A stretch of DNA of 51,977 nt from Candidatus Kapaibacterium sp. GTDB taxonomy: Bacteria; Bacteroidota; Ignavibacteria; Kapaibacteriales; UBA2268. The translations under genes were made by a program, and so were the position numbers. This document shows, piece after piece, positions 1-51,977 of this stretch (position 1 is the stretch's first letter; each line of letters starts with the position of its first letter). Below the pieces are notes generated by a model. The model made no database searches. It worked only from the letters and a program-made list of their open reading frames with translations, and was not told the DNA's origin. The DNA is taken from assembly GCA_026418625.1 (NCBI GenBank), contig JAOABA010000040.1, forward strand, positions 1 through 51,977, given 5' to 3'.

Positions 1-35
1 CGGACCGATACTGCTTTTATCGGTTCGGCTTTTTT
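1..35 (+). terminator. Rho-independent terminator of a plus-strand gene left of the window
   Basis: Positions 1-10 pair with 18-27 (ten pairs, one G-T wobble) around a 7-nt loop, and six T residues follow at 30-35. This is a standard intrinsic terminator on the plus strand. The stem may extend further left because the window begins at its first base. Its right arm overlaps the conserved 39-bp element that recurs at 2827-2865. Confidence 0.7.
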
Positions 36-64
36 AATGCAATCATAGGCTAACCCTCCTTTCT
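26..64 (-). repeat. 39-bp element, copy 1: SD plus 9-codon mini-ORF joined to a hairpin
   Basis: This stretch matches 2827-2865 with two differences in 39 bases. Read on the minus strand it holds a strong Shine-Dalgarno (AAGGAGG, complement of 55-61), an 8-nt spacer, then ATG at 46 and a 9-codon frame, MIALKKPNR, ending at 17 inside the neighbouring hairpin. The other copy has the same spacing and codes for MIALIKPLK. The hairpin arms outside the conserved core differ between copies, but base pairing is kept. It could be a leader-peptide element for the next minus-strand gene outside the window, or a dispersed repeat. The function is unknown. Confidence 0.6.
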
Positions 65-212
65 TATTTTTGATTATATTTTAATTATGCATATAGTTTT
101 ATACTTATATGATTTAGCTAAAGGTCTAGGATATTCATCAAAAAATTTTCTTTCTTTAACCAATAATAAAACCTAAATATTTCTTTTTTTTGAAATGCGA
201 AAAATATTTCAA

Positions 213-1709
213 TTATAATTTAAAAAGAATGATGTTGATTCTGTTATTAATTAATTTACAGCAATGAACAATTCCATTTTCGATGTAAAAAGGTTTGTAA
301 TAATCAGTAATTTCAATGTCATTTGAATAGTATTGTGAATGAAGATGTAAAAAATATTTAATATTTTCAAAATTATTTTTTTCTTTCTTTTGATAGACTA
401 TGTATACTTTCCGTGTTACTTTGTCAAATAATAATCCATTTGTTTCAGATATTTTTGTTATACTATCAGATAATTTTTTAAATTCTTCAACAGGCGAATT
501 ATATACAAGTTTTGAAAAATAAAATTTCCATTTTTTGAAATAATGGGTTGAATCAAACTCGATTAGTTCAGATCTTATAAAATTTCCATTTATATCAAAA
601 TAGTTTAATTTATTTGAAAAATTTTGTATTTCTATTAATGTATCAGAGTTAATCAAATTAAAATGTTGTTGAAAAAATCTTAATAAAGGATATTGATAAT
701 AATTAACATCATAGGAACCAACGTTCTTAAAATGACCATTTTTTAGGTTATAAATCCGAAAACTATTTAAACCTTTATTACTCATTAAGGTATTGTGACC
801 CTTAGGAATTAAACTAACCGAAAATAATGAATCATTGATTTGAAAATAATTAACAAAAGGGTATTGGAGAGTATCGGGTGTGAATATGCAACTATATGAG
901 ATACTTTCTTTAAATGGGTCAAATAAGAACAATTTAGCATTCATATTATAATCCAAATCAACAAAAGGTATGGATTCATAATAAGCTTCATTAAGTGAGA
1001 AAACGGGCCTTGAAAATTCATTAAATTTTCTAAATTTAATAAAATTTCCACTTGTATCTGCAATAATTAGATTTTTGCTTGCAAAATCCCAAAAAAAGTA
1101 AGCACCTATTTTTTTAATATAAATTGCATTATTAATGTTTATTATATTTGGTGATAATAAAGTTGAGTCTGATTTTACAATAATACTTTTAATAATTTGT
1201 AATTTACTAATTTCTTTTTCGAAATTATTTGTCTGCCAATAATCCAATATTGATTTAAATTCAGTTGAATTAAATAAATTTGCATTACCTGGTATGCCTA
1301 TAAATTTAATTATACCTTCGTTATTCATTAAATAGCAAATCGGTGAGTTTTTAACGCCGTATAACTTACAATAAGCACCTGCAAAATCAAACACAATATT
1401 AAATGGCCATTTTAATTCTTCTTTTACTTTATTAAAAAAATTTATCGATTTAGTTTTAACAAACAAAACAATTTGAAAATTTCCAACTAAATCAACACTT
1501 TTTGCTATATTTAAATTTGATAAATGACATGTAAAGCAATTAGTTTCATCAATAAAAATATATAACCTACCATCAAAGATATTATCATCATAAACTTCTA
1601 ATGTATCGTTTATTTTCATTCTTGTATAAAAAATAAACTGATCGTTTGAATATACATTTAAATCAATAGTTAGAAAAAATAAAATATAAATATAAAATGG
1701 CTTCATCAT
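213..1709 (-). CDS. Secreted protein with N-terminal thioredoxin-like region and probable beta-propeller
   Basis: This 498-residue protein starts with a signal-peptide-like hydrophobic stretch (residues 3-20). Residues about 40-155 look like a thioredoxin fold: a strand leading to CFTC (near residue 58), and later SPICYLM, which resembles the cis-proline strand of thioredoxin/AhpC-type proteins. The remaining 340 residues are rich in aromatic beta-strands with repeated D.NGNFI-like turns, as in six-bladed propellers of Bacteroidetes secreted proteins. CFTC is followed by His, but the context fits a redox motif better than a c-type heme site. It is the last gene of a three-gene minus-strand group. 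No clear Shine-Dalgarno is seen, so Met1 or Met2 could be the start. The substrate is unknown. Confidence 0.6.
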   Translation of the reverse strand: MMKPFYIYILFFLTIDLNVYSNDQFIFYTRMKINDTLEVYDDNIFDGRLYIFIDETNCFTCHLSNLNIAKSVDLVGNFQIVLFVKTKSINFFNKVKEELKWPFNIVFDFAGAYCKLYGVKNSPICYLMNNEGIIKFIGIPGNANLFNSTEFKSILDYWQTNNFEKEISKLQIIKSIIVKSDSTLLSPNIININNAIYIKKIGAYFFWDFASKNLIIADTSGNFIKFRKFNEFSRPVFSLNEAYYESIPFVDLDYNMNAKLFLFDPFKESISYSCIFTPDTLQYPFVNYFQINDSLFSVSLIPKGHNTLMSNKGLNSFRIYNLKNGHFKNVGSYDVNYYQYPLLRFFQQHFNLINSDTLIEIQNFSNKLNYFDINGNFIRSELIEFDSTHYFKKWKFYFSKLVYNSPVEEFKKLSDSITKISETNGLLFDKVTRKVYIVYQKKEKNNFENIKYFLHLHSQYYSNDIEITDYYKPFYIENGIVHCCKLINNRINIILFKL

Positions 1710-1727
1710 ATTTTAATTTATTGAAAA

Positions 1728-1752
1728 GGCAGGGCTTTTACCCTGCCAATTA
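1728..1752 (-). terminator. Intercistronic hairpin between two minus-strand genes
   Basis: GGCAGGG (1728-1734) pairs with CCCTGCC (1741-1747) around a 6-nt loop. On the minus strand the stem is followed by TTTTC. It starts 5 nt after the stop of the 1753-2199 gene and lies 18 nt before the next start. It could terminate, attenuate or stabilise the upstream mRNA. The short U run makes partial termination more likely than complete termination. Confidence 0.5.
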
Positions 1753-2199
1753 TTAATAAACTGGTGGAAAATAAACTGTAAAAAATCCTTGTGAATTTAA
1801 AATAATGCCATCTAATTTAACAGAAATATTATTCAATTCAGGGAATTCAATTGATTCAACTACTTTGATTCTATATTCGTCTTCAAGAAATGTAAAACCG
1901 TTAAAATTGGCATCCAATTTTTTTTGTGGACTTACACCAACAGATTCAAGACCTATCCAATAAAATTTGCCAGTTAATGAATAACCACCATTCTGTAAGG
2001 AGACAATCTCAATAGAATTTTGATCAATGATTGGAAGTCTTGTAATTTTACAATCATTACCAGGCCACCAACATGCAAATGTAGGATTATCATTCCAATA
2101 CCGTGTTCCACCTTCCTTAACTTCTTCAACTATCACAACTTCAGCAGATAAAATATGAAATGAAATTAGAAAAATAAATATTTTGATGAGTGTTTTCAT
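1753..2199 (-). CDS. Small secreted protein, paralogue of the gene at 2218-2682
   Basis: This 148-residue protein has an N-terminal signal peptide (MKTLIKIFIFLISFHILSA). No known domain is recognised. Its last 40 residues share a pattern with the neighbour upstream: PELNN.S..L...I...G...VY.PP, ending within two residues of the stop. Several VxVxE-type strands and a C..WW..NDC stretch suggest a small disulfide-stabilised beta domain. AAAGG seven bases before ATG supports the start. It sits 18 nt after its paralogue and before an intercistronic hairpin. The tandem pair and the following secreted gene look like one transcription unit. The function is unknown. Confidence 0.6.
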   Translation of the reverse strand: MKTLIKIFIFLISFHILSAEVVIVEEVKEGGTRYWNDNPTFACWWPGNDCKITRLPIIDQNSIEIVSLQNGGYSLTGKFYWIGLESVGVSPQKKLDANFNGFTFLEDEYRIKVVESIEFPELNNISVKLDGIILNSQGFFTVYFPPVY

Positions 2200-2217
2200 T
2201 TTATAACCTTTTGTTTT

Positions 2218-2682
2218 TTATTGAAGTGGTGGAATATATACATTAATATAACCATTTTGGTCAACTATTACATTTTTTAAATTAATGCTGAAATTATTTA
2301 ATTCAGGATATTCAGGACAATTTACTATAACCATGCAAAAGCTTTCGTTTAATATAAATCCTGCATTATTATCCCTTATCTCTTGCTCTACTGGATTTCC
2401 ATTAACAAGGTGAACATATGTTACTTCATCAAGATAAGTTTTTATAGTCCAACCTCCAAATGGTAAAGGATCAATTTCTGACTGTCTAACTTTTTCAACT
2501 ATAATTACTCTACAATCATTACATTCCAAATCTGCGCACCTAACCATTTGGTTATCAACCCATTCCCAATCAGTGCTTGATTGTTGTTCACAATCGTCAA
2601 TTCTAATATAAATAATTGATTTACCATAACTTTGAATTAGGCTTGCAAATAATAAAATTATTATTATCATTATTCTTTTCAT
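2218..2682 (-). CDS. Small secreted Cys-rich protein, first gene of the three-gene cassette
   Basis: The start chosen is the Met at 2682 (154 residues), because GGGA lies just upstream and the signal peptide (MKRIMIIIILLFASLIQSYG) begins there. A frame without a better start extends seven codons further. The mature part has a CADLECNDC cluster and the C-terminal pattern PELNN.S..L..VI...GY..VY.PP shared with the product of 1753-2199, so the two are tandem duplicates that have diverged. No family is recognised. It is the promoter-proximal gene of the minus-strand group, with a 120-nt leader reaching back to the 39-bp element at 2827-2865. Confidence 0.6.
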   Translation of the reverse strand: MKRIMIIIILLFASLIQSYGKSIIYIRIDDCEQQSSTDWEWVDNQMVRCADLECNDCRVIIVEKVRQSEIDPLPFGGWTIKTYLDEVTYVHLVNGNPVEQEIRDNNAGFILNESFCMVIVNCPEYPELNNFSINLKNVIVDQNGYINVYIPPLQ

Positions 2683-2798
2683 TTTGGTCCCTTTATTTAA
2701 CAAACAAATTAATTAAAAGAAATTGAGAATATTATATTAATTCCTTCTTGTTGTAAAAACAAACTTGTGAATGCAATTATTTATGCCTAAGAGAATCA

Positions 2799-2836
2799 GC
2801 TGTTCAAATTATTTCTATCATTTGAGCGGCTTTATT
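2799..2836 (+). terminator. Terminator-like hairpin attached to element copy 2
   Basis: Positions 2799-2809 pair with 2820-2830 (11 pairs, two G-T wobbles) around a 10-nt loop, followed by TTTATT. The outer right arm is the conserved CGGC of the 39-bp element. The inner part differs from the hairpin at 1-27 but is still fully paired, so the structure rather than the sequence is conserved. On the plus strand it could stop transcription running toward purK. On the minus strand it lies in the leader of the 2218-2682 operon. Confidence 0.5.
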
Positions 2837-2865
2837 AATGCAATCATAGGCTACCCCTCCTTTCT
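2827..2865 (-). repeat. 39-bp element, copy 2: SD plus 9-codon mini-ORF
   Basis: It is 37/39 identical to 26-64 and in the same orientation. On the minus strand, AAGGAGG (complement of 2856-2862) sits 8 nt before an ATG at 2847. The frame MIALIKPLK stops at 2818 inside the hairpin. It lies in the 5' leader of the three-gene cassette (213-2682), while copy 1 lies just beyond the cassette's other end, as if each block of genes begins with one. This is a leader element or dispersed repeat of unknown function. Confidence 0.6.
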
Positions 2866-2905
2866 ATTTCTTTTTTTAACCTGAAGTCAAATAACAATAA
2901 CTACA

Positions 2906-2954
2906 TCGGTGTTCGGTGTTCGGTGTTCGGTGTTCGGTGTTCGGTGTTCGGTGT
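2906..2954. repeat. Seven tandem copies of a 7-bp unit (TCGGTGT)
   Basis: Seven exact TCGGTGT units run back to back from 2906 to 2954, then the pattern breaks. Because the unit is not a multiple of ... the copy number sets no reading frame that matters here; no gene covers it. Such perfect short arrays change copy number by slippage. A role is not evident. Confidence 0.9.
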
Positions 2955-3107
2955 TCCGAAAACTATTACAACTAACAATTGAAAATAAAATAAAAAAATT
3001 CTAATATCCAAATTAATTTTTATTAATATTTTTTCAGATTCCTTAACAAGCAAGGAATGATGTGAGTGGCGATAGCGTTGCTCCTGCGGCTTCAGAACCA
3101 ATATGTC

Positions 3108-3164
3108 ACTCCTGCGAAGGCAGGAGTCTTAGAGGAAGCAAGAGATTCCTGTATGCACAGGAAT
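3108..3164. repeat. Pair of perfect hairpins of the dispersed 'tCCTGCgaaGGCAGGA' kind
   Basis: ACTCCTGC (3108-3115) pairs perfectly with 3120-3127 around GAAG, and ATTCCTGT (3145-3152) pairs perfectly with 3157-3164 around ATGC. Similar short GC-richer palindromes are scattered in intergenic DNA of many bacteria of this group. Here they stand out from the AT-rich surroundings. No protein is encoded. Confidence 0.7.
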
Positions 3165-3188
3165 GACAGGGGGAAATTGGGAAACATC

Positions 3189-3262
3189 ACTCCTGCGGAG
3201 GAGGTTGTGTAAAAAGTATAAAAAGTGTTTTATTGTCACTCTGAACGTAGTGAGGAGTGACT
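3189..3262 (-). repeat. Dispersed repeat, inverted copy of 27925-27990
   Basis: The reverse complement of this stretch aligns over about 65 bases with 27925-27990. Shared blocks include TTCAGAG.GACAA, the run CACTTTTTATACTTT and ACAC..CCTCC. The two copies lie 24 kb apart in opposite orientation, both between genes. They are non-coding and probably members of a larger genomic family. Confidence 0.7.
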
Positions 3263-3370
3263 AATTCTAATTTTTATACTTAATAAACAGTTTCCTTGAA
3301 CAGCAATGTCGAACTACTAAAAATAGCTTTGTATTTCTATATTAACCTGAAAAAAAATTAACGAATATTC

Positions 3371-4534
3371 CTACCATTCAATAGCATCAGCGGCAGACTT
3401 AGCTCTGTTGTATGCTTCGGTCTGTGTGCTGCCGAGAGCTGTGATATGCCCCATTTTTCTACCTATTCTTGAATTCTTTTTATTATACAGATGTAAATGA
3501 ACTTTACTATGCCTCAAAACATCGATTACACTTGCAGGGATGCCAATACCATCTCTTGTGCCAAGAAGGTTTATCATCACTGCTGCGGGTGTTATCATAT
3601 TAGTTGAGCCGAGTGGTAAATCGCAGACTGCCCTAATACAATTTTCGAATTGGGATGTATAACAGGCTTCAATTGTATAATGTCCAGAATTATGAGGTCG
3701 AGGAGCAATTTCGTTTACCAAGATTTTTTTATCTTTTGTAAGGAATAGTTCAATACCGAAAATACCAATTCCGTGAATTGCTTCAACACAAGCTACAGCA
3801 ATTTCCTTGGCTTGATTCCTCAACTTCTCGTCAATTTCAGCAGGAGCTATGACAGAATGACAAATGTGCCTGTATTGAATTGTTTCAACACAAGGATAAA
3901 CCGCCGTTTCGCCTGCCTTATTCCGAACCACCATAACTGCAAGTTCTTTAGTGAAATCAACAAAGGATTCGATATAAACATCTTTTCTTTGCTCATTAAG
4001 ACTAAACCTTTGGATAGCAGTTTTTGCTTCGTCTTCATTAAATACGGTTGCATTGCCATAACCGTCATAACCAAATTTTCTGGATTTAATGACAGCCGGA
4101 AAACCAAATTTTGAGGTAAATTCAATAATGTCCTCGAATTTTTGAATTAGTTGAAATTCGGGAACAGCTATACCGGCTTCTTTGAAAGTTGATTTCTGAA
4201 TAAATTTATCTTGAACAAGCCGGACTGTTTTTGAGCTTGGATAAACGTTTCTATGTTCTTCAATTTTTTCTATAATTTCTGGGTCGATGAATTCATTTTC
4301 TAAGGTAACAAGATCGGAAACTTGGATGAAATTATTTAATTCTTCTTCATTATTCCATCCCTTTGGGAAATCAAGCTTTGTCATATCTCCGGCAGGGCTT
4401 TGCTCTTCTTTTTCTATGATTGCAATATTCAAACCAAGCCTATAACCTGCAAGGGCTAACATTTTAGCTAATTGCCCTCCTCCTAAAATTCCAAGAGTAA
4501 AGGTTTTATCTTTGTGATAAATAGATTTTAACAT
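3371..4534 (-). CDS. purK: 5-(carboxyamino)imidazole ribonucleotide synthase
   Basis: PurK uses ATP and bicarbonate to carboxylate aminoimidazole ribonucleotide in de novo purine synthesis, in the cytoplasm. The 387-residue length is normal. The N-terminal nucleotide-fold motif LGILGGGQLAKM (residues 14-25), the ATP-grasp core (GFPAVIKSRKFGYDGYGN, about 143-160) and the metal/phosphate signature NEIAPRPHNSGHYT near residue 274 are all present. GAGGAAATT before ATG supports the start. It is divergent from truA, with a 21-bp palindrome between them. No purE is next to it. purB lies 46 kb away at the other end of the window. Confidence 0.93.
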   Translation of the reverse strand: MLKSIYHKDKTFTLGILGGGQLAKMLALAGYRLGLNIAIIEKEEQSPAGDMTKLDFPKGWNNEEELNNFIQVSDLVTLENEFIDPEIIEKIEEHRNVYPSSKTVRLVQDKFIQKSTFKEAGIAVPEFQLIQKFEDIIEFTSKFGFPAVIKSRKFGYDGYGNATVFNEDEAKTAIQRFSLNEQRKDVYIESFVDFTKELAVMVVRNKAGETAVYPCVETIQYRHICHSVIAPAEIDEKLRNQAKEIAVACVEAIHGIGIFGIELFLTKDKKILVNEIAPRPHNSGHYTIEACYTSQFENCIRAVCDLPLGSTNMITPAAVMINLLGTRDGIGIPASVIDVLRHSKVHLHLYNKKNSRIGRKMGHITALGSTQTEAYNRAKSAADAIEW

Positions 4535-4554
4535 AATTTCCTCATTTTAACTTT

Positions 4555-4575
4555 CAAAAATAACAGTTATTTTTG
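4555..4575. promoter_or_regulatory. Perfect 21-bp palindrome in the purK-truA divergent promoter region
   Basis: CAAAAATAAC (4555-4564) and its exact inverse GTTATTTTTG (4566-4575) flank a single A. The palindrome lies 20 bp before the purK start and 28 bp before the truA start. The symmetry is that of a dimeric repressor site, but the sequence is so AT-rich that chance cannot be excluded. No regulator is suggested. Confidence 0.35.
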
Positions 4576-4603
4576 ATTTTTTAGAATAGATTAATCAATT
4601 TTT

Positions 4604-5368
4604 ATGAATTCGATTGTTCTTAAAATAGAATATGATGGAACGAGATATGCGGGTTGGCAAAGACAAAAAAATGCTCTGTCAGTTCAGGAAACTATTGAGC
4701 AGGCTTTAAAATCTTTAACAGGTATGACATTATCTGTTATTGGGGCAGGAAGGACTGATGCGGGTGTTCACGCTTCAGGGCAGGTGGCACATTCAAGACT
4801 ACCAGAAAAAATAAATATTAGAGAAGAAAAACTTTCAAAAGCTATCAATTATTATCTTCCCGAGGACATTAGAATAATTCAAAGTCGAATAATTGATTAT
4901 CCATTTCATTCTACAAAAGATGCTATAGCAAGAGAATATAATTACTTTATTCACTTAGTTGATAGACCTCTACTTCGTCATTTTTCAACCCTAATCAAAA
5001 CCAAAATTGATGTTTCTCTATTAATCGAATCTGCAAAAATTTTCTTGGGGAAAAAAGATTTTACGACTTTTTCAAAATTGAATAAAGAAACTAAGGACTA
5101 TGTCTGTGATGTTCAGGTTTGTGAATGGTCTGAAATTAATGAGAAACAATATAAGTTGACAATCAGAGCTGACAGATTTGTTTATGGGATGGTAAGAGGT
5201 ATAGTTGGAGCAATGATTGAAATAGCAAGAGGAAAAATTGATTTTGTAGGAGTAAGATCGGCTTTAGAAAAAAAAGATAGAAATTATACATCTCCGATGG
5301 CTCCGGCTAATGGTCTAATATTAACAAATGTATATTATCCTAAAGATACTGATCCATTTCAAAGATAA
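4604..5368 (+). CDS. truA: tRNA pseudouridine(38-40) synthase
   Basis: TruA converts uridines 38-40 of the tRNA anticodon arm to pseudouridine. The 254-residue protein has the N-terminal IEYDGTRYAGWQRQ motif and the catalytic loop GAGRTDAGVHA, in which Asp52 is the nucleophile. The later FVYGMVRGIVG segment (about residues 192-202) also matches the family. The length is normal. It stands alone, divergent from purK, and is followed by a repeat-containing intergenic stretch. Confidence 0.95.
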   Translation: MNSIVLKIEYDGTRYAGWQRQKNALSVQETIEQALKSLTGMTLSVIGAGRTDAGVHASGQVAHSRLPEKINIREEKLSKAINYYLPEDIRIIQSRIIDYPFHSTKDAIAREYNYFIHLVDRPLLRHFSTLIKTKIDVSLLIESAKIFLGKKDFTTFSKLNKETKDYVCDVQVCEWSEINEKQYKLTIRADRFVYGMVRGIVGAMIEIARGKIDFVGVRSALEKKDRNYTSPMAPANGLILTNVYYPKDTDPFQR

Positions 5369-5392
5369 AAAAATCAAAATTCTTAAAAAATT

Positions 5393-5487
5393 TCTGCGAA
5401 CCCTGCATAAGACTTATGGAGCTCTGCGAGAAATAAAGAGTCTCACGCAGAGGTCGCAAAGAAAGAAGAGAGAACGCAAAGCTTTGT
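5393..5487 (-). repeat. Dispersed hairpin repeat, inverted relative to the copies at 41668-42140
   Basis: Its reverse complement shares the blocks CTCTGCGTGA.ACTCTTT, TATTTCTCGCAGAG and TTTGCG with the two copies near 41.7-42.1 kb. The CTCTGCG and CGCAGAG blocks also pair within the element. It is non-coding and fills most of the gap between truA and the toxin remnant. Confidence 0.65.
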
Positions 5488-5530
5488 TTGTGGTTATAAT
5501 TTTTTCAAGTATAAAAAATTAGCTGGATTA

Positions 5531-5791
5531 TTATTTGTAGTGACCTTTGCAAGATATTATTATTATCATATTATCTTTTACGACATAGATTAAACGATCT
5601 TCTTCAGTTATTCTTCTTGACCAATACTTTTCACCCTGATACTTAAGAGGCTCCGGTTTTCCTATTCATGTAAATGGGTGGCGAAGAATATCAACTATTA
5701 AAGAGTTGATTTTTTTAAACTTTTTCAAATCAATTTCAAGCCACTCTAAATACTCATCAAAAGCATCAGAATGGAAACCAAGAGTTTTCAT
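5531..5791 (-). pseudogene. YoeB/Txe-type mRNA interferase toxin, interrupted by an in-frame TGA
   Basis: Read from ATG at 5791, this frame gives 86 codons that align end to end with YoeB toxins: WLEIDLKKFKKIN, then HPFT, GKPEPLK, YWSRRITEEDRLIYVV and a final KGHYK. The residues matching the YoeB catalytic Glu, Arg and His are kept (codons 47, 66 and 84). Codon 42 (5666-5668) is TGA, at a place where the family usually has Gly (GGA to TGA is one change). The product would stop after 41 residues, before every catalytic residue, so it should be inactive unless read through. Its start overlaps the antitoxin stop by one base. Alternatives are a sequencing error or a recoded TGA. Confidence 0.85.
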
Positions 5792-6009
5792 TATTTAATA
5801 TCAATATTAGGGAAAATGATATTTTTGTTGGATTTGATTTCATTTATTCTATTAATGATTTTCTTATTAGTAATCTCAGGAATTTCGAAATCAATATTTT
5901 CGAGAGGATAGACATCAATAACAATTTCTTGATTGGGGAAATTTGATTTAATAATATCAATCAATTTATCATCTAATTCCCCAGAATTGACTTGGAAGGT
6001 TGTTATCAT
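5791..6009 (-). CDS. Antitoxin partner of the YoeB-like toxin
   Basis: This 72-residue protein has no recognised domain but sits in the antitoxin place: it precedes the YoeB-like gene and overlaps its start by one base (TAATG). Residues 1-35 alternate like a beta-strand/helix oligomerisation part. The acidic and Ile/Asn-rich tail (about 40-72) could be the flexible toxin-wrapping segment. It lacks the obvious YefM/Phd pattern. It may persist as an orphan now that its toxin is broken. The assignment rests on position. Confidence 0.6.
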   Translation of the reverse strand: MITTFQVNSGELDDKLIDIIKSNFPNQEIVIDVYPLENIDFEIPEITNKKIINRINEIKSNKNIIFPNIDIK

Positions 6010-6080
6010 AATTTTACTTTTTGAATTTTAAACTTCAGAAAAAAATACGAAAGAGAAATATTAAAATTTTATTAAATCAC

Positions 6081-6938
6081 CTATAATCTCTTGGAATACT
6101 CTTCGAGGTAATTTAATTCTTCTTGTGTCAATGATTTTTTGCCTTCATTATTGATTTTATCGAGGATTTGATTGAGCCTGTCCTCAGAAAAATAATCAGT
6201 ATCAAATTCATTGAAATGACTCTTTTCAGACTGTCCAGCTTGATGTTTCCTTTCAGGCTTTGAAATTTCAGCCGGCATCAGATCTTCATCCGAAGGGACA
6301 GACATTTTTGGCTTAACTGGATTTATCAAAACTTGAAATAGTCTGTAGAATTTAATAAATAAATCAACAATTAGCCCCAATGATATACCATAAATCAATG
6401 AAAAAGCTGAAGGGGTCAATAAATCAGTATCCACAAATTTCGAATGGAGATAAACAGTAACAACCCAGCTAATAGAAATAAGAATTATAAAAGCGTTAAT
6501 ATGGAATGACTTTGGATTTAATTTTATTTGCTTTAAATTTAAATTATTCAGTATAAAATAGGTTATGATGAAGAACGAAATTCCGTCTGTTCCCTTGAGA
6601 ATTATATCGCTTTGGTTAAAAATTGATGTAAAAAGCAATCCTTGAAATAAAATAATGCCAAACAATAATAAAATCATTGTAGGTTTTCTGAATTTTACTT
6701 CAAAGAACGGGAAAAGCAGTAAAATCGTAAATAAAAATAGTAATGCTGATTCAATAGTAAAAAATGAAAAAGGATAAGTAATTACCCTGTATAATTCATT
6801 TAATCCCAGAGCCTTAGACGGAATTAGCCCGAAATCCTGAGAAATCTTGAAATTAAGCAGAACATCAACTAAGTAGAAAGATCCAATCAAGATAATAATA
6901 AAGTGATTTAAGATTTTTATGTTCTTTATTTTTTTCAT
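6081..6938 (-). CDS. Rhomboid-fold membrane protein lacking the catalytic residues
   Basis: The 285-residue protein has about six membrane segments (residues 12-200) and a soluble tail. The N-terminal layout (hydrophobic helix, LYRVITYPFSF, then a helix pair) matches rhomboid proteases of this phylum. The tail EDRLNQILDKINNEGKKSLT..E matches the short C-terminal domain that follows rhomboids there. The catalytic GxSG is GTDG (residues 116-119), with Asp where the Ser should be, and the TM6 His position appears to be Leu181. It is therefore probably a pseudoprotease that binds membrane substrates without cutting them. It lies 53 bp after the 6992-9379 lipoprotein gene. Confidence 0.6.
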   Translation of the reverse strand: MKKIKNIKILNHFIIILIGSFYLVDVLLNFKISQDFGLIPSKALGLNELYRVITYPFSFFTIESALLFLFTILLLFPFFEVKFRKPTMILLLFGIILFQGLLFTSIFNQSDIILKGTDGISFFIITYFILNNLNLKQIKLNPKSFHINAFIILISISWVVTVYLHSKFVDTDLLTPSAFSLIYGISLGLIVDLFIKFYRLFQVLINPVKPKMSVPSDEDLMPAEISKPERKHQAGQSEKSHFNEFDTDYFSEDRLNQILDKINNEGKKSLTQEELNYLEEYSKRL

Positions 6939-6991
6939 TTAAATAAATTTTTACTTTCTACATATATAATAACACTTGAAATAGCAAAACG

Positions 6992-9379
6992 TTACTTTAT
7001 CTGCATTATAATAACAGGTGGATTAGTTCCATAGTGCCCCGGTCTTGGATTTTGCTTCAAATTAATATATTCAAATTCAGCGTATTTTCTCGTATTATCG
7101 AAATACCCCAAAGAAAATGCAATAATACTACCCTTCTTGAATTCCATATCATCGCCATTTGTGGACTCAGTCTTTAATTTTCTTTTGAATTCAACAACCC
7201 ATTGACCATTCCAGAAAATCCCTTTTGCTTCGACATCGCCTCTGCCTGAAAATTCATTGTCCTGAACTCTTAATTTCCATCCTGCGAGTCTATCACCAGC
7301 AGCCCAAGGTAATTTAGTAATCGGATTATTAGAATTTGGATCAAATGGATCTGATGTATCATCCCAAATGAAGCGGCTTGGATCCAATTTATAGTTATCG
7401 CCGCCCGGAACGCTTATGGGAAGGTTCAAGCCTGTGCCAGATGGTCTGAAATTCGGGTCTTCGAATGTTCTTCCTCCAACGTCACCTCGTCTCTCTTTTG
7501 GGTATTTCCCGTCTTGACCCATAGCGTAGTAATCATCAGCATAGCCTTGAGGTCCTGTTGTTCCCGCTTTCCAATACCATATATCAATTGTTCCAAAGTC
7601 AGGGAAGGAGCCTCCCTCAAAATTATTAATTGAGTTGGTAGTATGGCAAGCTACATAACAACCAACTTTATCAAATGTGTCGTCTGCGGTTTTACCTCTC
7701 ACATTTGAAGTAATAGGAAACATAAATGATATACCATCCTGACCTTCAGTGGTAAGTGTCCAACTCGATTCTTTCGATGGGTCGCCACCATTGAAAATGA
7801 AATAATTTGGCATATCATTTCTTGAATCGTCTTTAATTTTGACAAGGAAATAAATATATTCATCATCTCTCAAAGCTTTGATGCTGCCGTTAAATTTCTT
7901 GTTTTGGTCAATATAAGTTGGTTCAATCTGATGCATTACAAAAAATAGTTCCTTGGCAGATTTCCAGCACTCATCATAATCATTCCCATCTATGACAGGA
8001 GGTGCTGAAGTAACTTCACAAACGAGGCTTAGCAGCTCTGGGCTGATACCAGCACCTTTGAGATTCACTGAATAAGTTGTGTTGTTGTCTGTGCTTATTC
8101 TTAATACATCTCCATAAGCTCTGATTTCTTTTGGAGAAAATTTGACTGTTATTTTACTATTGCTTCCTGCGGCTAAATCAAATGGATTTTGTGAACTAAC
8201 TGAAAAATCTGTCCCACCGGAATTGAATGTGCAGGTTATTTTTAAAGATTTAGTCGTTTTGTTTGTTATTGTAATTTCCTGTGAACTGGTTGAATTTAAT
8301 TCTACATTACCAAAATCAAGTGATTTAGGATTAACTTCAAGATCATTAGCAGCTACACCTGTCCCTTTCAGTGCAACAGAGTATTTCTTATCGTTATCAA
8401 GGAAGAGAGTTGTTTCATAAAGTTTGATTTCAGTGGGTTTGAACTTAACATTGATTTTTGTAGAGTTCTTCCCGGCTAATTGCAAAGGCATACTATTTGT
8501 AACAGAAAAGCCCTCTGAACCCGAAGGAAAGTTAGAATTAATTGTGAAGCTCTGAGAAAGATTATTAACTACTGTAATTTCAAGAGTTTTTTCGGAATTG
8601 ATTTCGATATTTCCGAAATCAAGCGATTTGGGCTGAACTTCTAAATGCTCAAGTTTGATTCCCTCGCCCTTTAAACCAACTGGGTATTTTTGTTCTGAGT
8701 CGAGATAAAAAACAGCTTCGCTAATTTTTTCCTCTTTGGGTTGAAATCTTATTATTACGCTGTCGCTTGCACCCGGTGGAATTGGTTTTTCGGGTGAATA
8801 TTCGATGAAAAAGGCTGTTACGTCTTTGCCGACAATGCTTGGAGATAATATATAAGGAGTAGTTCCCGAGTTATTTATGCTGACTTTTTGCTTGAGTGAT
8901 TCTCCGATTACCACCTTCCCAAAATCAATAAAAGTAGGGAGATAATTTATTTCAACTGTCTTTTTTCCGATACCCCTCAAAGATAATTTGGTAACAGGGT
9001 CAGTTCCAATTTCAAGAGTGGCGTTATAAGTTTTTTCTGCTATCGGTGTGAATTGAATAAAAATTGTATCTTTTTGACCCGGTTTCAAAGTTAATGTCTG
9101 ATTATTACCCATTATTGTAAATGCAGAATTATCTTCGCCTGTGATTTTCAGAGTTAATGTCCCTGCCGTTTTTGATGTGTTTTCAATAGCAAATGATTGA
9201 ATTTTTGAAAGACCTAATTGAACAATACCGAAGTCGAGTAAATCTGTTGAAATATATACTTTAATTTTTTCTTCGGTTGGTTCTGTGGAATTATCTTTGC
9301 AGGAATAAAAAGTAAATGATGTAGTAATAAGAAAAATTATTAGAGAGGCAATTTTCTTAGGAAACTGTCTTGTGTTCAT
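6992..9379 (-). CDS. Large lipoprotein: four ASH-like repeats plus ethylbenzene-dehydrogenase-type heme domain
   Basis: The 795-residue protein has a lipoprotein signal (lipobox FYSC, Cys27). Four repeats of about 100 residues follow (about 38-447), each with the pattern DFG.V.....QE..I.N and a GKxSTKIxVKFxP-like end, as in ASH/HYDIN-type Ig domains. Residues 450-795 resemble the heme-binding family of ethylbenzene dehydrogenase gamma subunits: P.IDG..YDECW, a long insert, and C574-x3-C578-H579. That Cys spacing is unusual for c-heme and may mark a variant site. It should sit in the outer membrane or on the surface. nuoE is 40 bp upstream. It may take part in periplasmic redox or ligand binding; no partner is visible. 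Confidence 0.65.
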   Translation of the reverse strand: MNTRQFPKKIASLIIFLITTSFTFYSCKDNSTEPTEEKIKVYISTDLLDFGIVQLGLSKIQSFAIENTSKTAGTLTLKITGEDNSAFTIMGNNQTLTLKPGQKDTIFIQFTPIAEKTYNATLEIGTDPVTKLSLRGIGKKTVEINYLPTFIDFGKVVIGESLKQKVSINNSGTTPYILSPSIVGKDVTAFFIEYSPEKPIPPGASDSVIIRFQPKEEKISEAVFYLDSEQKYPVGLKGEGIKLEHLEVQPKSLDFGNIEINSEKTLEITVVNNLSQSFTINSNFPSGSEGFSVTNSMPLQLAGKNSTKINVKFKPTEIKLYETTLFLDNDKKYSVALKGTGVAANDLEVNPKSLDFGNVELNSTSSQEITITNKTTKSLKITCTFNSGGTDFSVSSQNPFDLAAGSNSKITVKFSPKEIRAYGDVLRISTDNNTTYSVNLKGAGISPELLSLVCEVTSAPPVIDGNDYDECWKSAKELFFVMHQIEPTYIDQNKKFNGSIKALRDDEYIYFLVKIKDDSRNDMPNYFIFNGGDPSKESSWTLTTEGQDGISFMFPITSNVRGKTADDTFDKVGCYVACHTTNSINNFEGGSFPDFGTIDIWYWKAGTTGPQGYADDYYAMGQDGKYPKERRGDVGGRTFEDPNFRPSGTGLNLPISVPGGDNYKLDPSRFIWDDTSDPFDPNSNNPITKLPWAAGDRLAGWKLRVQDNEFSGRGDVEAKGIFWNGQWVVEFKRKLKTESTNGDDMEFKKGSIIAFSLGYFDNTRKYAEFEYINLKQNPRPGHYGTNPPVIIMQIK

Positions 9380-9419
9380 TTGGCTATCTATGATATGTTA
9401 TAAATATCGAAAAAAAGAA

Positions 9420-9914
9420 TTAAATCTTATTTCTGAAAGAAGATATTAATTCGTCAACTTTGACGATATCAATATTTTCATAGAAATCCTCGTTAATGGC
9501 AACCATAGGTGCTCCACCGCATGCCCCCATACATTCAACTTCTTCCAGTGAAAATAAGCCGTCTTCAGTTCTTTGATTGTGACCAATGCCGAGCTTTTCG
9601 GAAACGTGCTCATAAATCTCTTCGCCACCTCGTAACATACAGGAAATATTTGTGCAAACCTGTATGTGGTATTTACCCATAGGTTTTTTGAAATACATAG
9701 TATAGAAGCTTGCTACACCGTGAACATGAGATTCGGGCAGGTCTAAAATTTTAGCAACATATTCCTTGACATCATTGCTTAGCCAACCGAACTTTTTTTG
9801 TGCCATCCATAAAACGTGCATAATTGCAGATTTTGATGATGGATAGCGGGATTTTACCATCTCAATTTCTTTGAGTTCTTCTTCTGAAAATCTGATTTCC
9901 TGAATGTCTTCCAT
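9420..9914 (-). CDS. nuoE: NADH-quinone oxidoreductase subunit E (24-kDa [2Fe-2S] protein)
   Basis: NuoE carries the N1a [2Fe-2S] cluster in the NADH-oxidising arm of complex I. This 164-residue protein has the four ligands Cys87, Cys92, Cys128 and Cys132 in the normal CxxxxC and CxxxC arrangement, and the conserved HGVASFYTMY stretch. AAGGA eight bases before ATG fixes the start. No other nuo gene is near: it follows hpnD by 89 bp and is followed by a lipoprotein gene. It may work with nuoF/nuoG encoded elsewhere, or in a related NAD-dependent hydrogenase or formate dehydrogenase. Confidence 0.9.
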   Translation of the reverse strand: MEDIQEIRFSEEELKEIEMVKSRYPSSKSAIMHVLWMAQKKFGWLSNDVKEYVAKILDLPESHVHGVASFYTMYFKKPMGKYHIQVCTNISCMLRGGEEIYEHVSEKLGIGHNQRTEDGLFSLEEVECMGACGGAPMVAINEDFYENIDIVKVDELISSFRNKI

Positions 9915-10003
9915 TCTTTTTTGTCCTTGTTAAATCAAAGAACTACCAAATTAAAAAAAATCTATTAAAATTTCGAATTTCTTTGACAAATTAACAGTAA
10001 TAA

Positions 10004-10906
10004 TCAAGGTTGTTTTTTGATTCTTTTAACAAACATTGTGATTGAAACCCAGTGCTTCAAAGCTATAAGAAACTTATGAACGACTGACACTTTGATTTTT
10101 TTCTTAAATATATTAAAATCATTAAGTTCGATTTTTTCGAGCAGTCTATAATATATTTCATCCATAATTTCAGCCGAAACAATCGTAATTCTTTCATCTG
10201 GCGGTAAAAGTTTACGTGCATTGTGATAGAATTCTCTTGCTCTGCGAACTTGAAATCTCATTAGCTCGATAAATTTGTCATTATAAACCTCATTAATTAA
10301 ATCTTCTTCGGAATAACCAAAGCGATTTAAGTCTTCTTGCGGAATATAAATATATCCTCTGTCTTTATCAGCTTTTATGTCACGTATTATGTTTGTCAAT
10401 TGAAGAGCATAGCCAAGATTGATAGCATAACTCTTTGTTTCCTCGTGTTTGTATCCGAAAATTTCTATGCTGATTAACCCGACAATTCCGGCAACACCGA
10501 AACAGTAATCTTTCAATTCCTCGAAAGTTGCGTATCTGTTTTTCAGAACATCGCGTCTTATGCCGTCAATAAGGATTAGAAAATATTGCTTCGGTATTTC
10601 AAAACGCTTGATTGCCCAGATAAAAGGATTTAATATTGAATGGTTTATGTCTCCGTTATAAATATTTTCGATTACATTTTCCCACCAAGCAAGCCTTTGT
10701 AGTTTATACTGCTTTTCAATGTCAGTGAAAGTAGGAGTGCTATCAGCAATATCGTCAATATAGTTGCAGAAAGCATAAAGTGATTGAATTGCTTTTCTTT
10801 CCTCTTTAGGAAGCAAATTGAAAGAATAGACAAAATTTGAGCGTGCCACCTTTGGGGGAGGCATTTGCTCGAAGTTCGCTAATTCATATTCTGTTATTAC
10901 TTCCAT
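10004..10906 (-). CDS. hpnD: Squalene/phytoene synthase family, HpnD-like (presqualene diphosphate synthase)
   Basis: The 300-residue protein has both Asp-rich prenyl-diphosphate motifs: YIDDIAD (residues 49-55) and NIIRDIKADKDRGYIYIP (about 190-207). The second motif is typical of HpnD, which joins two farnesyl diphosphates to presqualene diphosphate. The next gene upstream, hpnC, is separated by 11 bp. Together they support the three-step HpnCDE squalene route, although the hpnE flavoenzyme is not in this window. Squalene may feed hopanoids or C30 carotenoids. A phytoene synthase role is the main alternative. Confidence 0.82.
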   Translation of the reverse strand: MEVITEYELANFEQMPPPKVARSNFVYSFNLLPKEERKAIQSLYAFCNYIDDIADSTPTFTDIEKQYKLQRLAWWENVIENIYNGDINHSILNPFIWAIKRFEIPKQYFLILIDGIRRDVLKNRYATFEELKDYCFGVAGIVGLISIEIFGYKHEETKSYAINLGYALQLTNIIRDIKADKDRGYIYIPQEDLNRFGYSEEDLINEVYNDKFIELMRFQVRRAREFYHNARKLLPPDERITIVSAEIMDEIYYRLLEKIELNDFNIFKKKIKVSVVHKFLIALKHWVSITMFVKRIKKQP

Positions 10907-10917
10907 TTTTCTAATCT

Positions 10918-11826
10918 TTAAAATATGATTTTCATAAAAATCATAAAGAAATCTTTTTTCGATAACTTAGGACGTTTATCTAAAATGTTTGCTTGTAAAT
11001 CTTTAATCTTTCTTAATATTGACAAACCTCCCAAGACTGTCGCTTTGATTTCAAGTTTAATTCTTAAATTTTTCAAATAATTAACTAATTCAGCACCCTC
11101 GTTCAGTAATAATTCTGTTCGGTCATAAAGTTCATTTAAACAACTAATTAAATTATGAGTTTTTTTTCTTTCAAACAAACCTTTTACTTCTAATTCATAT
11201 TTAGTTAGATATTCCTTAGGAATAAAAACCCTGCTATTTTTCAAATCAACCGAGAAATCCTGCCAGAAATTAATCAATTGCAAGGCAGAACATATTTTAT
11301 CCGATAAAACAATATTTCGTTCATTGTAATTATCGGTTATTCTTAGAACCAATTCACCAATAGGTTCAGCAGAATATTTACAATAATCCAATAAGTCCGA
11401 AAAAGTTTCAGCTTGTTGGAATTTTATATCCATTATGTAGGCAGTCAGTAGTTTTTGAAAAGGTTTTGGAGGAATCTTTTTCTCTTGCATAGTAATAAGA
11501 AGTGCTTTAAGAATAGGATTACTAATTTTTTGATAATCAGTATTTTGAATAAGTTCCTCCAAATTATCAAGCATTTTTATTCTTTCATCCTGAGGGACTT
11601 GAAGAATTTCGTCAGCAATGTCATCAGCAATTCTTGCAAAAGCATAAACAGAAAAAATATATTTCCTCCATTCTTTTTTTATGAGGAAAGAAGCAACGGG
11701 AAAGTTTTCATAATGACTTTGTGCCAGACTTTTGCAAAATTCAAATGCTGATTCGGAATTATCAACTCTAAATCTACCTCCGTCCCGATGTGTTAATTCT
11801 TCAAGCTCTTCTGCTGTAAATTTCAT
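10918..11826 (-). CDS. hpnC: Squalene/phytoene synthase family, HpnC-like (hydroxysqualene synthase)
   Basis: The ATG at 11826 is chosen (302 residues) because GGAGGA lies six bases upstream and the ATG overlaps the stop of the preceding gene (ATGA). The frame could open seven codons earlier. The first motif is FARIADDIADE. The second is LINFWQDFSVDLKNSRVFIP, with the shorter, less acidic form seen in HpnC. The enzyme converts presqualene diphosphate to hydroxysqualene. The overlap and the 11-bp gap to hpnD show a translationally coupled operon with the MGMT-type gene. Confidence 0.8.
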   Translation of the reverse strand: MKFTAEELEELTHRDGGRFRVDNSESAFEFCKSLAQSHYENFPVASFLIKKEWRKYIFSVYAFARIADDIADEILQVPQDERIKMLDNLEELIQNTDYQKISNPILKALLITMQEKKIPPKPFQKLLTAYIMDIKFQQAETFSDLLDYCKYSAEPIGELVLRITDNYNERNIVLSDKICSALQLINFWQDFSVDLKNSRVFIPKEYLTKYELEVKGLFERKKTHNLISCLNELYDRTELLLNEGAELVNYLKNLRIKLEIKATVLGGLSILRKIKDLQANILDKRPKLSKKDFFMIFMKIIF

Positions 11827-12155
11827 AAGACTTCCTCCGGAGTCCAAAGAAATCTCTTTAAATCAACTCTATCATCAATAAACTGAACTCCTTCGGATTC
11901 AAGCAATTCTCGCATCATAGTAGGTGTTCCGAAGTAATTTTTTCCAGTTAGCTCGCCATTCCTATTAACAACTCTGTGACAAGGCAAGGCAGTAGAATAA
12001 GCATAAGCATTCAAAGCCCAACCTACCATTCTTGCAGAGGATTTCAAACCTGCTCTTTGAGCTATCAAACCATAAGTCGTTACCTTTCCATAAGGTATCT
12101 GTTCTACGATTTGATAAACTTTGTTAAAAAAGTCCTTATTTTTTTTATTATTCAA
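11823..12155 (-). CDS. MGMT-type DNA-binding/alkyltransferase domain protein with intact PCHR
   Basis: This 110-residue protein is only the C-terminal domain of O6-alkylguanine-DNA alkyltransferases. It keeps the helix-turn-helix with the arginine finger region (ARMVGWAL, Arg42) and the active-site PCHRV with Cys59. Alkyltransferase-like proteins of similar length usually have Trp in place of that Cys, so this one could still transfer alkyl groups or could be an ATL variant acting in nucleotide excision repair. Its stop overlaps the hpnC start. Pairing a repair gene with squalene synthesis looks incidental. Confidence 0.82.
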   Translation of the reverse strand: MNNKKNKDFFNKVYQIVEQIPYGKVTTYGLIAQRAGLKSSARMVGWALNAYAYSTALPCHRVVNRNGELTGKNYFGTPTMMRELLESEGVQFIDDRVDLKRFLWTPEEVL

Positions 12156-12180
12156 TTTTTATTTTTTTTCAGAGAGATGT

Positions 12181-12226
12181 AAAAATAAAAAAAATTCTGA
12201 GAATAGTATTATTATCCTCAGAATTT
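12181..12226 (-). terminator. Rho-independent terminator of the glycosyltransferase gene
   Basis: AAATTCTGAG (12192-12201) pairs perfectly with CTCAGAATTT (12217-12226). On the minus strand an 8-T run and more T-rich sequence follow. It lies 26 bp after the stop of the gene at 12252-13703 and shields the MGMT-hpnCD operon from read-through. Confidence 0.85.
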
Positions 12227-12251
12227 AATCTCAATTCCTTATTAAGCTAAA

Positions 12252-13703
12252 CTACTTCCCCAGTGCATGCCTCAGTGACATTAAGCCAACAGTTCCAAAC
12301 CCGATAAGGAAGAGCAATTGAAATGGAATAGCAGCTATCTCGAGAAAATACAAGGAAATAGCTATACCAATCACATAATATAGAGTAAGAGACAATTCGA
12401 AAACAACAGTCCAGTTAAATTTTTTCTGAACATATTTTTTGAATTTCCATTGGTCGTTTTGTGATTCAATTCTATATTTAGGTGTTCTTGCAAATCCTGT
12501 TTTCTTTCCGATTAATGCTTCGATAACTGCCTTAGTGTTGTTTATTGCAAAGCCCATACTTCCTGCAAGGAAAACCGGAAATAGCAAAAGTCTTCTTCGC
12601 CAATCGAGATGAATGGCACGCTGAGCATACATATAAAATAGGAAAGTTGAAATGGAAGCAAGAACAAAAACTGACATCATATTATAATAAGTGTCAAGTC
12701 CACCTATTGTGTTTTTAATAACTACAAGCGGTATATTCAAAACAGCAACAACAATAATAAACGGGAAAACAATATTGCTTGTAAGGTGAACAAAACTTTC
12801 TAATTTAATTCTTAGTGATAAAGTAGATTTCAAAACTAAGGGAAGAATCTTCTTTGCAGTTTCGACAGCTCCTTTGGTCCAGCGGAATTGCTGAGTCTTA
12901 AGAGCATTGATATCAGCAGGAAGCTCTGCGGGAGAAGTGAAATCATTAAGATAAATGAATTTCCAGCCTTTTAACTGAGCTCGGTAACTTAGGTCGAGGT
13001 CTTCGGTCAAAGTGTCAGGCTGCCAATTTCCAGCATCAATAATAGTTTCTTTACGCCATACACCAGCAGTGCCATTAAAATTGATGAAGAATCCGGCTTT
13101 GTTCCTGACTTGTTGCTCGATTACAAAATGCCCGTCGAGCGCCAAAGCTGCAGCTCTTGTAATAAATGAATATTCTTCATTCAAATGTTCCCATCTTGTT
13201 TGAACCATACCAACTTCTTTGTCGTTGAAATAAGGGATGGTTTTCAATAGGAAATCAGGCTTCGGGACAAAATCGGCGTCAAAAATGGCAATATATTCAC
13301 CGGTGGCAACTTCTAAACCTTCTTTGAGAGCACCAGCTTTATAACCAGAACGGTTGGTCCTGTGGATGTAATGAATATCAAATCCTTTTTGACGATATTC
13401 ATTAACTAATTTCTGAGCAATGTCAACTGTTTCGTCAGTTGAATCATCAAGCACCTGTATCTCTAACTTATCCTTGGGATAGTTAATGTTGCAGACAGAG
13501 CGGATTAAACGCTCGATAACATACATTTCGTTAAACATTGGGAGCTGTATGGTCACTTTTGGCAAATCTTCAGGCAATGAATTATCCGGCAGCTTGTAAT
13601 TATTGGTTTTGTGATAATAATATAACAAAACCAAGCCGTGAATACCAAAGCCAAAAAGAACACATAGCGACAGGAAGTAAATAAGTAGTATAAAATCTTC
13701 CAT
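12252..13703 (-). CDS. Cellulose-synthase-like family 2 glycosyltransferase, membrane bound
   Basis: This 483-residue processive-type GT2 has an N-terminal membrane helix (5-30), a catalytic domain with DDSTD (86-90), DAD (142-144), TED (233-235) and QQFRW (271-275), and four or so C-terminal membrane helices. The D,D,D,QxxRW set marks processive beta-glycan synthases (cellulose-synthase or mannan-synthase like) that make and export a polysaccharide from a UDP- or GDP-sugar. No BcsB or PilZ gene is adjacent. LptE is encoded 45 bp upstream. The product could be an exopolysaccharide or a glycolipid sugar. Confidence 0.85.
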   Translation of the reverse strand: MEDFILLIYFLSLCVLFGFGIHGLVLLYYYHKTNNYKLPDNSLPEDLPKVTIQLPMFNEMYVIERLIRSVCNINYPKDKLEIQVLDDSTDETVDIAQKLVNEYRQKGFDIHYIHRTNRSGYKAGALKEGLEVATGEYIAIFDADFVPKPDFLLKTIPYFNDKEVGMVQTRWEHLNEEYSFITRAAALALDGHFVIEQQVRNKAGFFINFNGTAGVWRKETIIDAGNWQPDTLTEDLDLSYRAQLKGWKFIYLNDFTSPAELPADINALKTQQFRWTKGAVETAKKILPLVLKSTLSLRIKLESFVHLTSNIVFPFIIVVAVLNIPLVVIKNTIGGLDTYYNMMSVFVLASISTFLFYMYAQRAIHLDWRRRLLLFPVFLAGSMGFAINNTKAVIEALIGKKTGFARTPKYRIESQNDQWKFKKYVQKKFNWTVVFELSLTLYYVIGIAISLYFLEIAAIPFQLLFLIGFGTVGLMSLRHALGK

Positions 13704-13748
13704 CTCTTTAGCTCACCTCTTCCAAATAGTTAAAAAAAATATTTTCAA

Positions 13749-14273
13749 TTACCAACCAGAAACAACTGCGATTAAAATATCTTCAGATGTTCTGTTCAAA
13801 GCATCCATAAGAGCTTCTTCCCTATTAGTCAAAGCTTTCTGAACATCATAAACGCTGAAATTAGAGAAGCTTTTTTTCCAAATCGTTTTTTTCATAACAT
13901 TATCCACAAACTCAACTTCACACCTAACCGTTAATTTTCTCTCCTTCTCTAATTCCCCCGGATTAACAACCATAGTTTCATCACTTATGCTACTAATTTG
14001 AACCTTTAAACTTGCGTCACCTTCTTTATCAACAACATTATAAGTGTTGTCATTTCTAAACTTATCAATCAAAAATAATATCATATTATCTTTGACTTTC
14101 GGGCTACCATATCCACTCATATCAACCACCGGCTCTATCCTTAATGTATTCAAATGCTTTGCTCTTGTAGCTCCGGTAAATGAATAACATCCGTAAAATG
14201 TGCTTATTACAAATATGCAAATTAATAAAACATAAATAAGTTTATTATTACGGAAGTGTGAAAAAATTTTCAT
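13749..14273 (-). CDS. lptE: LptE-like LPS-assembly lipoprotein
   Basis: The ATG at 14273 (174 residues) is preferred over a frame opening 14 codons earlier, because it starts directly at a lipoprotein signal ending in STFYGC. The mature protein has the LptE pattern: YSF.GA...H..TL.I, LF.DKF..D..Y.VV, and an E..R.L.V..EV.F strand region. LptE plugs the LptD barrel that inserts LPS into the outer membrane. The start lies 5 bp after the stop of the hydrolase gene upstream. kdsB at 34503 also supports an LPS-bearing outer membrane. Confidence 0.78.
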   Translation of the reverse strand: MKIFSHFRNNKLIYVLLICIFVISTFYGCYSFTGATRAKHLNTLRIEPVVDMSGYGSPKVKDNMILFLIDKFRNDNTYNVVDKEGDASLKVQISSISDETMVVNPGELEKERKLTVRCEVEFVDNVMKKTIWKKSFSNFSVYDVQKALTNREEALMDALNRTSEDILIAVVSGW

Positions 14274-14277
14274 TTTT

Positions 14278-14913
14278 TTAATTGTCCTGAAAAAAGGGAT
14301 TAGTAAATTTTTCAAAACCTATTGTTGTTTTAGGTCCGTGACCTGAATAAACTTCATAATCATCATCCAAAGTAAATAACTTTTCCCTTATTGAATTTAT
14401 AAGTGTATCGTAAGAACCACCGGGTAAATCAACTCTTCCTATACTTCCATAAAACAAAGTGTCACCGGCAAAAACTTTTTTTTCATTATGAATTACAAAA
14501 GTAGTTCCTCCCTCTGTATGTCCGGGAGTAAATCTAACTTCAAATTTTATATTTCCAATAGAAATTTTCTGACCATCTTGAAAGTAGAAATCAGGATTTA
14601 CGGACTCGAGTTCGAATGGCAAAGGCATCAAAGTATGCTTCATTGGGTCAATTAAACGATATTCATCCAGTTTGTTAACATACAATTTAGCTTGAGTCTC
14701 TTTTATGAGTTTGGCAACATCGGCTGTATGGTCCCAGTGTGTATGAGTTAAAAAGATAGAATTCAAATTAATCTTATTCTTGTCAATATATTCTAAGAAG
14801 AATGAAGTGCTATCCAATGGGACATCAATTACAACACCATTCTGAGTTTCAGTGCAGTATATTAGATACCCAATAGTCGCGAATGGACCTGACTCAACCG
14901 GATAAATTACCAT
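14278..14913 (-). CDS. Metallo-beta-lactamase-fold hydrolase, glyoxalase II-like
   Basis: The 211-residue protein has the two-zinc motif THTHWDHTAD (His57, His59, Asp61, His62), FTPGHTEGG for the next His, GDTLF for the bridging Asp and YSGHGP for the last His. The length and motifs match short GloB-like thioester hydrolases that cleave hydroxyacyl-glutathione analogues or other thioesters. No glyoxalase I gene is nearby. It starts the unit hydrolase-lptE-glycosyltransferase, with a 4-bp gap to lptE. The physiological substrate is not evident. Confidence 0.85.
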   Translation of the reverse strand: MVIYPVESGPFATIGYLIYCTETQNGVVIDVPLDSTSFFLEYIDKNKINLNSIFLTHTHWDHTADVAKLIKETQAKLYVNKLDEYRLIDPMKHTLMPLPFELESVNPDFYFQDGQKISIGNIKFEVRFTPGHTEGGTTFVIHNEKKVFAGDTLFYGSIGRVDLPGGSYDTLINSIREKLFTLDDDYEVYSGHGPKTTIGFEKFTNPFFQDN

Positions 14914-15077
14914 TTAATTAAAAAAGTAAAATTTTCAGCAATAAAATTACAAAATTTATAATAAAAAAAGACGGAAGTTTGACGGAGTAGTATATTATTT
15001 ATTATTTTGCTTTTTTTACAATATCATTAATATTTAAATTGTCAATTGTTATTATTTATTTTAAAAGGGTTTGAATT

Positions 15078-15704
15078 ATGATAAATTTTAAATTAGTAAG
15101 AGCTTTTTCATTGATTTTATTGTTTGCTTTTGTTCTTGCCGGTTGCTCTGCTATTAAGCAGGTTACCCAAACACTCGTAAATTTACAAAGATTAAAATTC
15201 AAGCTTGAAAATGTCAATGGATTTAGGCTTGCCGGAATTAGCATCAGTGATAAAAAATCAATCTCAGATTTTTCCTTAACAGATGGTATAAATTTAAGCA
15301 AGGCTTTCACAAGCAAAAGTTTACCTGCCCAATTTGTTCTTAATGTTGCAGCAATAAATCCTAATGATGGCACTGGAGGTTCAAAGCAAACAACAGCAAC
15401 GCTTACAAGTTTCGATTGGCAACTTTATATTGATGATGTTCCAACTGTGTCAGGAAATATAGATAAACCCATTGAAATTCCGGGAACAGGGCAACAGTCA
15501 ATTATACCACTTTCGATTAGTCTCGATTTGGTCAAATTCTTCGAAAATAAGGGTTATGAGGGAATTGTAAATTTAGCTTTAGCTATTGGTGGTGTTAATT
15601 CAAGCCCTGCGAGGCTAAAACTTGATGCAAAACCAACTGTTTCAACTCCTTTCGGAGCTATTAGTTCGCCAAGGATTACAATTGTTGATAAGCAGTTTAA
15701 TTAG
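15078..15704 (+). CDS. LEA14/WHy-type lipoprotein
   Basis: The 208-residue protein has a lipoprotein signal (lipobox LAGC, Cys22). The rest has the alternating strand pattern of the LEA type-2 (LEA14/WHy) beta-sandwich: KLENVNGFRLAGISI, FVLNVAAINPND, and a following pattern with VSGNIDKPIEIPG..Q. Bacterial WHy proteins are linked to desiccation or envelope stress. It stops one base before the stop of a convergent gene, so no terminator separates them. An AT-rich 160-bp promoter region lies upstream. Confidence 0.7.
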   Translation: MINFKLVRAFSLILLFAFVLAGCSAIKQVTQTLVNLQRLKFKLENVNGFRLAGISISDKKSISDFSLTDGINLSKAFTSKSLPAQFVLNVAAINPNDGTGGSKQTTATLTSFDWQLYIDDVPTVSGNIDKPIEIPGTGQQSIIPLSISLDLVKFFENKGYEGIVNLALAIGGVNSSPARLKLDAKPTVSTPFGAISSPRITIVDKQFN

Positions 15705-15705
15705 A

Positions 15706-17025
15706 TTATTTAATCTGTAATTCTTTCGTAAGTCTTGGAAAATGGATTAAAGCTTTTCCGCTTTCATCCAATTCAATTTTTCCTTCTAAGTCAATAATTA
15801 ATTTTTCAAGGACTGACATAGCATTAGATTTGTCACTTTGGTTAATTTTTGCATATACAATAATTTGCTCAGCTGTTAGGGGAACTTGTCCACTTACAAT
15901 TACATCGAATATCTTTTTCCTTAGAATATTCAACTTTCTCTTTTTTTCTTTTATCATAACATAAGGAATTCTTGCTAAAGGTATTAAGAAGAACGTAATT
16001 GAAAATACCAAGGGAAAAATACTAATGAAGAATGCAACGGTGCTTGAAAAATATGTTGATGTTATAGGGTATAAAACAAACGACATAATGAGATTAAAAG
16101 AATTCATAGCTATGATAGCACCATTTCTACCTGCTGTGTTCCCTGTTAGCTGATATGGTGGTTCAATTTCATCCACATAAAATTCAATCTTCCCGCCTTC
16201 TATTGGTGGATTAGTCGTGTTAAGTAATTGTGTGAAATCAGCCACAAGTATTTCATCATCAACAATATGGAGTTCTCCTTTGTATTTTGTTGCATATTCT
16301 GCTAATCTACGTTCGGCTTCGGGGTAATTTACTCCAGTGAGGGCAATAATGTGTCCAGCAGTTATCTTACCGTTATTTTTTCTTATAAAGGCTATTGCTT
16401 CTTTGGCATCTGCAAGATAATCATAAACGGGTCTATCTGGACCAAAGACAAAGCTATAAACTGACTTAATGAAATTTTTGCCTTTATTTTTGTCCTTTTG
16501 ATAAGTTCTATATTTATAGCCGCTTCTGTCAACTTCGTATTGAACCGGTTGAAGAACTGAAGTCCAAAACATAGCTTCAAAGATTGCCCTTAGGAGTCCA
16601 CCGATTATATCACCGATTGGGTTATCGTCCCTGTCTCTTGAAGTTCCAAACATTACAGCAAGAAGGATAACAATGAATACTACGGTATAAACAATTAGGA
16701 CTACTCCAATAGCTGCTTTATAAACTACCTGAAATGCTTTCCATAGAACAGCAAGAACCACAGTAGCTATCTCTTTGAATGTCTTCCTGCCTCGCTTTTG
16801 AAATGGGAATGGAAAAATAAATTGAACTGACCCTTTCTCAGGATTCATTGTAACACGGCATTCATAAAGCTCAACCAGCCTTGACAGTGCATCCTGAACT
16901 TCATTTATGGATAAACCTGTGGCAGAAGCAGCATCTTCGGGTGTTATTTTACCTTTGGCTCTTTCAACAACTTTCTCGATAGCAAGAAGGTTTTTTTCTT
17001 CTGATGAACTTACTGTTTTGGACAT
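15706..17025 (-). CDS. Membrane protein with three winged-helix-like modules, function unknown
   Basis: No family is recognised for this 439-residue protein. Its layout is visible: a helix-turn-helix-like segment (about 15-70, KGKITPEDAASATGLSINEV), a membrane hairpin (84-126) plus an amphipathic stretch (135-165), a second HTH-like segment (203-262, NGKITAGHIIALTGVNYPEA), a membrane pair (302-355) and a third one (364-430, GQVPLTAEQIIVYAKINQSD). Each module ends with a strand pair such as GELHIVDDEILV, like a wing. It may be a membrane-held regulator or a protein-interaction scaffold. It converges on the LEA lipoprotein gene, with a single base between the stops. Confidence 0.55.
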   Translation of the reverse strand: MSKTVSSSEEKNLLAIEKVVERAKGKITPEDAASATGLSINEVQDALSRLVELYECRVTMNPEKGSVQFIFPFPFQKRGRKTFKEIATVVLAVLWKAFQVVYKAAIGVVLIVYTVVFIVILLAVMFGTSRDRDDNPIGDIIGGLLRAIFEAMFWTSVLQPVQYEVDRSGYKYRTYQKDKNKGKNFIKSVYSFVFGPDRPVYDYLADAKEAIAFIRKNNGKITAGHIIALTGVNYPEAERRLAEYATKYKGELHIVDDEILVADFTQLLNTTNPPIEGGKIEFYVDEIEPPYQLTGNTAGRNGAIIAMNSFNLIMSFVLYPITSTYFSSTVAFFISIFPLVFSITFFLIPLARIPYVMIKEKKRKLNILRKKIFDVIVSGQVPLTAEQIIVYAKINQSDKSNAMSVLEKLIIDLEGKIELDESGKALIHFPRLTKELQIK

Positions 17026-17118
17026 TTTTTTCAGTTTTATTATTAGGAAAATTAAAAAAATTGAAACGAAAGATTGAATATGTAATTGTTTATTTTAATG
17101 TTATCTAAGTAATACAAA

Positions 17119-19290
17119 TCAAAAACCTAATCTCCATACAAATTTAGTTAAAAACAGAGTTTTTCTAAGGTCTATTGTTTTAGATGAAGTATTGAAAACC
17201 TGATTGATGACAAAGTATAAATCACTACCAATAATTGGAATCCAATGCAGTCGAAAATTCATTATTATTTCTTTCGTGCTTGTATTCCATTGGCTGACAA
17301 AATAAGTTATTAATTTCGGATTAAATGAGTACTCAATTCTGCCACCAATTTCATCAGTATTAAATGAACCTTCTTTAAGGTTTATTATATTTTTTGAATA
17401 ATCAGTTGAGACGTTCAAATGCCGATTGATATTCCAGTAAATTGAAGCGTAGATATTCTGTCTTGTGCCACTAAAAAAATCCCCCCAGTTATACTCTGAA
17501 TATAAGGAAAAATTTCTTCCTTTGAATGTTTCAATTGAAGCTTTGTATCTTGTGAACCAATATTCTCCAACTGGGATAATTACATTTGGGTAAATTTCAA
17601 ATTCATTTGTTATAGCTTCAGCATTTCTTGAAATTACTATTTCGAAAACATCTTCAGATTTTGTAACAATACCCAAAGGAACAAACTCAAGATAGGTTGA
17701 TTGCATTTGATTTGTTAAATCGTCTCTGAACAATGCTATTTCAAAGGGCTTAAAATATAATCTTTTGAGAAAAGGAAGGAAGGCAGGTCTCGGTCTGAAC
17801 ATCAATTCAGTAAAATAAAATTTATAATTATCTCTTTCAAGGTAGCCCATTTCTGGATTAAAATCTTTCTGAATTCCAAAAAAAGCAGCTTGAAAATGGA
17901 GTAGATCGTTAGGGTAAGCTACTGCTAATTTATAAGACAAGTTTCTTTTACCAGTATTTCCTTTAGTCTGTGATTGTGAAATTGCGCTTTCAACTAATAA
18001 ATTATTATTACCTAAAAAGTCAGAAGTTCTGTAATTAAAGTTAAATCCGTAAACATAGTTATAATACCCTGAACGTATTTTTGATGTTAGAATAGCTCCT
18101 ATATTAGACTGATTAAAAATATCTTGTTTAAATCTCAAAACAGTATAATTAGTGGTTGGTATTTCATTCTTACTGTCAGTTTGGACGGAAATAAGCCCAA
18201 TATTTGAATTTCCAATTTTACCCATAATTTTTCCGGCTGCCAAAATTGGAATCGCATCTCCATTTTCAAGACCTATCCTTCGAGAATAGAACAACTTAGC
18301 ATCATCGTATAAATCAAATTCAATATCATTTTTACCTTCAAGAAAAAAATCTCTCTTTTCCGGATAGAAAATTGAAAATCTTGTAAGATTAATCTTAAGA
18401 CGATCAGATTCCACCTGTGCAAAATCTGTATTTAAAGATAAATTGAGTTTTAGGGTGGGTAAAATTAAAGAATTTATGTCTAAACCAAACTTGCCAATTT
18501 TTTTTGTATTAGCTCCATTACTCGAATTAGATAGTTCAATTCCACCTAAAGCATAAGGTTTGAGTTCAGCAATTTCCCTGCCTACAATATTTTCAAAACT
18601 ATCTAATATTCCAGCGTGAGAGACATGTTCAAAATCATAATTTCTTGACCAACCTTGCCAAAATGCAGCTTCATTTTTGTATCTGATATTTCTTTCAAAA
18701 TTGACTCCCCATTTTTGAATTTTTTCATTTGAAAATTTAAGTGTTGAAAATGGTATTCTGATTTCAGCAAACCAACCAGTATCAGACCTTATAACTTCAG
18801 CGTCCCATATTCCATTCCAATCTATATTAAAACCTCTTCCTTCATCAGTGATTTGAACGTCCGCCCTTGCTCCATTTGGATTAATAACAAATATATATCC
18901 ATTTCTTTTATCAAAAAATGTATCAAACAATACCTCGAAATTATCATCTTCCCAATAATTGAAATCTCGTTTCATATATTTCGCTGTAAATTTCAAAGGA
19001 GGAGACTGATAGCACCAAACCCCAATAAATATTTCAGCATTGGTATAAACTAATGAAACTTCAGTTCTTTCAGTTGCTTTTTCACCCTCATTTAGTTCTC
19101 GTTGTGTAAAATTTGATATTCTTTGCGACTTGGACCAACAATCGTCATCTAAAATCCCATCAAAATTTGGTGCTTTTTCAAGTTTTAAAGGTTTTATTGT
19201 ATTAGGATAAGACACTTGGGAATATAATGATATAAATGAAAGATTGAAAATTAATTCCAAAATCAACAATATTCTAATTATATTTACCAC
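17119..19290 (-). CDS. DUF5916-type outer membrane protein with CBM9-like N-terminus
   Basis: The 723-residue protein has a signal peptide, then a family-9 carbohydrate-binding-like domain (P.FDGILDDDCW, about residues 44-53, to 200). The remaining 500 residues are amphipathic strands typical of an outer-membrane barrel, with YPEKRDFFLEGKNDI (about 310-324) as the signature of DUF5916 proteins. The protein ends in an aromatic residue (WRLGF), as outer-membrane barrels do. It is common in Bacteroidetes-like genomes, where it is suspected of polymer binding or transport. It is a single gene, divergent from NDH-2. Confidence 0.78.
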   Translation of the reverse strand: MVNIIRILLILELIFNLSFISLYSQVSYPNTIKPLKLEKAPNFDGILDDDCWSKSQRISNFTQRELNEGEKATERTEVSLVYTNAEIFIGVWCYQSPPLKFTAKYMKRDFNYWEDDNFEVLFDTFFDKRNGYIFVINPNGARADVQITDEGRGFNIDWNGIWDAEVIRSDTGWFAEIRIPFSTLKFSNEKIQKWGVNFERNIRYKNEAAFWQGWSRNYDFEHVSHAGILDSFENIVGREIAELKPYALGGIELSNSSNGANTKKIGKFGLDINSLILPTLKLNLSLNTDFAQVESDRLKINLTRFSIFYPEKRDFFLEGKNDIEFDLYDDAKLFYSRRIGLENGDAIPILAAGKIMGKIGNSNIGLISVQTDSKNEIPTTNYTVLRFKQDIFNQSNIGAILTSKIRSGYYNYVYGFNFNYRTSDFLGNNNLLVESAISQSQTKGNTGKRNLSYKLAVAYPNDLLHFQAAFFGIQKDFNPEMGYLERDNYKFYFTELMFRPRPAFLPFLKRLYFKPFEIALFRDDLTNQMQSTYLEFVPLGIVTKSEDVFEIVISRNAEAITNEFEIYPNVIIPVGEYWFTRYKASIETFKGRNFSLYSEYNWGDFFSGTRQNIYASIYWNINRHLNVSTDYSKNIINLKEGSFNTDEIGGRIEYSFNPKLITYFVSQWNTSTKEIIMNFRLHWIPIIGSDLYFVINQVFNTSSKTIDLRKTLFLTKFVWRLGF

Positions 19291-19377
19291 TTCAAATTAA
19301 TTCAAAATTTATCCTAATTAACCAAAAATTACGTCTTAAATTTGAATTAGTTTCGAAAATAATCAAAATTAATATAA

Positions 19378-20682
19378 ATGCAATTATCAAAACCAAGAGT
19401 AATAATAGTTGGAGCAGGTTTTGGCGGTTTAAAAGCAGCAAAATCACTAAAAAATGCAAAAGTAGATGTTATCTTAATTGATAAGACAAATCATCATTTG
19501 TTTCAGCCTTTGCTTTATCAGGTCGCTACATCTGCTTTGTCCCCCGGAGATATTGCAATACCAATTAGAACAATCTTGAGAAAGAACAAGAATGTTCATA
19601 TTTTAATGGATGAAGTGCTTGATGTTAAGCTTGACGAAAGAAAGGTAATTCTGAATGATGGAGAGCTTAATTATGACTATCTGATATTAGCTCCGGGAGC
19701 AAGACACTCTTATTTTGGAAATTCTCAATGGGAGAGAATAGCACCGGGTTTGAAGAGCTTGAAAGATGCTCTTCATATCAGGGAAACCATACTTTCATCC
19801 TTTGAAAAGGCGGAAAGATTTTATTCCACATCTGATAGGGATAAATATTTAAATTTTGTCATTATCGGAGGTGGTCCGACAGGTGTCGAATTAGCTGGTG
19901 CAATTGCAGAAATTGGCAAGAAAACTATGCTACCAGATTTTCCAATCCTAAAAAGTGATGATATTAACGTATTTTTGATTGAAGCTAACGATAGACTATT
20001 AAAATCATATTCTGAAGATTTATCAGAATATACCCTCGAGGCTCTTCAGAGAATTGGAGTAAAAGTTCTGCTTAAAACAAAAGTAACAAATATTACAGAT
20101 GATGGAGTTGAAATTGGAAAAGACTTTATTGAAACAACAAATATTTTCTGGGCTGCCGGAAATGAATCTTCAAGTTTAAATTATCGTCTTGGAGTTCCAT
20201 TAGACAATATCGGAAGAGTAATAGTTGAAAAAGATATGTCAATTCCGGGCTATCCAGATGTATTCGTGATTGGTGATGCTGCCTATTATATTGATGACAA
20301 AGGTAATCAATTGCCCGGAATAGCACCAGTGGCAATTCAACAAGCAGAATATGTCAGCAAAATTATTAAAAAGAGACTTTCGAAGAATAAACGACCTCCA
20401 TTCAAATATTTTGATAAAGGAAGTATGGCAACAATAGGAAGAGCAAAAGCAGTTGCTAATTTCGGAAAAATAAAGTTCAAAGGGCTTATTGCTTGGTTGC
20501 TATGGACAACAGTTCATATCTTTTTCCTAATTAATTTCAGAAACAGATTGCGTGTCCTTTTTGAATGGTTTTGGTATTATCTTACTAATCAGCCGGGAGC
20601 CAGAATTATTGTTTATAACGATGGGAAAAAAATAACCTCGAAAGCTAAAGAACCTGAAACACAAGAAACTTTAAATATTTAG
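19378..20682 (+). CDS. ndh: Type II NADH dehydrogenase (NDH-2), FAD dependent
   Basis: The 434-residue enzyme moves electrons from NADH to quinone without pumping protons. It has the FAD-binding GAGFGGLKAAK (12-22), the NADH-binding IIGGGPTGVELAGAIAE (about 161-177), the second FAD motif VFVIGDAAY near residue 296, and a C-terminal amphipathic region (NFRNRLRVLFEWFWYYLT) that anchors it on the inner membrane face. HLFQPLLYQVA is a family hallmark. Its last 38 bp overlap the end of the convergent rlmI-like gene. Confidence 0.88.
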   Translation: MQLSKPRVIIVGAGFGGLKAAKSLKNAKVDVILIDKTNHHLFQPLLYQVATSALSPGDIAIPIRTILRKNKNVHILMDEVLDVKLDERKVILNDGELNYDYLILAPGARHSYFGNSQWERIAPGLKSLKDALHIRETILSSFEKAERFYSTSDRDKYLNFVIIGGGPTGVELAGAIAEIGKKTMLPDFPILKSDDINVFLIEANDRLLKSYSEDLSEYTLEALQRIGVKVLLKTKVTNITDDGVEIGKDFIETTNIFWAAGNESSSLNYRLGVPLDNIGRVIVEKDMSIPGYPDVFVIGDAAYYIDDKGNQLPGIAPVAIQQAEYVSKIIKKRLSKNKRPPFKYFDKGSMATIGRAKAVANFGKIKFKGLIAWLLWTTVHIFFLINFRNRLRVLFEWFWYYLTNQPGARIIVYNDGKKITSKAKEPETQETLNI

Positions 20683-21811
20683 TTTCGGGAATGCTTTCTA
20701 AAATTGGATGGTCGGGTGCTTGCATACCACGAAAGACAAGTCTGAGTTGCTTTTTGAGCTTTGCAGCTTCGTTTCTGATAATTTCATAAAATATATCTTC
20801 ATAAATATATTGTGTGCAGCTCGAGGTAACAAGCCAAGAGCCGGACTTAAGCAGTCGAAGTGCAAGATTATTAATTTTTGAATAACCCCTTTTTGCAACT
20901 GCAACATCTTTTTTTGAATGAGCAAAAGAAGGGGGATCGAGAATTATCATATCCCAATAATTCTCACTATTTAATTGATTATTCAAAAATTTTTCTACAT
21001 CAGATTTAATAAAATTGACATTATAAATTTTATTTAGAACAGCATTTTTTTGAGCAAATTCGATAATTTTTTCGGAAGAGTCAATCCCAACAACAGACTT
21101 TGCTCCACCAAACGCAGCATTTAGGGCGAAACCGCCCAAGTTACAGTAGCAATCAAGGACTTTTAAATCTTTGGATATTCTTCTAACAATAAGCCTATTG
21201 TCTTTCTGGTCAAGGAAGAAACCTGTTTTCTGGCTATCAAGCAATGAGAAAGAGTATTTAATTGAATTTTCTTCGATTGTTATTTCGTCTGGAATTTCAC
21301 CGAAAACTATTTTTTCATATTGAGTCAGTCCTTCGTTTTTTCTTGCTCTGAATGAATTTTTTTCAATAATACCTTTGGTATGAGGAAATAATGATAATAA
21401 ACTTTCAATGATAAGTTCTTTTCTGAGTTCCATTCCGGCAGAAAAGAATTGAAGGGCAAAATAGTTATCATATTTATCTATTATCAAACCGGGCAGTAAG
21501 TCAGATTCACCAAAAACTAAACGATAACTTAATGAATTTTGATATATCCTTTTCCTGAAATCCTTCGCTTTTTCAATCCTTGTTTTGAAAAAATGTAAAT
21601 CAGGCTCTTTTTCTGAAAGCAAGAGCCTAACGGTAATCAGGCTGTTAGGATTATAAAAGCCGACACCATAATTATTTCCATCTTCGCTAATAACTTCAAC
21701 TGTTGTTCCAGCGGGTAATTGAGTAACAGCCGTTAGTTCGTTGCTGTAAATCCAGAGAGAGCCTTTTTTTAGTCGTTTTTGGCTATTTTTTTTAACAACA
21801 ATTTTATCCAT
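20645..21811 (-). CDS. rlmI: RlmI-like 23S rRNA (cytosine) methyltransferase
   Basis: The 388-residue protein has an N-terminal PUA domain (1-75), the QKTGFFLDQ stretch (194-202), an SAM-binding motif (DCYCNLGGFALNAA, 220-233), the catalytic DPPSF (292-296) and SCTQ (331-334). This matches the RlmI/YccW class that methylates C1962 of 23S rRNA. The family often has SCS in place of SCT. It overlaps the flippase-like gene by one base (TAATG) and ends inside the convergent ndh. The exact target base is inferred. Confidence 0.82.
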   Translation of the reverse strand: MDKIVVKKNSQKRLKKGSLWIYSNELTAVTQLPAGTTVEVISEDGNNYGVGFYNPNSLITVRLLLSEKEPDLHFFKTRIEKAKDFRKRIYQNSLSYRLVFGESDLLPGLIIDKYDNYFALQFFSAGMELRKELIIESLLSLFPHTKGIIEKNSFRARKNEGLTQYEKIVFGEIPDEITIEENSIKYSFSLLDSQKTGFFLDQKDNRLIVRRISKDLKVLDCYCNLGGFALNAAFGGAKSVVGIDSSEKIIEFAQKNAVLNKIYNVNFIKSDVEKFLNNQLNSENYWDMIILDPPSFAHSKKDVAVAKRGYSKINNLALRLLKSGSWLVTSSCTQYIYEDIFYEIIRNEAAKLKKQLRLVFRGMQAPDHPILESIPETKYLKFLVFQVL

Positions 21812-22914
21812 TAAGTTTTATCTGTTGGGATGGTCAAATCGTTTTGAGGTTCGCTCTCCGGTTTTTCTATTGATTTAACATTTTCTCTTAAGAAAAATAT
21901 TCCTCCAATTATAGTTTGAACCAAATAACCAACCGTATGATTAACCGTAGCATAAGCTAATGCTTCTTCAATACTTATTCCATATACTTTGTTTAACGTT
22001 GCCTGCATAAAAAAGTGGAATATACCTAATGCTCCGGGAACCGGGGCAACAGTGAAAGCAATACCGGAAATGACAATTAAAAAGATAGCGTCATCAAATC
22101 CCATATTGTATTTAGTATCAAATCCGAAGGAGAAAAACATTAAATACATAGGAATAGTATAAAGAAGCCATATGGAAAGAGATTCAATTGTAAGGCGAAA
22201 ATATTGTCCGGGTTTTCGAATTATGGTGAATCCAAGCAAAAATCTGTCAAATATTCCACTTAATTTCTCATAGAATTTATGAGAAATTGGTTTTACGAAT
22301 ATTTTCAAACCAAAACGAACGAAGGGGGGCCAGAAGCTCAAAATAAGAACAAGAATTACAATTCCAACCGGGACAAGGAACTTATCAGCATGCAAATTCG
22401 GCAGAGCCTGCCTGATTTGCTCACGAAAGAAAAAGAATACCCCCCCGAACATCAAAGCAAGAATTATTATATCAATGAATCTTTCGACTACTATCGTTGC
22501 AAAGGCAGTTGAATAAGAGGATTTCTCCCTTCTTGCATAAACATAAGGTCTAAGGAATTCGCCCCCACGAGGCAGGACATTATTTGCAGCATAACCAATC
22601 ATAACGGCTGAAAACAAATTCCAAACTGATGATTTAGGAGCGACTGGTTTGAGCATTGTTTGCCATCGCATAGCTCTGACCCAGTGAGAAAGAATCATTA
22701 TTGGAATTGAGATTATTACCCAGAGGTAATCAGCATTTTTAATATAAACCCATAATTTATAAAAATCTATGTCTTTAAGAGTAACATATAAAGCGACAAC
22801 TATTAAAACTATCGATAGAATATACCTGATAATTTTCTTTTGTTTTTCTTTTTTCTTGTTTTCTTCGCTAACTACTGAATTTTCAAGCAGTTTGTTAGAA
22901 TCGTCCTGTGCCAT
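21811..22914 (-). CDS. Flippase-like (UPF0104 / lysylphosphatidylglycerol synthase TM) protein
   Basis: The 367-residue integral membrane protein has about eight hydrophobic segments and the family marks: MRWQTMLKP (about residue 83), NNVLPRGGEFLRPYV (about 111-125) and VAPVPGALGIFH near residue 292. The family resembles the membrane part of MprF and is proposed to move lipids or lipid-linked sugars between leaflets. A charged cytoplasmic N-terminus (residues 1-27) precedes the first helix. It lies between the OPT transporter (6-bp gap) and the rRNA methyltransferase (1-bp overlap). The substrate is unknown. Confidence 0.78.
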   Translation of the reverse strand: MAQDDSNKLLENSVVSEENKKKEKQKKIIRYILSIVLIVVALYVTLKDIDFYKLWVYIKNADYLWVIISIPIMILSHWVRAMRWQTMLKPVAPKSSVWNLFSAVMIGYAANNVLPRGGEFLRPYVYARREKSSYSTAFATIVVERFIDIIILALMFGGVFFFFREQIRQALPNLHADKFLVPVGIVILVLILSFWPPFVRFGLKIFVKPISHKFYEKLSGIFDRFLLGFTIIRKPGQYFRLTIESLSIWLLYTIPMYLMFFSFGFDTKYNMGFDDAIFLIVISGIAFTVAPVPGALGIFHFFMQATLNKVYGISIEEALAYATVNHTVGYLVQTIIGGIFFLRENVKSIEKPESEPQNDLTIPTDKT

Positions 22915-22920
22915 ATATTT

Positions 22921-24918
22921 TTAATCTTCGACTTTTGCCCTAAATGTATCAATTATGAAATAAGTAACGATAACAAGAAACATTACTACAGCAATAACCT
23001 CAGTGATTGGGTTTTCAAGCCAAGCTTCGTTGAATTTTTTATCAATGACATTGAAAAACAAGAGAACAGCACCAACTACTCCGAAAAGTGATGCACCAGC
23101 CATAAATCCTGAAGCGATAAGTGTTCCCCTTTGAGAGCGTGCTTCGACAAGTTTTTCATTCTTTGAGCTTTTACTTACAATATGAGCAATTAGACCACCA
23201 ATAATCAATGGAGTGTTTAGGTCAAGTGGTAGATACATACCAAGAGCAAAAGCTAATGGTGAAATACCAAGCCAATTAATAAGTATTGCAATAATTGCTC
23301 CAACTAAATAAAGCATCCAGTTAACATTAGCACCGGGAGTCATCAAAGGCTGAATAACGGCTGCCATTGCATTTGCCTGAGGAGCCTCCAAAGGATTTGG
23401 CGTTTCAGGCGTCTTAACAAATCCATAAGCCTGACTTAAAATATAAATTACAATACCGATTGTAGCTGCTGAAACAAGAGTTCCAAGGAATTTGAAGCTT
23501 TCCTGCTTTTTAGGAGTTGAACCAAGCCAATATCCAACTTTTAAATCTGTTATGAAGCCACCAGCCATAGAAAGTGCAGTGCAAACTATACCTCCAATTA
23601 TCAAGGCTGATAACATTCCCTGCTGTCCAGTTAAGCCAAACTGAACAAGAACAAATGATGACAATATCAAGGTCATAAGAGTCATACCCGAAACAGGGTT
23701 CGAACCAACAATTGCAATAGCATTTGCGGCAACAGTCGTAAATAGAAAAGCGATTATCAAAATTGTTAGCAAAGCAACCAAAGCTTGCACAAAAGTGATA
23801 TTAACACCTGTTAATAAGAAAATAAACACTGCAATAAGTGTTAAAAGGATAAAGAGAACAACAAAAGTCATTTTAATATCTTTTTGAGTTCTTATTTCAT
23901 CTTCAATTTTAGCCTTCTTTGAGCCAAATAAGCCTGCAAAAGCCAATCCAAATGCACCACCGATAACTTTTGATGATTTTATGATACCAATAATTCCAGC
24001 CATTGCTATTGCACCGATACCTATCGGTCTAACGTAAGCTTTGAAAATTGCTTCAGGTGATAATGAGGCAAAAATATTAACCCCAGCAGTCCCTGTTGTA
24101 ATAGCACCTATTTGGTTTATTAGCGGAACAAGAATAAACCAAGAGAGTAAAGAGCCAACTGTAATAATTGTTGAATATTTCAAACCAATTAAATATCCAA
24201 AGCCAAAAATTATTGAGCTAATATTAAGCTGAAAGAGAATTTTTGATTTCTCCGCAATATATTCTCCAACGGGTAGGACTCGGGAGGTGAAAACATCTCT
24301 CCAAAGATGTAATGAATTGAAAAGAAAATCATAAATTCCACCAATAAGTCCGCTAACAATCAATATACCAGCTTGTTTGCCACCCTTTTCGCCCGTAATC
24401 AGAATTTCAGTTGTGGCTTTTGCTTCAGGGAATGGAAACTTCCCGTGCATATCCTTAACAAAGTATTTTCGGAAAGGAATAAGGAATAGAATGCCTAAAA
24501 ATCCACCAAGAAGAGAAGAAAAGAAAATCTGGAAAAAGTTTACATCAAGTTGAAGAATATAAAGAGCTGGCAAAGTAAATATAGCTCCGGCAACAATAAC
24601 TCCAGAACTTGCACCAATTGATTGAATAATGACATTTTGTCCGAGGGCACCTCGCTTTTTAATTGCTGCCGAAATACCTACAGCAAGAATTGATATTGGG
24701 ATAGCCGCCTCCATAACTTGTCCAATCTTTAATCCGGAATAAGCAGCGGCTGCGGAGAAAATTATTGCCATAAGCAAACCCATAGTAACTGAATAGGGAG
24801 TTACTTCGGGGAAGTTGTATTCATGGGACATCACCGGCCGGTAAACTTCGCCGGGTTTTAACTCTCTATATGCATTCTCGGGTAAATTTGTTGATAATGT
24901 CGGTGTTGTTTTTTCCAT
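22921..24918 (-). CDS. OPT-family oligopeptide/metal-chelate transporter
   Basis: The 665-residue protein has about 16 hydrophobic segments. EVTPYSVTMGLLMAIIFSAAA AY-type start, the GKFPFPEAKATTEIL motif (about residues 158-172) and the repeated GSNPVSGMTLM (near 405) identify the bacterial OPT (oligopeptide transporter) family. These are proton-coupled importers of small peptides or metal complexes. The preceding gene encodes peptidase T, with a 35-bp gap, which supports peptide uptake followed by hydrolysis. Confidence 0.88.
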   Translation of the reverse strand: MEKTTPTLSTNLPENAYRELKPGEVYRPVMSHEYNFPEVTPYSVTMGLLMAIIFSAAAAYSGLKIGQVMEAAIPISILAVGISAAIKKRGALGQNVIIQSIGASSGVIVAGAIFTLPALYILQLDVNFFQIFFSSLLGGFLGILFLIPFRKYFVKDMHGKFPFPEAKATTEILITGEKGGKQAGILIVSGLIGGIYDFLFNSLHLWRDVFTSRVLPVGEYIAEKSKILFQLNISSIIFGFGYLIGLKYSTIITVGSLLSWFILVPLINQIGAITTGTAGVNIFASLSPEAIFKAYVRPIGIGAIAMAGIIGIIKSSKVIGGAFGLAFAGLFGSKKAKIEDEIRTQKDIKMTFVVLFILLTLIAVFIFLLTGVNITFVQALVALLTILIIAFLFTTVAANAIAIVGSNPVSGMTLMTLILSSFVLVQFGLTGQQGMLSALIIGGIVCTALSMAGGFITDLKVGYWLGSTPKKQESFKFLGTLVSAATIGIVIYILSQAYGFVKTPETPNPLEAPQANAMAAVIQPLMTPGANVNWMLYLVGAIIAILINWLGISPLAFALGMYLPLDLNTPLIIGGLIAHIVSKSSKNEKLVEARSQRGTLIASGFMAGASLFGVVGAVLLFFNVIDKKFNEAWLENPITEVIAVVMFLVIVTYFIIDTFRAKVED

Positions 24919-24953
24919 CTTTCACTCTTTTATTATTTCACTAATTCCTCAAA

Positions 24954-26201
24954 TTAACTACTTTTTTCAACCCAAATCTGAGCTAAATTAATAATCGTTT
25001 CAATGGATTTGTTCATAAAATCAACGGATAGCCATTCAGTTCGGCTATGGAAGTTTTGTGCTCCAGTATAAATATTTGGTGTAGGAAGACCCATTTCGCT
25101 TAATTTTGAGCCGTCTGTTCCACCTCTAATTGGGAACCAGTAGGGATCAACGCCACTTCTTTGGGCGGCTTCCCAGAGGCATTCAAGAACTATTGGGTGT
25201 TTTTCTAAAACATCTGCCATATTTCTGTATTGTTCTTTGATTTCAAGCTCTATCACAGCATTAGGGTATAATTCCTCAACCTCACCAATAGCTTTTTCTA
25301 AAATTTCTTTTAATTTATCCAATCCCTCTGTCTTGAAATCACGGAAGAGAAATTTAACAGTTGTTTTCGAAATAGTTCCTTCAATAATATAGGGGTGAAT
25401 ATAGGGTTCATATCCCTCAGTAGTTTCAGGCGCCATATCCTTGGGTGTTCTTGAGATAATATCAGCGGCAACACGTAAGGAATTAACCATAATATTTTTA
25501 GCTGAACCGGGGTGAATATCCCGCCCATAAACAGTTAAAATAGCTGCATTGGCGCTAAATGTTTCTTTGTTCAATTCGCCGGGCAATTCACCATCAATGG
25601 TATAAGCATATTTAGCCCCGAATTTTTGCAAATCGAAATGTTTTGTTCCTTGACCGACTTCTTCATCTGGCGTAAAACAAATTTTTATGTCACCATGAAG
25701 AATATTGGGGTTACTAATGAATTCCTCTGCGGCAGTCATAATAGCTGTTATTCCGGCTTTATTATCAGCACCCAAAAGTGTTGTGCCATCTGTGGTCACC
25801 AATGTATGACCTATACATTTCTTCAGATTTGGATTCTCACTTTCACGAATGACAACTGAGTTATCACCGGGCAGAACAATATCACCACCCAAATATTTAA
25901 TTATCTGAGGATTTACATTTTCCGCAGTTACTTCGGGCGAAGTATCCATATGTGCTATAAAACCTATTGGCGGAACTTTACCAAATGCCGGGTGATTTTC
26001 TGGTAAGTTTGATGGAATGGAAGCCATCACATAACAATTTTCATCTAAACTTGCCTCTATTCCCATATCCTGAAGCTCTTTTAGTAATAAATTAGCTAAA
26101 TCAAATTGTTTCATAGTGCTTGGAAATGTGGGCGAGTCCTCTTTTGACTGTGTGTCTATTTTAACATATCTTAAAAATCGTTCTAAACTTTTATTATTCA
26201 T
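24954..26201 (-). CDS. pepT: Peptidase T (tripeptide aminopeptidase)
   Basis: PepT is a two-zinc M20 enzyme that releases the N-terminal residue of tripeptides. The 415 residues are the usual length. Zinc and catalytic residues are visible: His84 and Asp86 in FIAHMDTSPE, Asp146 in LLGADNKAG, Glu180/Glu181 in FTPDEEVGQG, Asp203 in TIDGELPG and the late His in NFHSRTEW. It is the first gene of the operon pepT-OPT-flippase-rlmI and is divergent from lpdA. Confidence 0.95.
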   Translation of the reverse strand: MNNKSLERFLRYVKIDTQSKEDSPTFPSTMKQFDLANLLLKELQDMGIEASLDENCYVMASIPSNLPENHPAFGKVPPIGFIAHMDTSPEVTAENVNPQIIKYLGGDIVLPGDNSVVIRESENPNLKKCIGHTLVTTDGTTLLGADNKAGITAIMTAAEEFISNPNILHGDIKICFTPDEEVGQGTKHFDLQKFGAKYAYTIDGELPGELNKETFSANAAILTVYGRDIHPGSAKNIMVNSLRVAADIISRTPKDMAPETTEGYEPYIHPYIIEGTISKTTVKFLFRDFKTEGLDKLKEILEKAIGEVEELYPNAVIELEIKEQYRNMADVLEKHPIVLECLWEAAQRSGVDPYWFPIRGGTDGSKLSEMGLPTPNIYTGAQNFHSRTEWLSVDFMNKSIETIINLAQIWVEKSS

Positions 26202-26410
26202 TCAATAACCTCAAAAATTTAATAACTTACTTGGCATAAAATACAAACATAACAAAATTTACTTTTATCTTTTAGAAAAACATATATGAATTTTTTGTTA
26301 CTAAATATTTGTTTTTATTAGTAACTATCTTTGATAATTCGATATTAAATATTTATTCAATTTTAATTTTACTATTTCGTTTAATTTCTTTTTTTATTAG
26401 GGAATTAAAT

Positions 26411-27814
26411 ATGAGTGATATTAACTGTGATGTTGTTGTAATCGGTTCTGGACCGGGTGGTTATGTAGCTGCAATAAGAGCTTCCCAGCTTGGTTTAAAT
26501 ACTGTTTGTGTCGAAAGGGAAAGCTTGGGCGGTGTTTGTTTGAACTGGGGTTGCATCCCGACAAAAGCACTTCTCAAAAATGCTGAATATATGCACTTTC
26601 TTCAAAATTCTAAAGAATTCGGTTTCGAAATACCCGAATTTAAATTTGATTTCAGTCAGGTCATCAAAAGAAGTCGTGAAGTTGCTAACAGAATGTCCAA
26701 TGGAGTTAGCTTTTTATTTAAAAAATATAAGGTCCAGACTGTAAAGGGAAATGCAAGATTCAAATCCAAAGACGTTATCGAGGTAACTGACATTGATGGA
26801 AATGTTACAGATACTATCAAAGCTAAAAATGTCATTATTGCTACTGGTGCAAGACCACGAATGTTTCCGGGAATTGATGTTGACCATAAAAAAATTATCA
26901 CTTCAAAAGAGGCAATGATTCCCAAAGATGTTCCTGCCTCTATGATAATTATGGGAGCCGGTGCAATTGGTGTTGAGTTTGCATACTTTTATAATGCATT
27001 TGGAACCAAGGTTACTCTTATAGAAATGATGGACAGAATTTTACCTGTTGAGGATGCTGAAGTTTCAAATGAGTTATCCCGTCATTACAAAAAAAGCGGT
27101 ATTCAAATCCTGACAAACACAAAAGTCTTGTCTGCCATACCAAGCAAAAAAGGTGTTGAAGTAAAAATTCAAAAGAAAGATGGCAGTGAGGAAATATTAA
27201 ATGCAGATATAGCTCTAAACGCAATAGGTATTCAGGGAAATATCGAAAATATTGGTCTCGAGACAATTGGTGTGAACATCGAAAGAGGCTTTATCAAAGT
27301 AGATAAATATATGCAAACAAATATTCAGGGCGTTTATGCCATCGGTGATGTTGCCGGTCCTCCTTGGTTAGCTCACAAAGCATCTGCCGAAGGAATTGTT
27401 GCTGCTGAATATATAGCTGGTCATAAAACCGAAGGTATTAACTATGATAATATCCCCGGTTGCACTTATTGTCAACCACAAGTTGCAAGTATTGGAATGA
27501 CCGAAGCAAAAGCAAAGGAAGCCGGTTACGAAGTTAAAATCGGAAAGTTCCCGTTCACTGCTAATGGCAAAGCACACGGCATCGGCGAAGCCAAAGGTTT
27601 TGTTAAGTTAGTTATTGATGCAAAATATGGCGAAATTTTGGGAGCTCATCTAATCGGTCCAGATGTGACAGAAATGATTGGAGAACTTGCTTTGGCGAGA
27701 AATTTGGAAGCAACAGCACATAGTTTGTTCAAAACTATACACGCACATCCAACTTTGAACGAAGCAGTAATGGAAGCTGCCGCTCAAGCTTACGGTGAAT
27801 CAACAAATATTTAA
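26411..27814 (+). CDS. lpdA: Dihydrolipoyl dehydrogenase (E3)
   Basis: The enzyme reoxidises dihydrolipoamide with NAD in 2-oxoacid dehydrogenase and glycine cleavage complexes. The ATG at 26411 (467 residues) is used because it directly precedes the canonical N-terminus (CDVVVIGSGPGGYVAA). The frame extends 34 codons upstream into hydrophobic, AT-rich sequence that is not part of the family. The redox disulfide is Cys43/Cys48 in GGVCLNWGCIPTK. The NAD motif is IMGAGAIGVEFAY, and the C-terminal His-Glu pair is in HAHPTLNEAV. No partner E1/E2 gene is adjacent. Confidence 0.95.
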   Translation: MSDINCDVVVIGSGPGGYVAAIRASQLGLNTVCVERESLGGVCLNWGCIPTKALLKNAEYMHFLQNSKEFGFEIPEFKFDFSQVIKRSREVANRMSNGVSFLFKKYKVQTVKGNARFKSKDVIEVTDIDGNVTDTIKAKNVIIATGARPRMFPGIDVDHKKIITSKEAMIPKDVPASMIIMGAGAIGVEFAYFYNAFGTKVTLIEMMDRILPVEDAEVSNELSRHYKKSGIQILTNTKVLSAIPSKKGVEVKIQKKDGSEEILNADIALNAIGIQGNIENIGLETIGVNIERGFIKVDKYMQTNIQGVYAIGDVAGPPWLAHKASAEGIVAAEYIAGHKTEGINYDNIPGCTYCQPQVASIGMTEAKAKEAGYEVKIGKFPFTANGKAHGIGEAKGFVKLVIDAKYGEILGAHLIGPDVTEMIGELALARNLEATAHSLFKTIHAHPTLNEAVMEAAAQAYGESTNI

Positions 27815-27829
27815 TTTTATTAATTTTCC

Positions 27830-27990
27830 GAAACAAAGGTGCTGCTCTTTGAAGCTCTGTAAAAACTGGTCATTCTGAGGCGGAGCGAAGTATCCATATC
27901 ATTTAAGTCATTGATAAATAATGGACTCTTCACTTCGTTCAGAGCGACAAAAAACCACTTTTTATACTTTATACACAGCCTCCTTTGTGG
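27830..27990. repeat. Palindromic dispersed repeat between lpdA and typA
   Basis: ACAAAGG..CTG near 27834 pairs with CAG..CCTTTGT near 27977, and GTCATTCTGA (about 27879) pairs with TTCAGAGCGAC (27938-27948), making a 160-bp imperfect palindrome. The right half (27925-27990) matches 3189-3262 inverted, at about 80% by eye. It is non-coding and a likely member of a mobile or expanded repeat family. Confidence 0.7.
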
Positions 27991-28062
27991 TAGTCTCTTT
28001 TTTGTTTTTACAATTTTTTCATTTCCTTTTTGTCAATTCCCTTTTTTTATTTTCAGATTTTA

Positions 28063-29871
28063 ATGAGAAAAAATAACCTAAGAAATATAGCCATAATAGC
28101 CCACGTAGATCACGGAAAAACCACCTTGGTAGATGCTATGCTCAAGCAAAGCGGAACATTTCGAGATAACCAGATGATTGAAGAAAGAGTGATGGACTCA
28201 ATGGATCTTGAGCGAGAGCGTGGAATTACAATTATGGCAAAAAATACTTCGATTTTTTATAAAAACGTTAAAATTAATATCGTTGATACACCGGGGCATG
28301 CTGATTTTGGTGGTGAAGTCGAGCGTAGCCTTAATATGGTTGATGGAGCCTTGCTATTAGTTGATGCTTCAGAAGGACCTCTGCCTCAAACAAGATTTGT
28401 CGTTAAGAAAGCCTTGGCAAGAAAAATTCCAATCATTTTAGTAATTAACAAAATTGATCGTTCGGATGCAAGAATTAACGAAGTGATAAATGAAGTATAT
28501 GATTTGTTTATTGATCTTGACGCAAACGATGAACAGATAGATTTCAAAATTATTTACACAAATGCTAAAGCTGGTATAGCACTAAAGAACCTGACAGATA
28601 AAAACACCGATCTTGAAATTCTTTTCGAGACAATTCTGGAAGAAATACCGGGTCCAGAAGCCGATGATAATGCAATTCCCCAATTTCTTGTTACTAATCT
28701 TGACTATGATTCTTATGTAGGGCAAATCGCTATTGGTAGGCTTTATAATGGAACTCTTGAAATGGGTAAGCTATATTCTTTGTGTGGTCAGGATAAAATA
28801 ATCAATAATATTAAATTTTCAACTCTTTTTAATTTTCAGGGCTTAAGTAAAAGGCAGGTTGACAAAGTAGAAGCAGGTGATATAATTGCTTTGGCTGGAG
28901 TTGATAATGTTGTAATTGGTGATACAATCTCATCGAACGAAAATCCTTCACCTCTCGAAAGAATTCACGTAGATGAACCAACAATATCTATGATTTTCTA
29001 TGTTAATGATAGTCCGTTTGCTGGTCGTGAAGGAAAATTTTTAACAACCCGCCATTTACAGGAAAGACTTTTCAGGGAAACATTGCGGAATGTTTCAATC
29101 AAAATTAAGCGACTTGATAGAAATGATGCCTATGAGGTATGTGGTAGAGGTGAATTGCAAATGGCAATACTTATTGAAACTATGAGGCGAGAAGGTTATG
29201 AATTTATGGTTTCCAAACCTCAAGTAATCACCAAGGAAATTGATGGTAAGATCTGCGAACCTGTTGAAAGGGTTTATCTCGATATTCCCGAAGAATTTAC
29301 AGGAGTAATCACATCAAAATTATCCAACAGGAAGGGCATTTTAGTTAATATTACTAATTCAGGTCATGGAAGGGTAATGCTTGAATTTGTAATTCCCTCG
29401 AGAGGATTAATTGGTTTCAGAACTCAGTTCCTGACCGATACAAAAGGAGCAGGTATAATGAATTCAATTTTCGATAGCTATCAGGCTTGGTTTGGTGACA
29501 TTCCTCAACGAACTACTGGTGCTTTGGTTGCTGATAGACCGGGTAGAGCAACAGCTTATGCATGCTATTCTATGGAAGATCGTGGAGAGCTTTTTATTGA
29601 TGTTGGAACTAATGTTTATATGGGCATGATTGTTGGTGAAAGAAATAAGACACAAGATTTGAATGTCAATATTACTAAGGAAAAGAAACTAACAAATATG
29701 AGAGCATCAAATTCTGATGCAACAGTAGTTTTGCGACCGCCAAGAATTTTATCCTTAGATCAATGTATTGAATTTATTGCTGAAGATGAATTAATCGAAA
29801 TCACCCCAGAAAACATTAGGTTACGCAAAAAAGAGCTTGATCCAAATAAAAGAAAAATCAAGGATAGTTAA
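28063..29871 (+). CDS. typA: Ribosome-associated GTPase TypA/BipA
   Basis: TypA is a translational GTPase of the EF-G class that acts in ribosome assembly and stress growth. The ATG at 28063 (602 residues) gives the normal N-terminus [19 protein letters not shown]. An earlier TTG adds 11 unlikely residues. G motifs are complete: [32 protein letters not shown] and NKIDR. The C-terminal TypA-specific part includes [15 protein letters not shown]. No clear Shine-Dalgarno is visible. Its stop is 4 bp from that of the convergent cytochrome gene. Confidence 0.95.
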
Positions 29872-29875
29872 AAAT

Positions 29876-31165
29876 CTACTTTTTTGTTATCTTCGACTTT
29901 GAATTATTCATAATATTATTCTTTCTAAGTTTACCCGGTAAATGTTTAGGAAAACTTTTATCATCATGACAGTTTTCGCACGTTGGCTTGGACGAAAAAT
30001 TCATATTATTGTGACATTCATTGCATTCGATAGAGTTATGATTATCGTCTAAAATCAAGCCTGTAACAGAATGTTTAAAACTACCAAGTTTCCAATCTTT
30101 ATGGCAAGAATAACATTCGATACTAAGCTTTTCAAATTGCGATTTTCTGATATGGCATTTATTACAAGCAACTTTTTCATGGTAGTGTTTCAAAGCGAAC
30201 CGTGTTGATTTCTCGTGGCTCCAAGGCTCCAATTCTTTTGTTGAGTGGCAATCACTGCAATGATCTTGTTTATGACAGGCAACACAAGGCTTATGATGAT
30301 CATCAAAAGATTTATTAACTTTGTGAATTTTCTGACTCTCGACAATATTATGGGTTAATTTGTTATTAAGATCATGACATTTTATACAGTTATCATGTTG
30401 ATGACAACTATTGCAAGTTAAGTCAAAAAGTTTAATATGATCATCGTGATAAAAAGTAACTATGGGACCTTTGGAATATCCAGTCTCAAAAACGAGTTTA
30501 GTAGGTAAAATTATAGGTGGGTGATTTTTTCCCGAAATCCTACTAACTTCTTCAGATATTTTTCTTTTAAAATCATCATTTTTAGGTAGATGACAAGAAT
30601 TACAATCAGTTGTATGAGACCATTGCCTGTGGCAGTTCATACATTGTCTGTGATAAGCACCTTTTAAGTCTGTTTTAGAAATATCTTCTCTTTGACGGGT
30701 TTGCTCATGGCATTTTTTACAAGCCAGAATAGGACCAGTAGTATTAAAATGATGGCATCCTTGGCATCCATCTGACATTTCAGACATTTGAGCATGAAGT
30801 TTATGGGAAAAGACTACAGCCCCAAATCGGGTTGACATTTCGTCCATAATAATTATTTCAGGTGATTCATCAGGAGAGTGATGAACAGTCATCATTCCTT
30901 CCCTTGGACAATATTTTAGACACGGATCATTTTTTGTGGGATATTCACAAGAGTGACAGGTTTTGCAATTTATAGGTTGCTTTGAGTGTGAAACTCCTGT
31001 TTTTTTCTGGAAAAAGAAACTACTTCTATTTTCAATATTAGTTATTGATGGGTGGTTGTCAGCCTTATTGTTTTGGTTTTGAAATTGACTTGTATCCTTT
31101 TGTCCTATAATTATAGTAACCGAACAGAATAAAATGACAATAGTTATAAATATTTTATTTTTCAT
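29876..31165 (-). CDS. Periplasmic 13-heme c-type cytochrome
   Basis: The 429-residue protein has a signal peptide (residues 1-21) and 13 CxxCH heme sites by count, starting with CKTCH and ending with CENCH, plus many His residues for bis-His ligation. A Cys-rich stretch without CH (CEYPTKNDPC..YC) follows the first heme. It overlaps the membrane subunit gene by 11 bp. With the two upstream genes it forms a quinone-to-periplasm (or reverse) electron-transfer complex of the type seen in Hmc/Qrc/Cbc systems. The external partner is not encoded here. Confidence 0.88.
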   Translation of the reverse strand: MKNKIFITIVILFCSVTIIIGQKDTSQFQNQNNKADNHPSITNIENRSSFFFQKKTGVSHSKQPINCKTCHSCEYPTKNDPCLKYCPREGMMTVHHSPDESPEIIIMDEMSTRFGAVVFSHKLHAQMSEMSDGCQGCHHFNTTGPILACKKCHEQTRQREDISKTDLKGAYHRQCMNCHRQWSHTTDCNSCHLPKNDDFKRKISEEVSRISGKNHPPIILPTKLVFETGYSKGPIVTFYHDDHIKLFDLTCNSCHQHDNCIKCHDLNNKLTHNIVESQKIHKVNKSFDDHHKPCVACHKQDHCSDCHSTKELEPWSHEKSTRFALKHYHEKVACNKCHIRKSQFEKLSIECYSCHKDWKLGSFKHSVTGLILDDNHNSIECNECHNNMNFSSKPTCENCHDDKSFPKHLPGKLRKNNIMNNSKSKITKK

Positions 31166-32420
31166 TCAGAACCTCATAATTATTTGCTGTAATAATTTGA
31201 GCATTATTTTTAGGTTGAACACTAATTATTGGGAAGAACATAACAAATGCTCTATATAATAAAATTAGTAAGGCAACAAAGCCGATAGTAACGGAAATCT
31301 CACCTATTGATGGAATGTATGGCTTAAAGCTATAAGGAGGATGATATGCTACGATAAAATTATTAAACCTGTTTATAACAATGCCAAATATAACTAATAC
31401 TGATGCCCAAAAAGTAATTGTGAGTGATTTAATAGCTTTTCTGGATAAGAACATAAATAATGGAACGATAACCCCTACAATAACCTCAATTAAAAACATA
31501 ATTGAGTGAATATTCAATTCGAATAGATAGTGAAAAGTTTCTCTAATAAACATGTCACCAATCTTAAAAGCAAGATAAATCAATAAAATAGGGGCAACCA
31601 TATTACCAAGTTTCTTTAAAATTTTTTCTTCAGGTTTTAAACCGAAGGATTTCGATGCTATAACTGATTCAAAAATAACCATAGGAAAGCCCACCGAAAC
31701 TGCAGAGAGAAAAAATAGCAAGGGCAAAACTGGAGTTTGCCAAAGGGGATGCATCTTTTCACCTGCAATTATCATTAAAGTCCCTAATGAAGATTGATGC
31801 AAAGTAGAAAGAACTACACCAGCTATAATAAATATGAACATAGTCTTAGATAGTCCTTTGTCCAATTTTTCTAAAAGCCATTCAACTGGTTTGTTCAAAA
31901 ATTTTAAAAATTTTGGAAAATTTACTCTACCCATAAATCTTTCAGTAACAATGGGTAGAAATTCGATATACAAAACAGTTAAATAAATCATTACACATAT
32001 ACCAACCTCGAATAAAGCAGAGTTAGGATTCCAATAAATTAATGGATGCCAGACGTAATACCATCTACCTATATCTATCACAACACCTAATGCAACAAAA
32101 GTGTATCCCAGCATAGCCGTTAATAATGCCGGTCTAACTATTGAATGATATTCTTCTCTATGCATAATGTGACCAAGGGCTGCAGTTGTAAAGCCTCCGG
32201 CTGCAAGTGCCACTCCAGTTGCAACATCAATACCAATCCAGATTCCCCACGGATACTCGTTCGAAAGGTTTGTAACGTAACCAATTCCAAAAATAAATCT
32301 TAAAGCGACAAAAACAAGACCATTTAGAGCAATTAGCGTGAGAATGATTACTCCGGGAGTGAAAAAAGGTCTTACTTTATATAAACCTGAAAGAGGGACA
32401 GGGTTAATATTATGATTCAT
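31155..32420 (-). CDS. HybB/NrfD-type quinone-interacting membrane subunit
   Basis: The ATG at 32420 (421 residues) is chosen because GGAGGAA lies seven bases upstream. The frame opens seven codons earlier. About ten membrane helices are visible, with YPWGIWIGIDVATGVALAAG (about 43-62) and a later LHQSSLGTLM motif typical of HybB-like members of the NrfD superfamily, which exchange electrons with menaquinone. Both gene junctions overlap by 11 bp, so translation is tightly coupled. It has no heme ligands of its own. Confidence 0.88.
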   Translation of the reverse strand: MNHNINPVPLSGLYKVRPFFTPGVIILTLIALNGLVFVALRFIFGIGYVTNLSNEYPWGIWIGIDVATGVALAAGGFTTAALGHIMHREEYHSIVRPALLTAMLGYTFVALGVVIDIGRWYYVWHPLIYWNPNSALFEVGICVMIYLTVLYIEFLPIVTERFMGRVNFPKFLKFLNKPVEWLLEKLDKGLSKTMFIFIIAGVVLSTLHQSSLGTLMIIAGEKMHPLWQTPVLPLLFFLSAVSVGFPMVIFESVIASKSFGLKPEEKILKKLGNMVAPILLIYLAFKIGDMFIRETFHYLFELNIHSIMFLIEVIVGVIVPLFMFLSRKAIKSLTITFWASVLVIFGIVINRFNNFIVAYHPPYSFKPYIPSIGEISVTIGFVALLILLYRAFVMFFPIISVQPKNNAQIITANNYEVLNEK

Positions 32421-33318
32421 TGCTTTCTTCCTCCACGTCAAGTTCTTTTTTTCTTTTATTAATCCACATCAATGTTCCCAGCATTGAATAGAACAATACT
32501 GGTGGAACAAAATATGCGAAGATACCGTGTTGAATTGCTTCTGAGACGCCGGGGGCGTGTTTGTTCGAAAGTTTAGGAAAGCCAATCTTATCAAATTCTC
32601 TGCTTGAAATATAAATCCAAGAAGTTCCACTTACCTCATATTCTCCATAAATATGTTTGATATACCTTTGTGGATTTCGTTTAATTTTATCTCTTGCAAT
32701 TTTTATTATTTCTGAGCGCTTTCCATAAATCAGAGCTTCGACAGGGCAAATTTCAACACAGGCTGGCAATTTTCCTTCTTTTGTTCGTTCAATACAAAAG
32801 TCGCATTTTCTTATTGATGGTTCTATAGGAGTAAGGTATTCAAATGCTGGAATTTGAAATGGACAGGCAACCATACAATAACGGCAGCCAATGCACTTTT
32901 CGGAATTCCAAACAACTGAACCATTCGGTAATTTATCTATAGAGCCAACGATGCAGGCAGACACACAGGCTGGTTTATCACAATGCATACATTGGAATTT
33001 AACATCTATCGGAAGCAAAGGATTTTGAGGATTGCTGAATTCATTAACGACCGTGTAAGAATATTCCTTTGGTCGTCTGAATTCTTTGAAAACTGACCTG
33101 TTCTTGTAGTCTTCAAGCGGTGGAGTAGGTATATTATGACTATTTCTGCAAGCCCATTCGCAATTTCTACATCCAACGCAGACAGTTGTATCAACAAGAA
33201 CTCCCATCCTATCTTCAGATAGAACATTTATCGGTGTAGCAACTGATTCATTTGTGTTGCCAAGTGTTGCAGCTGCTCCAATTCCAATTGTCTTAATGAG
33301 AAAATTTCTTCTATCCAT
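32410..33318 (-). CDS. HybA-like four-[4Fe-4S] electron-transfer subunit, Tat exported
   Basis: The 302-residue protein starts with a twin-arginine signal (DRRNFLIKT), then holds 16 Cys in four groups: CVGCRNCEWAC, CMHCDKPACVSAC, CIGCRYCMVAC and CDFC...CVEIC. It ends with a membrane helix (about 262-283), as HybA does. It should sit on the periplasmic face, passing electrons between the HybB-like subunit and the multiheme cytochrome. It is first in the operon. No hydrogenase or molybdoenzyme subunit is adjacent, so the donor or acceptor is unknown. Confidence 0.88.
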   Translation of the reverse strand: MDRRNFLIKTIGIGAAATLGNTNESVATPINVLSEDRMGVLVDTTVCVGCRNCEWACRNSHNIPTPPLEDYKNRSVFKEFRRPKEYSYTVVNEFSNPQNPLLPIDVKFQCMHCDKPACVSACIVGSIDKLPNGSVVWNSEKCIGCRYCMVACPFQIPAFEYLTPIEPSIRKCDFCIERTKEGKLPACVEICPVEALIYGKRSEIIKIARDKIKRNPQRYIKHIYGEYEVSGTSWIYISSREFDKIGFPKLSNKHAPGVSEAIQHGIFAYFVPPVLFYSMLGTLMWINKRKKELDVEEESNES

Positions 33319-33542
33319 ATCATTAATCTCATTTATTGTATTTATATCGTGAAAAACTACACTTATTAATAACTTTTTAAAAAATTAAAGATATGAATGT
33401 AATCAAAATGTTGCTAATTAAAATAATATTATTATTTTTGAAAGAAAGGATTATTTTCAGTAAAATCTATCTTTGATTATTATAGGTTAAATGTTGTAAT
33501 AGTTAATTTTGTTATGTATAAAGTGTGGATATGTTTAAAATT

Positions 33543-34391
33543 CTATTTTAATTCAACTTGAAAAAGTAAATTCCAATTTTTCCCTGTGAGGAAAATTCTT
33601 TTGTTTTCGGAATCATAAGCAATACCATTCAAAACATCAGTTTTTGTGTTATACTTTATTTGTGTTCGAAGAATTGAGCAATCAATTATCCCTTTTATTT
33701 TTCCTGTGGAAGTGTCAATTTTTACAATATTATCGGATTGCCATACATTAGCCCAAATTTCTCCATCAATAAATTCTAATTCATTTAAATAGTGAACTGG
33801 ATTAAAATTATCATCTGTTACTGCAAGTAATCTTGTTGTTTGAAAATTATTTGGATCCAGAAATCTCAGCATATTTGTGCCATCACTCATTACAAGTTCA
33901 TTCCCTGTATAAGTGAGTCCCCAGCCTTCTCCCTGATATTCAAAAGTTTTAATCAGGTTGAATGAGTTCAAATCATAAACAAAGCATTTTTTATTAAGCC
34001 AACTTATCTGGAAGATTTTATTTCCAACGAGGGCTGCTCCTTCTGCAAAAATTTCCGGGTCTAAGTCAATTTTTTTTAAAATTTTTCCTGTTTCAATTTC
34101 AACTTTTCGAAGTGAAGAAAAACCTTTTTGACCTGTACTTTCAAAAAGGTATCCCTTATAATAGAAAAGACCTTGTGTAAATGCATTTTCGTCATGAGGA
34201 AATTTATTGATAATATTTATTGAAAAACGTTCAATTGATGATTTCTCTTCTGTATTTTTAACCACTGTCGAATTATTTTCTGAAATTTTGATCGAATCCA
34301 TTTTCGAATCATTTTTACTGTTACAAGAAAAAATGGTGAAAATAAATAATAAATAAATTATCATTCTCATTCTTTGCATAAATAAATTCAT
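33543..34391 (-). CDS. Glutaminyl-peptide cyclotransferase-like lipoprotein
   Basis: The 282-residue protein has a lipoprotein signal (lipobox IFSC, Cys23). The mature part matches the bacterial/plant glutaminyl cyclotransferase propeller: FPHDENAFTQGLFYY, L.ESTGQKG.S.LR, EGWGLTYTG..L.MSDG and LNELEFIDGEIWANVWQSD. The enzyme turns N-terminal Gln into pyroglutamate on exported proteins. T9SS organisms often carry this activity because signal-peptide removal exposes Gln. Four in-frame Met codons near the start leave the exact start open. It is divergent from kdsB. Confidence 0.82.
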   Translation of the reverse strand: MNLFMQRMRMIIYLLFIFTIFSCNSKNDSKMDSIKISENNSTVVKNTEEKSSIERFSINIINKFPHDENAFTQGLFYYKGYLFESTGQKGFSSLRKVEIETGKILKKIDLDPEIFAEGAALVGNKIFQISWLNKKCFVYDLNSFNLIKTFEYQGEGWGLTYTGNELVMSDGTNMLRFLDPNNFQTTRLLAVTDDNFNPVHYLNELEFIDGEIWANVWQSDNIVKIDTSTGKIKGIIDCSILRTQIKYNTKTDVLNGIAYDSENKRIFLTGKNWNLLFQVELK

Positions 34392-34502
34392 TGTAAATAA
34401 TTGTAAATAAATTAATAAAATTATAATTATAAAGTTTAAAAATATATAGAGTTTTTTTTATTAAATTTGTTTTTGAAAATGAAAAATAAAGAAAAAGCAT
34501 AA

Positions 34503-35261
34503 TTGAATAAATACGCTTTAAGCATAATCGGTATCATCCCTGCAAGGTATTCATCAACGAGACTACCGGGTAAAGTTCTGGTTGACATTAATGGGAAGCC
34601 TATGCTTCAACGTGTTTGGGAAGCTGCCTGCCGCTCAAAACATCTTAGTAGAATTATAATTGCCACCGATGACGAAAGGGTTGAAAATCTTTGTTTTAAT
34701 ATTGGTGCTGAATATGTAATGACACCCAAGGAGTTATCCAGCGGAACTGAAAGAGCGATTTATGCATATAAATTACTAAACGAGGACTCTGAAATAATTC
34801 TTAACATTCAAGGTGATGAACCTTTGATAACAGGTGATTTGATAGATGATTTAATAGAATCTTTTATAGTCAGGAATGCTGATGTTGGAACTTTAGTAAA
34901 ACGTATTGATAACAATGAAGATATATTTAATCCCTCTGTTGTTAAGGTAACATTAAATAATGAATCGAATGCTCTATATTTTTCGAGAAGTCCCATTCCA
35001 TATCTAAGAGATTATCCAAAAAATGAATGGCACAAAGTTCATACTTTTTGGAAACATATTGGAATATATATTTATAAAACCAGTCCTTTTTTGAATTTCA
35101 ATGTTTTAGCCAATTCCGAACTTGATAAATTCGAACAGTTAGAGCAATTAAGGTATTTGCAAAATGGTTATAATATTAATTGCATTGAAACCGAAAAAAA
35201 TTTAATTAGTATAGATACTTATGAAGACTTGGAAAAAGTAAGAGCTTTTCTTAATCAATAA
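34503..35261 (+). CDS. kdsB: 3-deoxy-manno-octulosonate cytidylyltransferase (CMP-Kdo synthetase)
   Basis: KdsB activates Kdo with CTP for the LPS inner core. The 252-residue protein has the nucleotide-binding IIPARYSSTRLPGKVLVDI (11-29), IIATDDERV, NIQGDEP (about 99-105) and the late HIGIYIYK stretch. The start is a TTG at 34503: no ATG lies close enough before the conserved strand, and family members begin just there. A secreted-protein gene follows after 10 bp. Confidence 0.92.
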   Translation: MNKYALSIIGIIPARYSSTRLPGKVLVDINGKPMLQRVWEAACRSKHLSRIIIATDDERVENLCFNIGAEYVMTPKELSSGTERAIYAYKLLNEDSEIILNIQGDEPLITGDLIDDLIESFIVRNADVGTLVKRIDNNEDIFNPSVVKVTLNNESNALYFSRSPIPYLRDYPKNEWHKVHTFWKHIGIYIYKTSPFLNFNVLANSELDKFEQLEQLRYLQNGYNINCIETEKNLISIDTYEDLEKVRAFLNQ

Positions 35262-35271
35262 TATCGAATTT

Positions 35272-35853
35272 ATGATAAAAAAAGTTTTATTGAGTATTTT
35301 TCTTCTGGTTTGTCTTTTCAAAATTTCACACGCAACAGATTTTAAGGATTTCAATTTAAGTTATAATTCCTGCAGATATTTAATAAATGTAGAAAAAAAT
35401 CTTGATTCGATAAAAAATAATATTTTAACTTGGACAAAAGAAGATTGCTCTTGTAAACTTGATTTGATTGATTCCCTTACAGATAATTATATCAAATCCG
35501 GAGATGAAAGATTTTATTACTGTCTTGTAGCAGTCTGTAATGTTGCTGATATAAGTTTATACAATTCCCTTTTGGAATCTAATGGTATGATGTTTTATGG
35601 AATTTTTGATAAATATTTAAAAGCTATCTATCATTATAAAAAATATTATCACGAAGAGCATTGCTTTGTAAATTATCTGATAGAAGCATTAAGCCTTGAA
35701 GTATATACTTCAAATAACCCAAAAAAAGAAATTAATGAGATTCAAAAATACATTGAAACCGAAACCCACCGATATAATTTTAGTGAAGAGGAAAAAAAAT
35801 ATCTTTCAGATCTTATCAAAAAGATAGATCCTTCGATTTGGGGTCAGGAATAG
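35272..35853 (+). CDS. Secreted protein of unknown function
   Basis: The 193-residue protein has a clear signal peptide (MIKKVLLSIFLLVCLFKISHA). No domain is recognised. The mature part is mainly helical, with six Cys (CSCK, YYCLVAVC and HCF) and Tyr/Lys-rich YKKYYHEEHCF. It follows kdsB by 10 bp, so it may share its transcript. It stops directly next to the stop of the convergent ATP-grasp gene, with no base between them. Confidence 0.5.
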   Translation: MIKKVLLSIFLLVCLFKISHATDFKDFNLSYNSCRYLINVEKNLDSIKNNILTWTKEDCSCKLDLIDSLTDNYIKSGDERFYYCLVAVCNVADISLYNSLLESNGMMFYGIFDKYLKAIYHYKKYYHEEHCFVNYLIEALSLEVYTSNNPKKEINEIQKYIETETHRYNFSEEEKKYLSDLIKKIDPSIWGQE

Positions 35854-36858
35854 CTATTTACTCTCTTCAATTTTTTCTTTTGGTTTTCTTCCTCTCCTTT
35901 TTGCAGTTGGTTTTGGTGGAGTTTTCGGACCTTTAAGATAATGACTCCAAGTATATTCAGATGGTATATATTTGCCTTCGAGAGCAAGTGAAACCAAATA
36001 TTCTCCCGTTGTTTTAACAAGCCAATTAAAATCCTCTGCTCTCATCAAATTTCGTTCTATTAATGGAACAGGATTTAAAAAGCTCATAGCATAGTATTTA
36101 TTATCTTTGATGGCTATATCAACTGCATTGAAATCATAGCCAAGAGCACTGCAGATTTTTATAGCGATTTTAACAATTTCCTTCTCAATTTCAGAATCAA
36201 TAGACGGAGCCTCCTGTGAAAATCTTAGATGCATTGGTTTACGTGGATCGTAATCAACCATTCTATAGGATTTTTTTCCGATGACATAAATTCGGAAGTA
36301 TTTTTCAAAATCAATATACTCTTGCAATATCATCGCATTTGAACCAGTGAAATCATAAGCAGAAAAGAATTCATTTTCATTATAAACAGTAAAGGCATTA
36401 ATGCCTGAATTACTGTTGTTGGGTTTAATAATGGCCGGAAAACCGACATAATCGAAAACTTCCTGCCAATTTAGTGGATAAAGTAGATTTCTAAAACTAT
36501 CTGGTCCTGTTCCCAGTGGATTCTCTTTGCTTGGTATGATAGCTGTTCTTGGAACATTAATACCTAATTTCATAGCTAATGAAAAGTTAAAAAAGTAATC
36601 TGGGGGATAGTTCCAAAACGGATTATTAACTATTTTGACATTGCTCAAAGATGCCTGCATCATAATTGAATGGTAAAAAGGGATATCGTTTGATGCTCTG
36701 TCCAAGATTACATTGTAATCATAAAAATCTTCAATGTTTTGAGCTTTGATAGTTATTAGTTCAGATTTTACAAATTTAGATCTATTCTGATTGATATAAT
36801 CATTAACAGCAAATGGGAATGACTGCTCCATTCCGAATAAAATACCAATTTTTTTCAT
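35854..36858 (-). CDS. RimK-like ATP-grasp protein with AT-hook-like tail
   Basis: The 334-residue protein has an ATP-grasp fold: GFPAIIKPNNSNSGINAF (about residues 139-156), MILQEYIDFEKYFRIYVIG (about 175-193) and the metal region NAVDIAIKDNKYYAMSFLNPVP (about 244-265; written here in part by motif). ATP-grasp ligases join an acid to an amine or thiol through an acyl phosphate. The metal-site Glu of the usual E.N.P motif seems replaced by Phe-Leu (MSFLNP). The last 20 residues are basic (KRRGRKPKE), like an AT-hook. The substrate is unknown. Confidence 0.65.
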   Translation of the reverse strand: MKKIGILFGMEQSFPFAVNDYINQNRSKFVKSELITIKAQNIEDFYDYNVILDRASNDIPFYHSIMMQASLSNVKIVNNPFWNYPPDYFFNFSLAMKLGINVPRTAIIPSKENPLGTGPDSFRNLLYPLNWQEVFDYVGFPAIIKPNNSNSGINAFTVYNENEFFSAYDFTGSNAMILQEYIDFEKYFRIYVIGKKSYRMVDYDPRKPMHLRFSQEAPSIDSEIEKEIVKIAIKICSALGYDFNAVDIAIKDNKYYAMSFLNPVPLIERNLMRAEDFNWLVKTTGEYLVSLALEGKYIPSEYTWSHYLKGPKTPPKPTAKRRGRKPKEKIEESK

Positions 36859-36940
36859 TTTAGCCTCAAAAATTTTTTAGTTAAAACATTTTTATAACTT
36901 AACCAATTAATTGAAAACGTTACATTATGAGAACTATTTC

Positions 36941-36969
36941 AATTCAATAATTTTTAAAATTATTGAATT
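36941..36969. terminator. AT-rich 13-bp stem after the T9SS beta-propeller gene
   Basis: AATTCAATAATTT (36941-36953) is exactly inverted at 36957-36969 around 3 nt. It lies 11 bp after the stop of the minus-strand gene at 36981. There is no U run on the minus strand, so it may be an mRNA 3' end stabiliser rather than a true intrinsic terminator. Confidence 0.35.
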
Positions 36970-36980
36970 ATATTTTACTA

Positions 36981-38984
36981 CTATCTTTGGACAATAACTT
37001 TACGGTAGAATTTTCTTCCACTGATGTTAAACTCCAGTAAATAAAAACCATTACTGAAATTGGATAAGTCAATGATATATTGATGGTTGCCCGGTAAATA
37101 ATAATTTGAGTAATTATATAGGGTGCTCCCCGGCAGATTTAATAATCTGATAGAAATATTAGTAGGATTTGTGATATAAAACTCGAGTTTAATTCTATCA
37201 TCTGCTGGGTTGGGATAAACACTTAGCTGATAATAGCTTTCATCATCTTCAACACTTTCGATATCGAACCAATATGGATCGGACATTGCCGTAACGCAAC
37301 CGTTGCTATCAATAGCTTGAACAGTATAAAAACCTGTTTCGACTGGTGTAATAATAGAGTCGGTAGCTCCCTCAATTTTTTTACCATCGAGATACCATTG
37401 ATTACCAGTTGGATAACTCGATACGAGATCCATAAGTCTTCTTGAAATTATTGGACCGGGTGGTATTTCAATAGAGATTTCTTTGACAAGGGTATCACAA
37501 CATCCTGTTACAGTATTGCATTGAACTAAGGTTATATATCCTTTACCAACTTGCCCCCAAACCACAACAAGACTGTCATTTTGTAGCCCTCCAACAGGGG
37601 TTCCACCGGTTACCTGCCATCTTGTTGAATGGCCTTTTTCTTTATTGTAATAAGTAGTTCTTAGAGTGGGACAAACAGTAGTTTTACCGAAAATTTCAAC
37701 CTCAGGAGAGGGCAAAATAGTAATTGTTTCATCCGATTCTTCGCTGTCCATCATAGGACTGCTCGCCCTGACTCTAATTTTATAGCCGTTTCCGGGAGGT
37801 AGTGACCTCGGTAATTTTCCAGTAACAACACCGGGAGTGGTGCTTTTCAAATTACCTATAAGGTAAGGATTGTCAAAATTTCCTTCGGCATCCGATAATT
37901 CAACTCTGAAGTTATTATTCGAATCATAAATGATAGATGATGTAAAAGTGACAGAAATTTCTTGACCAGCGCAATATGAACCACCAGCAATAACTTTGAA
38001 GTCAACTTCTCTTCCTCTGAAAACACCATCGCCCCAAGTTCCAGCGAGTAAGTCACCATTTGGATGTTGAACAATGTTAAGTAATTGAATGTTTGATAAG
38101 CCACCGTTTATTTGCTTCCAGGTTTGCCCGTTATCTGTCGAACGATAAGCCCCCCTGCCAAAAGTCGCAGCAAAGAGTTCATCATTTTGAGCTTTTAACA
38201 AAGCAAAAATCTGTTCAGAATCTTTTAATTCTGAAGCTAATCTCCAAGATCCCCCATTTGAAGTAGAGCTATAAATTTTTGAATTACGTGAGCCAATGAG
38301 AATGAGGTTTTTATTCACAAAAACGAGCGAATAGATATTTTTTTGTTCTGGAAGTCCTTGATTGATTGCTCGCCAGGAATTTCCATTATCACGTGAAAAA
38401 TACATTCCGCTATATGTGCAGGCAAAAAGCTCCCCTTCACTGCTAATTGCTATATTATTGATCGAAATATTTTCAATTCCGTTGTTTCTTTCTTCCCAAC
38501 TTTGTCCGCTCGTGGTTGATCTGTAAACAGTGCTGTAAACATCTGTTGCAATATACAAATGACCGTTCGGATTGATAGAAACAGCCACTATGTATGGACT
38601 TTGTAAACCTTCATTAATTTCAGACCAAGATTGCCCATTATCTTTGCTGACAAACATACCGCCTCCGTTTGTCCCGGCAAAAATATCACCATTAGCTCTG
38701 GCAGCCATTGCATTTACAGTTAAATTGGTTAAGCCTTTATTAACCTGTTCCCAAGTATTTCCATTGTCTGATGAACGATAAATGCCTTCTTTCTGAATAG
38801 CAGCGAAGATTTCACCTGTTGGTTTAGTTATGAGGGCTGTTACTTTTCCCTTTAAATTTCCTACTTTTTGCCAATATATTGTCTTTGATTCTGCGGAAAA
38901 ATTATTTATAAAAATCAGTATAGTGACAAATAATAATAATCTGATTAAATAAGTGCATTTAATGGAGTAGTTATTTAATTTCAT
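36981..38984 (-). CDS. T9SS-sorted protein with Ycf48/BNR-type propeller repeats
   Basis: The ATG at 38984 (667 residues) is used because GAGG lies six bases before it. A signal peptide is followed by 7-8 repeats of about 42 residues with the pattern SxDNGxxWxxINxGLxN, as in photosystem II assembly factor (Ycf48)/sortilin-like propellers. Two Ig-like domains come next (about 330-580). The last 80 residues are a type A T9SS sorting domain (SVYPNPADDRIKLEF to FYRKVIVQR). It should be carried to the cell surface. It is divergent from the module A sigma gene and has its own copy of the shared promoter motif at 39055-39083. Confidence 0.8.
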   Translation of the reverse strand: MKLNNYSIKCTYLIRLLLFVTILIFINNFSAESKTIYWQKVGNLKGKVTALITKPTGEIFAAIQKEGIYRSSDNGNTWEQVNKGLTNLTVNAMAARANGDIFAGTNGGGMFVSKDNGQSWSEINEGLQSPYIVAVSINPNGHLYIATDVYSTVYRSTTSGQSWEERNNGIENISINNIAISSEGELFACTYSGMYFSRDNGNSWRAINQGLPEQKNIYSLVFVNKNLILIGSRNSKIYSSTSNGGSWRLASELKDSEQIFALLKAQNDELFAATFGRGAYRSTDNGQTWKQINGGLSNIQLLNIVQHPNGDLLAGTWGDGVFRGREVDFKVIAGGSYCAGQEISVTFTSSIIYDSNNNFRVELSDAEGNFDNPYLIGNLKSTTPGVVTGKLPRSLPPGNGYKIRVRASSPMMDSEESDETITILPSPEVEIFGKTTVCPTLRTTYYNKEKGHSTRWQVTGGTPVGGLQNDSLVVVWGQVGKGYITLVQCNTVTGCCDTLVKEISIEIPPGPIISRRLMDLVSSYPTGNQWYLDGKKIEGATDSIITPVETGFYTVQAIDSNGCVTAMSDPYWFDIESVEDDESYYQLSVYPNPADDRIKLEFYITNPTNISIRLLNLPGSTLYNYSNYYLPGNHQYIIDLSNFSNGFYLLEFNISGRKFYRKVIVQR

Positions 38985-39054
38985 CAACATCCTCATATTA
39001 TTTCTCTGATTAATTTAGTAATTTTACAAAATATAAATTTAATTAACAATTAAT

Positions 39055-39083
39055 TAATAACCATTAAAATTAATATTAGTTAC
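39055..39083 (-). promoter_or_regulatory. Predicted ECF-sigma promoter of the T9SS propeller gene
   Basis: On the minus strand GTAAC (39083-39079) is followed by exactly 17 nt and GTTATTA (39061-39055). This is the same layout as three other sites (39100, 44892 and 46727). The start of transcription would be near 39048, about 65 nt before ATG. The site stands back to back with the sigma gene promoter; the two -35 elements are 16 bp apart. Confidence 0.65.
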
Positions 39084-39099
39084 AAAAAAAATCAAATTT

Positions 39100-39128
39100 C
39101 TAACATTTTTTAATTTAATGTGTTATTA
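39100..39128 (+). promoter_or_regulatory. Predicted ECF-sigma promoter of the module A sigma operon
   Basis: CTAAC (39100-39104), 17 nt, then GTTATTA (39122-39128). The downstream ATG is at 39156, giving a leader of about 20 nt. Placement before the sigma gene itself suggests autoregulation. The first base differs (C rather than G) from the other three sites. Confidence 0.6.
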
Positions 39129-39155
39129 TAAATGACGGTCAAAAAAAATTATTAA

Positions 39156-39722
39156 ATGGATAGAAAATTATCAAAATATACTGACGAAGAGTTGTTAAGG
39201 CTGTTAAAAGGAAGTAGAAAAGAATCCGAACAAGCTTTTACAGAAATTTACGACCGTTATGCTTTGAAAGTAAATGCTTATTGTAGAACGATAATTGGAA
39301 ATAAAGATCAAGCTGAAGATATTTTTCAGGAAACTTTTATTCGGTTTTACCAGAATGTTAGGGTAGAACATCCAAAATCAACAATTATAGGTTATTTGAT
39401 AAAAATTGCAAGAAATTTGTGCCTTAATTATAAAAGGGATAAAAAACAGACTGTTTCAATTGATACGATAGATTATTCAATACCAGCTGATGTTAGTTTT
39501 GAGGATAAAGAACTTAACGACTTAATTTTGTTTGCTATTGATTTGTTGGATAATGAGACAAAAGAAGTTATTACAATGCGAGTTTTCAACGATATGTCAT
39601 ATAACGAAATAGCGGAAACTATGGATATAACACCTGCGAGAGCTCGTTATTTAGTTTTCAATGGTAAACAAAAAATTAAGCAAATATTAGATCCATATAT
39701 AAAAGACATTTATAAATATTAG
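39156..39722 (+). CDS. ECF-type RNA polymerase sigma factor (module A)
   Basis: This 188-residue sigma-70 family protein has region 2 (AFTEIYDRYALKVNAYC... DQAEDIFQETFIRFYQNV, residues 28-70) and region 4 (LLDNETKEVITMRVFNDMSY.EIAETM, about 131-175). Regions 1.1 and 3 are missing, as in ECF sigmas. It directs RNA polymerase to a small regulon. It is closely similar in layout to the module B sigma (44926), including the YTDEELL start and the final DPYIKD.YKY. The anti-sigma-type gene follows after 9 bp. A candidate self-recognised promoter lies upstream. Confidence 0.92.
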   Translation: MDRKLSKYTDEELLRLLKGSRKESEQAFTEIYDRYALKVNAYCRTIIGNKDQAEDIFQETFIRFYQNVRVEHPKSTIIGYLIKIARNLCLNYKRDKKQTVSIDTIDYSIPADVSFEDKELNDLILFAIDLLDNETKEVITMRVFNDMSYNEIAETMDITPARARYLVFNGKQKIKQILDPYIKDIYKY

Positions 39723-39731
39723 GATAAATCA

Positions 39732-40922
39732 ATGGATTATCAAATATTAATACACGACTTTGTTGATGGGACTCTTGACAAATCCCAAGAAGAGAGTCTT
39801 TTTTTAGCACTATCCTCGAGCGAGGAGCTAAGAAATGAATTACGGCAAACAATCGCTCTTGAAAAAGCTTTTGGAAAAAAGCTGAGCTCTTTTGCTCCTT
39901 CTGCAAAGTCAACCGTTGCTATCTTTTCAGGTTTGTCAATGGCAATTCCCGGAAGTGCCTCCTCTGCTGGTGTGGCTGCTTCTTCAAAAACCATTGTCTT
40001 TATTTCAAAATATATTCAGGCAATTTTTAGTAGTCTTGCAACGGCTGTTATTTTGACTGCTGTTTTTCTTGGAGTTAGTTCAAGCAATACTGATGAAAGA
40101 ATTTCTTTGCCTGTAAATTCACTTGTAAATAAAAATATTGATTTGGCTAATAATGATTTCAATATTCCAAGAATATATTCTGCTGAGGTTCCCGAAACAA
40201 TTATTAAAACTGTTTATAAACCTATACCGCAAGATAATGCTAAAAATATCTTTGCAACCGATGATAAATTAGAAATTCTATCAAATCCAATTGAAACAGA
40301 GATACCAGAATCATTAACCTTTGCAGACAGTAAAGTTTATCATACTACTATATTGTCCCGAAATGATTTTGAATTTGAATCTAAAAATCTAACATTGAAT
40401 CCTACAAATGCTCCAATGTTTTCAAATTTAGATGTGAAAAATTATGGATTAAGTCTTGAATTTCACGGAAATCAAAGCATTCTACAACAAAAAGCTGAAG
40501 TTCCCGAGTCTTCGAATCCACTTTTTAGTAACGCAGGAATAACTTTGCTCTATAATTTTAATAAAAATTTTTCTGCAGGACTAGATATTCGTCAGGAATT
40601 TATCTATCAAAGATTCGAAGGCACAGATGATGAAGGCAATCTCTACTTATACAAACAATATCCTAATTACGTGAGTATTTCTGCGGCATTCCGTTATGGA
40701 TTTGATATTAATAATTGGTTGGGGATCTATTCGCAAGTAATGGCTGGAGGAACTGTAACTGGCGGAGTTTTAAGGTCAGGTGTGGGTCTAAAATTCAGTC
40801 CTTACCCAAATTACAATTTATTGTTGGGAGTTGATGGTATGGTATTCGGTTACAAACATCAAAACAACTTTTACACAACTTCAAAATTGGGTCTTAATTT
40901 CGGCATAGGATTCAATTTTTAG
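39732..40922 (+). CDS. Anti-sigma-like protein fused to an outer-membrane-type beta-barrel (module A)
   Basis: The 396-residue protein has four visible parts. Residues 1-50 are an acidic helical domain (LIHDFVDGTLDKSQEESLF) like zinc-less anti-sigma domains. Residues 98-116 form one membrane helix. Residues 117-235 are a polar, Asn/Pro-rich linker. Residues 236-396 are about eight amphipathic strands ending in GIGFNF, the terminal Phe of outer-membrane barrels. It lacks a cleavable signal peptide, so the single helix would sit in the inner membrane and the barrel in the outer one. AGGA before ATG supports the start. It probably holds the module A sigma and releases it when the envelope changes. 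Confidence 0.68.
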   Translation: MDYQILIHDFVDGTLDKSQEESLFLALSSSEELRNELRQTIALEKAFGKKLSSFAPSAKSTVAIFSGLSMAIPGSASSAGVAASSKTIVFISKYIQAIFSSLATAVILTAVFLGVSSSNTDERISLPVNSLVNKNIDLANNDFNIPRIYSAEVPETIIKTVYKPIPQDNAKNIFATDDKLEILSNPIETEIPESLTFADSKVYHTTILSRNDFEFESKNLTLNPTNAPMFSNLDVKNYGLSLEFHGNQSILQQKAEVPESSNPLFSNAGITLLYNFNKNFSAGLDIRQEFIYQRFEGTDDEGNLYLYKQYPNYVSISAAFRYGFDINNWLGIYSQVMAGGTVTGGVLRSGVGLKFSPYPNYNLLLGVDGMVFGYKHQNNFYTTSKLGLNFGIGFNF

Positions 40923-40932
40923 GAGATTCACT

Positions 40933-41586
40933 ATGAAAATTACATTGAAAATTTTGCTTTTTTCATTATTTGTTTTTCCTTTTATTTTAATAATCCAATC
41001 CTGCGAGGACTCTCTGGGATATGATCCAAATGTCGAAATAACAAAAATAATAAAAGATACTGTAAAAATTGATCCAGAGGATCCCCAGACCAAATTTATC
41101 ACTATTGATAAATGGGATATAACATTCAAAGAGTTTTATCAAGAAGGGAGGGTTCTTAAAGATCAGAAATGGGATTTTATTATTCTTTCACACAAAATTC
41201 TTATTGATACTTCTAATCGATTTCCTAAGCTCTGGATGGAAATTGATTTTGCTAATAATTTACCTGATACTGATTACAAAAACAGACATGACAGGGTTTT
41301 GAACTATAGAATTAAATTAGCTGCGGAATTATATACTGAAACAATCTATAATTTAAATGAAAAGATAAATGAAAGACGTTGGTCTGAAATTACTATGAGA
41401 GATCTAAGGCGAGCAGGTGGAGTGAACTTTATAATTCCCGGCATCGAATCGAGATCCCAAATAATACTTGAGGAAATAAATTTAAGAGCGGGTTATTTGA
41501 ATTTCATCGTATCAAATGATTTTGTTAAATATCCCTATCTTAATACCAGATATTTCAGAGGGAATATCAAGCTGTATTTTAAGTAG
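40933..41586 (+). CDS. Lipoprotein of the sigma/anti-sigma module A
   Basis: The 217-residue protein has a lipoprotein signal (MKITLKILLFSLF...IQSC). No database family is recognised, but it is related to the product of 46788-47468: IDTSNRFPKLWM here matches VDTSKDIPLIWM there, at a similar distance from the N-terminus, followed in both by charged NNK/NRH turns and Ile-rich strands. It is the third gene of the module, 10 bp after the barrel protein, with AGGAG before its ATG. It may be a partner or plug of the barrel in the outer membrane. Confidence 0.6.
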   Translation: MKITLKILLFSLFVFPFILIIQSCEDSLGYDPNVEITKIIKDTVKIDPEDPQTKFITIDKWDITFKEFYQEGRVLKDQKWDFIILSHKILIDTSNRFPKLWMEIDFANNLPDTDYKNRHDRVLNYRIKLAAELYTETIYNLNEKINERRWSEITMRDLRRAGGVNFIIPGIESRSQIILEEINLRAGYLNFIVSNDFVKYPYLNTRYFRGNIKLYFK

Positions 41587-42193
41587 AGATTTATTATAAC
41601 ATATCCTTCAAACAAAATTTTTCATTGTGCAAATGTTGAATTAAGCTAAGTCGAATCAAAGTTTTAAAAACATTTTGCATCCACTTCTTTATCTCTGCGT
41701 TCTCTGCGTGAAACTCTTTTTTATTTCTCGCAGAGTTCGCAAAGAATTACGCAAAGATCGCAGAGATTTTTTCCTCGATCTAATAAAAAACTTAAATTTC
41801 AAATTTTTGTTGTTTGATAGCAAAAATTAATTAAAGCCATAATGGATACTTTCCAACTTTGTTTGTGAGAATGACCACAAAATATAATAATTTTAAAATT
41901 CACTTCGAATTTTTAGAATAATTTTGTTACAGCTTTGCGTCCTCTGCTTTACCTCTGCGTTCTCTGCGTGAAACTCTTTTTATTTCTCGCAAAGTTCGCA
42001 AAGATTTATGCAAAGATCGCAGAGATTTTTTCCTCGATCTATTAAAAAACTTTTGTAAAATTTCAAATTTTTGTTGTTTGATGGTAAAAATTCTTTAGAA
42101 TCATAATGTATTCTTCCAAACTTCGTTTGTGTGAATGACCCGAAAATTGTTTTATTTCAATTGTTAATTTCAAATTTTTTATGATAATTTAGA
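41587..42193. other. 607-bp gene-free interval with a tandem palindromic repeat
   Basis: It contains no plausible gene. Two copies of a roughly 210-bp element fill most of it, offset by 260 bp. The interval separates module A from a convergent esterase-type gene. It contains no clear promoter for a plus-strand gene. Confidence 0.7.
41668..42140. repeat. Two direct copies (41668-41880, 41928-42140) of a dispersed hairpin repeat
   Basis: Both copies contain CTCTGCGTTCTCTGCGTGAA, TATTTCTCGCA.AGTTCGCAAAG, CGCAGAGATTTTTTCCTCGA and TTTCAAATTTTTGTTGTTTG in the same order, then drift. The offset is 260 bp. CTCTGCG and CGCAGAG blocks inside each copy pair to a long stem. A third, inverted and shorter copy is at 5393-5487. 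It is non-coding. Confidence 0.8.
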
Positions 42194-43081
42194 TTATATT
42201 AGAGATAACTTGAAGAAAGAAACTAATTTAATGATAACATCATTTAATTGTGAGTCGTCAAAACTATGAAAAGCTAAATATTCATAATATTCGCTCCTTA
42301 CTCCTAATTTTTTCAATTTTTCATAAAACCATTGACTTTGATAGACGGGAACAATTGGGTCCAAGCTGCCGTGAAAAATTATGGTTGGTGGAGAAGAAGA
42401 ATTAACATTCCAATAGGGGCTAACGGAATTATATACTAAAGTATCAAATGGAACACCAATATACTCAGTTAATATATCACCTATTTTAGCCCCCAACCAA
42501 ATATTGTAACTATTATACCATGACCAGTCGCTTAGGATGCTTGGACCAAAAATGTTTGCAACACATTTTATGTTTCTATTATATTTATAAGCATAAATCA
42601 TAGCTAATTGTCCGCCTGCACTTACCCCTAAAACAGCAATTTTTGAAGAAATATTATACTTTTTCTTGTTTGAAATAATATTGTTTACTACATTATCTAT
42701 GTCAGCGATTATTTCATTATGATGAATCTTATCAGAATTGCTTGCCAATCTGTAATTCATATTAACAATAGCAACATCATTCCATTTTTTTTGAATTAGA
42801 TTTATTAAAGAATTTAAATCTTCTTTTTGTCCCGATTTCCAAGCCCCACCGTGAATCGTTATTATAACCGGTGTCAAGCTATCTCTATTTTTTGGCAGGT
42901 ATAAGTCATAAACCTGCCTTGTGTGACTTCCGGTAGGAATATTAAATATGATAGTGTCAACAATTGAGGCTAGATCATTTTTTTGATCTTTAATATTATT
43001 TATTTCATTCTTACAAGAAAGAAGAATTCCAACGAAAACAGTTGTAAGAAGAGCATACCTAAAAAACTTTTCAACTATCAT
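42194..43081 (-). CDS. Alpha/beta-hydrolase (esterase/lipase-like) lipoprotein
   Basis: The 295-residue protein has a lipoprotein signal (ILLSC, Cys23). The catalytic set is visible: the oxyanion-hole HGGAWKSGQ (about residue 79), the nucleophile elbow GVSAGGQ, the acid HGSLDPIVP and the late His in LAFHSFDD. The motif set is that of the carboxylesterase/BD-FAE class (HGGAW), often found on ester-bearing polymers or small esters. It is a single gene running against module A and divergent from the Nudix gene. Confidence 0.85.
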   Translation of the reverse strand: MIVEKFFRYALLTTVFVGILLSCKNEINNIKDQKNDLASIVDTIIFNIPTGSHTRQVYDLYLPKNRDSLTPVIITIHGGAWKSGQKEDLNSLINLIQKKWNDVAIVNMNYRLASNSDKIHHNEIIADIDNVVNNIISNKKKYNISSKIAVLGVSAGGQLAMIYAYKYNRNIKCVANIFGPSILSDWSWYNSYNIWLGAKIGDILTEYIGVPFDTLVYNSVSPYWNVNSSSPPTIIFHGSLDPIVPVYQSQWFYEKLKKLGVRSEYYEYLAFHSFDDSQLNDVIIKLVSFFKLSLI

Positions 43082-43322
43082 ATTACTATATTAAAAAAAG
43101 AGTTAAGTAAATAATTGAAATAATCGAATATAATTAATTGATATTTTTTTAAATTAATTTCAATTTTCAATCATCTCAATAAAACTAATATTTTTTTTTA
43201 ATGTTCTTTTAAAAATAGAGCATTAAGTTTAGGAAATACAATAATTACATCTGAGATGAAAAATATTTTATCAAATTTATCAATTTCTTGAGACCTTTTT
43301 ACGTTTTAAGTGTTTAATAGAA

Positions 43323-43877
43323 ATGTGCGAACAAGTTTTAAAAAAGATGTTAAAAAAATTAGAACATATTAATAGCGAAATAGTTTTCAGCAATAACTGG
43401 TGGCAATACGCAAAGGATATTTATTTAATGCCAAACGGAGAAAAAGGTGAGTATCATTATGTTCATTCCAAAGGTTCTACTTTTGTCATCCCAAAAACTG
43501 AGGATAATTATTACATTATGATAAAACAGTATCGCTATCTCAATAGAAAGTTTAGCATTGAATTTCCCGGTGGCGGACTTAAGGAAGGAAGAAAACCTAT
43601 TCTAAATGCTTTAGATGAAATGAAAGAAGAAGCTGGTTATGTTTCGGACAAAGTAAGCGAACTTGGAACTTTCAACCCATTTAATGGGGTTACTGATGAG
43701 ATTTGCTATGTTTTTCTTGCTGAAGATTGCAAATTTATTGGAAATAAACCAGATTTGTCTGAAGAATTCGAAATTTTAAAATTTACAGAAAACGAAATTA
43801 TTGATTTTATTAAAAAAGGAGAAATATGGGACGGAATGACATTAGCTGCTTGGTCTCTTTATTATTTCAAAAAATGA
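43323..43877 (+). CDS. Nudix hydrolase with a charge-swapped Nudix box
   Basis: The 184-residue protein looks like the ADP-ribose pyrophosphatase branch: KQYRYLNRKFSIEFPGGG before the box, and GTFNPFNGVTDE after it. In the box, the metal ligands Glu99, Glu102 and Glu103 remain, but the first Glu is Arg90 and the usual Arg is Asp98, which would keep a reversed salt bridge. The substrate is probably a nucleoside diphosphate sugar. Its stop overlaps the next start (ATGA), so the two are coupled. Met9 is a possible alternative start. Confidence 0.78.
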   Translation: MCEQVLKKMLKKLEHINSEIVFSNNWWQYAKDIYLMPNGEKGEYHYVHSKGSTFVIPKTEDNYYIMIKQYRYLNRKFSIEFPGGGLKEGRKPILNALDEMKEEAGYVSDKVSELGTFNPFNGVTDEICYVFLAEDCKFIGNKPDLSEEFEILKFTENEIIDFIKKGEIWDGMTLAAWSLYYFKK

Positions 43878-44869
43878 AAAGATTACAGTTTGACTTGTTT
43901 TTTTCAGCTGTTCTATTAATTACTTTATTTTTGGGCATCAAAACAGATGTATTTTCTCAAGATGGAGCAAAAAAAGCTGAAGAGCCACCAGCATATCAGC
44001 TTAAATTTATACCTCCACAAACAATCAGGCACGTATATAAGATGCACGATTCAACAGTTGTTACAAGAATTTTTAGCGACAACAGCACAAAAAAATACAC
44101 CCGTGAAGTTTGGTATTATTTTAATTTTGTTATGCCAAATCCCCCTAAGGAAGGGTTTATGACTTTTGAAGTTTCGATTGATTCATTGAAGTATAAATTT
44201 ACTGAAGGGGAGGCAGTTTTTGAGTTTGATTCTCAGGCTGATAATCCCGGTGCATTAACCTTTGAAGACCTTGTTGCAACAATTGTTCCTCTTGGTAATG
44301 AATTTAATTTGACTTATTCTCCTTATGGAGAGGTTGCAAAAATTGATGGAGAACGTTACGAATTTATGAAAGATTTCATCAGACAACAAAAAAGTAATCC
44401 AATGAGTGATGCAATAATGAATTTTGTTTGGGAAGAAGGTATATCTCTCGATAGGTTGAAATTTCTTGCAGATGTTAAAAAGATATATTTTACCCCTGAA
44501 CCCATTGAGATTGATACACTTTGGGAAACCCCAATAGAATTTCAACTTGATCATATCAATTTTTTTGATACTTTAACTGCAAAGATTACAAAATTTAAAG
44601 ATGGTTATTTTCATATAGACGCAGTCTCGAACAATATTCAGGCAAAAAACAAACCTGCAAAATTATATGGCATAAAAACTCAATTAATTGAAGTTGCTGA
44701 CGCTAAGGGTAATGGCGAATACCATCTTGTCCTTCATAATAGAGGATTTGTATCCAAAGCAGAGCTAAAATATAATGTTGAAATAGGGTCTTATATTAAG
44801 AAAGAATATTTCAAACAAAAAATTGAAACAAAAACAACTTGGGAATTATTAAAACAATTTAAGTTTTAA
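43874..44869 (+). CDS. Secreted protein of unknown function
   Basis: The ATG at 43874 (331 residues) overlaps the Nudix stop and starts a signal peptide (MKRLQFDLFFSAVLL). The frame opens 16 codons earlier inside the Nudix gene. The mature protein is mostly beta (YQLKFIPPQTIRHVYKM, then long alternating strands), with two halves that look like a lipocalin- or LolA-type curved sheet, but no family can be named. It lies just upstream of the module B sigma gene; only 56 bp separate them. Confidence 0.5.
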   Translation: MKRLQFDLFFSAVLLITLFLGIKTDVFSQDGAKKAEEPPAYQLKFIPPQTIRHVYKMHDSTVVTRIFSDNSTKKYTREVWYYFNFVMPNPPKEGFMTFEVSIDSLKYKFTEGEAVFEFDSQADNPGALTFEDLVATIVPLGNEFNLTYSPYGEVAKIDGERYEFMKDFIRQQKSNPMSDAIMNFVWEEGISLDRLKFLADVKKIYFTPEPIEIDTLWETPIEFQLDHINFFDTLTAKITKFKDGYFHIDAVSNNIQAKNKPAKLYGIKTQLIEVADAKGNGEYHLVLHNRGFVSKAELKYNVEIGSYIKKEYFKQKIETKTTWELLKQFKF

Positions 44870-44891
44870 AAATAAAAAATTTATTTTCTTT

Positions 44892-44920
44892 GTAACTTAT
44901 TTAAATTTTAAATGTTATTA
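44892..44920 (+). promoter_or_regulatory. Predicted ECF-sigma promoter of the module B sigma operon
   Basis: GTAAC (44892-44896), 17 nt, GTTATTA (44914-44920). The 14-mer TTTGTAACTTATTT around the -35 is exactly repeated at 46724-46737. The ATG of the sigma gene is at 44926, so the transcript would start almost at the initiation codon, predicting a leaderless or very short-leader mRNA. Confidence 0.6.
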
Positions 44921-44925
44921 CAACG

Positions 44926-45486
44926 ATGAAGAGTGACTTCGAGCAATATGATGATGTTGAGCTTTTCTATTTGATGAAGTCGGGTAGCGGGCATTCGGAG
45001 GAAGCTTTTAGAATATTATATAACAGATATTCAGCAAGGATATATTCATATTGCCGAAAGTTTTTGGGAAACAAAGAAGAAGCGAGGGATGTTTTTCAGG
45101 AAGCATTTGTCAGGTTTTATCAAAGCGCCCAAGAAGAAAGGGAAATGACAAATGTTCCAGCTTTTTTACTTAAGATTGCAAGAAATCTATGTGTTAATCT
45201 AAAAAGGAAAGACACCTCGGCGTTGACGTTTGAAGATTATATGTCTTCAACTTATGAGAGAAGTGATAATGATGAGTTATTAAACTTGATTAAGACAGGA
45301 ATGGAATTATTACCGCCAGAGTATAAGGAACTTTTTATTTTAAGAGAGTATGAGGGATTAACTTATAACGAAATAGTCAATGTAACTGGGTTACCACTTG
45401 CAACGGTCAAAATTAGACTGTTCAGAGCAAGACAAAAGTTAAGAGAAATTTTAGCGCCATATTTGGCTGATTTATCAAAATATTAA
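44926..45486 (+). CDS. ECF-type RNA polymerase sigma factor (module B)
   Basis: The 186-residue sigma factor is paralogous to the product of 39156. Region 2 is AFRILYNRYSARIYSYCRKFLGNK.EARDVFQEAF (residues 27-61 by motif), and region 4 is LLPPEYKELFILREYEGLTYNEIV...LATVKIRLFRARQKL. The N-terminus (YDDVELFYLMK) and the C-terminus (APYLADLSKY) align with module A. The downstream barrel-type anti-sigma gene follows after 28 bp. No Shine-Dalgarno is visible, in keeping with a predicted leaderless transcript. Confidence 0.92.
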   Translation: MKSDFEQYDDVELFYLMKSGSGHSEEAFRILYNRYSARIYSYCRKFLGNKEEARDVFQEAFVRFYQSAQEEREMTNVPAFLLKIARNLCVNLKRKDTSALTFEDYMSSTYERSDNDELLNLIKTGMELLPPEYKELFILREYEGLTYNEIVNVTGLPLATVKIRLFRARQKLREILAPYLADLSKY

Positions 45487-45514
45487 TGTATAATTATTTG
45501 ATTGCAGAGTAGTT

Positions 45515-46723
45515 ATGAATGAATCAAGTTTTCAAAGTCCTTCTGAACTTCTTCATCTTTTTTTAGATGGAGAACTTGAAGCTGGGAAAGAGACATTTTT
45601 ATTTTCTGAACTTGCTTCGAATGAAGAATTACGAAGCGAGATGAGAGATTTAATGTTAATTCGCAACAAGATTAAAGCGGATTCTGCTCCTATTGCACCA
45701 CCTTTGGAAACAACAGCATCAGTCTTTAGTTCTTTGGGCTTTAACCCTACATTGCTTAATCCAAATGCTGTTGCACCATTTTCTGGTATTGTTCTTTCTA
45801 CTCTGAAAAAGCTATGGGCACCAATTACCACAGCAATTGTAGCCTCTTTGATAACTTATTTTGCAATCAATAATAATCTTGACTATTTGTCTACTCAATG
45901 TCATTTACCTATGATGGTTTCCTATTCCATTGAACCATTAACTCAAGATATTGCAAAAAATAATCCTAAAGAAAAAATAATTTATAAATATTTTGATAAT
46001 TCTTCTTATAACAATCTTGCTAACAATAATATTTATGCTAAAGAGAACCAATCTCAATTTGATTCAAAATCAAATGTGAATAATACAGATTTAATTAATT
46101 TTGTCAAAATGGATGAAATCCAAAATAATTCAGCATTTACACTTGCTGAGGGTAAAACTAAATATAATCAAATCAATTTAGGAAAAAATTCATTAAGTCT
46201 TAATCAACCAAAAGTATTAAAAAATCAAGACAATGAATATTCTTTGCAACTTAGAGGAATAAACGGGATATCTTTTCCGTCCGTTCAAGTTCCTTACAAG
46301 CAGAATACAGTATTCTCAAATATGAGTGCTGCCTTCTATTTTGCTCGTTTCGGAAATTTCAGGATTGGCTTTGAATTTGGCAATGAGCCTTTCGGTCAGG
46401 TCTTCAACAATAACGAAGGTGGAACTGAATGGCAATACACTCAAAATGCTGCAATTTACTGGGCTGGTCTTGATATTATGTATATTTTCGATAAAGAATT
46501 TTTATTCAATGGAGGTCCTAAACCTTTTGTTCAAGCAACACTTGGAGGAACTGAACTTGGTCCCATAGGCAAATTTATTACGGGTTTGCAATATTTCTCG
46601 AAAGAGACTGGTATTGGTGCAATGATTGGTTTGGAGGGAACAGTTCTTTCTTATATCAACCAAAAAGTATGGTATAATACGAAGAAAATAGGCTTTACTT
46701 ATGGAATGTCATTTCATTTTTAG
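45515..46723 (+). CDS. Anti-sigma-like protein fused to an outer-membrane-type beta-barrel (module B)
   Basis: The 402-residue protein repeats the module A design: acidic helical domain (about 8-52, ELLHLFLDGELEAGKETFLF), the conserved APPLETTASVFSSLGF (60-75, matching APSAKSTVAIFSGLSM in module A), one membrane helix (100-118), an Asn-rich linker (119-240), and about eight strands ending in TYGMSFHF. Sequence identity between the barrels is low, so the two may sense different signals. It should span both membranes and bind the module B sigma. A non-sensor outer-membrane protein with a spurious N-terminus is the less likely alternative. Confidence 0.68.
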   Translation: MNESSFQSPSELLHLFLDGELEAGKETFLFSELASNEELRSEMRDLMLIRNKIKADSAPIAPPLETTASVFSSLGFNPTLLNPNAVAPFSGIVLSTLKKLWAPITTAIVASLITYFAINNNLDYLSTQCHLPMMVSYSIEPLTQDIAKNNPKEKIIYKYFDNSSYNNLANNNIYAKENQSQFDSKSNVNNTDLINFVKMDEIQNNSAFTLAEGKTKYNQINLGKNSLSLNQPKVLKNQDNEYSLQLRGINGISFPSVQVPYKQNTVFSNMSAAFYFARFGNFRIGFEFGNEPFGQVFNNNEGGTEWQYTQNAAIYWAGLDIMYIFDKEFLFNGGPKPFVQATLGGTELGPIGKFITGLQYFSKETGIGAMIGLEGTVLSYINQKVWYNTKKIGFTYGMSFHF

Positions 46724-46726
46724 TTT

Positions 46727-46752
46727 GTAACTTATTTGTCAGTTGAGTGTTA
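46727..46752 (+). promoter_or_regulatory. Predicted ECF-sigma promoter of the module B lipoprotein/T9SS unit
   Basis: GTAAC (46727-46731), 17 nt, GTTA (46749-46752). It begins immediately after the barrel gene stop (46723) and predicts a start of transcription near 46759, about 29 nt before the lipoprotein ATG at 46788. It would give the lipoprotein and the T9SS protein extra expression when the sigma is free. Confidence 0.55.
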
Positions 46753-46787
46753 ATGTATTTGTAAAAAATGTAAGATGGAAAATTAGA

Positions 46788-47468
46788 ATGGACAGATTTA
46801 ATTTAATATTTATTTTTCTTATATCACTTCTGCTTTGGTCTTGTTCTTCTCCAATGGATTTGGACACACCAAAGGAGAAAAGATTGGTTGGTAATCCCCC
46901 TGCAAAAGTATTCCCTAAAATCAATACAATTTTGCTTGAAGAAAATGGAATAGCAAGAGAGTTTGTTGCTAAGGATTATTCCATCGCAGTGGATACATCC
47001 AAAGATATACCTTTGATTTGGATGAATTTTTTACTTGACTCTTATGATAATAAAAAAAGCACTGAAAGAATTAGTATAAATAACATTAATTTTCGAATAG
47101 ATTCTACTCAATTAACAGGACAGCCAATAAAGATAGTTCCAAATATTATTAATCCAACTTGCTGGGCTAAATACACAATAAATCGTGGATTAAATATCCA
47201 GTCTGACACCACAATTAATTCAGGTGATTCAAAAAATATCACCGAATTATCTTTTAGTTATAACAAATCAAGAAAAGAAATCTGGGCATACATTTATTCT
47301 AAAATTTATGACCACAAAGTCTGGAAAGAACAAAAGGATACAGTGGTTTACGATACTACTTGGGTTGGTGGTGTTCCCAACATCAAGGAAATAAGATTGA
47401 GACTCGAAGAAATAAGGACAAAGCAAGATTCTTTATTTTTGAACACTAAGTTACTTTTGAAATATTAA
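46788..47468 (+). CDS. Lipoprotein of the sigma/anti-sigma module B
   Basis: The ATG at 46788 (226 residues) is preferred: GGAAAA lies upstream and it begins a lipoprotein signal (MDRFNLIFIFLISLLLWSC). An earlier TTG at 46743 would lie inside the predicted promoter. It shares VDTSKDIPLIWM and the following pattern with the module A lipoprotein, so they form one family at low identity. A trio of strands around KDTVVYDTTWVGGVPNIKE is seen in B only. It is encoded between the barrel protein and the T9SS protein and probably meets one or both at the outer membrane. Confidence 0.6.
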   Translation: MDRFNLIFIFLISLLLWSCSSPMDLDTPKEKRLVGNPPAKVFPKINTILLEENGIAREFVAKDYSIAVDTSKDIPLIWMNFLLDSYDNKKSTERISINNINFRIDSTQLTGQPIKIVPNIINPTCWAKYTINRGLNIQSDTTINSGDSKNITELSFSYNKSRKEIWAYIYSKIYDHKVWKEQKDTVVYDTTWVGGVPNIKEIRLRLEEIRTKQDSLFLNTKLLLKY

Positions 47469-47500
47469 AAGCTTTTCATAAATAATTTTGAGGTGGAACT

Positions 47501-50041
47501 ATGAAATTCAAAGTTGTTCTCGTTCTCTTATTTTCTTTTTTATTTTTATATGAAAATTCATTAGCTTTAGAAGCTCCGAAGCCCCCTCTTAAATTTACTG
47601 GATATGTTCAAGATAATAACCAAAACAATGCAAATTCAGTTTATTTCAAGTGGATGAAAAATCCCGAGGGGACTCAGCCAAATTTGTTTATACTTTATAT
47701 TGCAACAGAAAACACACAAGATTTATCAAAATTTAAACGATTTGATTATATCAAAGCAGGGAATCAACTGGATTATAGTTTCGTTTTAGGTGGTCTCAAA
47801 GCAGGGCAGTATTCATTTTATTTGACTTCAGGTGCAATTGATGGAAATTACATAATCGAAAGTAGTAACTCTGATATTGTTTTTATTGAAATTAAAAACA
47901 ATGAAAAACCATTTATCAGAATTATATCCCAGCCACCAACGTATGCTGCCATCGGAAAAGAATATATATATAATGTGAAAGCTATTACAAATTTACCCGA
48001 CAATTGCCCGCTTGTTTATTCTCTTGCACAGTCACCTAAAGGAATGAAAATAGATGAAACAACTGGTATTATTAGATGGGTTCCTGAAGAAAATGGTGTT
48101 TTCAAGGTATCAATTATGGTAGGAACAACTTGCAAAATTAATGTTGAGCCTGCTTTTCAGGATTTTGCAATTACCGTTGGGCAAAATAATCAGGGTTATG
48201 TGAAAATTACAAGCCAACCTCCACACACAGCGTTTGTTGGAGAGCCTTTGATTTATCAAATCATTGCACAATCAAATATAAGATGTCCGATATTATTTGA
48301 CCTAACCAATGATGTTCCAAATGAAGTAGGATTTGATAGACAGTCTGGCTTACTAAAATGGATTCCTACAAAGCCGGGAACTTATAAATTTATTGTAAAA
48401 GCATACCTTGAATGCGACGATAAGATAAGTGATTCACAAACTTTTGTAATAGAAGTAAAAGAAGGGCATAATGATGATTTTTGTGCCTTGATTACAGGCT
48501 TTGTTGAGTTTGATAATGAAAATGTGCCCGTCAAAGAAGGTAGAGTAAATGCTTGGAGAATTGATAAAAGAACTAATGCTAATTTAACTTATTCTGCTCC
48601 AATTGCTCAAGGTAATTTTACGCTAAAAGTTCCTGCAGGTATTTATTTTTTGAATTTTGATGGACCTGAATTCTTGAACGAATGGTATAAAGATGCAATT
48701 TCGATTGACAAAGCTCAAAAACTTGAATTAAAGTGCGACGATCAGATTAAACTGAATATAACTGTGGAAAGGAAGAAACTACCGAAGACTTTCACTGTTA
48801 GCGGAAATGTGTCAAATGAATCAGGAGATAAACCCTTATTAGCATCTATTCAGTTTATTCCAATTGATTTAGATAAAAACTACAGAGATCCAAATCAACC
48901 AGTTCCTAATACTTTCACAACAAGAACTGATGAAAAAGGAAACTACAGTATAAAACTTCCTGATAATTTTATTTATCGAGCTTATGCTATACCAGTGGAC
49001 AATAATTATTATCCACAATATTATGATAAAGTGGATTCCCCATTCGAAGCAGATTTAATTGAACTAACTGGAGATATAAGCGGTATAGATTTTAGATTGA
49101 AAGAACGTCAGCAATTCAAAAATTCATTTACTGGGAAAGTTGTTTCCGATAACGATGGTAGCCCTCTTCATTCTTTAGTTTTTGCGTATTTAGTAAATCA
49201 AAACAACAATTCTAATCAAAGATTTTCAAGAATGGCAGAAACTGACAGAAGCGGTTACTTCAGATTCGAAAACCTTATACCGGGGCAATATGTTCTTCTG
49301 TCAATTCCTTACGACAGAGCTTACACTCCCGGTTACTACAAAATGGGAGAAGTAGCTACTCTCAAATGGCGAGAAGCCACAAGGATTAATGTTGGCGAAA
49401 ATATGATTGATATCATATTCGAAATAAGACATAAAAACAGAGCTGGACTTAAAGGCATCATTCAGATTGACGGTGTTGTTATTGATAATAGCGGGGTTAT
49501 TAAAAAGTCCGATAGTCCCTCAACACTTAACACTCTTGCAGGTGCTTTTGTATATGTTATTGATGAATTTGGTGAGCTTTCTGACTATACTTTCACTGAT
49601 ATTAACGGAAGATTTTATCTTAGTGAAGTCTCAGATGGAGAAAACACTCTTGTAGTTGACTATGTTGGATTCAAAACCTTTGAGCAAAAACTCATAACTG
49701 ATTATTCAGAAAATATAAGAAATAGCGGTCTTCTTGTTGCCCTCGATAACGATGAACCATTATCTAATGATGATCTTTTCGATAACAATAATATAGAAAT
49801 TGCAATTTATCCCAATCCAGTAAATAGCAATATGACTCTGAAGTTTTCTGGAAAAGCTGGAATAGCAAACATCTACATCTACGATAATTTGGGTAATCTT
49901 GTTCATTCAGCTATTTTGCAAACAACCGAGGGAATCAACATAACTAAATTAGATTTGAGGAACTTGAATCAAGGTATATATTTCTTGAGAATTGACAGAA
50001 ATAATAAACAGCAGACTACAAAGTTCACTATAATCAGATAG
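47501..50041 (+). CDS. Large T9SS-sorted surface protein with Ig-like and carboxypeptidase-regulatory-like domains
   Basis: The 846-residue protein has a signal peptide (1-22), a fibronectin-like domain (28-130), two putative Ig/cadherin-like domains of the He_PIG type (GMKIDETTGIIRWVPEENG near 178 and GFDRQSGLLKWIPTKPG near 278), three carboxypeptidase-regulatory-like domains (about 330-740, each with a TDxxGxYxxxxLP-type turn), and a type A sorting domain (IAIYPNPVNSNMTLKF to TTKFTIIR). It should be exported by the T9SS and held on the surface. GAGGTGG fixes the start. It is the last gene of module B and ends before a strong terminator. Confidence 0.82.
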   Translation: MKFKVVLVLLFSFLFLYENSLALEAPKPPLKFTGYVQDNNQNNANSVYFKWMKNPEGTQPNLFILYIATENTQDLSKFKRFDYIKAGNQLDYSFVLGGLKAGQYSFYLTSGAIDGNYIIESSNSDIVFIEIKNNEKPFIRIISQPPTYAAIGKEYIYNVKAITNLPDNCPLVYSLAQSPKGMKIDETTGIIRWVPEENGVFKVSIMVGTTCKINVEPAFQDFAITVGQNNQGYVKITSQPPHTAFVGEPLIYQIIAQSNIRCPILFDLTNDVPNEVGFDRQSGLLKWIPTKPGTYKFIVKAYLECDDKISDSQTFVIEVKEGHNDDFCALITGFVEFDNENVPVKEGRVNAWRIDKRTNANLTYSAPIAQGNFTLKVPAGIYFLNFDGPEFLNEWYKDAISIDKAQKLELKCDDQIKLNITVERKKLPKTFTVSGNVSNESGDKPLLASIQFIPIDLDKNYRDPNQPVPNTFTTRTDEKGNYSIKLPDNFIYRAYAIPVDNNYYPQYYDKVDSPFEADLIELTGDISGIDFRLKERQQFKNSFTGKVVSDNDGSPLHSLVFAYLVNQNNNSNQRFSRMAETDRSGYFRFENLIPGQYVLLSIPYDRAYTPGYYKMGEVATLKWREATRINVGENMIDIIFEIRHKNRAGLKGIIQIDGVVIDNSGVIKKSDSPSTLNTLAGAFVYVIDEFGELSDYTFTDINGRFYLSEVSDGENTLVVDYVGFKTFEQKLITDYSENIRNSGLLVALDNDEPLSNDDLFDNNNIEIAIYPNPVNSNMTLKFSGKAGIANIYIYDNLGNLVHSAILQTTEGINITKLDLRNLNQGIYFLRIDRNNKQQTTKFTIIR

Positions 50042-50086
50042 TATTTTTAGAATAAAATTAGTAAAATTTTTTTATAGACCTTTTAA

Positions 50087-50131
50087 AAAAGGGATGTTTG
50101 AACTTCTTGGGGAGAAACAAACATCCCTTTT
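50087..50131. terminator. Bidirectional terminator between module B and purB
   Basis: Fourteen bases (50087-50100) are exactly inverted at 50118-50131 around a 17-nt loop. Both arms end in A/T-rich tails (AAAA on the left, TTTT on the right), so it can stop transcription from the T9SS gene and from purB. Confidence 0.85.
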
Positions 50132-50177
50132 AGTTTGTAGAGACACAGCTAAATAATAAGTAGTCTTTGTTTAATTT

Positions 50178-51473
50178 CTATCCAAGACCGAGCCTATTGA
50201 AGATATAATCAACAGATTTATAAATTTCGTCAAATGAGAATAATGTTAGAACTTCTTCTTTTGTTAAATGAGCCATTAGCTCTTCATTTTCGAGAATAGA
50301 TAGCTTGAAATCCTTCTTGGTTTCCCAGGTTTTCATAGCAGACTTTTGAACCAGTTCGTAAGCATGTTGTCTTTTTAAACCTTTTTTCGTCAGGGCAAGT
50401 AAAACTTTCTGGGAATAGATTAAACCATTCGTTAAATTCAGGTTTTTAAGCATATTCTCTGGATAGACAATCAATTTGTCAATCAATTCAATGGCTTTGT
50501 TGAGGATATAATCGAGAGAAATGGTTGAGTCAGGCAAAATAATTCTTTCGACACTACTATGGGAAATATCTCGTTCGTGCCATAAAGCGTTATTTTCCAT
50601 TGCAGCCAAAGCATTAGAGCGAATGAGCCTTGCCTGCCCACAGATATTTTCTGCAGTAATTGGATTTCGTTTATGCGGCATAGCAGAACTGCCTTTTTGT
50701 CCCTTTGAGAAATATTCTTCTGCTTCAAGAACCTCCGTCCTTTGCAAATGACGGACTTCGAGGGCAATTTTTTCGAGCATTGAAGCAATAATCGCCAAAG
50801 TTGACAAAAAGAAAGCGTGGTTGTCTCGCTGAACAATCTGAGTGGATATCAAAGCAGGGCTTATTCCGAGTTTTGAGCAAACGTATTCCTCAACCTTAGG
50901 TGAAATATGCTCGAAAGTGCCAACTGCACCGCTTATTTTGCCTGTTGCAACATCTTTGATTGCTTTTTCTAATCTTTCAATGTTCCTTTGACACTCCGAA
51001 AACCAAAGAGCAAATTTTAGCCCGAAAGTCATTGGTTCGGCGTGAACACCGTGGGAGCGCCCTATGCAGGGAGTATATTTAAATTCAATAGCTCTTTTCT
51101 TCAGAACATCCTGAAGTTTCAACAAATCCTGATGAAGGAGTTCACCGGCACGCTTGCATTGAACTGCAAGGCAGGTGTCAAGAACGTCACTTGAAGTCAT
51201 TCCAAGGTGAAGATATCTTGCATCCTCGCCGATATACTCTTCCAAGTTTGTTAGAAAAGCAATAACATCGTGCTTTGTAGTCTTTTCGATTTCTAAAATT
51301 TTTGCGATGTCGAATTTAGCTTCTTTTCTGATTTTTTTTGCAGATTCTTCAGGTATTTCGCCTAATTCAGCGAGTGCTTCACAAGCTAAAATCTCAATTT
51401 CGAGCCAGATTGAGTATTTTGTCTCATCTGTCCATATATTACCCATTTCGGGGCGAGTGTATCTTGGAATCAT
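50178..51473 (-). CDS. purB: Adenylosuccinate lyase
   Basis: PurB cleaves adenylosuccinate and SAICAR in purine synthesis. The 431-residue protein has the fumarase/aspartase-superfamily loop SSAMPHKRNPI (with the catalytic Ser), an HLGMTSSDVLDT stretch near residue 94 and GRSHGVHAEPMTFG near residue 138. The length is normal. It lies 9 bp after recA, so the two may be co-transcribed. purK is found at the other end of the window and not linked. Confidence 0.95.
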   Translation of the reverse strand: MIPRYTRPEMGNIWTDETKYSIWLEIEILACEALAELGEIPEESAKKIRKEAKFDIAKILEIEKTTKHDVIAFLTNLEEYIGEDARYLHLGMTSSDVLDTCLAVQCKRAGELLHQDLLKLQDVLKKRAIEFKYTPCIGRSHGVHAEPMTFGLKFALWFSECQRNIERLEKAIKDVATGKISGAVGTFEHISPKVEEYVCSKLGISPALISTQIVQRDNHAFFLSTLAIIASMLEKIALEVRHLQRTEVLEAEEYFSKGQKGSSAMPHKRNPITAENICGQARLIRSNALAAMENNALWHERDISHSSVERIILPDSTISLDYILNKAIELIDKLIVYPENMLKNLNLTNGLIYSQKVLLALTKKGLKRQHAYELVQKSAMKTWETKKDFKLSILENEELMAHLTKEEVLTLFSFDEIYKSVDYIFNRLGLG

Positions 51474-51482
51474 TGTTTTGAC

Positions 51483-51977
51483 CTATTTCTTCGATTTAAA
51501 AAGATCTTTAACCATTTGCTCTAATTCAGCAAAGAGATTTTTATCTTCTGTAAGTAATTTTTTCATTCCTTCGCGTCCTTGAGCTCTTTCGCCCTTGAAG
51601 GTATACCAAGAGCCGCTCTTTGTGATAATACCGTTCTCAGTTCCCAAATCAATCATATCTCCGAGCTTAGAAATTCCTTCATTATACAATATGTCAAACT
51701 CTACTTCTTTAAATGGAGGCGCTACCTTGTTCTTAACTATTTTAACTCTGACACGGTTCCCGATAATATCCTGACCTTCTTTAATAACCTCTTTACGTCT
51801 TATATCAATTCGGACGGAGGCATAGAATTTAAGTGCATTTCCGCCAGTCGTAGTCTCAGGATTCCCGAACATAACACCGATTTTACTTCTAAGTTGATTT
51901 GTAAAGATAACGCAGGTATTGGATTTTCCTATTGCAGCATTCAATTTTCGCATTGCTTGAGACATAAGTCTTGCCTG
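51483..51977 (-). CDS. recA: RecA recombinase, C-terminal part (5' end outside the window)
   Basis: RecA forms filaments on single-stranded DNA for recombination and SOS induction. The reading frame is open at the window edge: [12 protein letters not shown] runs into it, so this is a partial gene. Family marks are [27 protein letters not shown] (by motif; loop L2 included), VRIDIRRKE and the C-terminal domain with [17 protein letters not shown]. Walker A and B lie upstream of the window. It ends 9 bp before purB. Confidence 0.95.

Follow-up and report, generated by a model that had tools for sequence, protein, structure and literature searches.

The window analysed here, 51,977 nucleotides of Candidatus Kapaibacterium sp. 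contig JAOABA010000040.1, carries two modules, each composed of genes for an ECF sigma factor, an anti-sigma-barrel fusion (the middle protein) and a lipoprotein. All six reading frames are open and follow this order at 39156-41586 (module 1) and 44926-47468 (module 2), so the twofold arrangement, which the initial annotation had described from the sequence alone, is a real observation. The features of the locus are listed below; promoters are predictions.

36981..38996, minus strand: divergent exported beta-propeller (BNR/sortilin-like) protein, 671 aa, with type IX C-terminal sorting domain (PF18962 1.9e-10, PF15902 9.3e-19)
39057..39084, minus strand: predicted ECF promoter of the 671-aa protein, TGTAAC-N16-GGTTAT (PWM score 17.8)
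39099..39126, plus strand: predicted autoregulatory ECF promoter of module 1, TCTAAC-N16-TGTTAT
39156..39722, plus strand: module 1 ECF sigma factor, 188 aa (Sigma70_r2 and r4_2 above cut-off)
39732..40922, plus strand: module 1 anti-sigma/tether/barrel protein, 396 aa (BLASTP 1e-21 against the module 2 copy)
39732..39935, plus strand: its anti-sigma domain, about residues 1-68 (alignment to the modelled module 2 copy)
40020..40076, plus strand: its inner-membrane helix, residues 97-115 (hydropathy peak 2.23)
40077..40451, plus strand: its periplasmic tether, about 125 residues
40452..40919, plus strand: its eight-strand barrel, residues 241-396, ending in Phe (homology only)
40933..41586, plus strand: module 1 lipoprotein, 217 aa, lipid Cys24 (lipobox)
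41002..41034, plus strand: its post-cysteine motif, CEDSLGYDPNV
44891..44918, plus strand: predicted autoregulatory ECF promoter of module 2, TGTAAC-N16-TGTTAT
44926..45486, plus strand: module 2 ECF sigma factor, 186 aa (Sigma70_r2 and r4_2 above cut-off)
45515..46723, plus strand: module 2 anti-sigma/tether/barrel protein, 402 aa (structure model)
45539..45736, plus strand: its anti-sigma domain, residues 9-74 (AlphaFold2 model, anti-sigma profile matches)
45785..45898, plus strand: its membrane-crossing helix, residues 91-128 (AlphaFold2 model)
45899..46240, plus strand: its periplasmic tether, mostly disordered (pLDDT <50 at 142-154 and 156-237)
46241..46717, plus strand: its eight-strand outer-membrane barrel, residues 243-401 (AlphaFold2 model, fold matches)
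46726..46753, plus strand: predicted ECF promoter internal to module 2, serving lipoprotein and 846-aa type IX protein
46788..47468, plus strand: module 2 lipoprotein, 226 aa, lipid Cys19 (all-beta model, mean pLDDT 87)
46842..46874, plus strand: its post-cysteine motif, CSSPMDLDTPK
47501..50041, plus strand: exported Ig/carboxypeptidase-regulatory-domain protein, 846 aa, with type IX sorting domain (PF18962 2.8e-15)

The two middle proteins are 23% identical across their full length and the sigma factors 38% identical (2e-47), while the lipoproteins show only a weak likeness (24% over 149 columns, 2e-4). Pairwise alignments bear out the motifs reported earlier as shared between the copies, A/F-P...T..VFS.L in the middle proteins and DTS....P.(I/L)WM in the lipoproteins. 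For the module 2 lipoprotein, the ATG at 46788 (226 aa) was preferred over the TTG at 46743 because a promoter-like site occupies 46726-46753. The 846-aa type IX protein belongs to the module 2 cluster, as its homologues occupy the same position in 15/18 named loci, the denominator being those with a gene of >600 aa in that position. The divergent 671-aa protein is a predicted regulon member by virtue of its upstream promoter site. An origin of the modules by chance or frameshift was ruled out, since the ORFs are open and homologues are full-length, and so was a defence system, as PADLOC reported no such system among the middle proteins and lipoproteins of both modules.

Domain layout and conservation of the module proteins

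The module 2 middle protein was modelled with AlphaFold2 from a 60-row alignment (mean pLDDT 75.7, pTM 0.49). Its N-terminal helices were predicted with block means of 96-98 at residues 11-50 and 66-73 at residues 51-80. The C-terminal barrel is closed in the model, with eight strands at block means of 82-98. Among solved structures it is matched at Z 14-15 by OprF, NspA, PagL and OmpA, and eight-strand barrels of soluble proteins, streptavidin for example, rank below (Z about 11). Structural evidence for a closed barrel comes from the module 2 copy only, and the module 1 barrel rests on homology to it. The four-part protein with an eight-strand barrel that had been claimed thus held in the model for module 2 and by homology for module 1.

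A profile of the N-domain was compared with the PDB, and its three best matches were RseA (0.0022), RsiW (0.028) and DdvA (0.58); the last is no better than the next, unrelated row, cyclin H (0.66). RseA_N was found in 13/28 N-domain family members (best 1.6e-5), and on the member from this window it scored 0.0026 and 18.7 bits, below the Pfam cut-off of 24. On profile and model evidence, the N-domain is a helical, class-I (RseA/RsiW-type) anti-sigma-like domain ahead of a single membrane helix; sigma binding is inferred. The structure model and the anti-sigma profile matches support the earlier suggestion that one chain links the outer membrane to a sigma factor. That suggestion would have been refuted by the absence of a closed barrel or of a sigma-binding N-domain, or by a frameshift separating the barrel; none of these applies to the modelled module 2 copy, with sigma binding again inferred.

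Homologues of the module 1 middle protein were present in 20/20 genomes searched, own genome counted. The three-gene order was looked for in related genomes, as the initial annotation had proposed: a sigma gene lies directly upstream of the middle gene in 58/61 cases in a first set, which takes in fragments at contig ends, and in 75/77 cases in a second set of named loci. The 77 genes were picked by sigma similarity, from a sigma alignment, so that sigma presence there is partly by design. The gene following the middle gene is co-directional in 54/61 and 68/77 cases, respectively, and 56 of the latter 68 carry a lipobox. Signal-peptide and lipobox assignments rely on our own heuristics, and the 60-locus and 80-locus sets partly overlap (L059 and L177, for example, are the same place). 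There is no frameshift: in the named loci, 70/77 middle-protein copies are intact, each one ORF matching the profile from end to end. Across 121 distinct proteins the tether has a median length of 139 residues (5-95% range, 106-180), and 112 of them end in F, L, Y or W. The same N-domain also occurs in proteins of 148-166 aa with one membrane helix at 9/20 further places, seven of which adjoin a sigma gene.

The third-gene lipoproteins are marked by a stretch following the lipid cysteine. This post-cysteine motif was found in 23/44 and 37/50 third-gene lipoproteins of two locus sets, as opposed to 1/26 and 2/51 other lipoprotein-like ORFs at the same loci, and in an own-genome sample it was present in 2/2 third-gene lipoproteins and 0/19 others. 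Some third-slot lipoproteins carry a vWA domain while retaining the stretch. The module 1 lipoprotein had no Pfam or NCBIfam match, and a lipoprotein profile found nothing convincing in the PDB. The module 2 lipoprotein is predicted with confidence to be all-beta; no fold family is claimed, because the best Z of about 8 (OmpA and OmpW, with YceI-like structures lower) is background by the search tool. DUF4943 (PF16301) had no match in the own genome and matched 3/395 genomes of the phylum, and BLASTP of the module 2 lipoprotein with one DUF4943 protein aligned only 15 signal-peptide residues (E 0.081). DUF4943 homology was ruled out by these two comparisons; the lipoprotein family here is a different one, with its own motif after the lipid cysteine.

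A predicted ECF promoter and its predicted regulon

A predicted ECF promoter, TGTAAC-N16-TGTTAT, stands ahead of many sigma genes and is new in this analysis. The core TAAC-N16-TGTT occurs in 38/121 sigma upstream regions, compared with 0.4 expected. In the own genome, TGTAAC-N16-KGTTA gave 26 sites against 4 in reversed controls; the shorter TAAC-N16-TGTTAT showed no excess there (20 sites, 23 control), and the fuller pattern alone was therefore used. Both regex and matrix were built after the sequences had been seen. The excess (sites:control) was clear in the own genome (G000, 26:4), G001 (18:4) and G005 (21:6), weaker in G004 (11:5), G007 (17:6, partly repeats), G010 (13:5), G009 (9:5) and G006 (9:7), and absent from G002 (2:2), G003 (3:3), G008 (3:3), G011 (0:9) and eight genomes of other families. 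It is clear in part of the family only and missing from many relatives. Two of five own-genome modules lack the motif directly upstream, and it also precedes 2/9 other own-genome ECF genes (L003 and L013), which form a sister clade of the module sigmas; that the module sigmas rather than these sister ECFs use the promoter is inferred. In the same-genus genome, the site of the 671-aa protein is identical (L061) and the internal module 2 site is kept (L059, score 19.4).

In the own genome, an ORF of at least 60 aa begins 8-142 bp downstream of 24/26 sites (limit 220), and 23 of these 24 genes under near-consensus sites encode exported proteins; the module 2 sigma was scored as non-exported without applying the signal-peptide test. 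PF18962 is carried by 13/24 (E up to 1e-3), of which nine exceed the Pfam cut-off in a whole-protein scan; PorU itself falls below. The genome-wide PF18962 count is at least that observed (150 of 250 candidates were scored), and the own-genome total of about 2700 genes in binomial tests is an estimate. In another genus (G005), 11/21 sites precede PF18962 genes, seven over the Pfam cut-off and one more at it; the Pfam scan covered 14/16 downstream ORFs, two of <90 aa being left out. No ORF lies within 220 bp of five of the 21 sites, one site precedes an integrase, and the signal-peptide test is passed by 11/16 downstream ORFs, including a 73-aa ORF that is probably spurious.

PorU (NF033707, 810 and 747 bits, cut-off 420) lies under the promoter in both the own genome and G005. 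Strong sites precede PorU in only 6/19 orthologues; 7/19 reach a shuffle p of up to 0.05 where about one is expected, one of the 19 loci being truncated at its start. The site is common to both genera in four near-full-length homologue pairs and in a fifth sharing about 400 residues. LptA/OstA-like and Omp28 genes also lie under the predicted promoter. With a looser matrix on a 282-ORF own-genome sample, sites preceded 6/87 exported and 6/195 other genes (Fisher p 0.20), or 5/87 and 3/195 at a stricter threshold (p 0.11), and the preference for exported genes is not significant away from near-consensus sites. By computation, a shared promoter and an exported regulon are shown in two genera, and SigP-type regulation has a counterpart, at the level of predicted promoters, in an ECF regulon that takes in type IX genes, porU among them. 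The type IX link suggested initially is supported and, through the shared promoter, larger than had been noted.

Interpretation and comparison with known systems

Gene order and its conservation, the domain layout, the barrel fold of one copy and the anti-sigma-like N-domain are shown by computation. The two-membrane span, sigma binding, lipoprotein-barrel contact, release step and signal are inferred only. On balance we favour, by a modest margin, the view that each module is a self-contained outer-membrane-to-gene switch whose output is exported and type IX surface proteins. The class-I-type (RseA/RsiW-like) domain would hold the ECF sigma in the cytoplasm, and the chain would cross the inner membrane once, span the periplasm by about 110-125 residues of flexible tether before ending as a barrel in the outer membrane. 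The lipoprotein would probably partner the barrel, docking through the conserved stretch after its lipid cysteine. If the barrel, with its lipoprotein and surface partners, were perturbed or mis-seated, the chain would probably be cut or strained and the sigma freed to transcribe, from TGTAAC-N16-TGTTAT promoters, its own operon and genes for exported surface proteins; these would include type IX cargo and, in a subset of genomes, PorU, the type IX sortase. The inferred role is to tie the type IX secretome, through a leash across the envelope, to the state of the outer membrane or the cell surface. A bolder reading, which we regard as slightly more apt to fail than to hold, is that Kapabacteria separately evolved a single-chain line from outer membrane to RNA polymerase, made of an RseA-like domain, an OmpA-like barrel and a docking lipoprotein, that lets them sense outer-membrane or type IX state and adjust accordingly how strongly the type IX secretome (cargo, PorU sortase and lipoproteins) is transcribed.

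Other explanations remain. It is possible that the barrel is itself the sensed client, an assembly sentinel: upon failure of BAM or the outer membrane, a DegS-like protease would see the aromatic C-terminus of the unfolded barrel, the anti-sigma would be cut and the sigma would restore surface proteins. The F/L/Y/W ends of 112/121 proteins, the RseA-like N-domain and the LptA/OstA-like and Omp28 genes speak for this, and RseA is controlled by DegS-like proteolysis. The sentinel leaves the conserved lipoprotein and the 846-aa neighbour unexplained, however, and such C-terminal ends are usual for outer-membrane barrels. Another possibility is a surface receptor, in which the barrel, with the lipoprotein and the neighbouring type IX surface protein as its cap, would sense a ligand or secretion state in a PorA-PorXY-SigP-like manner without a two-component relay. 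It is favoured by the homologues of the 846-aa neighbour that follow sigma, barrel protein and third gene in those 15/18 loci, by the post-cysteine stretch retained in third-slot lipoproteins, some with a vWA domain, and by PorU within the predicted regulon; against it, there is no ligand-binding evidence and most of the 77 named-locus modules lack such a neighbour in the sequence seen. Constitutive cleavage, which would leave a conventional anti-sigma factor physically unconnected to a small, separate barrel, is unlikely. The 148-166-aa one-helix proteins with the N-domain alone, found at nine of 20 further places and seven times beside a sigma gene, are in its favour, but in 70/77 named copies the fusion is intact within one ORF and spans the profile, and the tether measures 106-180 residues in 90% of the 121 proteins.

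Finally, the modules may be members by descent of the Dma family that have diverged past profile detection, sharing with it the four-part architecture, the ECF neighbour and the lipobox-bearing third gene (PMC13088901). Several results weigh against this. BLASTP of the middle protein with one Dma2-type protein found nothing, and hhalign of 44 Kapabacterial with 13 Dma2-type proteins detected no homology, the best probability being 18.5% and confined to the barrel. The 13, from genomes of the phylum, were gathered via the DUF4943 neighbourhood and a two-row profile, and B. thetaiotaomicron Dma1-3 were not included. This two-row profile matched 18/390 genomes, none from the window organism's own order, and those matches of the Kapabacterial profile beyond that order that were inspected were mostly to the N-domain only. 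The sigmas of Dma2-type loci (n=12) are monophyletic with support 1.0, and the module sigmas fall outside in separate clades. Plain Dma orthology was rejected on these grounds; common descent is not shown.

To return to the switch, the modules share the Dma architecture of anti-sigma domain, membrane helix, disordered tether and C-terminal barrel, with an adjoining ECF gene, and in this view work like Dma. The likeness to Dma noted initially thus held for architecture and not for sequence. A three-gene operon is also common to both: in two of three DUF4943 loci the order is sigma, Dma2-type protein and DUF4943 protein, the last with a lipobox by our reading, as in the das2-dma2-BT_1557 operon (PMC13088901), while the third locus has no such neighbours. 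The order of sigma, Dma and lipoprotein has therefore been met before as a layout; the lipoprotein family, which the initial annotation suggested would be new, is a different one here. The modules differ from Dma in their RseA/RsiW-like N-domain, third-gene family and sigma clade, and the regulon predicted for them consists of exported and type IX proteins, not of nigD1 or PULs. This type of regulator has so far been described in Bacteroides, and the Kapabacterial version is built from different sequences. If the reading is correct, either the dual-membrane anti-sigma design has more than one origin or its age and distribution go far beyond the Bacteroides cases, and its output, a promoter together with a set of listed surface proteins, can be tested. 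Searches of the open-licence PMC literature found nothing joining anti-sigma factors with Kapabacteria, and 'dual membrane-spanning' co-occurred with type IX secretion in a reference list only. Kapabacteria and type IX secretion co-occur there in work on lignocellulose consortia.

The likeness to RseA, RsiW and DdvA is an N-domain profile match, and these anti-sigma factors are not known to carry an outer-membrane barrel. In FecA-FecR-FecI, a TonB-dependent system, signalling runs from an outer-membrane barrel through an inner-membrane anti-sigma factor to an ECF sigma; there the parts are two proteins with a TonB receptor, whereas the Kapabacterial module has one chain, an eight-strand barrel and no TonB receptor. 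A parallel in output is PorXY-SigP with PorA in Porphyromonas gingivalis (PMC7712824, PMC4800418, PMC8265659), where, in the model of PMC7712824, an ECF sigma increases expression of type IX genes and of its own gene, as predicted here. In that model the surface CTD protein PorA acts upstream of the signal; porU expression drops without PorA (PMC7712824). The P. gingivalis relay consists of a histidine kinase and a response regulator, in place of which the Kapabacterial module would have one chain spanning both membranes. If this is so, the module would answer, in another lineage, the gap left in Porphyromonas (PMC7712824) as to how a surface protein reaches an inner-membrane type IX regulator.

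Two conserved three-gene modules

The order ECF sigma factor, middle protein (anti-sigma-like N-domain, membrane helix, periplasmic tether and C-terminal barrel), lipoprotein occurs twice in the window, which lies on a contig of ~150 kb in a genome of 3.3 Mb and 58 contigs; Kapaibacterium is assigned to Bacteroidota (NCBI taxonomy). The initial annotation had called two paralogous modules. Both are real, and paralogy held over the full length of the middle proteins (E 1e-21), strongly for the sigmas and only weakly for the lipoproteins. Module 2 carries on into a gene for an exported protein of 846 aa that bears a type IX sorting domain.

Genes of module 1 (window 39156-41586) and module 2 (44926-47468)
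ECF sigma: 188 aa (module 1), 186 aa (module 2)
Middle protein: 396 aa (module 1), 402 aa (module 2)
Lipoprotein: 217 aa (module 1), 226 aa (module 2; better start, 46788)

A DUF6263-like gene of 347 aa (window 43826-44869, + strand; E 5.7e-5, below the cut-off) lies directly 5′ of module 2, a place likewise occupied by a 347-aa gene in the same-genus genome.

Relatives of each middle protein were found in 20/20 genomes searched, this genome counted. At 60 loci, fragments counted, a sigma gene lay immediately 5′ of 58/61 middle-protein genes, and 54/61 were followed by a co-directional gene. In a second set of 80 loci picked by sigma similarity, 76 contained a middle-protein gene (77 copies); the sigma was upstream of 75 copies and a co-directional next gene followed 68, with a lipobox in 56 of the 68. 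The computed gene order and conservation show that the modules are a real, conserved system.

Profile matches were obtained in 128 of 390 genomes of the phylum, including all 34 tabulated members of the same order. Outside the order, most of the matches inspected were to the N-domain only, in short ORFs. Twenty further places were inspected, one of them belonging to the order: nine held 148-166-aa proteins with one membrane helix, seven adjoined by a sigma gene; in five the proteins were 442-599 aa long, with C-terminal regions of unmodelled structure; one had a fusion to a trypsin-like protease; and one yielded no match. Among the matches inspected, the fusion in the form found here is therefore mainly a trait of this order, and its anti-sigma domain is in wide use.

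The trypsin-like fusion (L292:2482-3579; Trypsin_2, 1.3e-24) lies next to an ECF sigma gene in a different genome of this phylum and combines the protease with the anti-sigma-like N-domain and membrane helix seen in the middle proteins. In the genome under study, the gene next after an ECF sister to the module sigmas (C52) encodes >412 aa, beginning like an anti-sigma factor and including a hydrophobic stretch (L003:3-1238, − strand); it runs past the end of the locus, its product has no Pfam match, and it may represent one more kind of fusion.

Architecture of middle protein and lipoprotein

The module 2 middle protein was modelled with AlphaFold2 from a 60-sequence input drawn from the window and related loci. 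Four helices in residues 9-74 are followed by a long helix (91-128), a region with pLDDT <50 nearly throughout (142-237) and eight strands in residues 243-401 (block means 82-98). OprF, NspA, PagL and OmpA superpose on the barrel at Z 14-15, so that the earlier claim of an eight-strand outer-membrane-type barrel held for this model; soluble streptavidin-type barrels score lower (Z ~11). A profile built from 28 N-domains, 3 of them from barrel-less proteins, matched RseA (0.0022), RsiW (0.028) and DdvA (0.58) best among solved structures, with cyclin H next (0.66). Tether length was measured in 121 distinct proteins (median 139 residues; 5-95%, 106-180), of which 112 end in F, L, Y or W. That the middle protein spans both membranes is inferred from these helical N-domain, tether, barrel and C-terminal data and is not shown.

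The strongly divergent third-gene lipoproteins have a common stretch starting at the lipid cysteine and running on directly behind it, approximately C-x-S/D-P-x-D-L/I/V-D-x-P-R/K. A loose form of this pattern, drawn up only after the sequences had been inspected, fits 23/44 and 37/50 third-gene lipoproteins in two locus sets and 1/26 and 2/51 other lipoprotein-like ORFs of the same loci; all 3 of the latter come directly after a third gene. Among 21 lipoprotein-like ORFs in a 328-ORF sample of this genome, both module lipoproteins fit and 0/19 others did. We interpret the stretch as a putative tag by which the barrel partner is docked or sorted. The lipoprotein structure model is an all-beta fold without a significant PDB match. 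A vWA domain is present in 3/39 third genes; vWA-domain lipoproteins in the third-gene slot at loci L209, L211 and L218 retain a post-cysteine stretch similar to the others.

Predicted promoter and regulon

The two-box element TAAC-N16-TGTT was found in 38 of 121 distinct sigma upstream regions, vs 0.4 expected. A matrix trained on these regions themselves matched 86 of them, and only 8-18 once they were shuffled; 78 of the 86 matches have the N16 spacer, and the median position is 25 bp upstream of the sigma start. Matches were found upstream of 4/137 anti-sigma genes, 14/122 third genes and 74/641 other genes. A shorter promoter pattern gave no excess. Window sites lie upstream of both sigma genes and of a divergent 671-aa type IX protein, with a fourth between the module 2 middle and lipoprotein genes; a same-genus genome keeps the site before the 671-aa gene and that between the middle and lipoprotein genes. 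The motif is also present at two ECFs sister to the module sigmas. Elsewhere in the window, a 285-aa hydrophobic protein with a DUF6576 tail (6081-6938, − strand) has a promoter-like site 30 bp upstream of its start (6969-6996, − strand; score 15.5).

TGTAAC-N16-KGTTA occurs 26 times in this genome, vs 4 for the reversed control. At 24 of the 26 sites an ORF of ≥60 aa begins 8-142 bp downstream, and 23 of these 24 are exported by our own signal-peptide test, vs 83/271 sample ORFs (binomial 2.6e-11); the single exception is the module 2 sigma itself. Such an ORF follows 2/4 control sites, with an N-terminal signal, judged by eye, in neither. The sorting domain PF18962 is found at E ≤1e-3 in 13 of the 24 genes, 9 exceeding Pfam's cut-off. 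Among the 13 is the type IX sortase PorU (NF033707, 810 bits, cut-off 420). Further genes under these sites encode lipoproteins, Omp28 among them, small secreted paralogues and an LptA/OstA-like protein.

In G005, a relative of another genus, an ORF lies within 220 bp of 16/21 sites and 11 of the 16 pass the signal-peptide test; PF18962 genes are downstream of 11/21 sites, PorU included (747 bits). Both genera have the site at four near-full-length homologue pairs, namely PorU, the 671-aa protein, an LVIVD lipoprotein and a YCF48/HYDIN-like protein, and at a fifth pair homologous over ~400 residues. Against the predicted regulon, the site excess is missing from many relatives' genomes, a strong site at PorU is present in only 6/19, and a looser-matrix sample test of the regulon preference gave p 0.20; the shorter pattern without excess and the motif at the two sister ECFs also count against it. 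The promoter, and a regulon centred on the secretome, are new predictions made from sequence alone.

Several further features were noted. This genome has at least 150 PF18962 domains in 3.3 Mb, which makes its complement of type IX cargo very large. At four places of this genome, small exported proteins without a Pfam match (L358, L359, L360, L362), apparently a duplicated family, lie under near-identical sites, three identical across 27 bases and the fourth with one change. A divergent lipoprotein-like gene pair is served by back-to-back sites (L364:2213-3938); one of the two encodes a di-haem cytochrome c peroxidase (CCP_MauG, 6.5e-43).

Proposed working and known systems

In the proposed held state, the sigma factor would sit on the RseA-like domain of the middle protein, with the barrel as outer-membrane anchor of the chain, probably touching the lipoprotein. 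The signal may be a perturbed barrel, lipoprotein or surface partner, or failure of barrel assembly, upon which the chain would probably be cleaved or strained, releasing the sigma factor. As predicted output, the sigma would activate its own expression together with that of surface proteins and some type IX components. Computation supports the held state and the output; the signal, the lipoprotein/barrel contact and the release step are inferred. The boldest interpretation, that a direct route from the outer membrane to the control of type IX genes evolved separately here, is not excluded.

The dual membrane-spanning anti-sigma (Dma) proteins of Bacteroides have an architecture equal to that of the Kapabacterial middle proteins (PMC13088901). 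The initial annotation had been reminded of Dma by the layout; the likeness held for architecture, and descent was not shown. Two genomes of the phylum have a dma2-type operon (sigma, Dma2-like protein, DUF4943, then two more genes, which we take to be counterparts of BT_1556 and BT_1555 by position and reading, without a domain scan); a third DUF4943 locus of the phylum is without such an operon. Compared with 13 Dma2-type proteins, the middle proteins peak at 18.5% probability, in the barrel only. In the sigma tree, 57 module sigmas fall in a clade of 59 (support 0.87), and the 12 sigmas of Dma2-type loci group apart from them (support 1.0). The modules would therefore work like Dma, without descent from Dma being shown. 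The closest known parallel to the module output is the PorXY-SigP system of Porphyromonas with its surface protein PorA: SigP is proposed to raise expression of type IX genes as well as its own, and a factor linking surface PorA to inner-membrane PorY is said to be required (PMC7712824).
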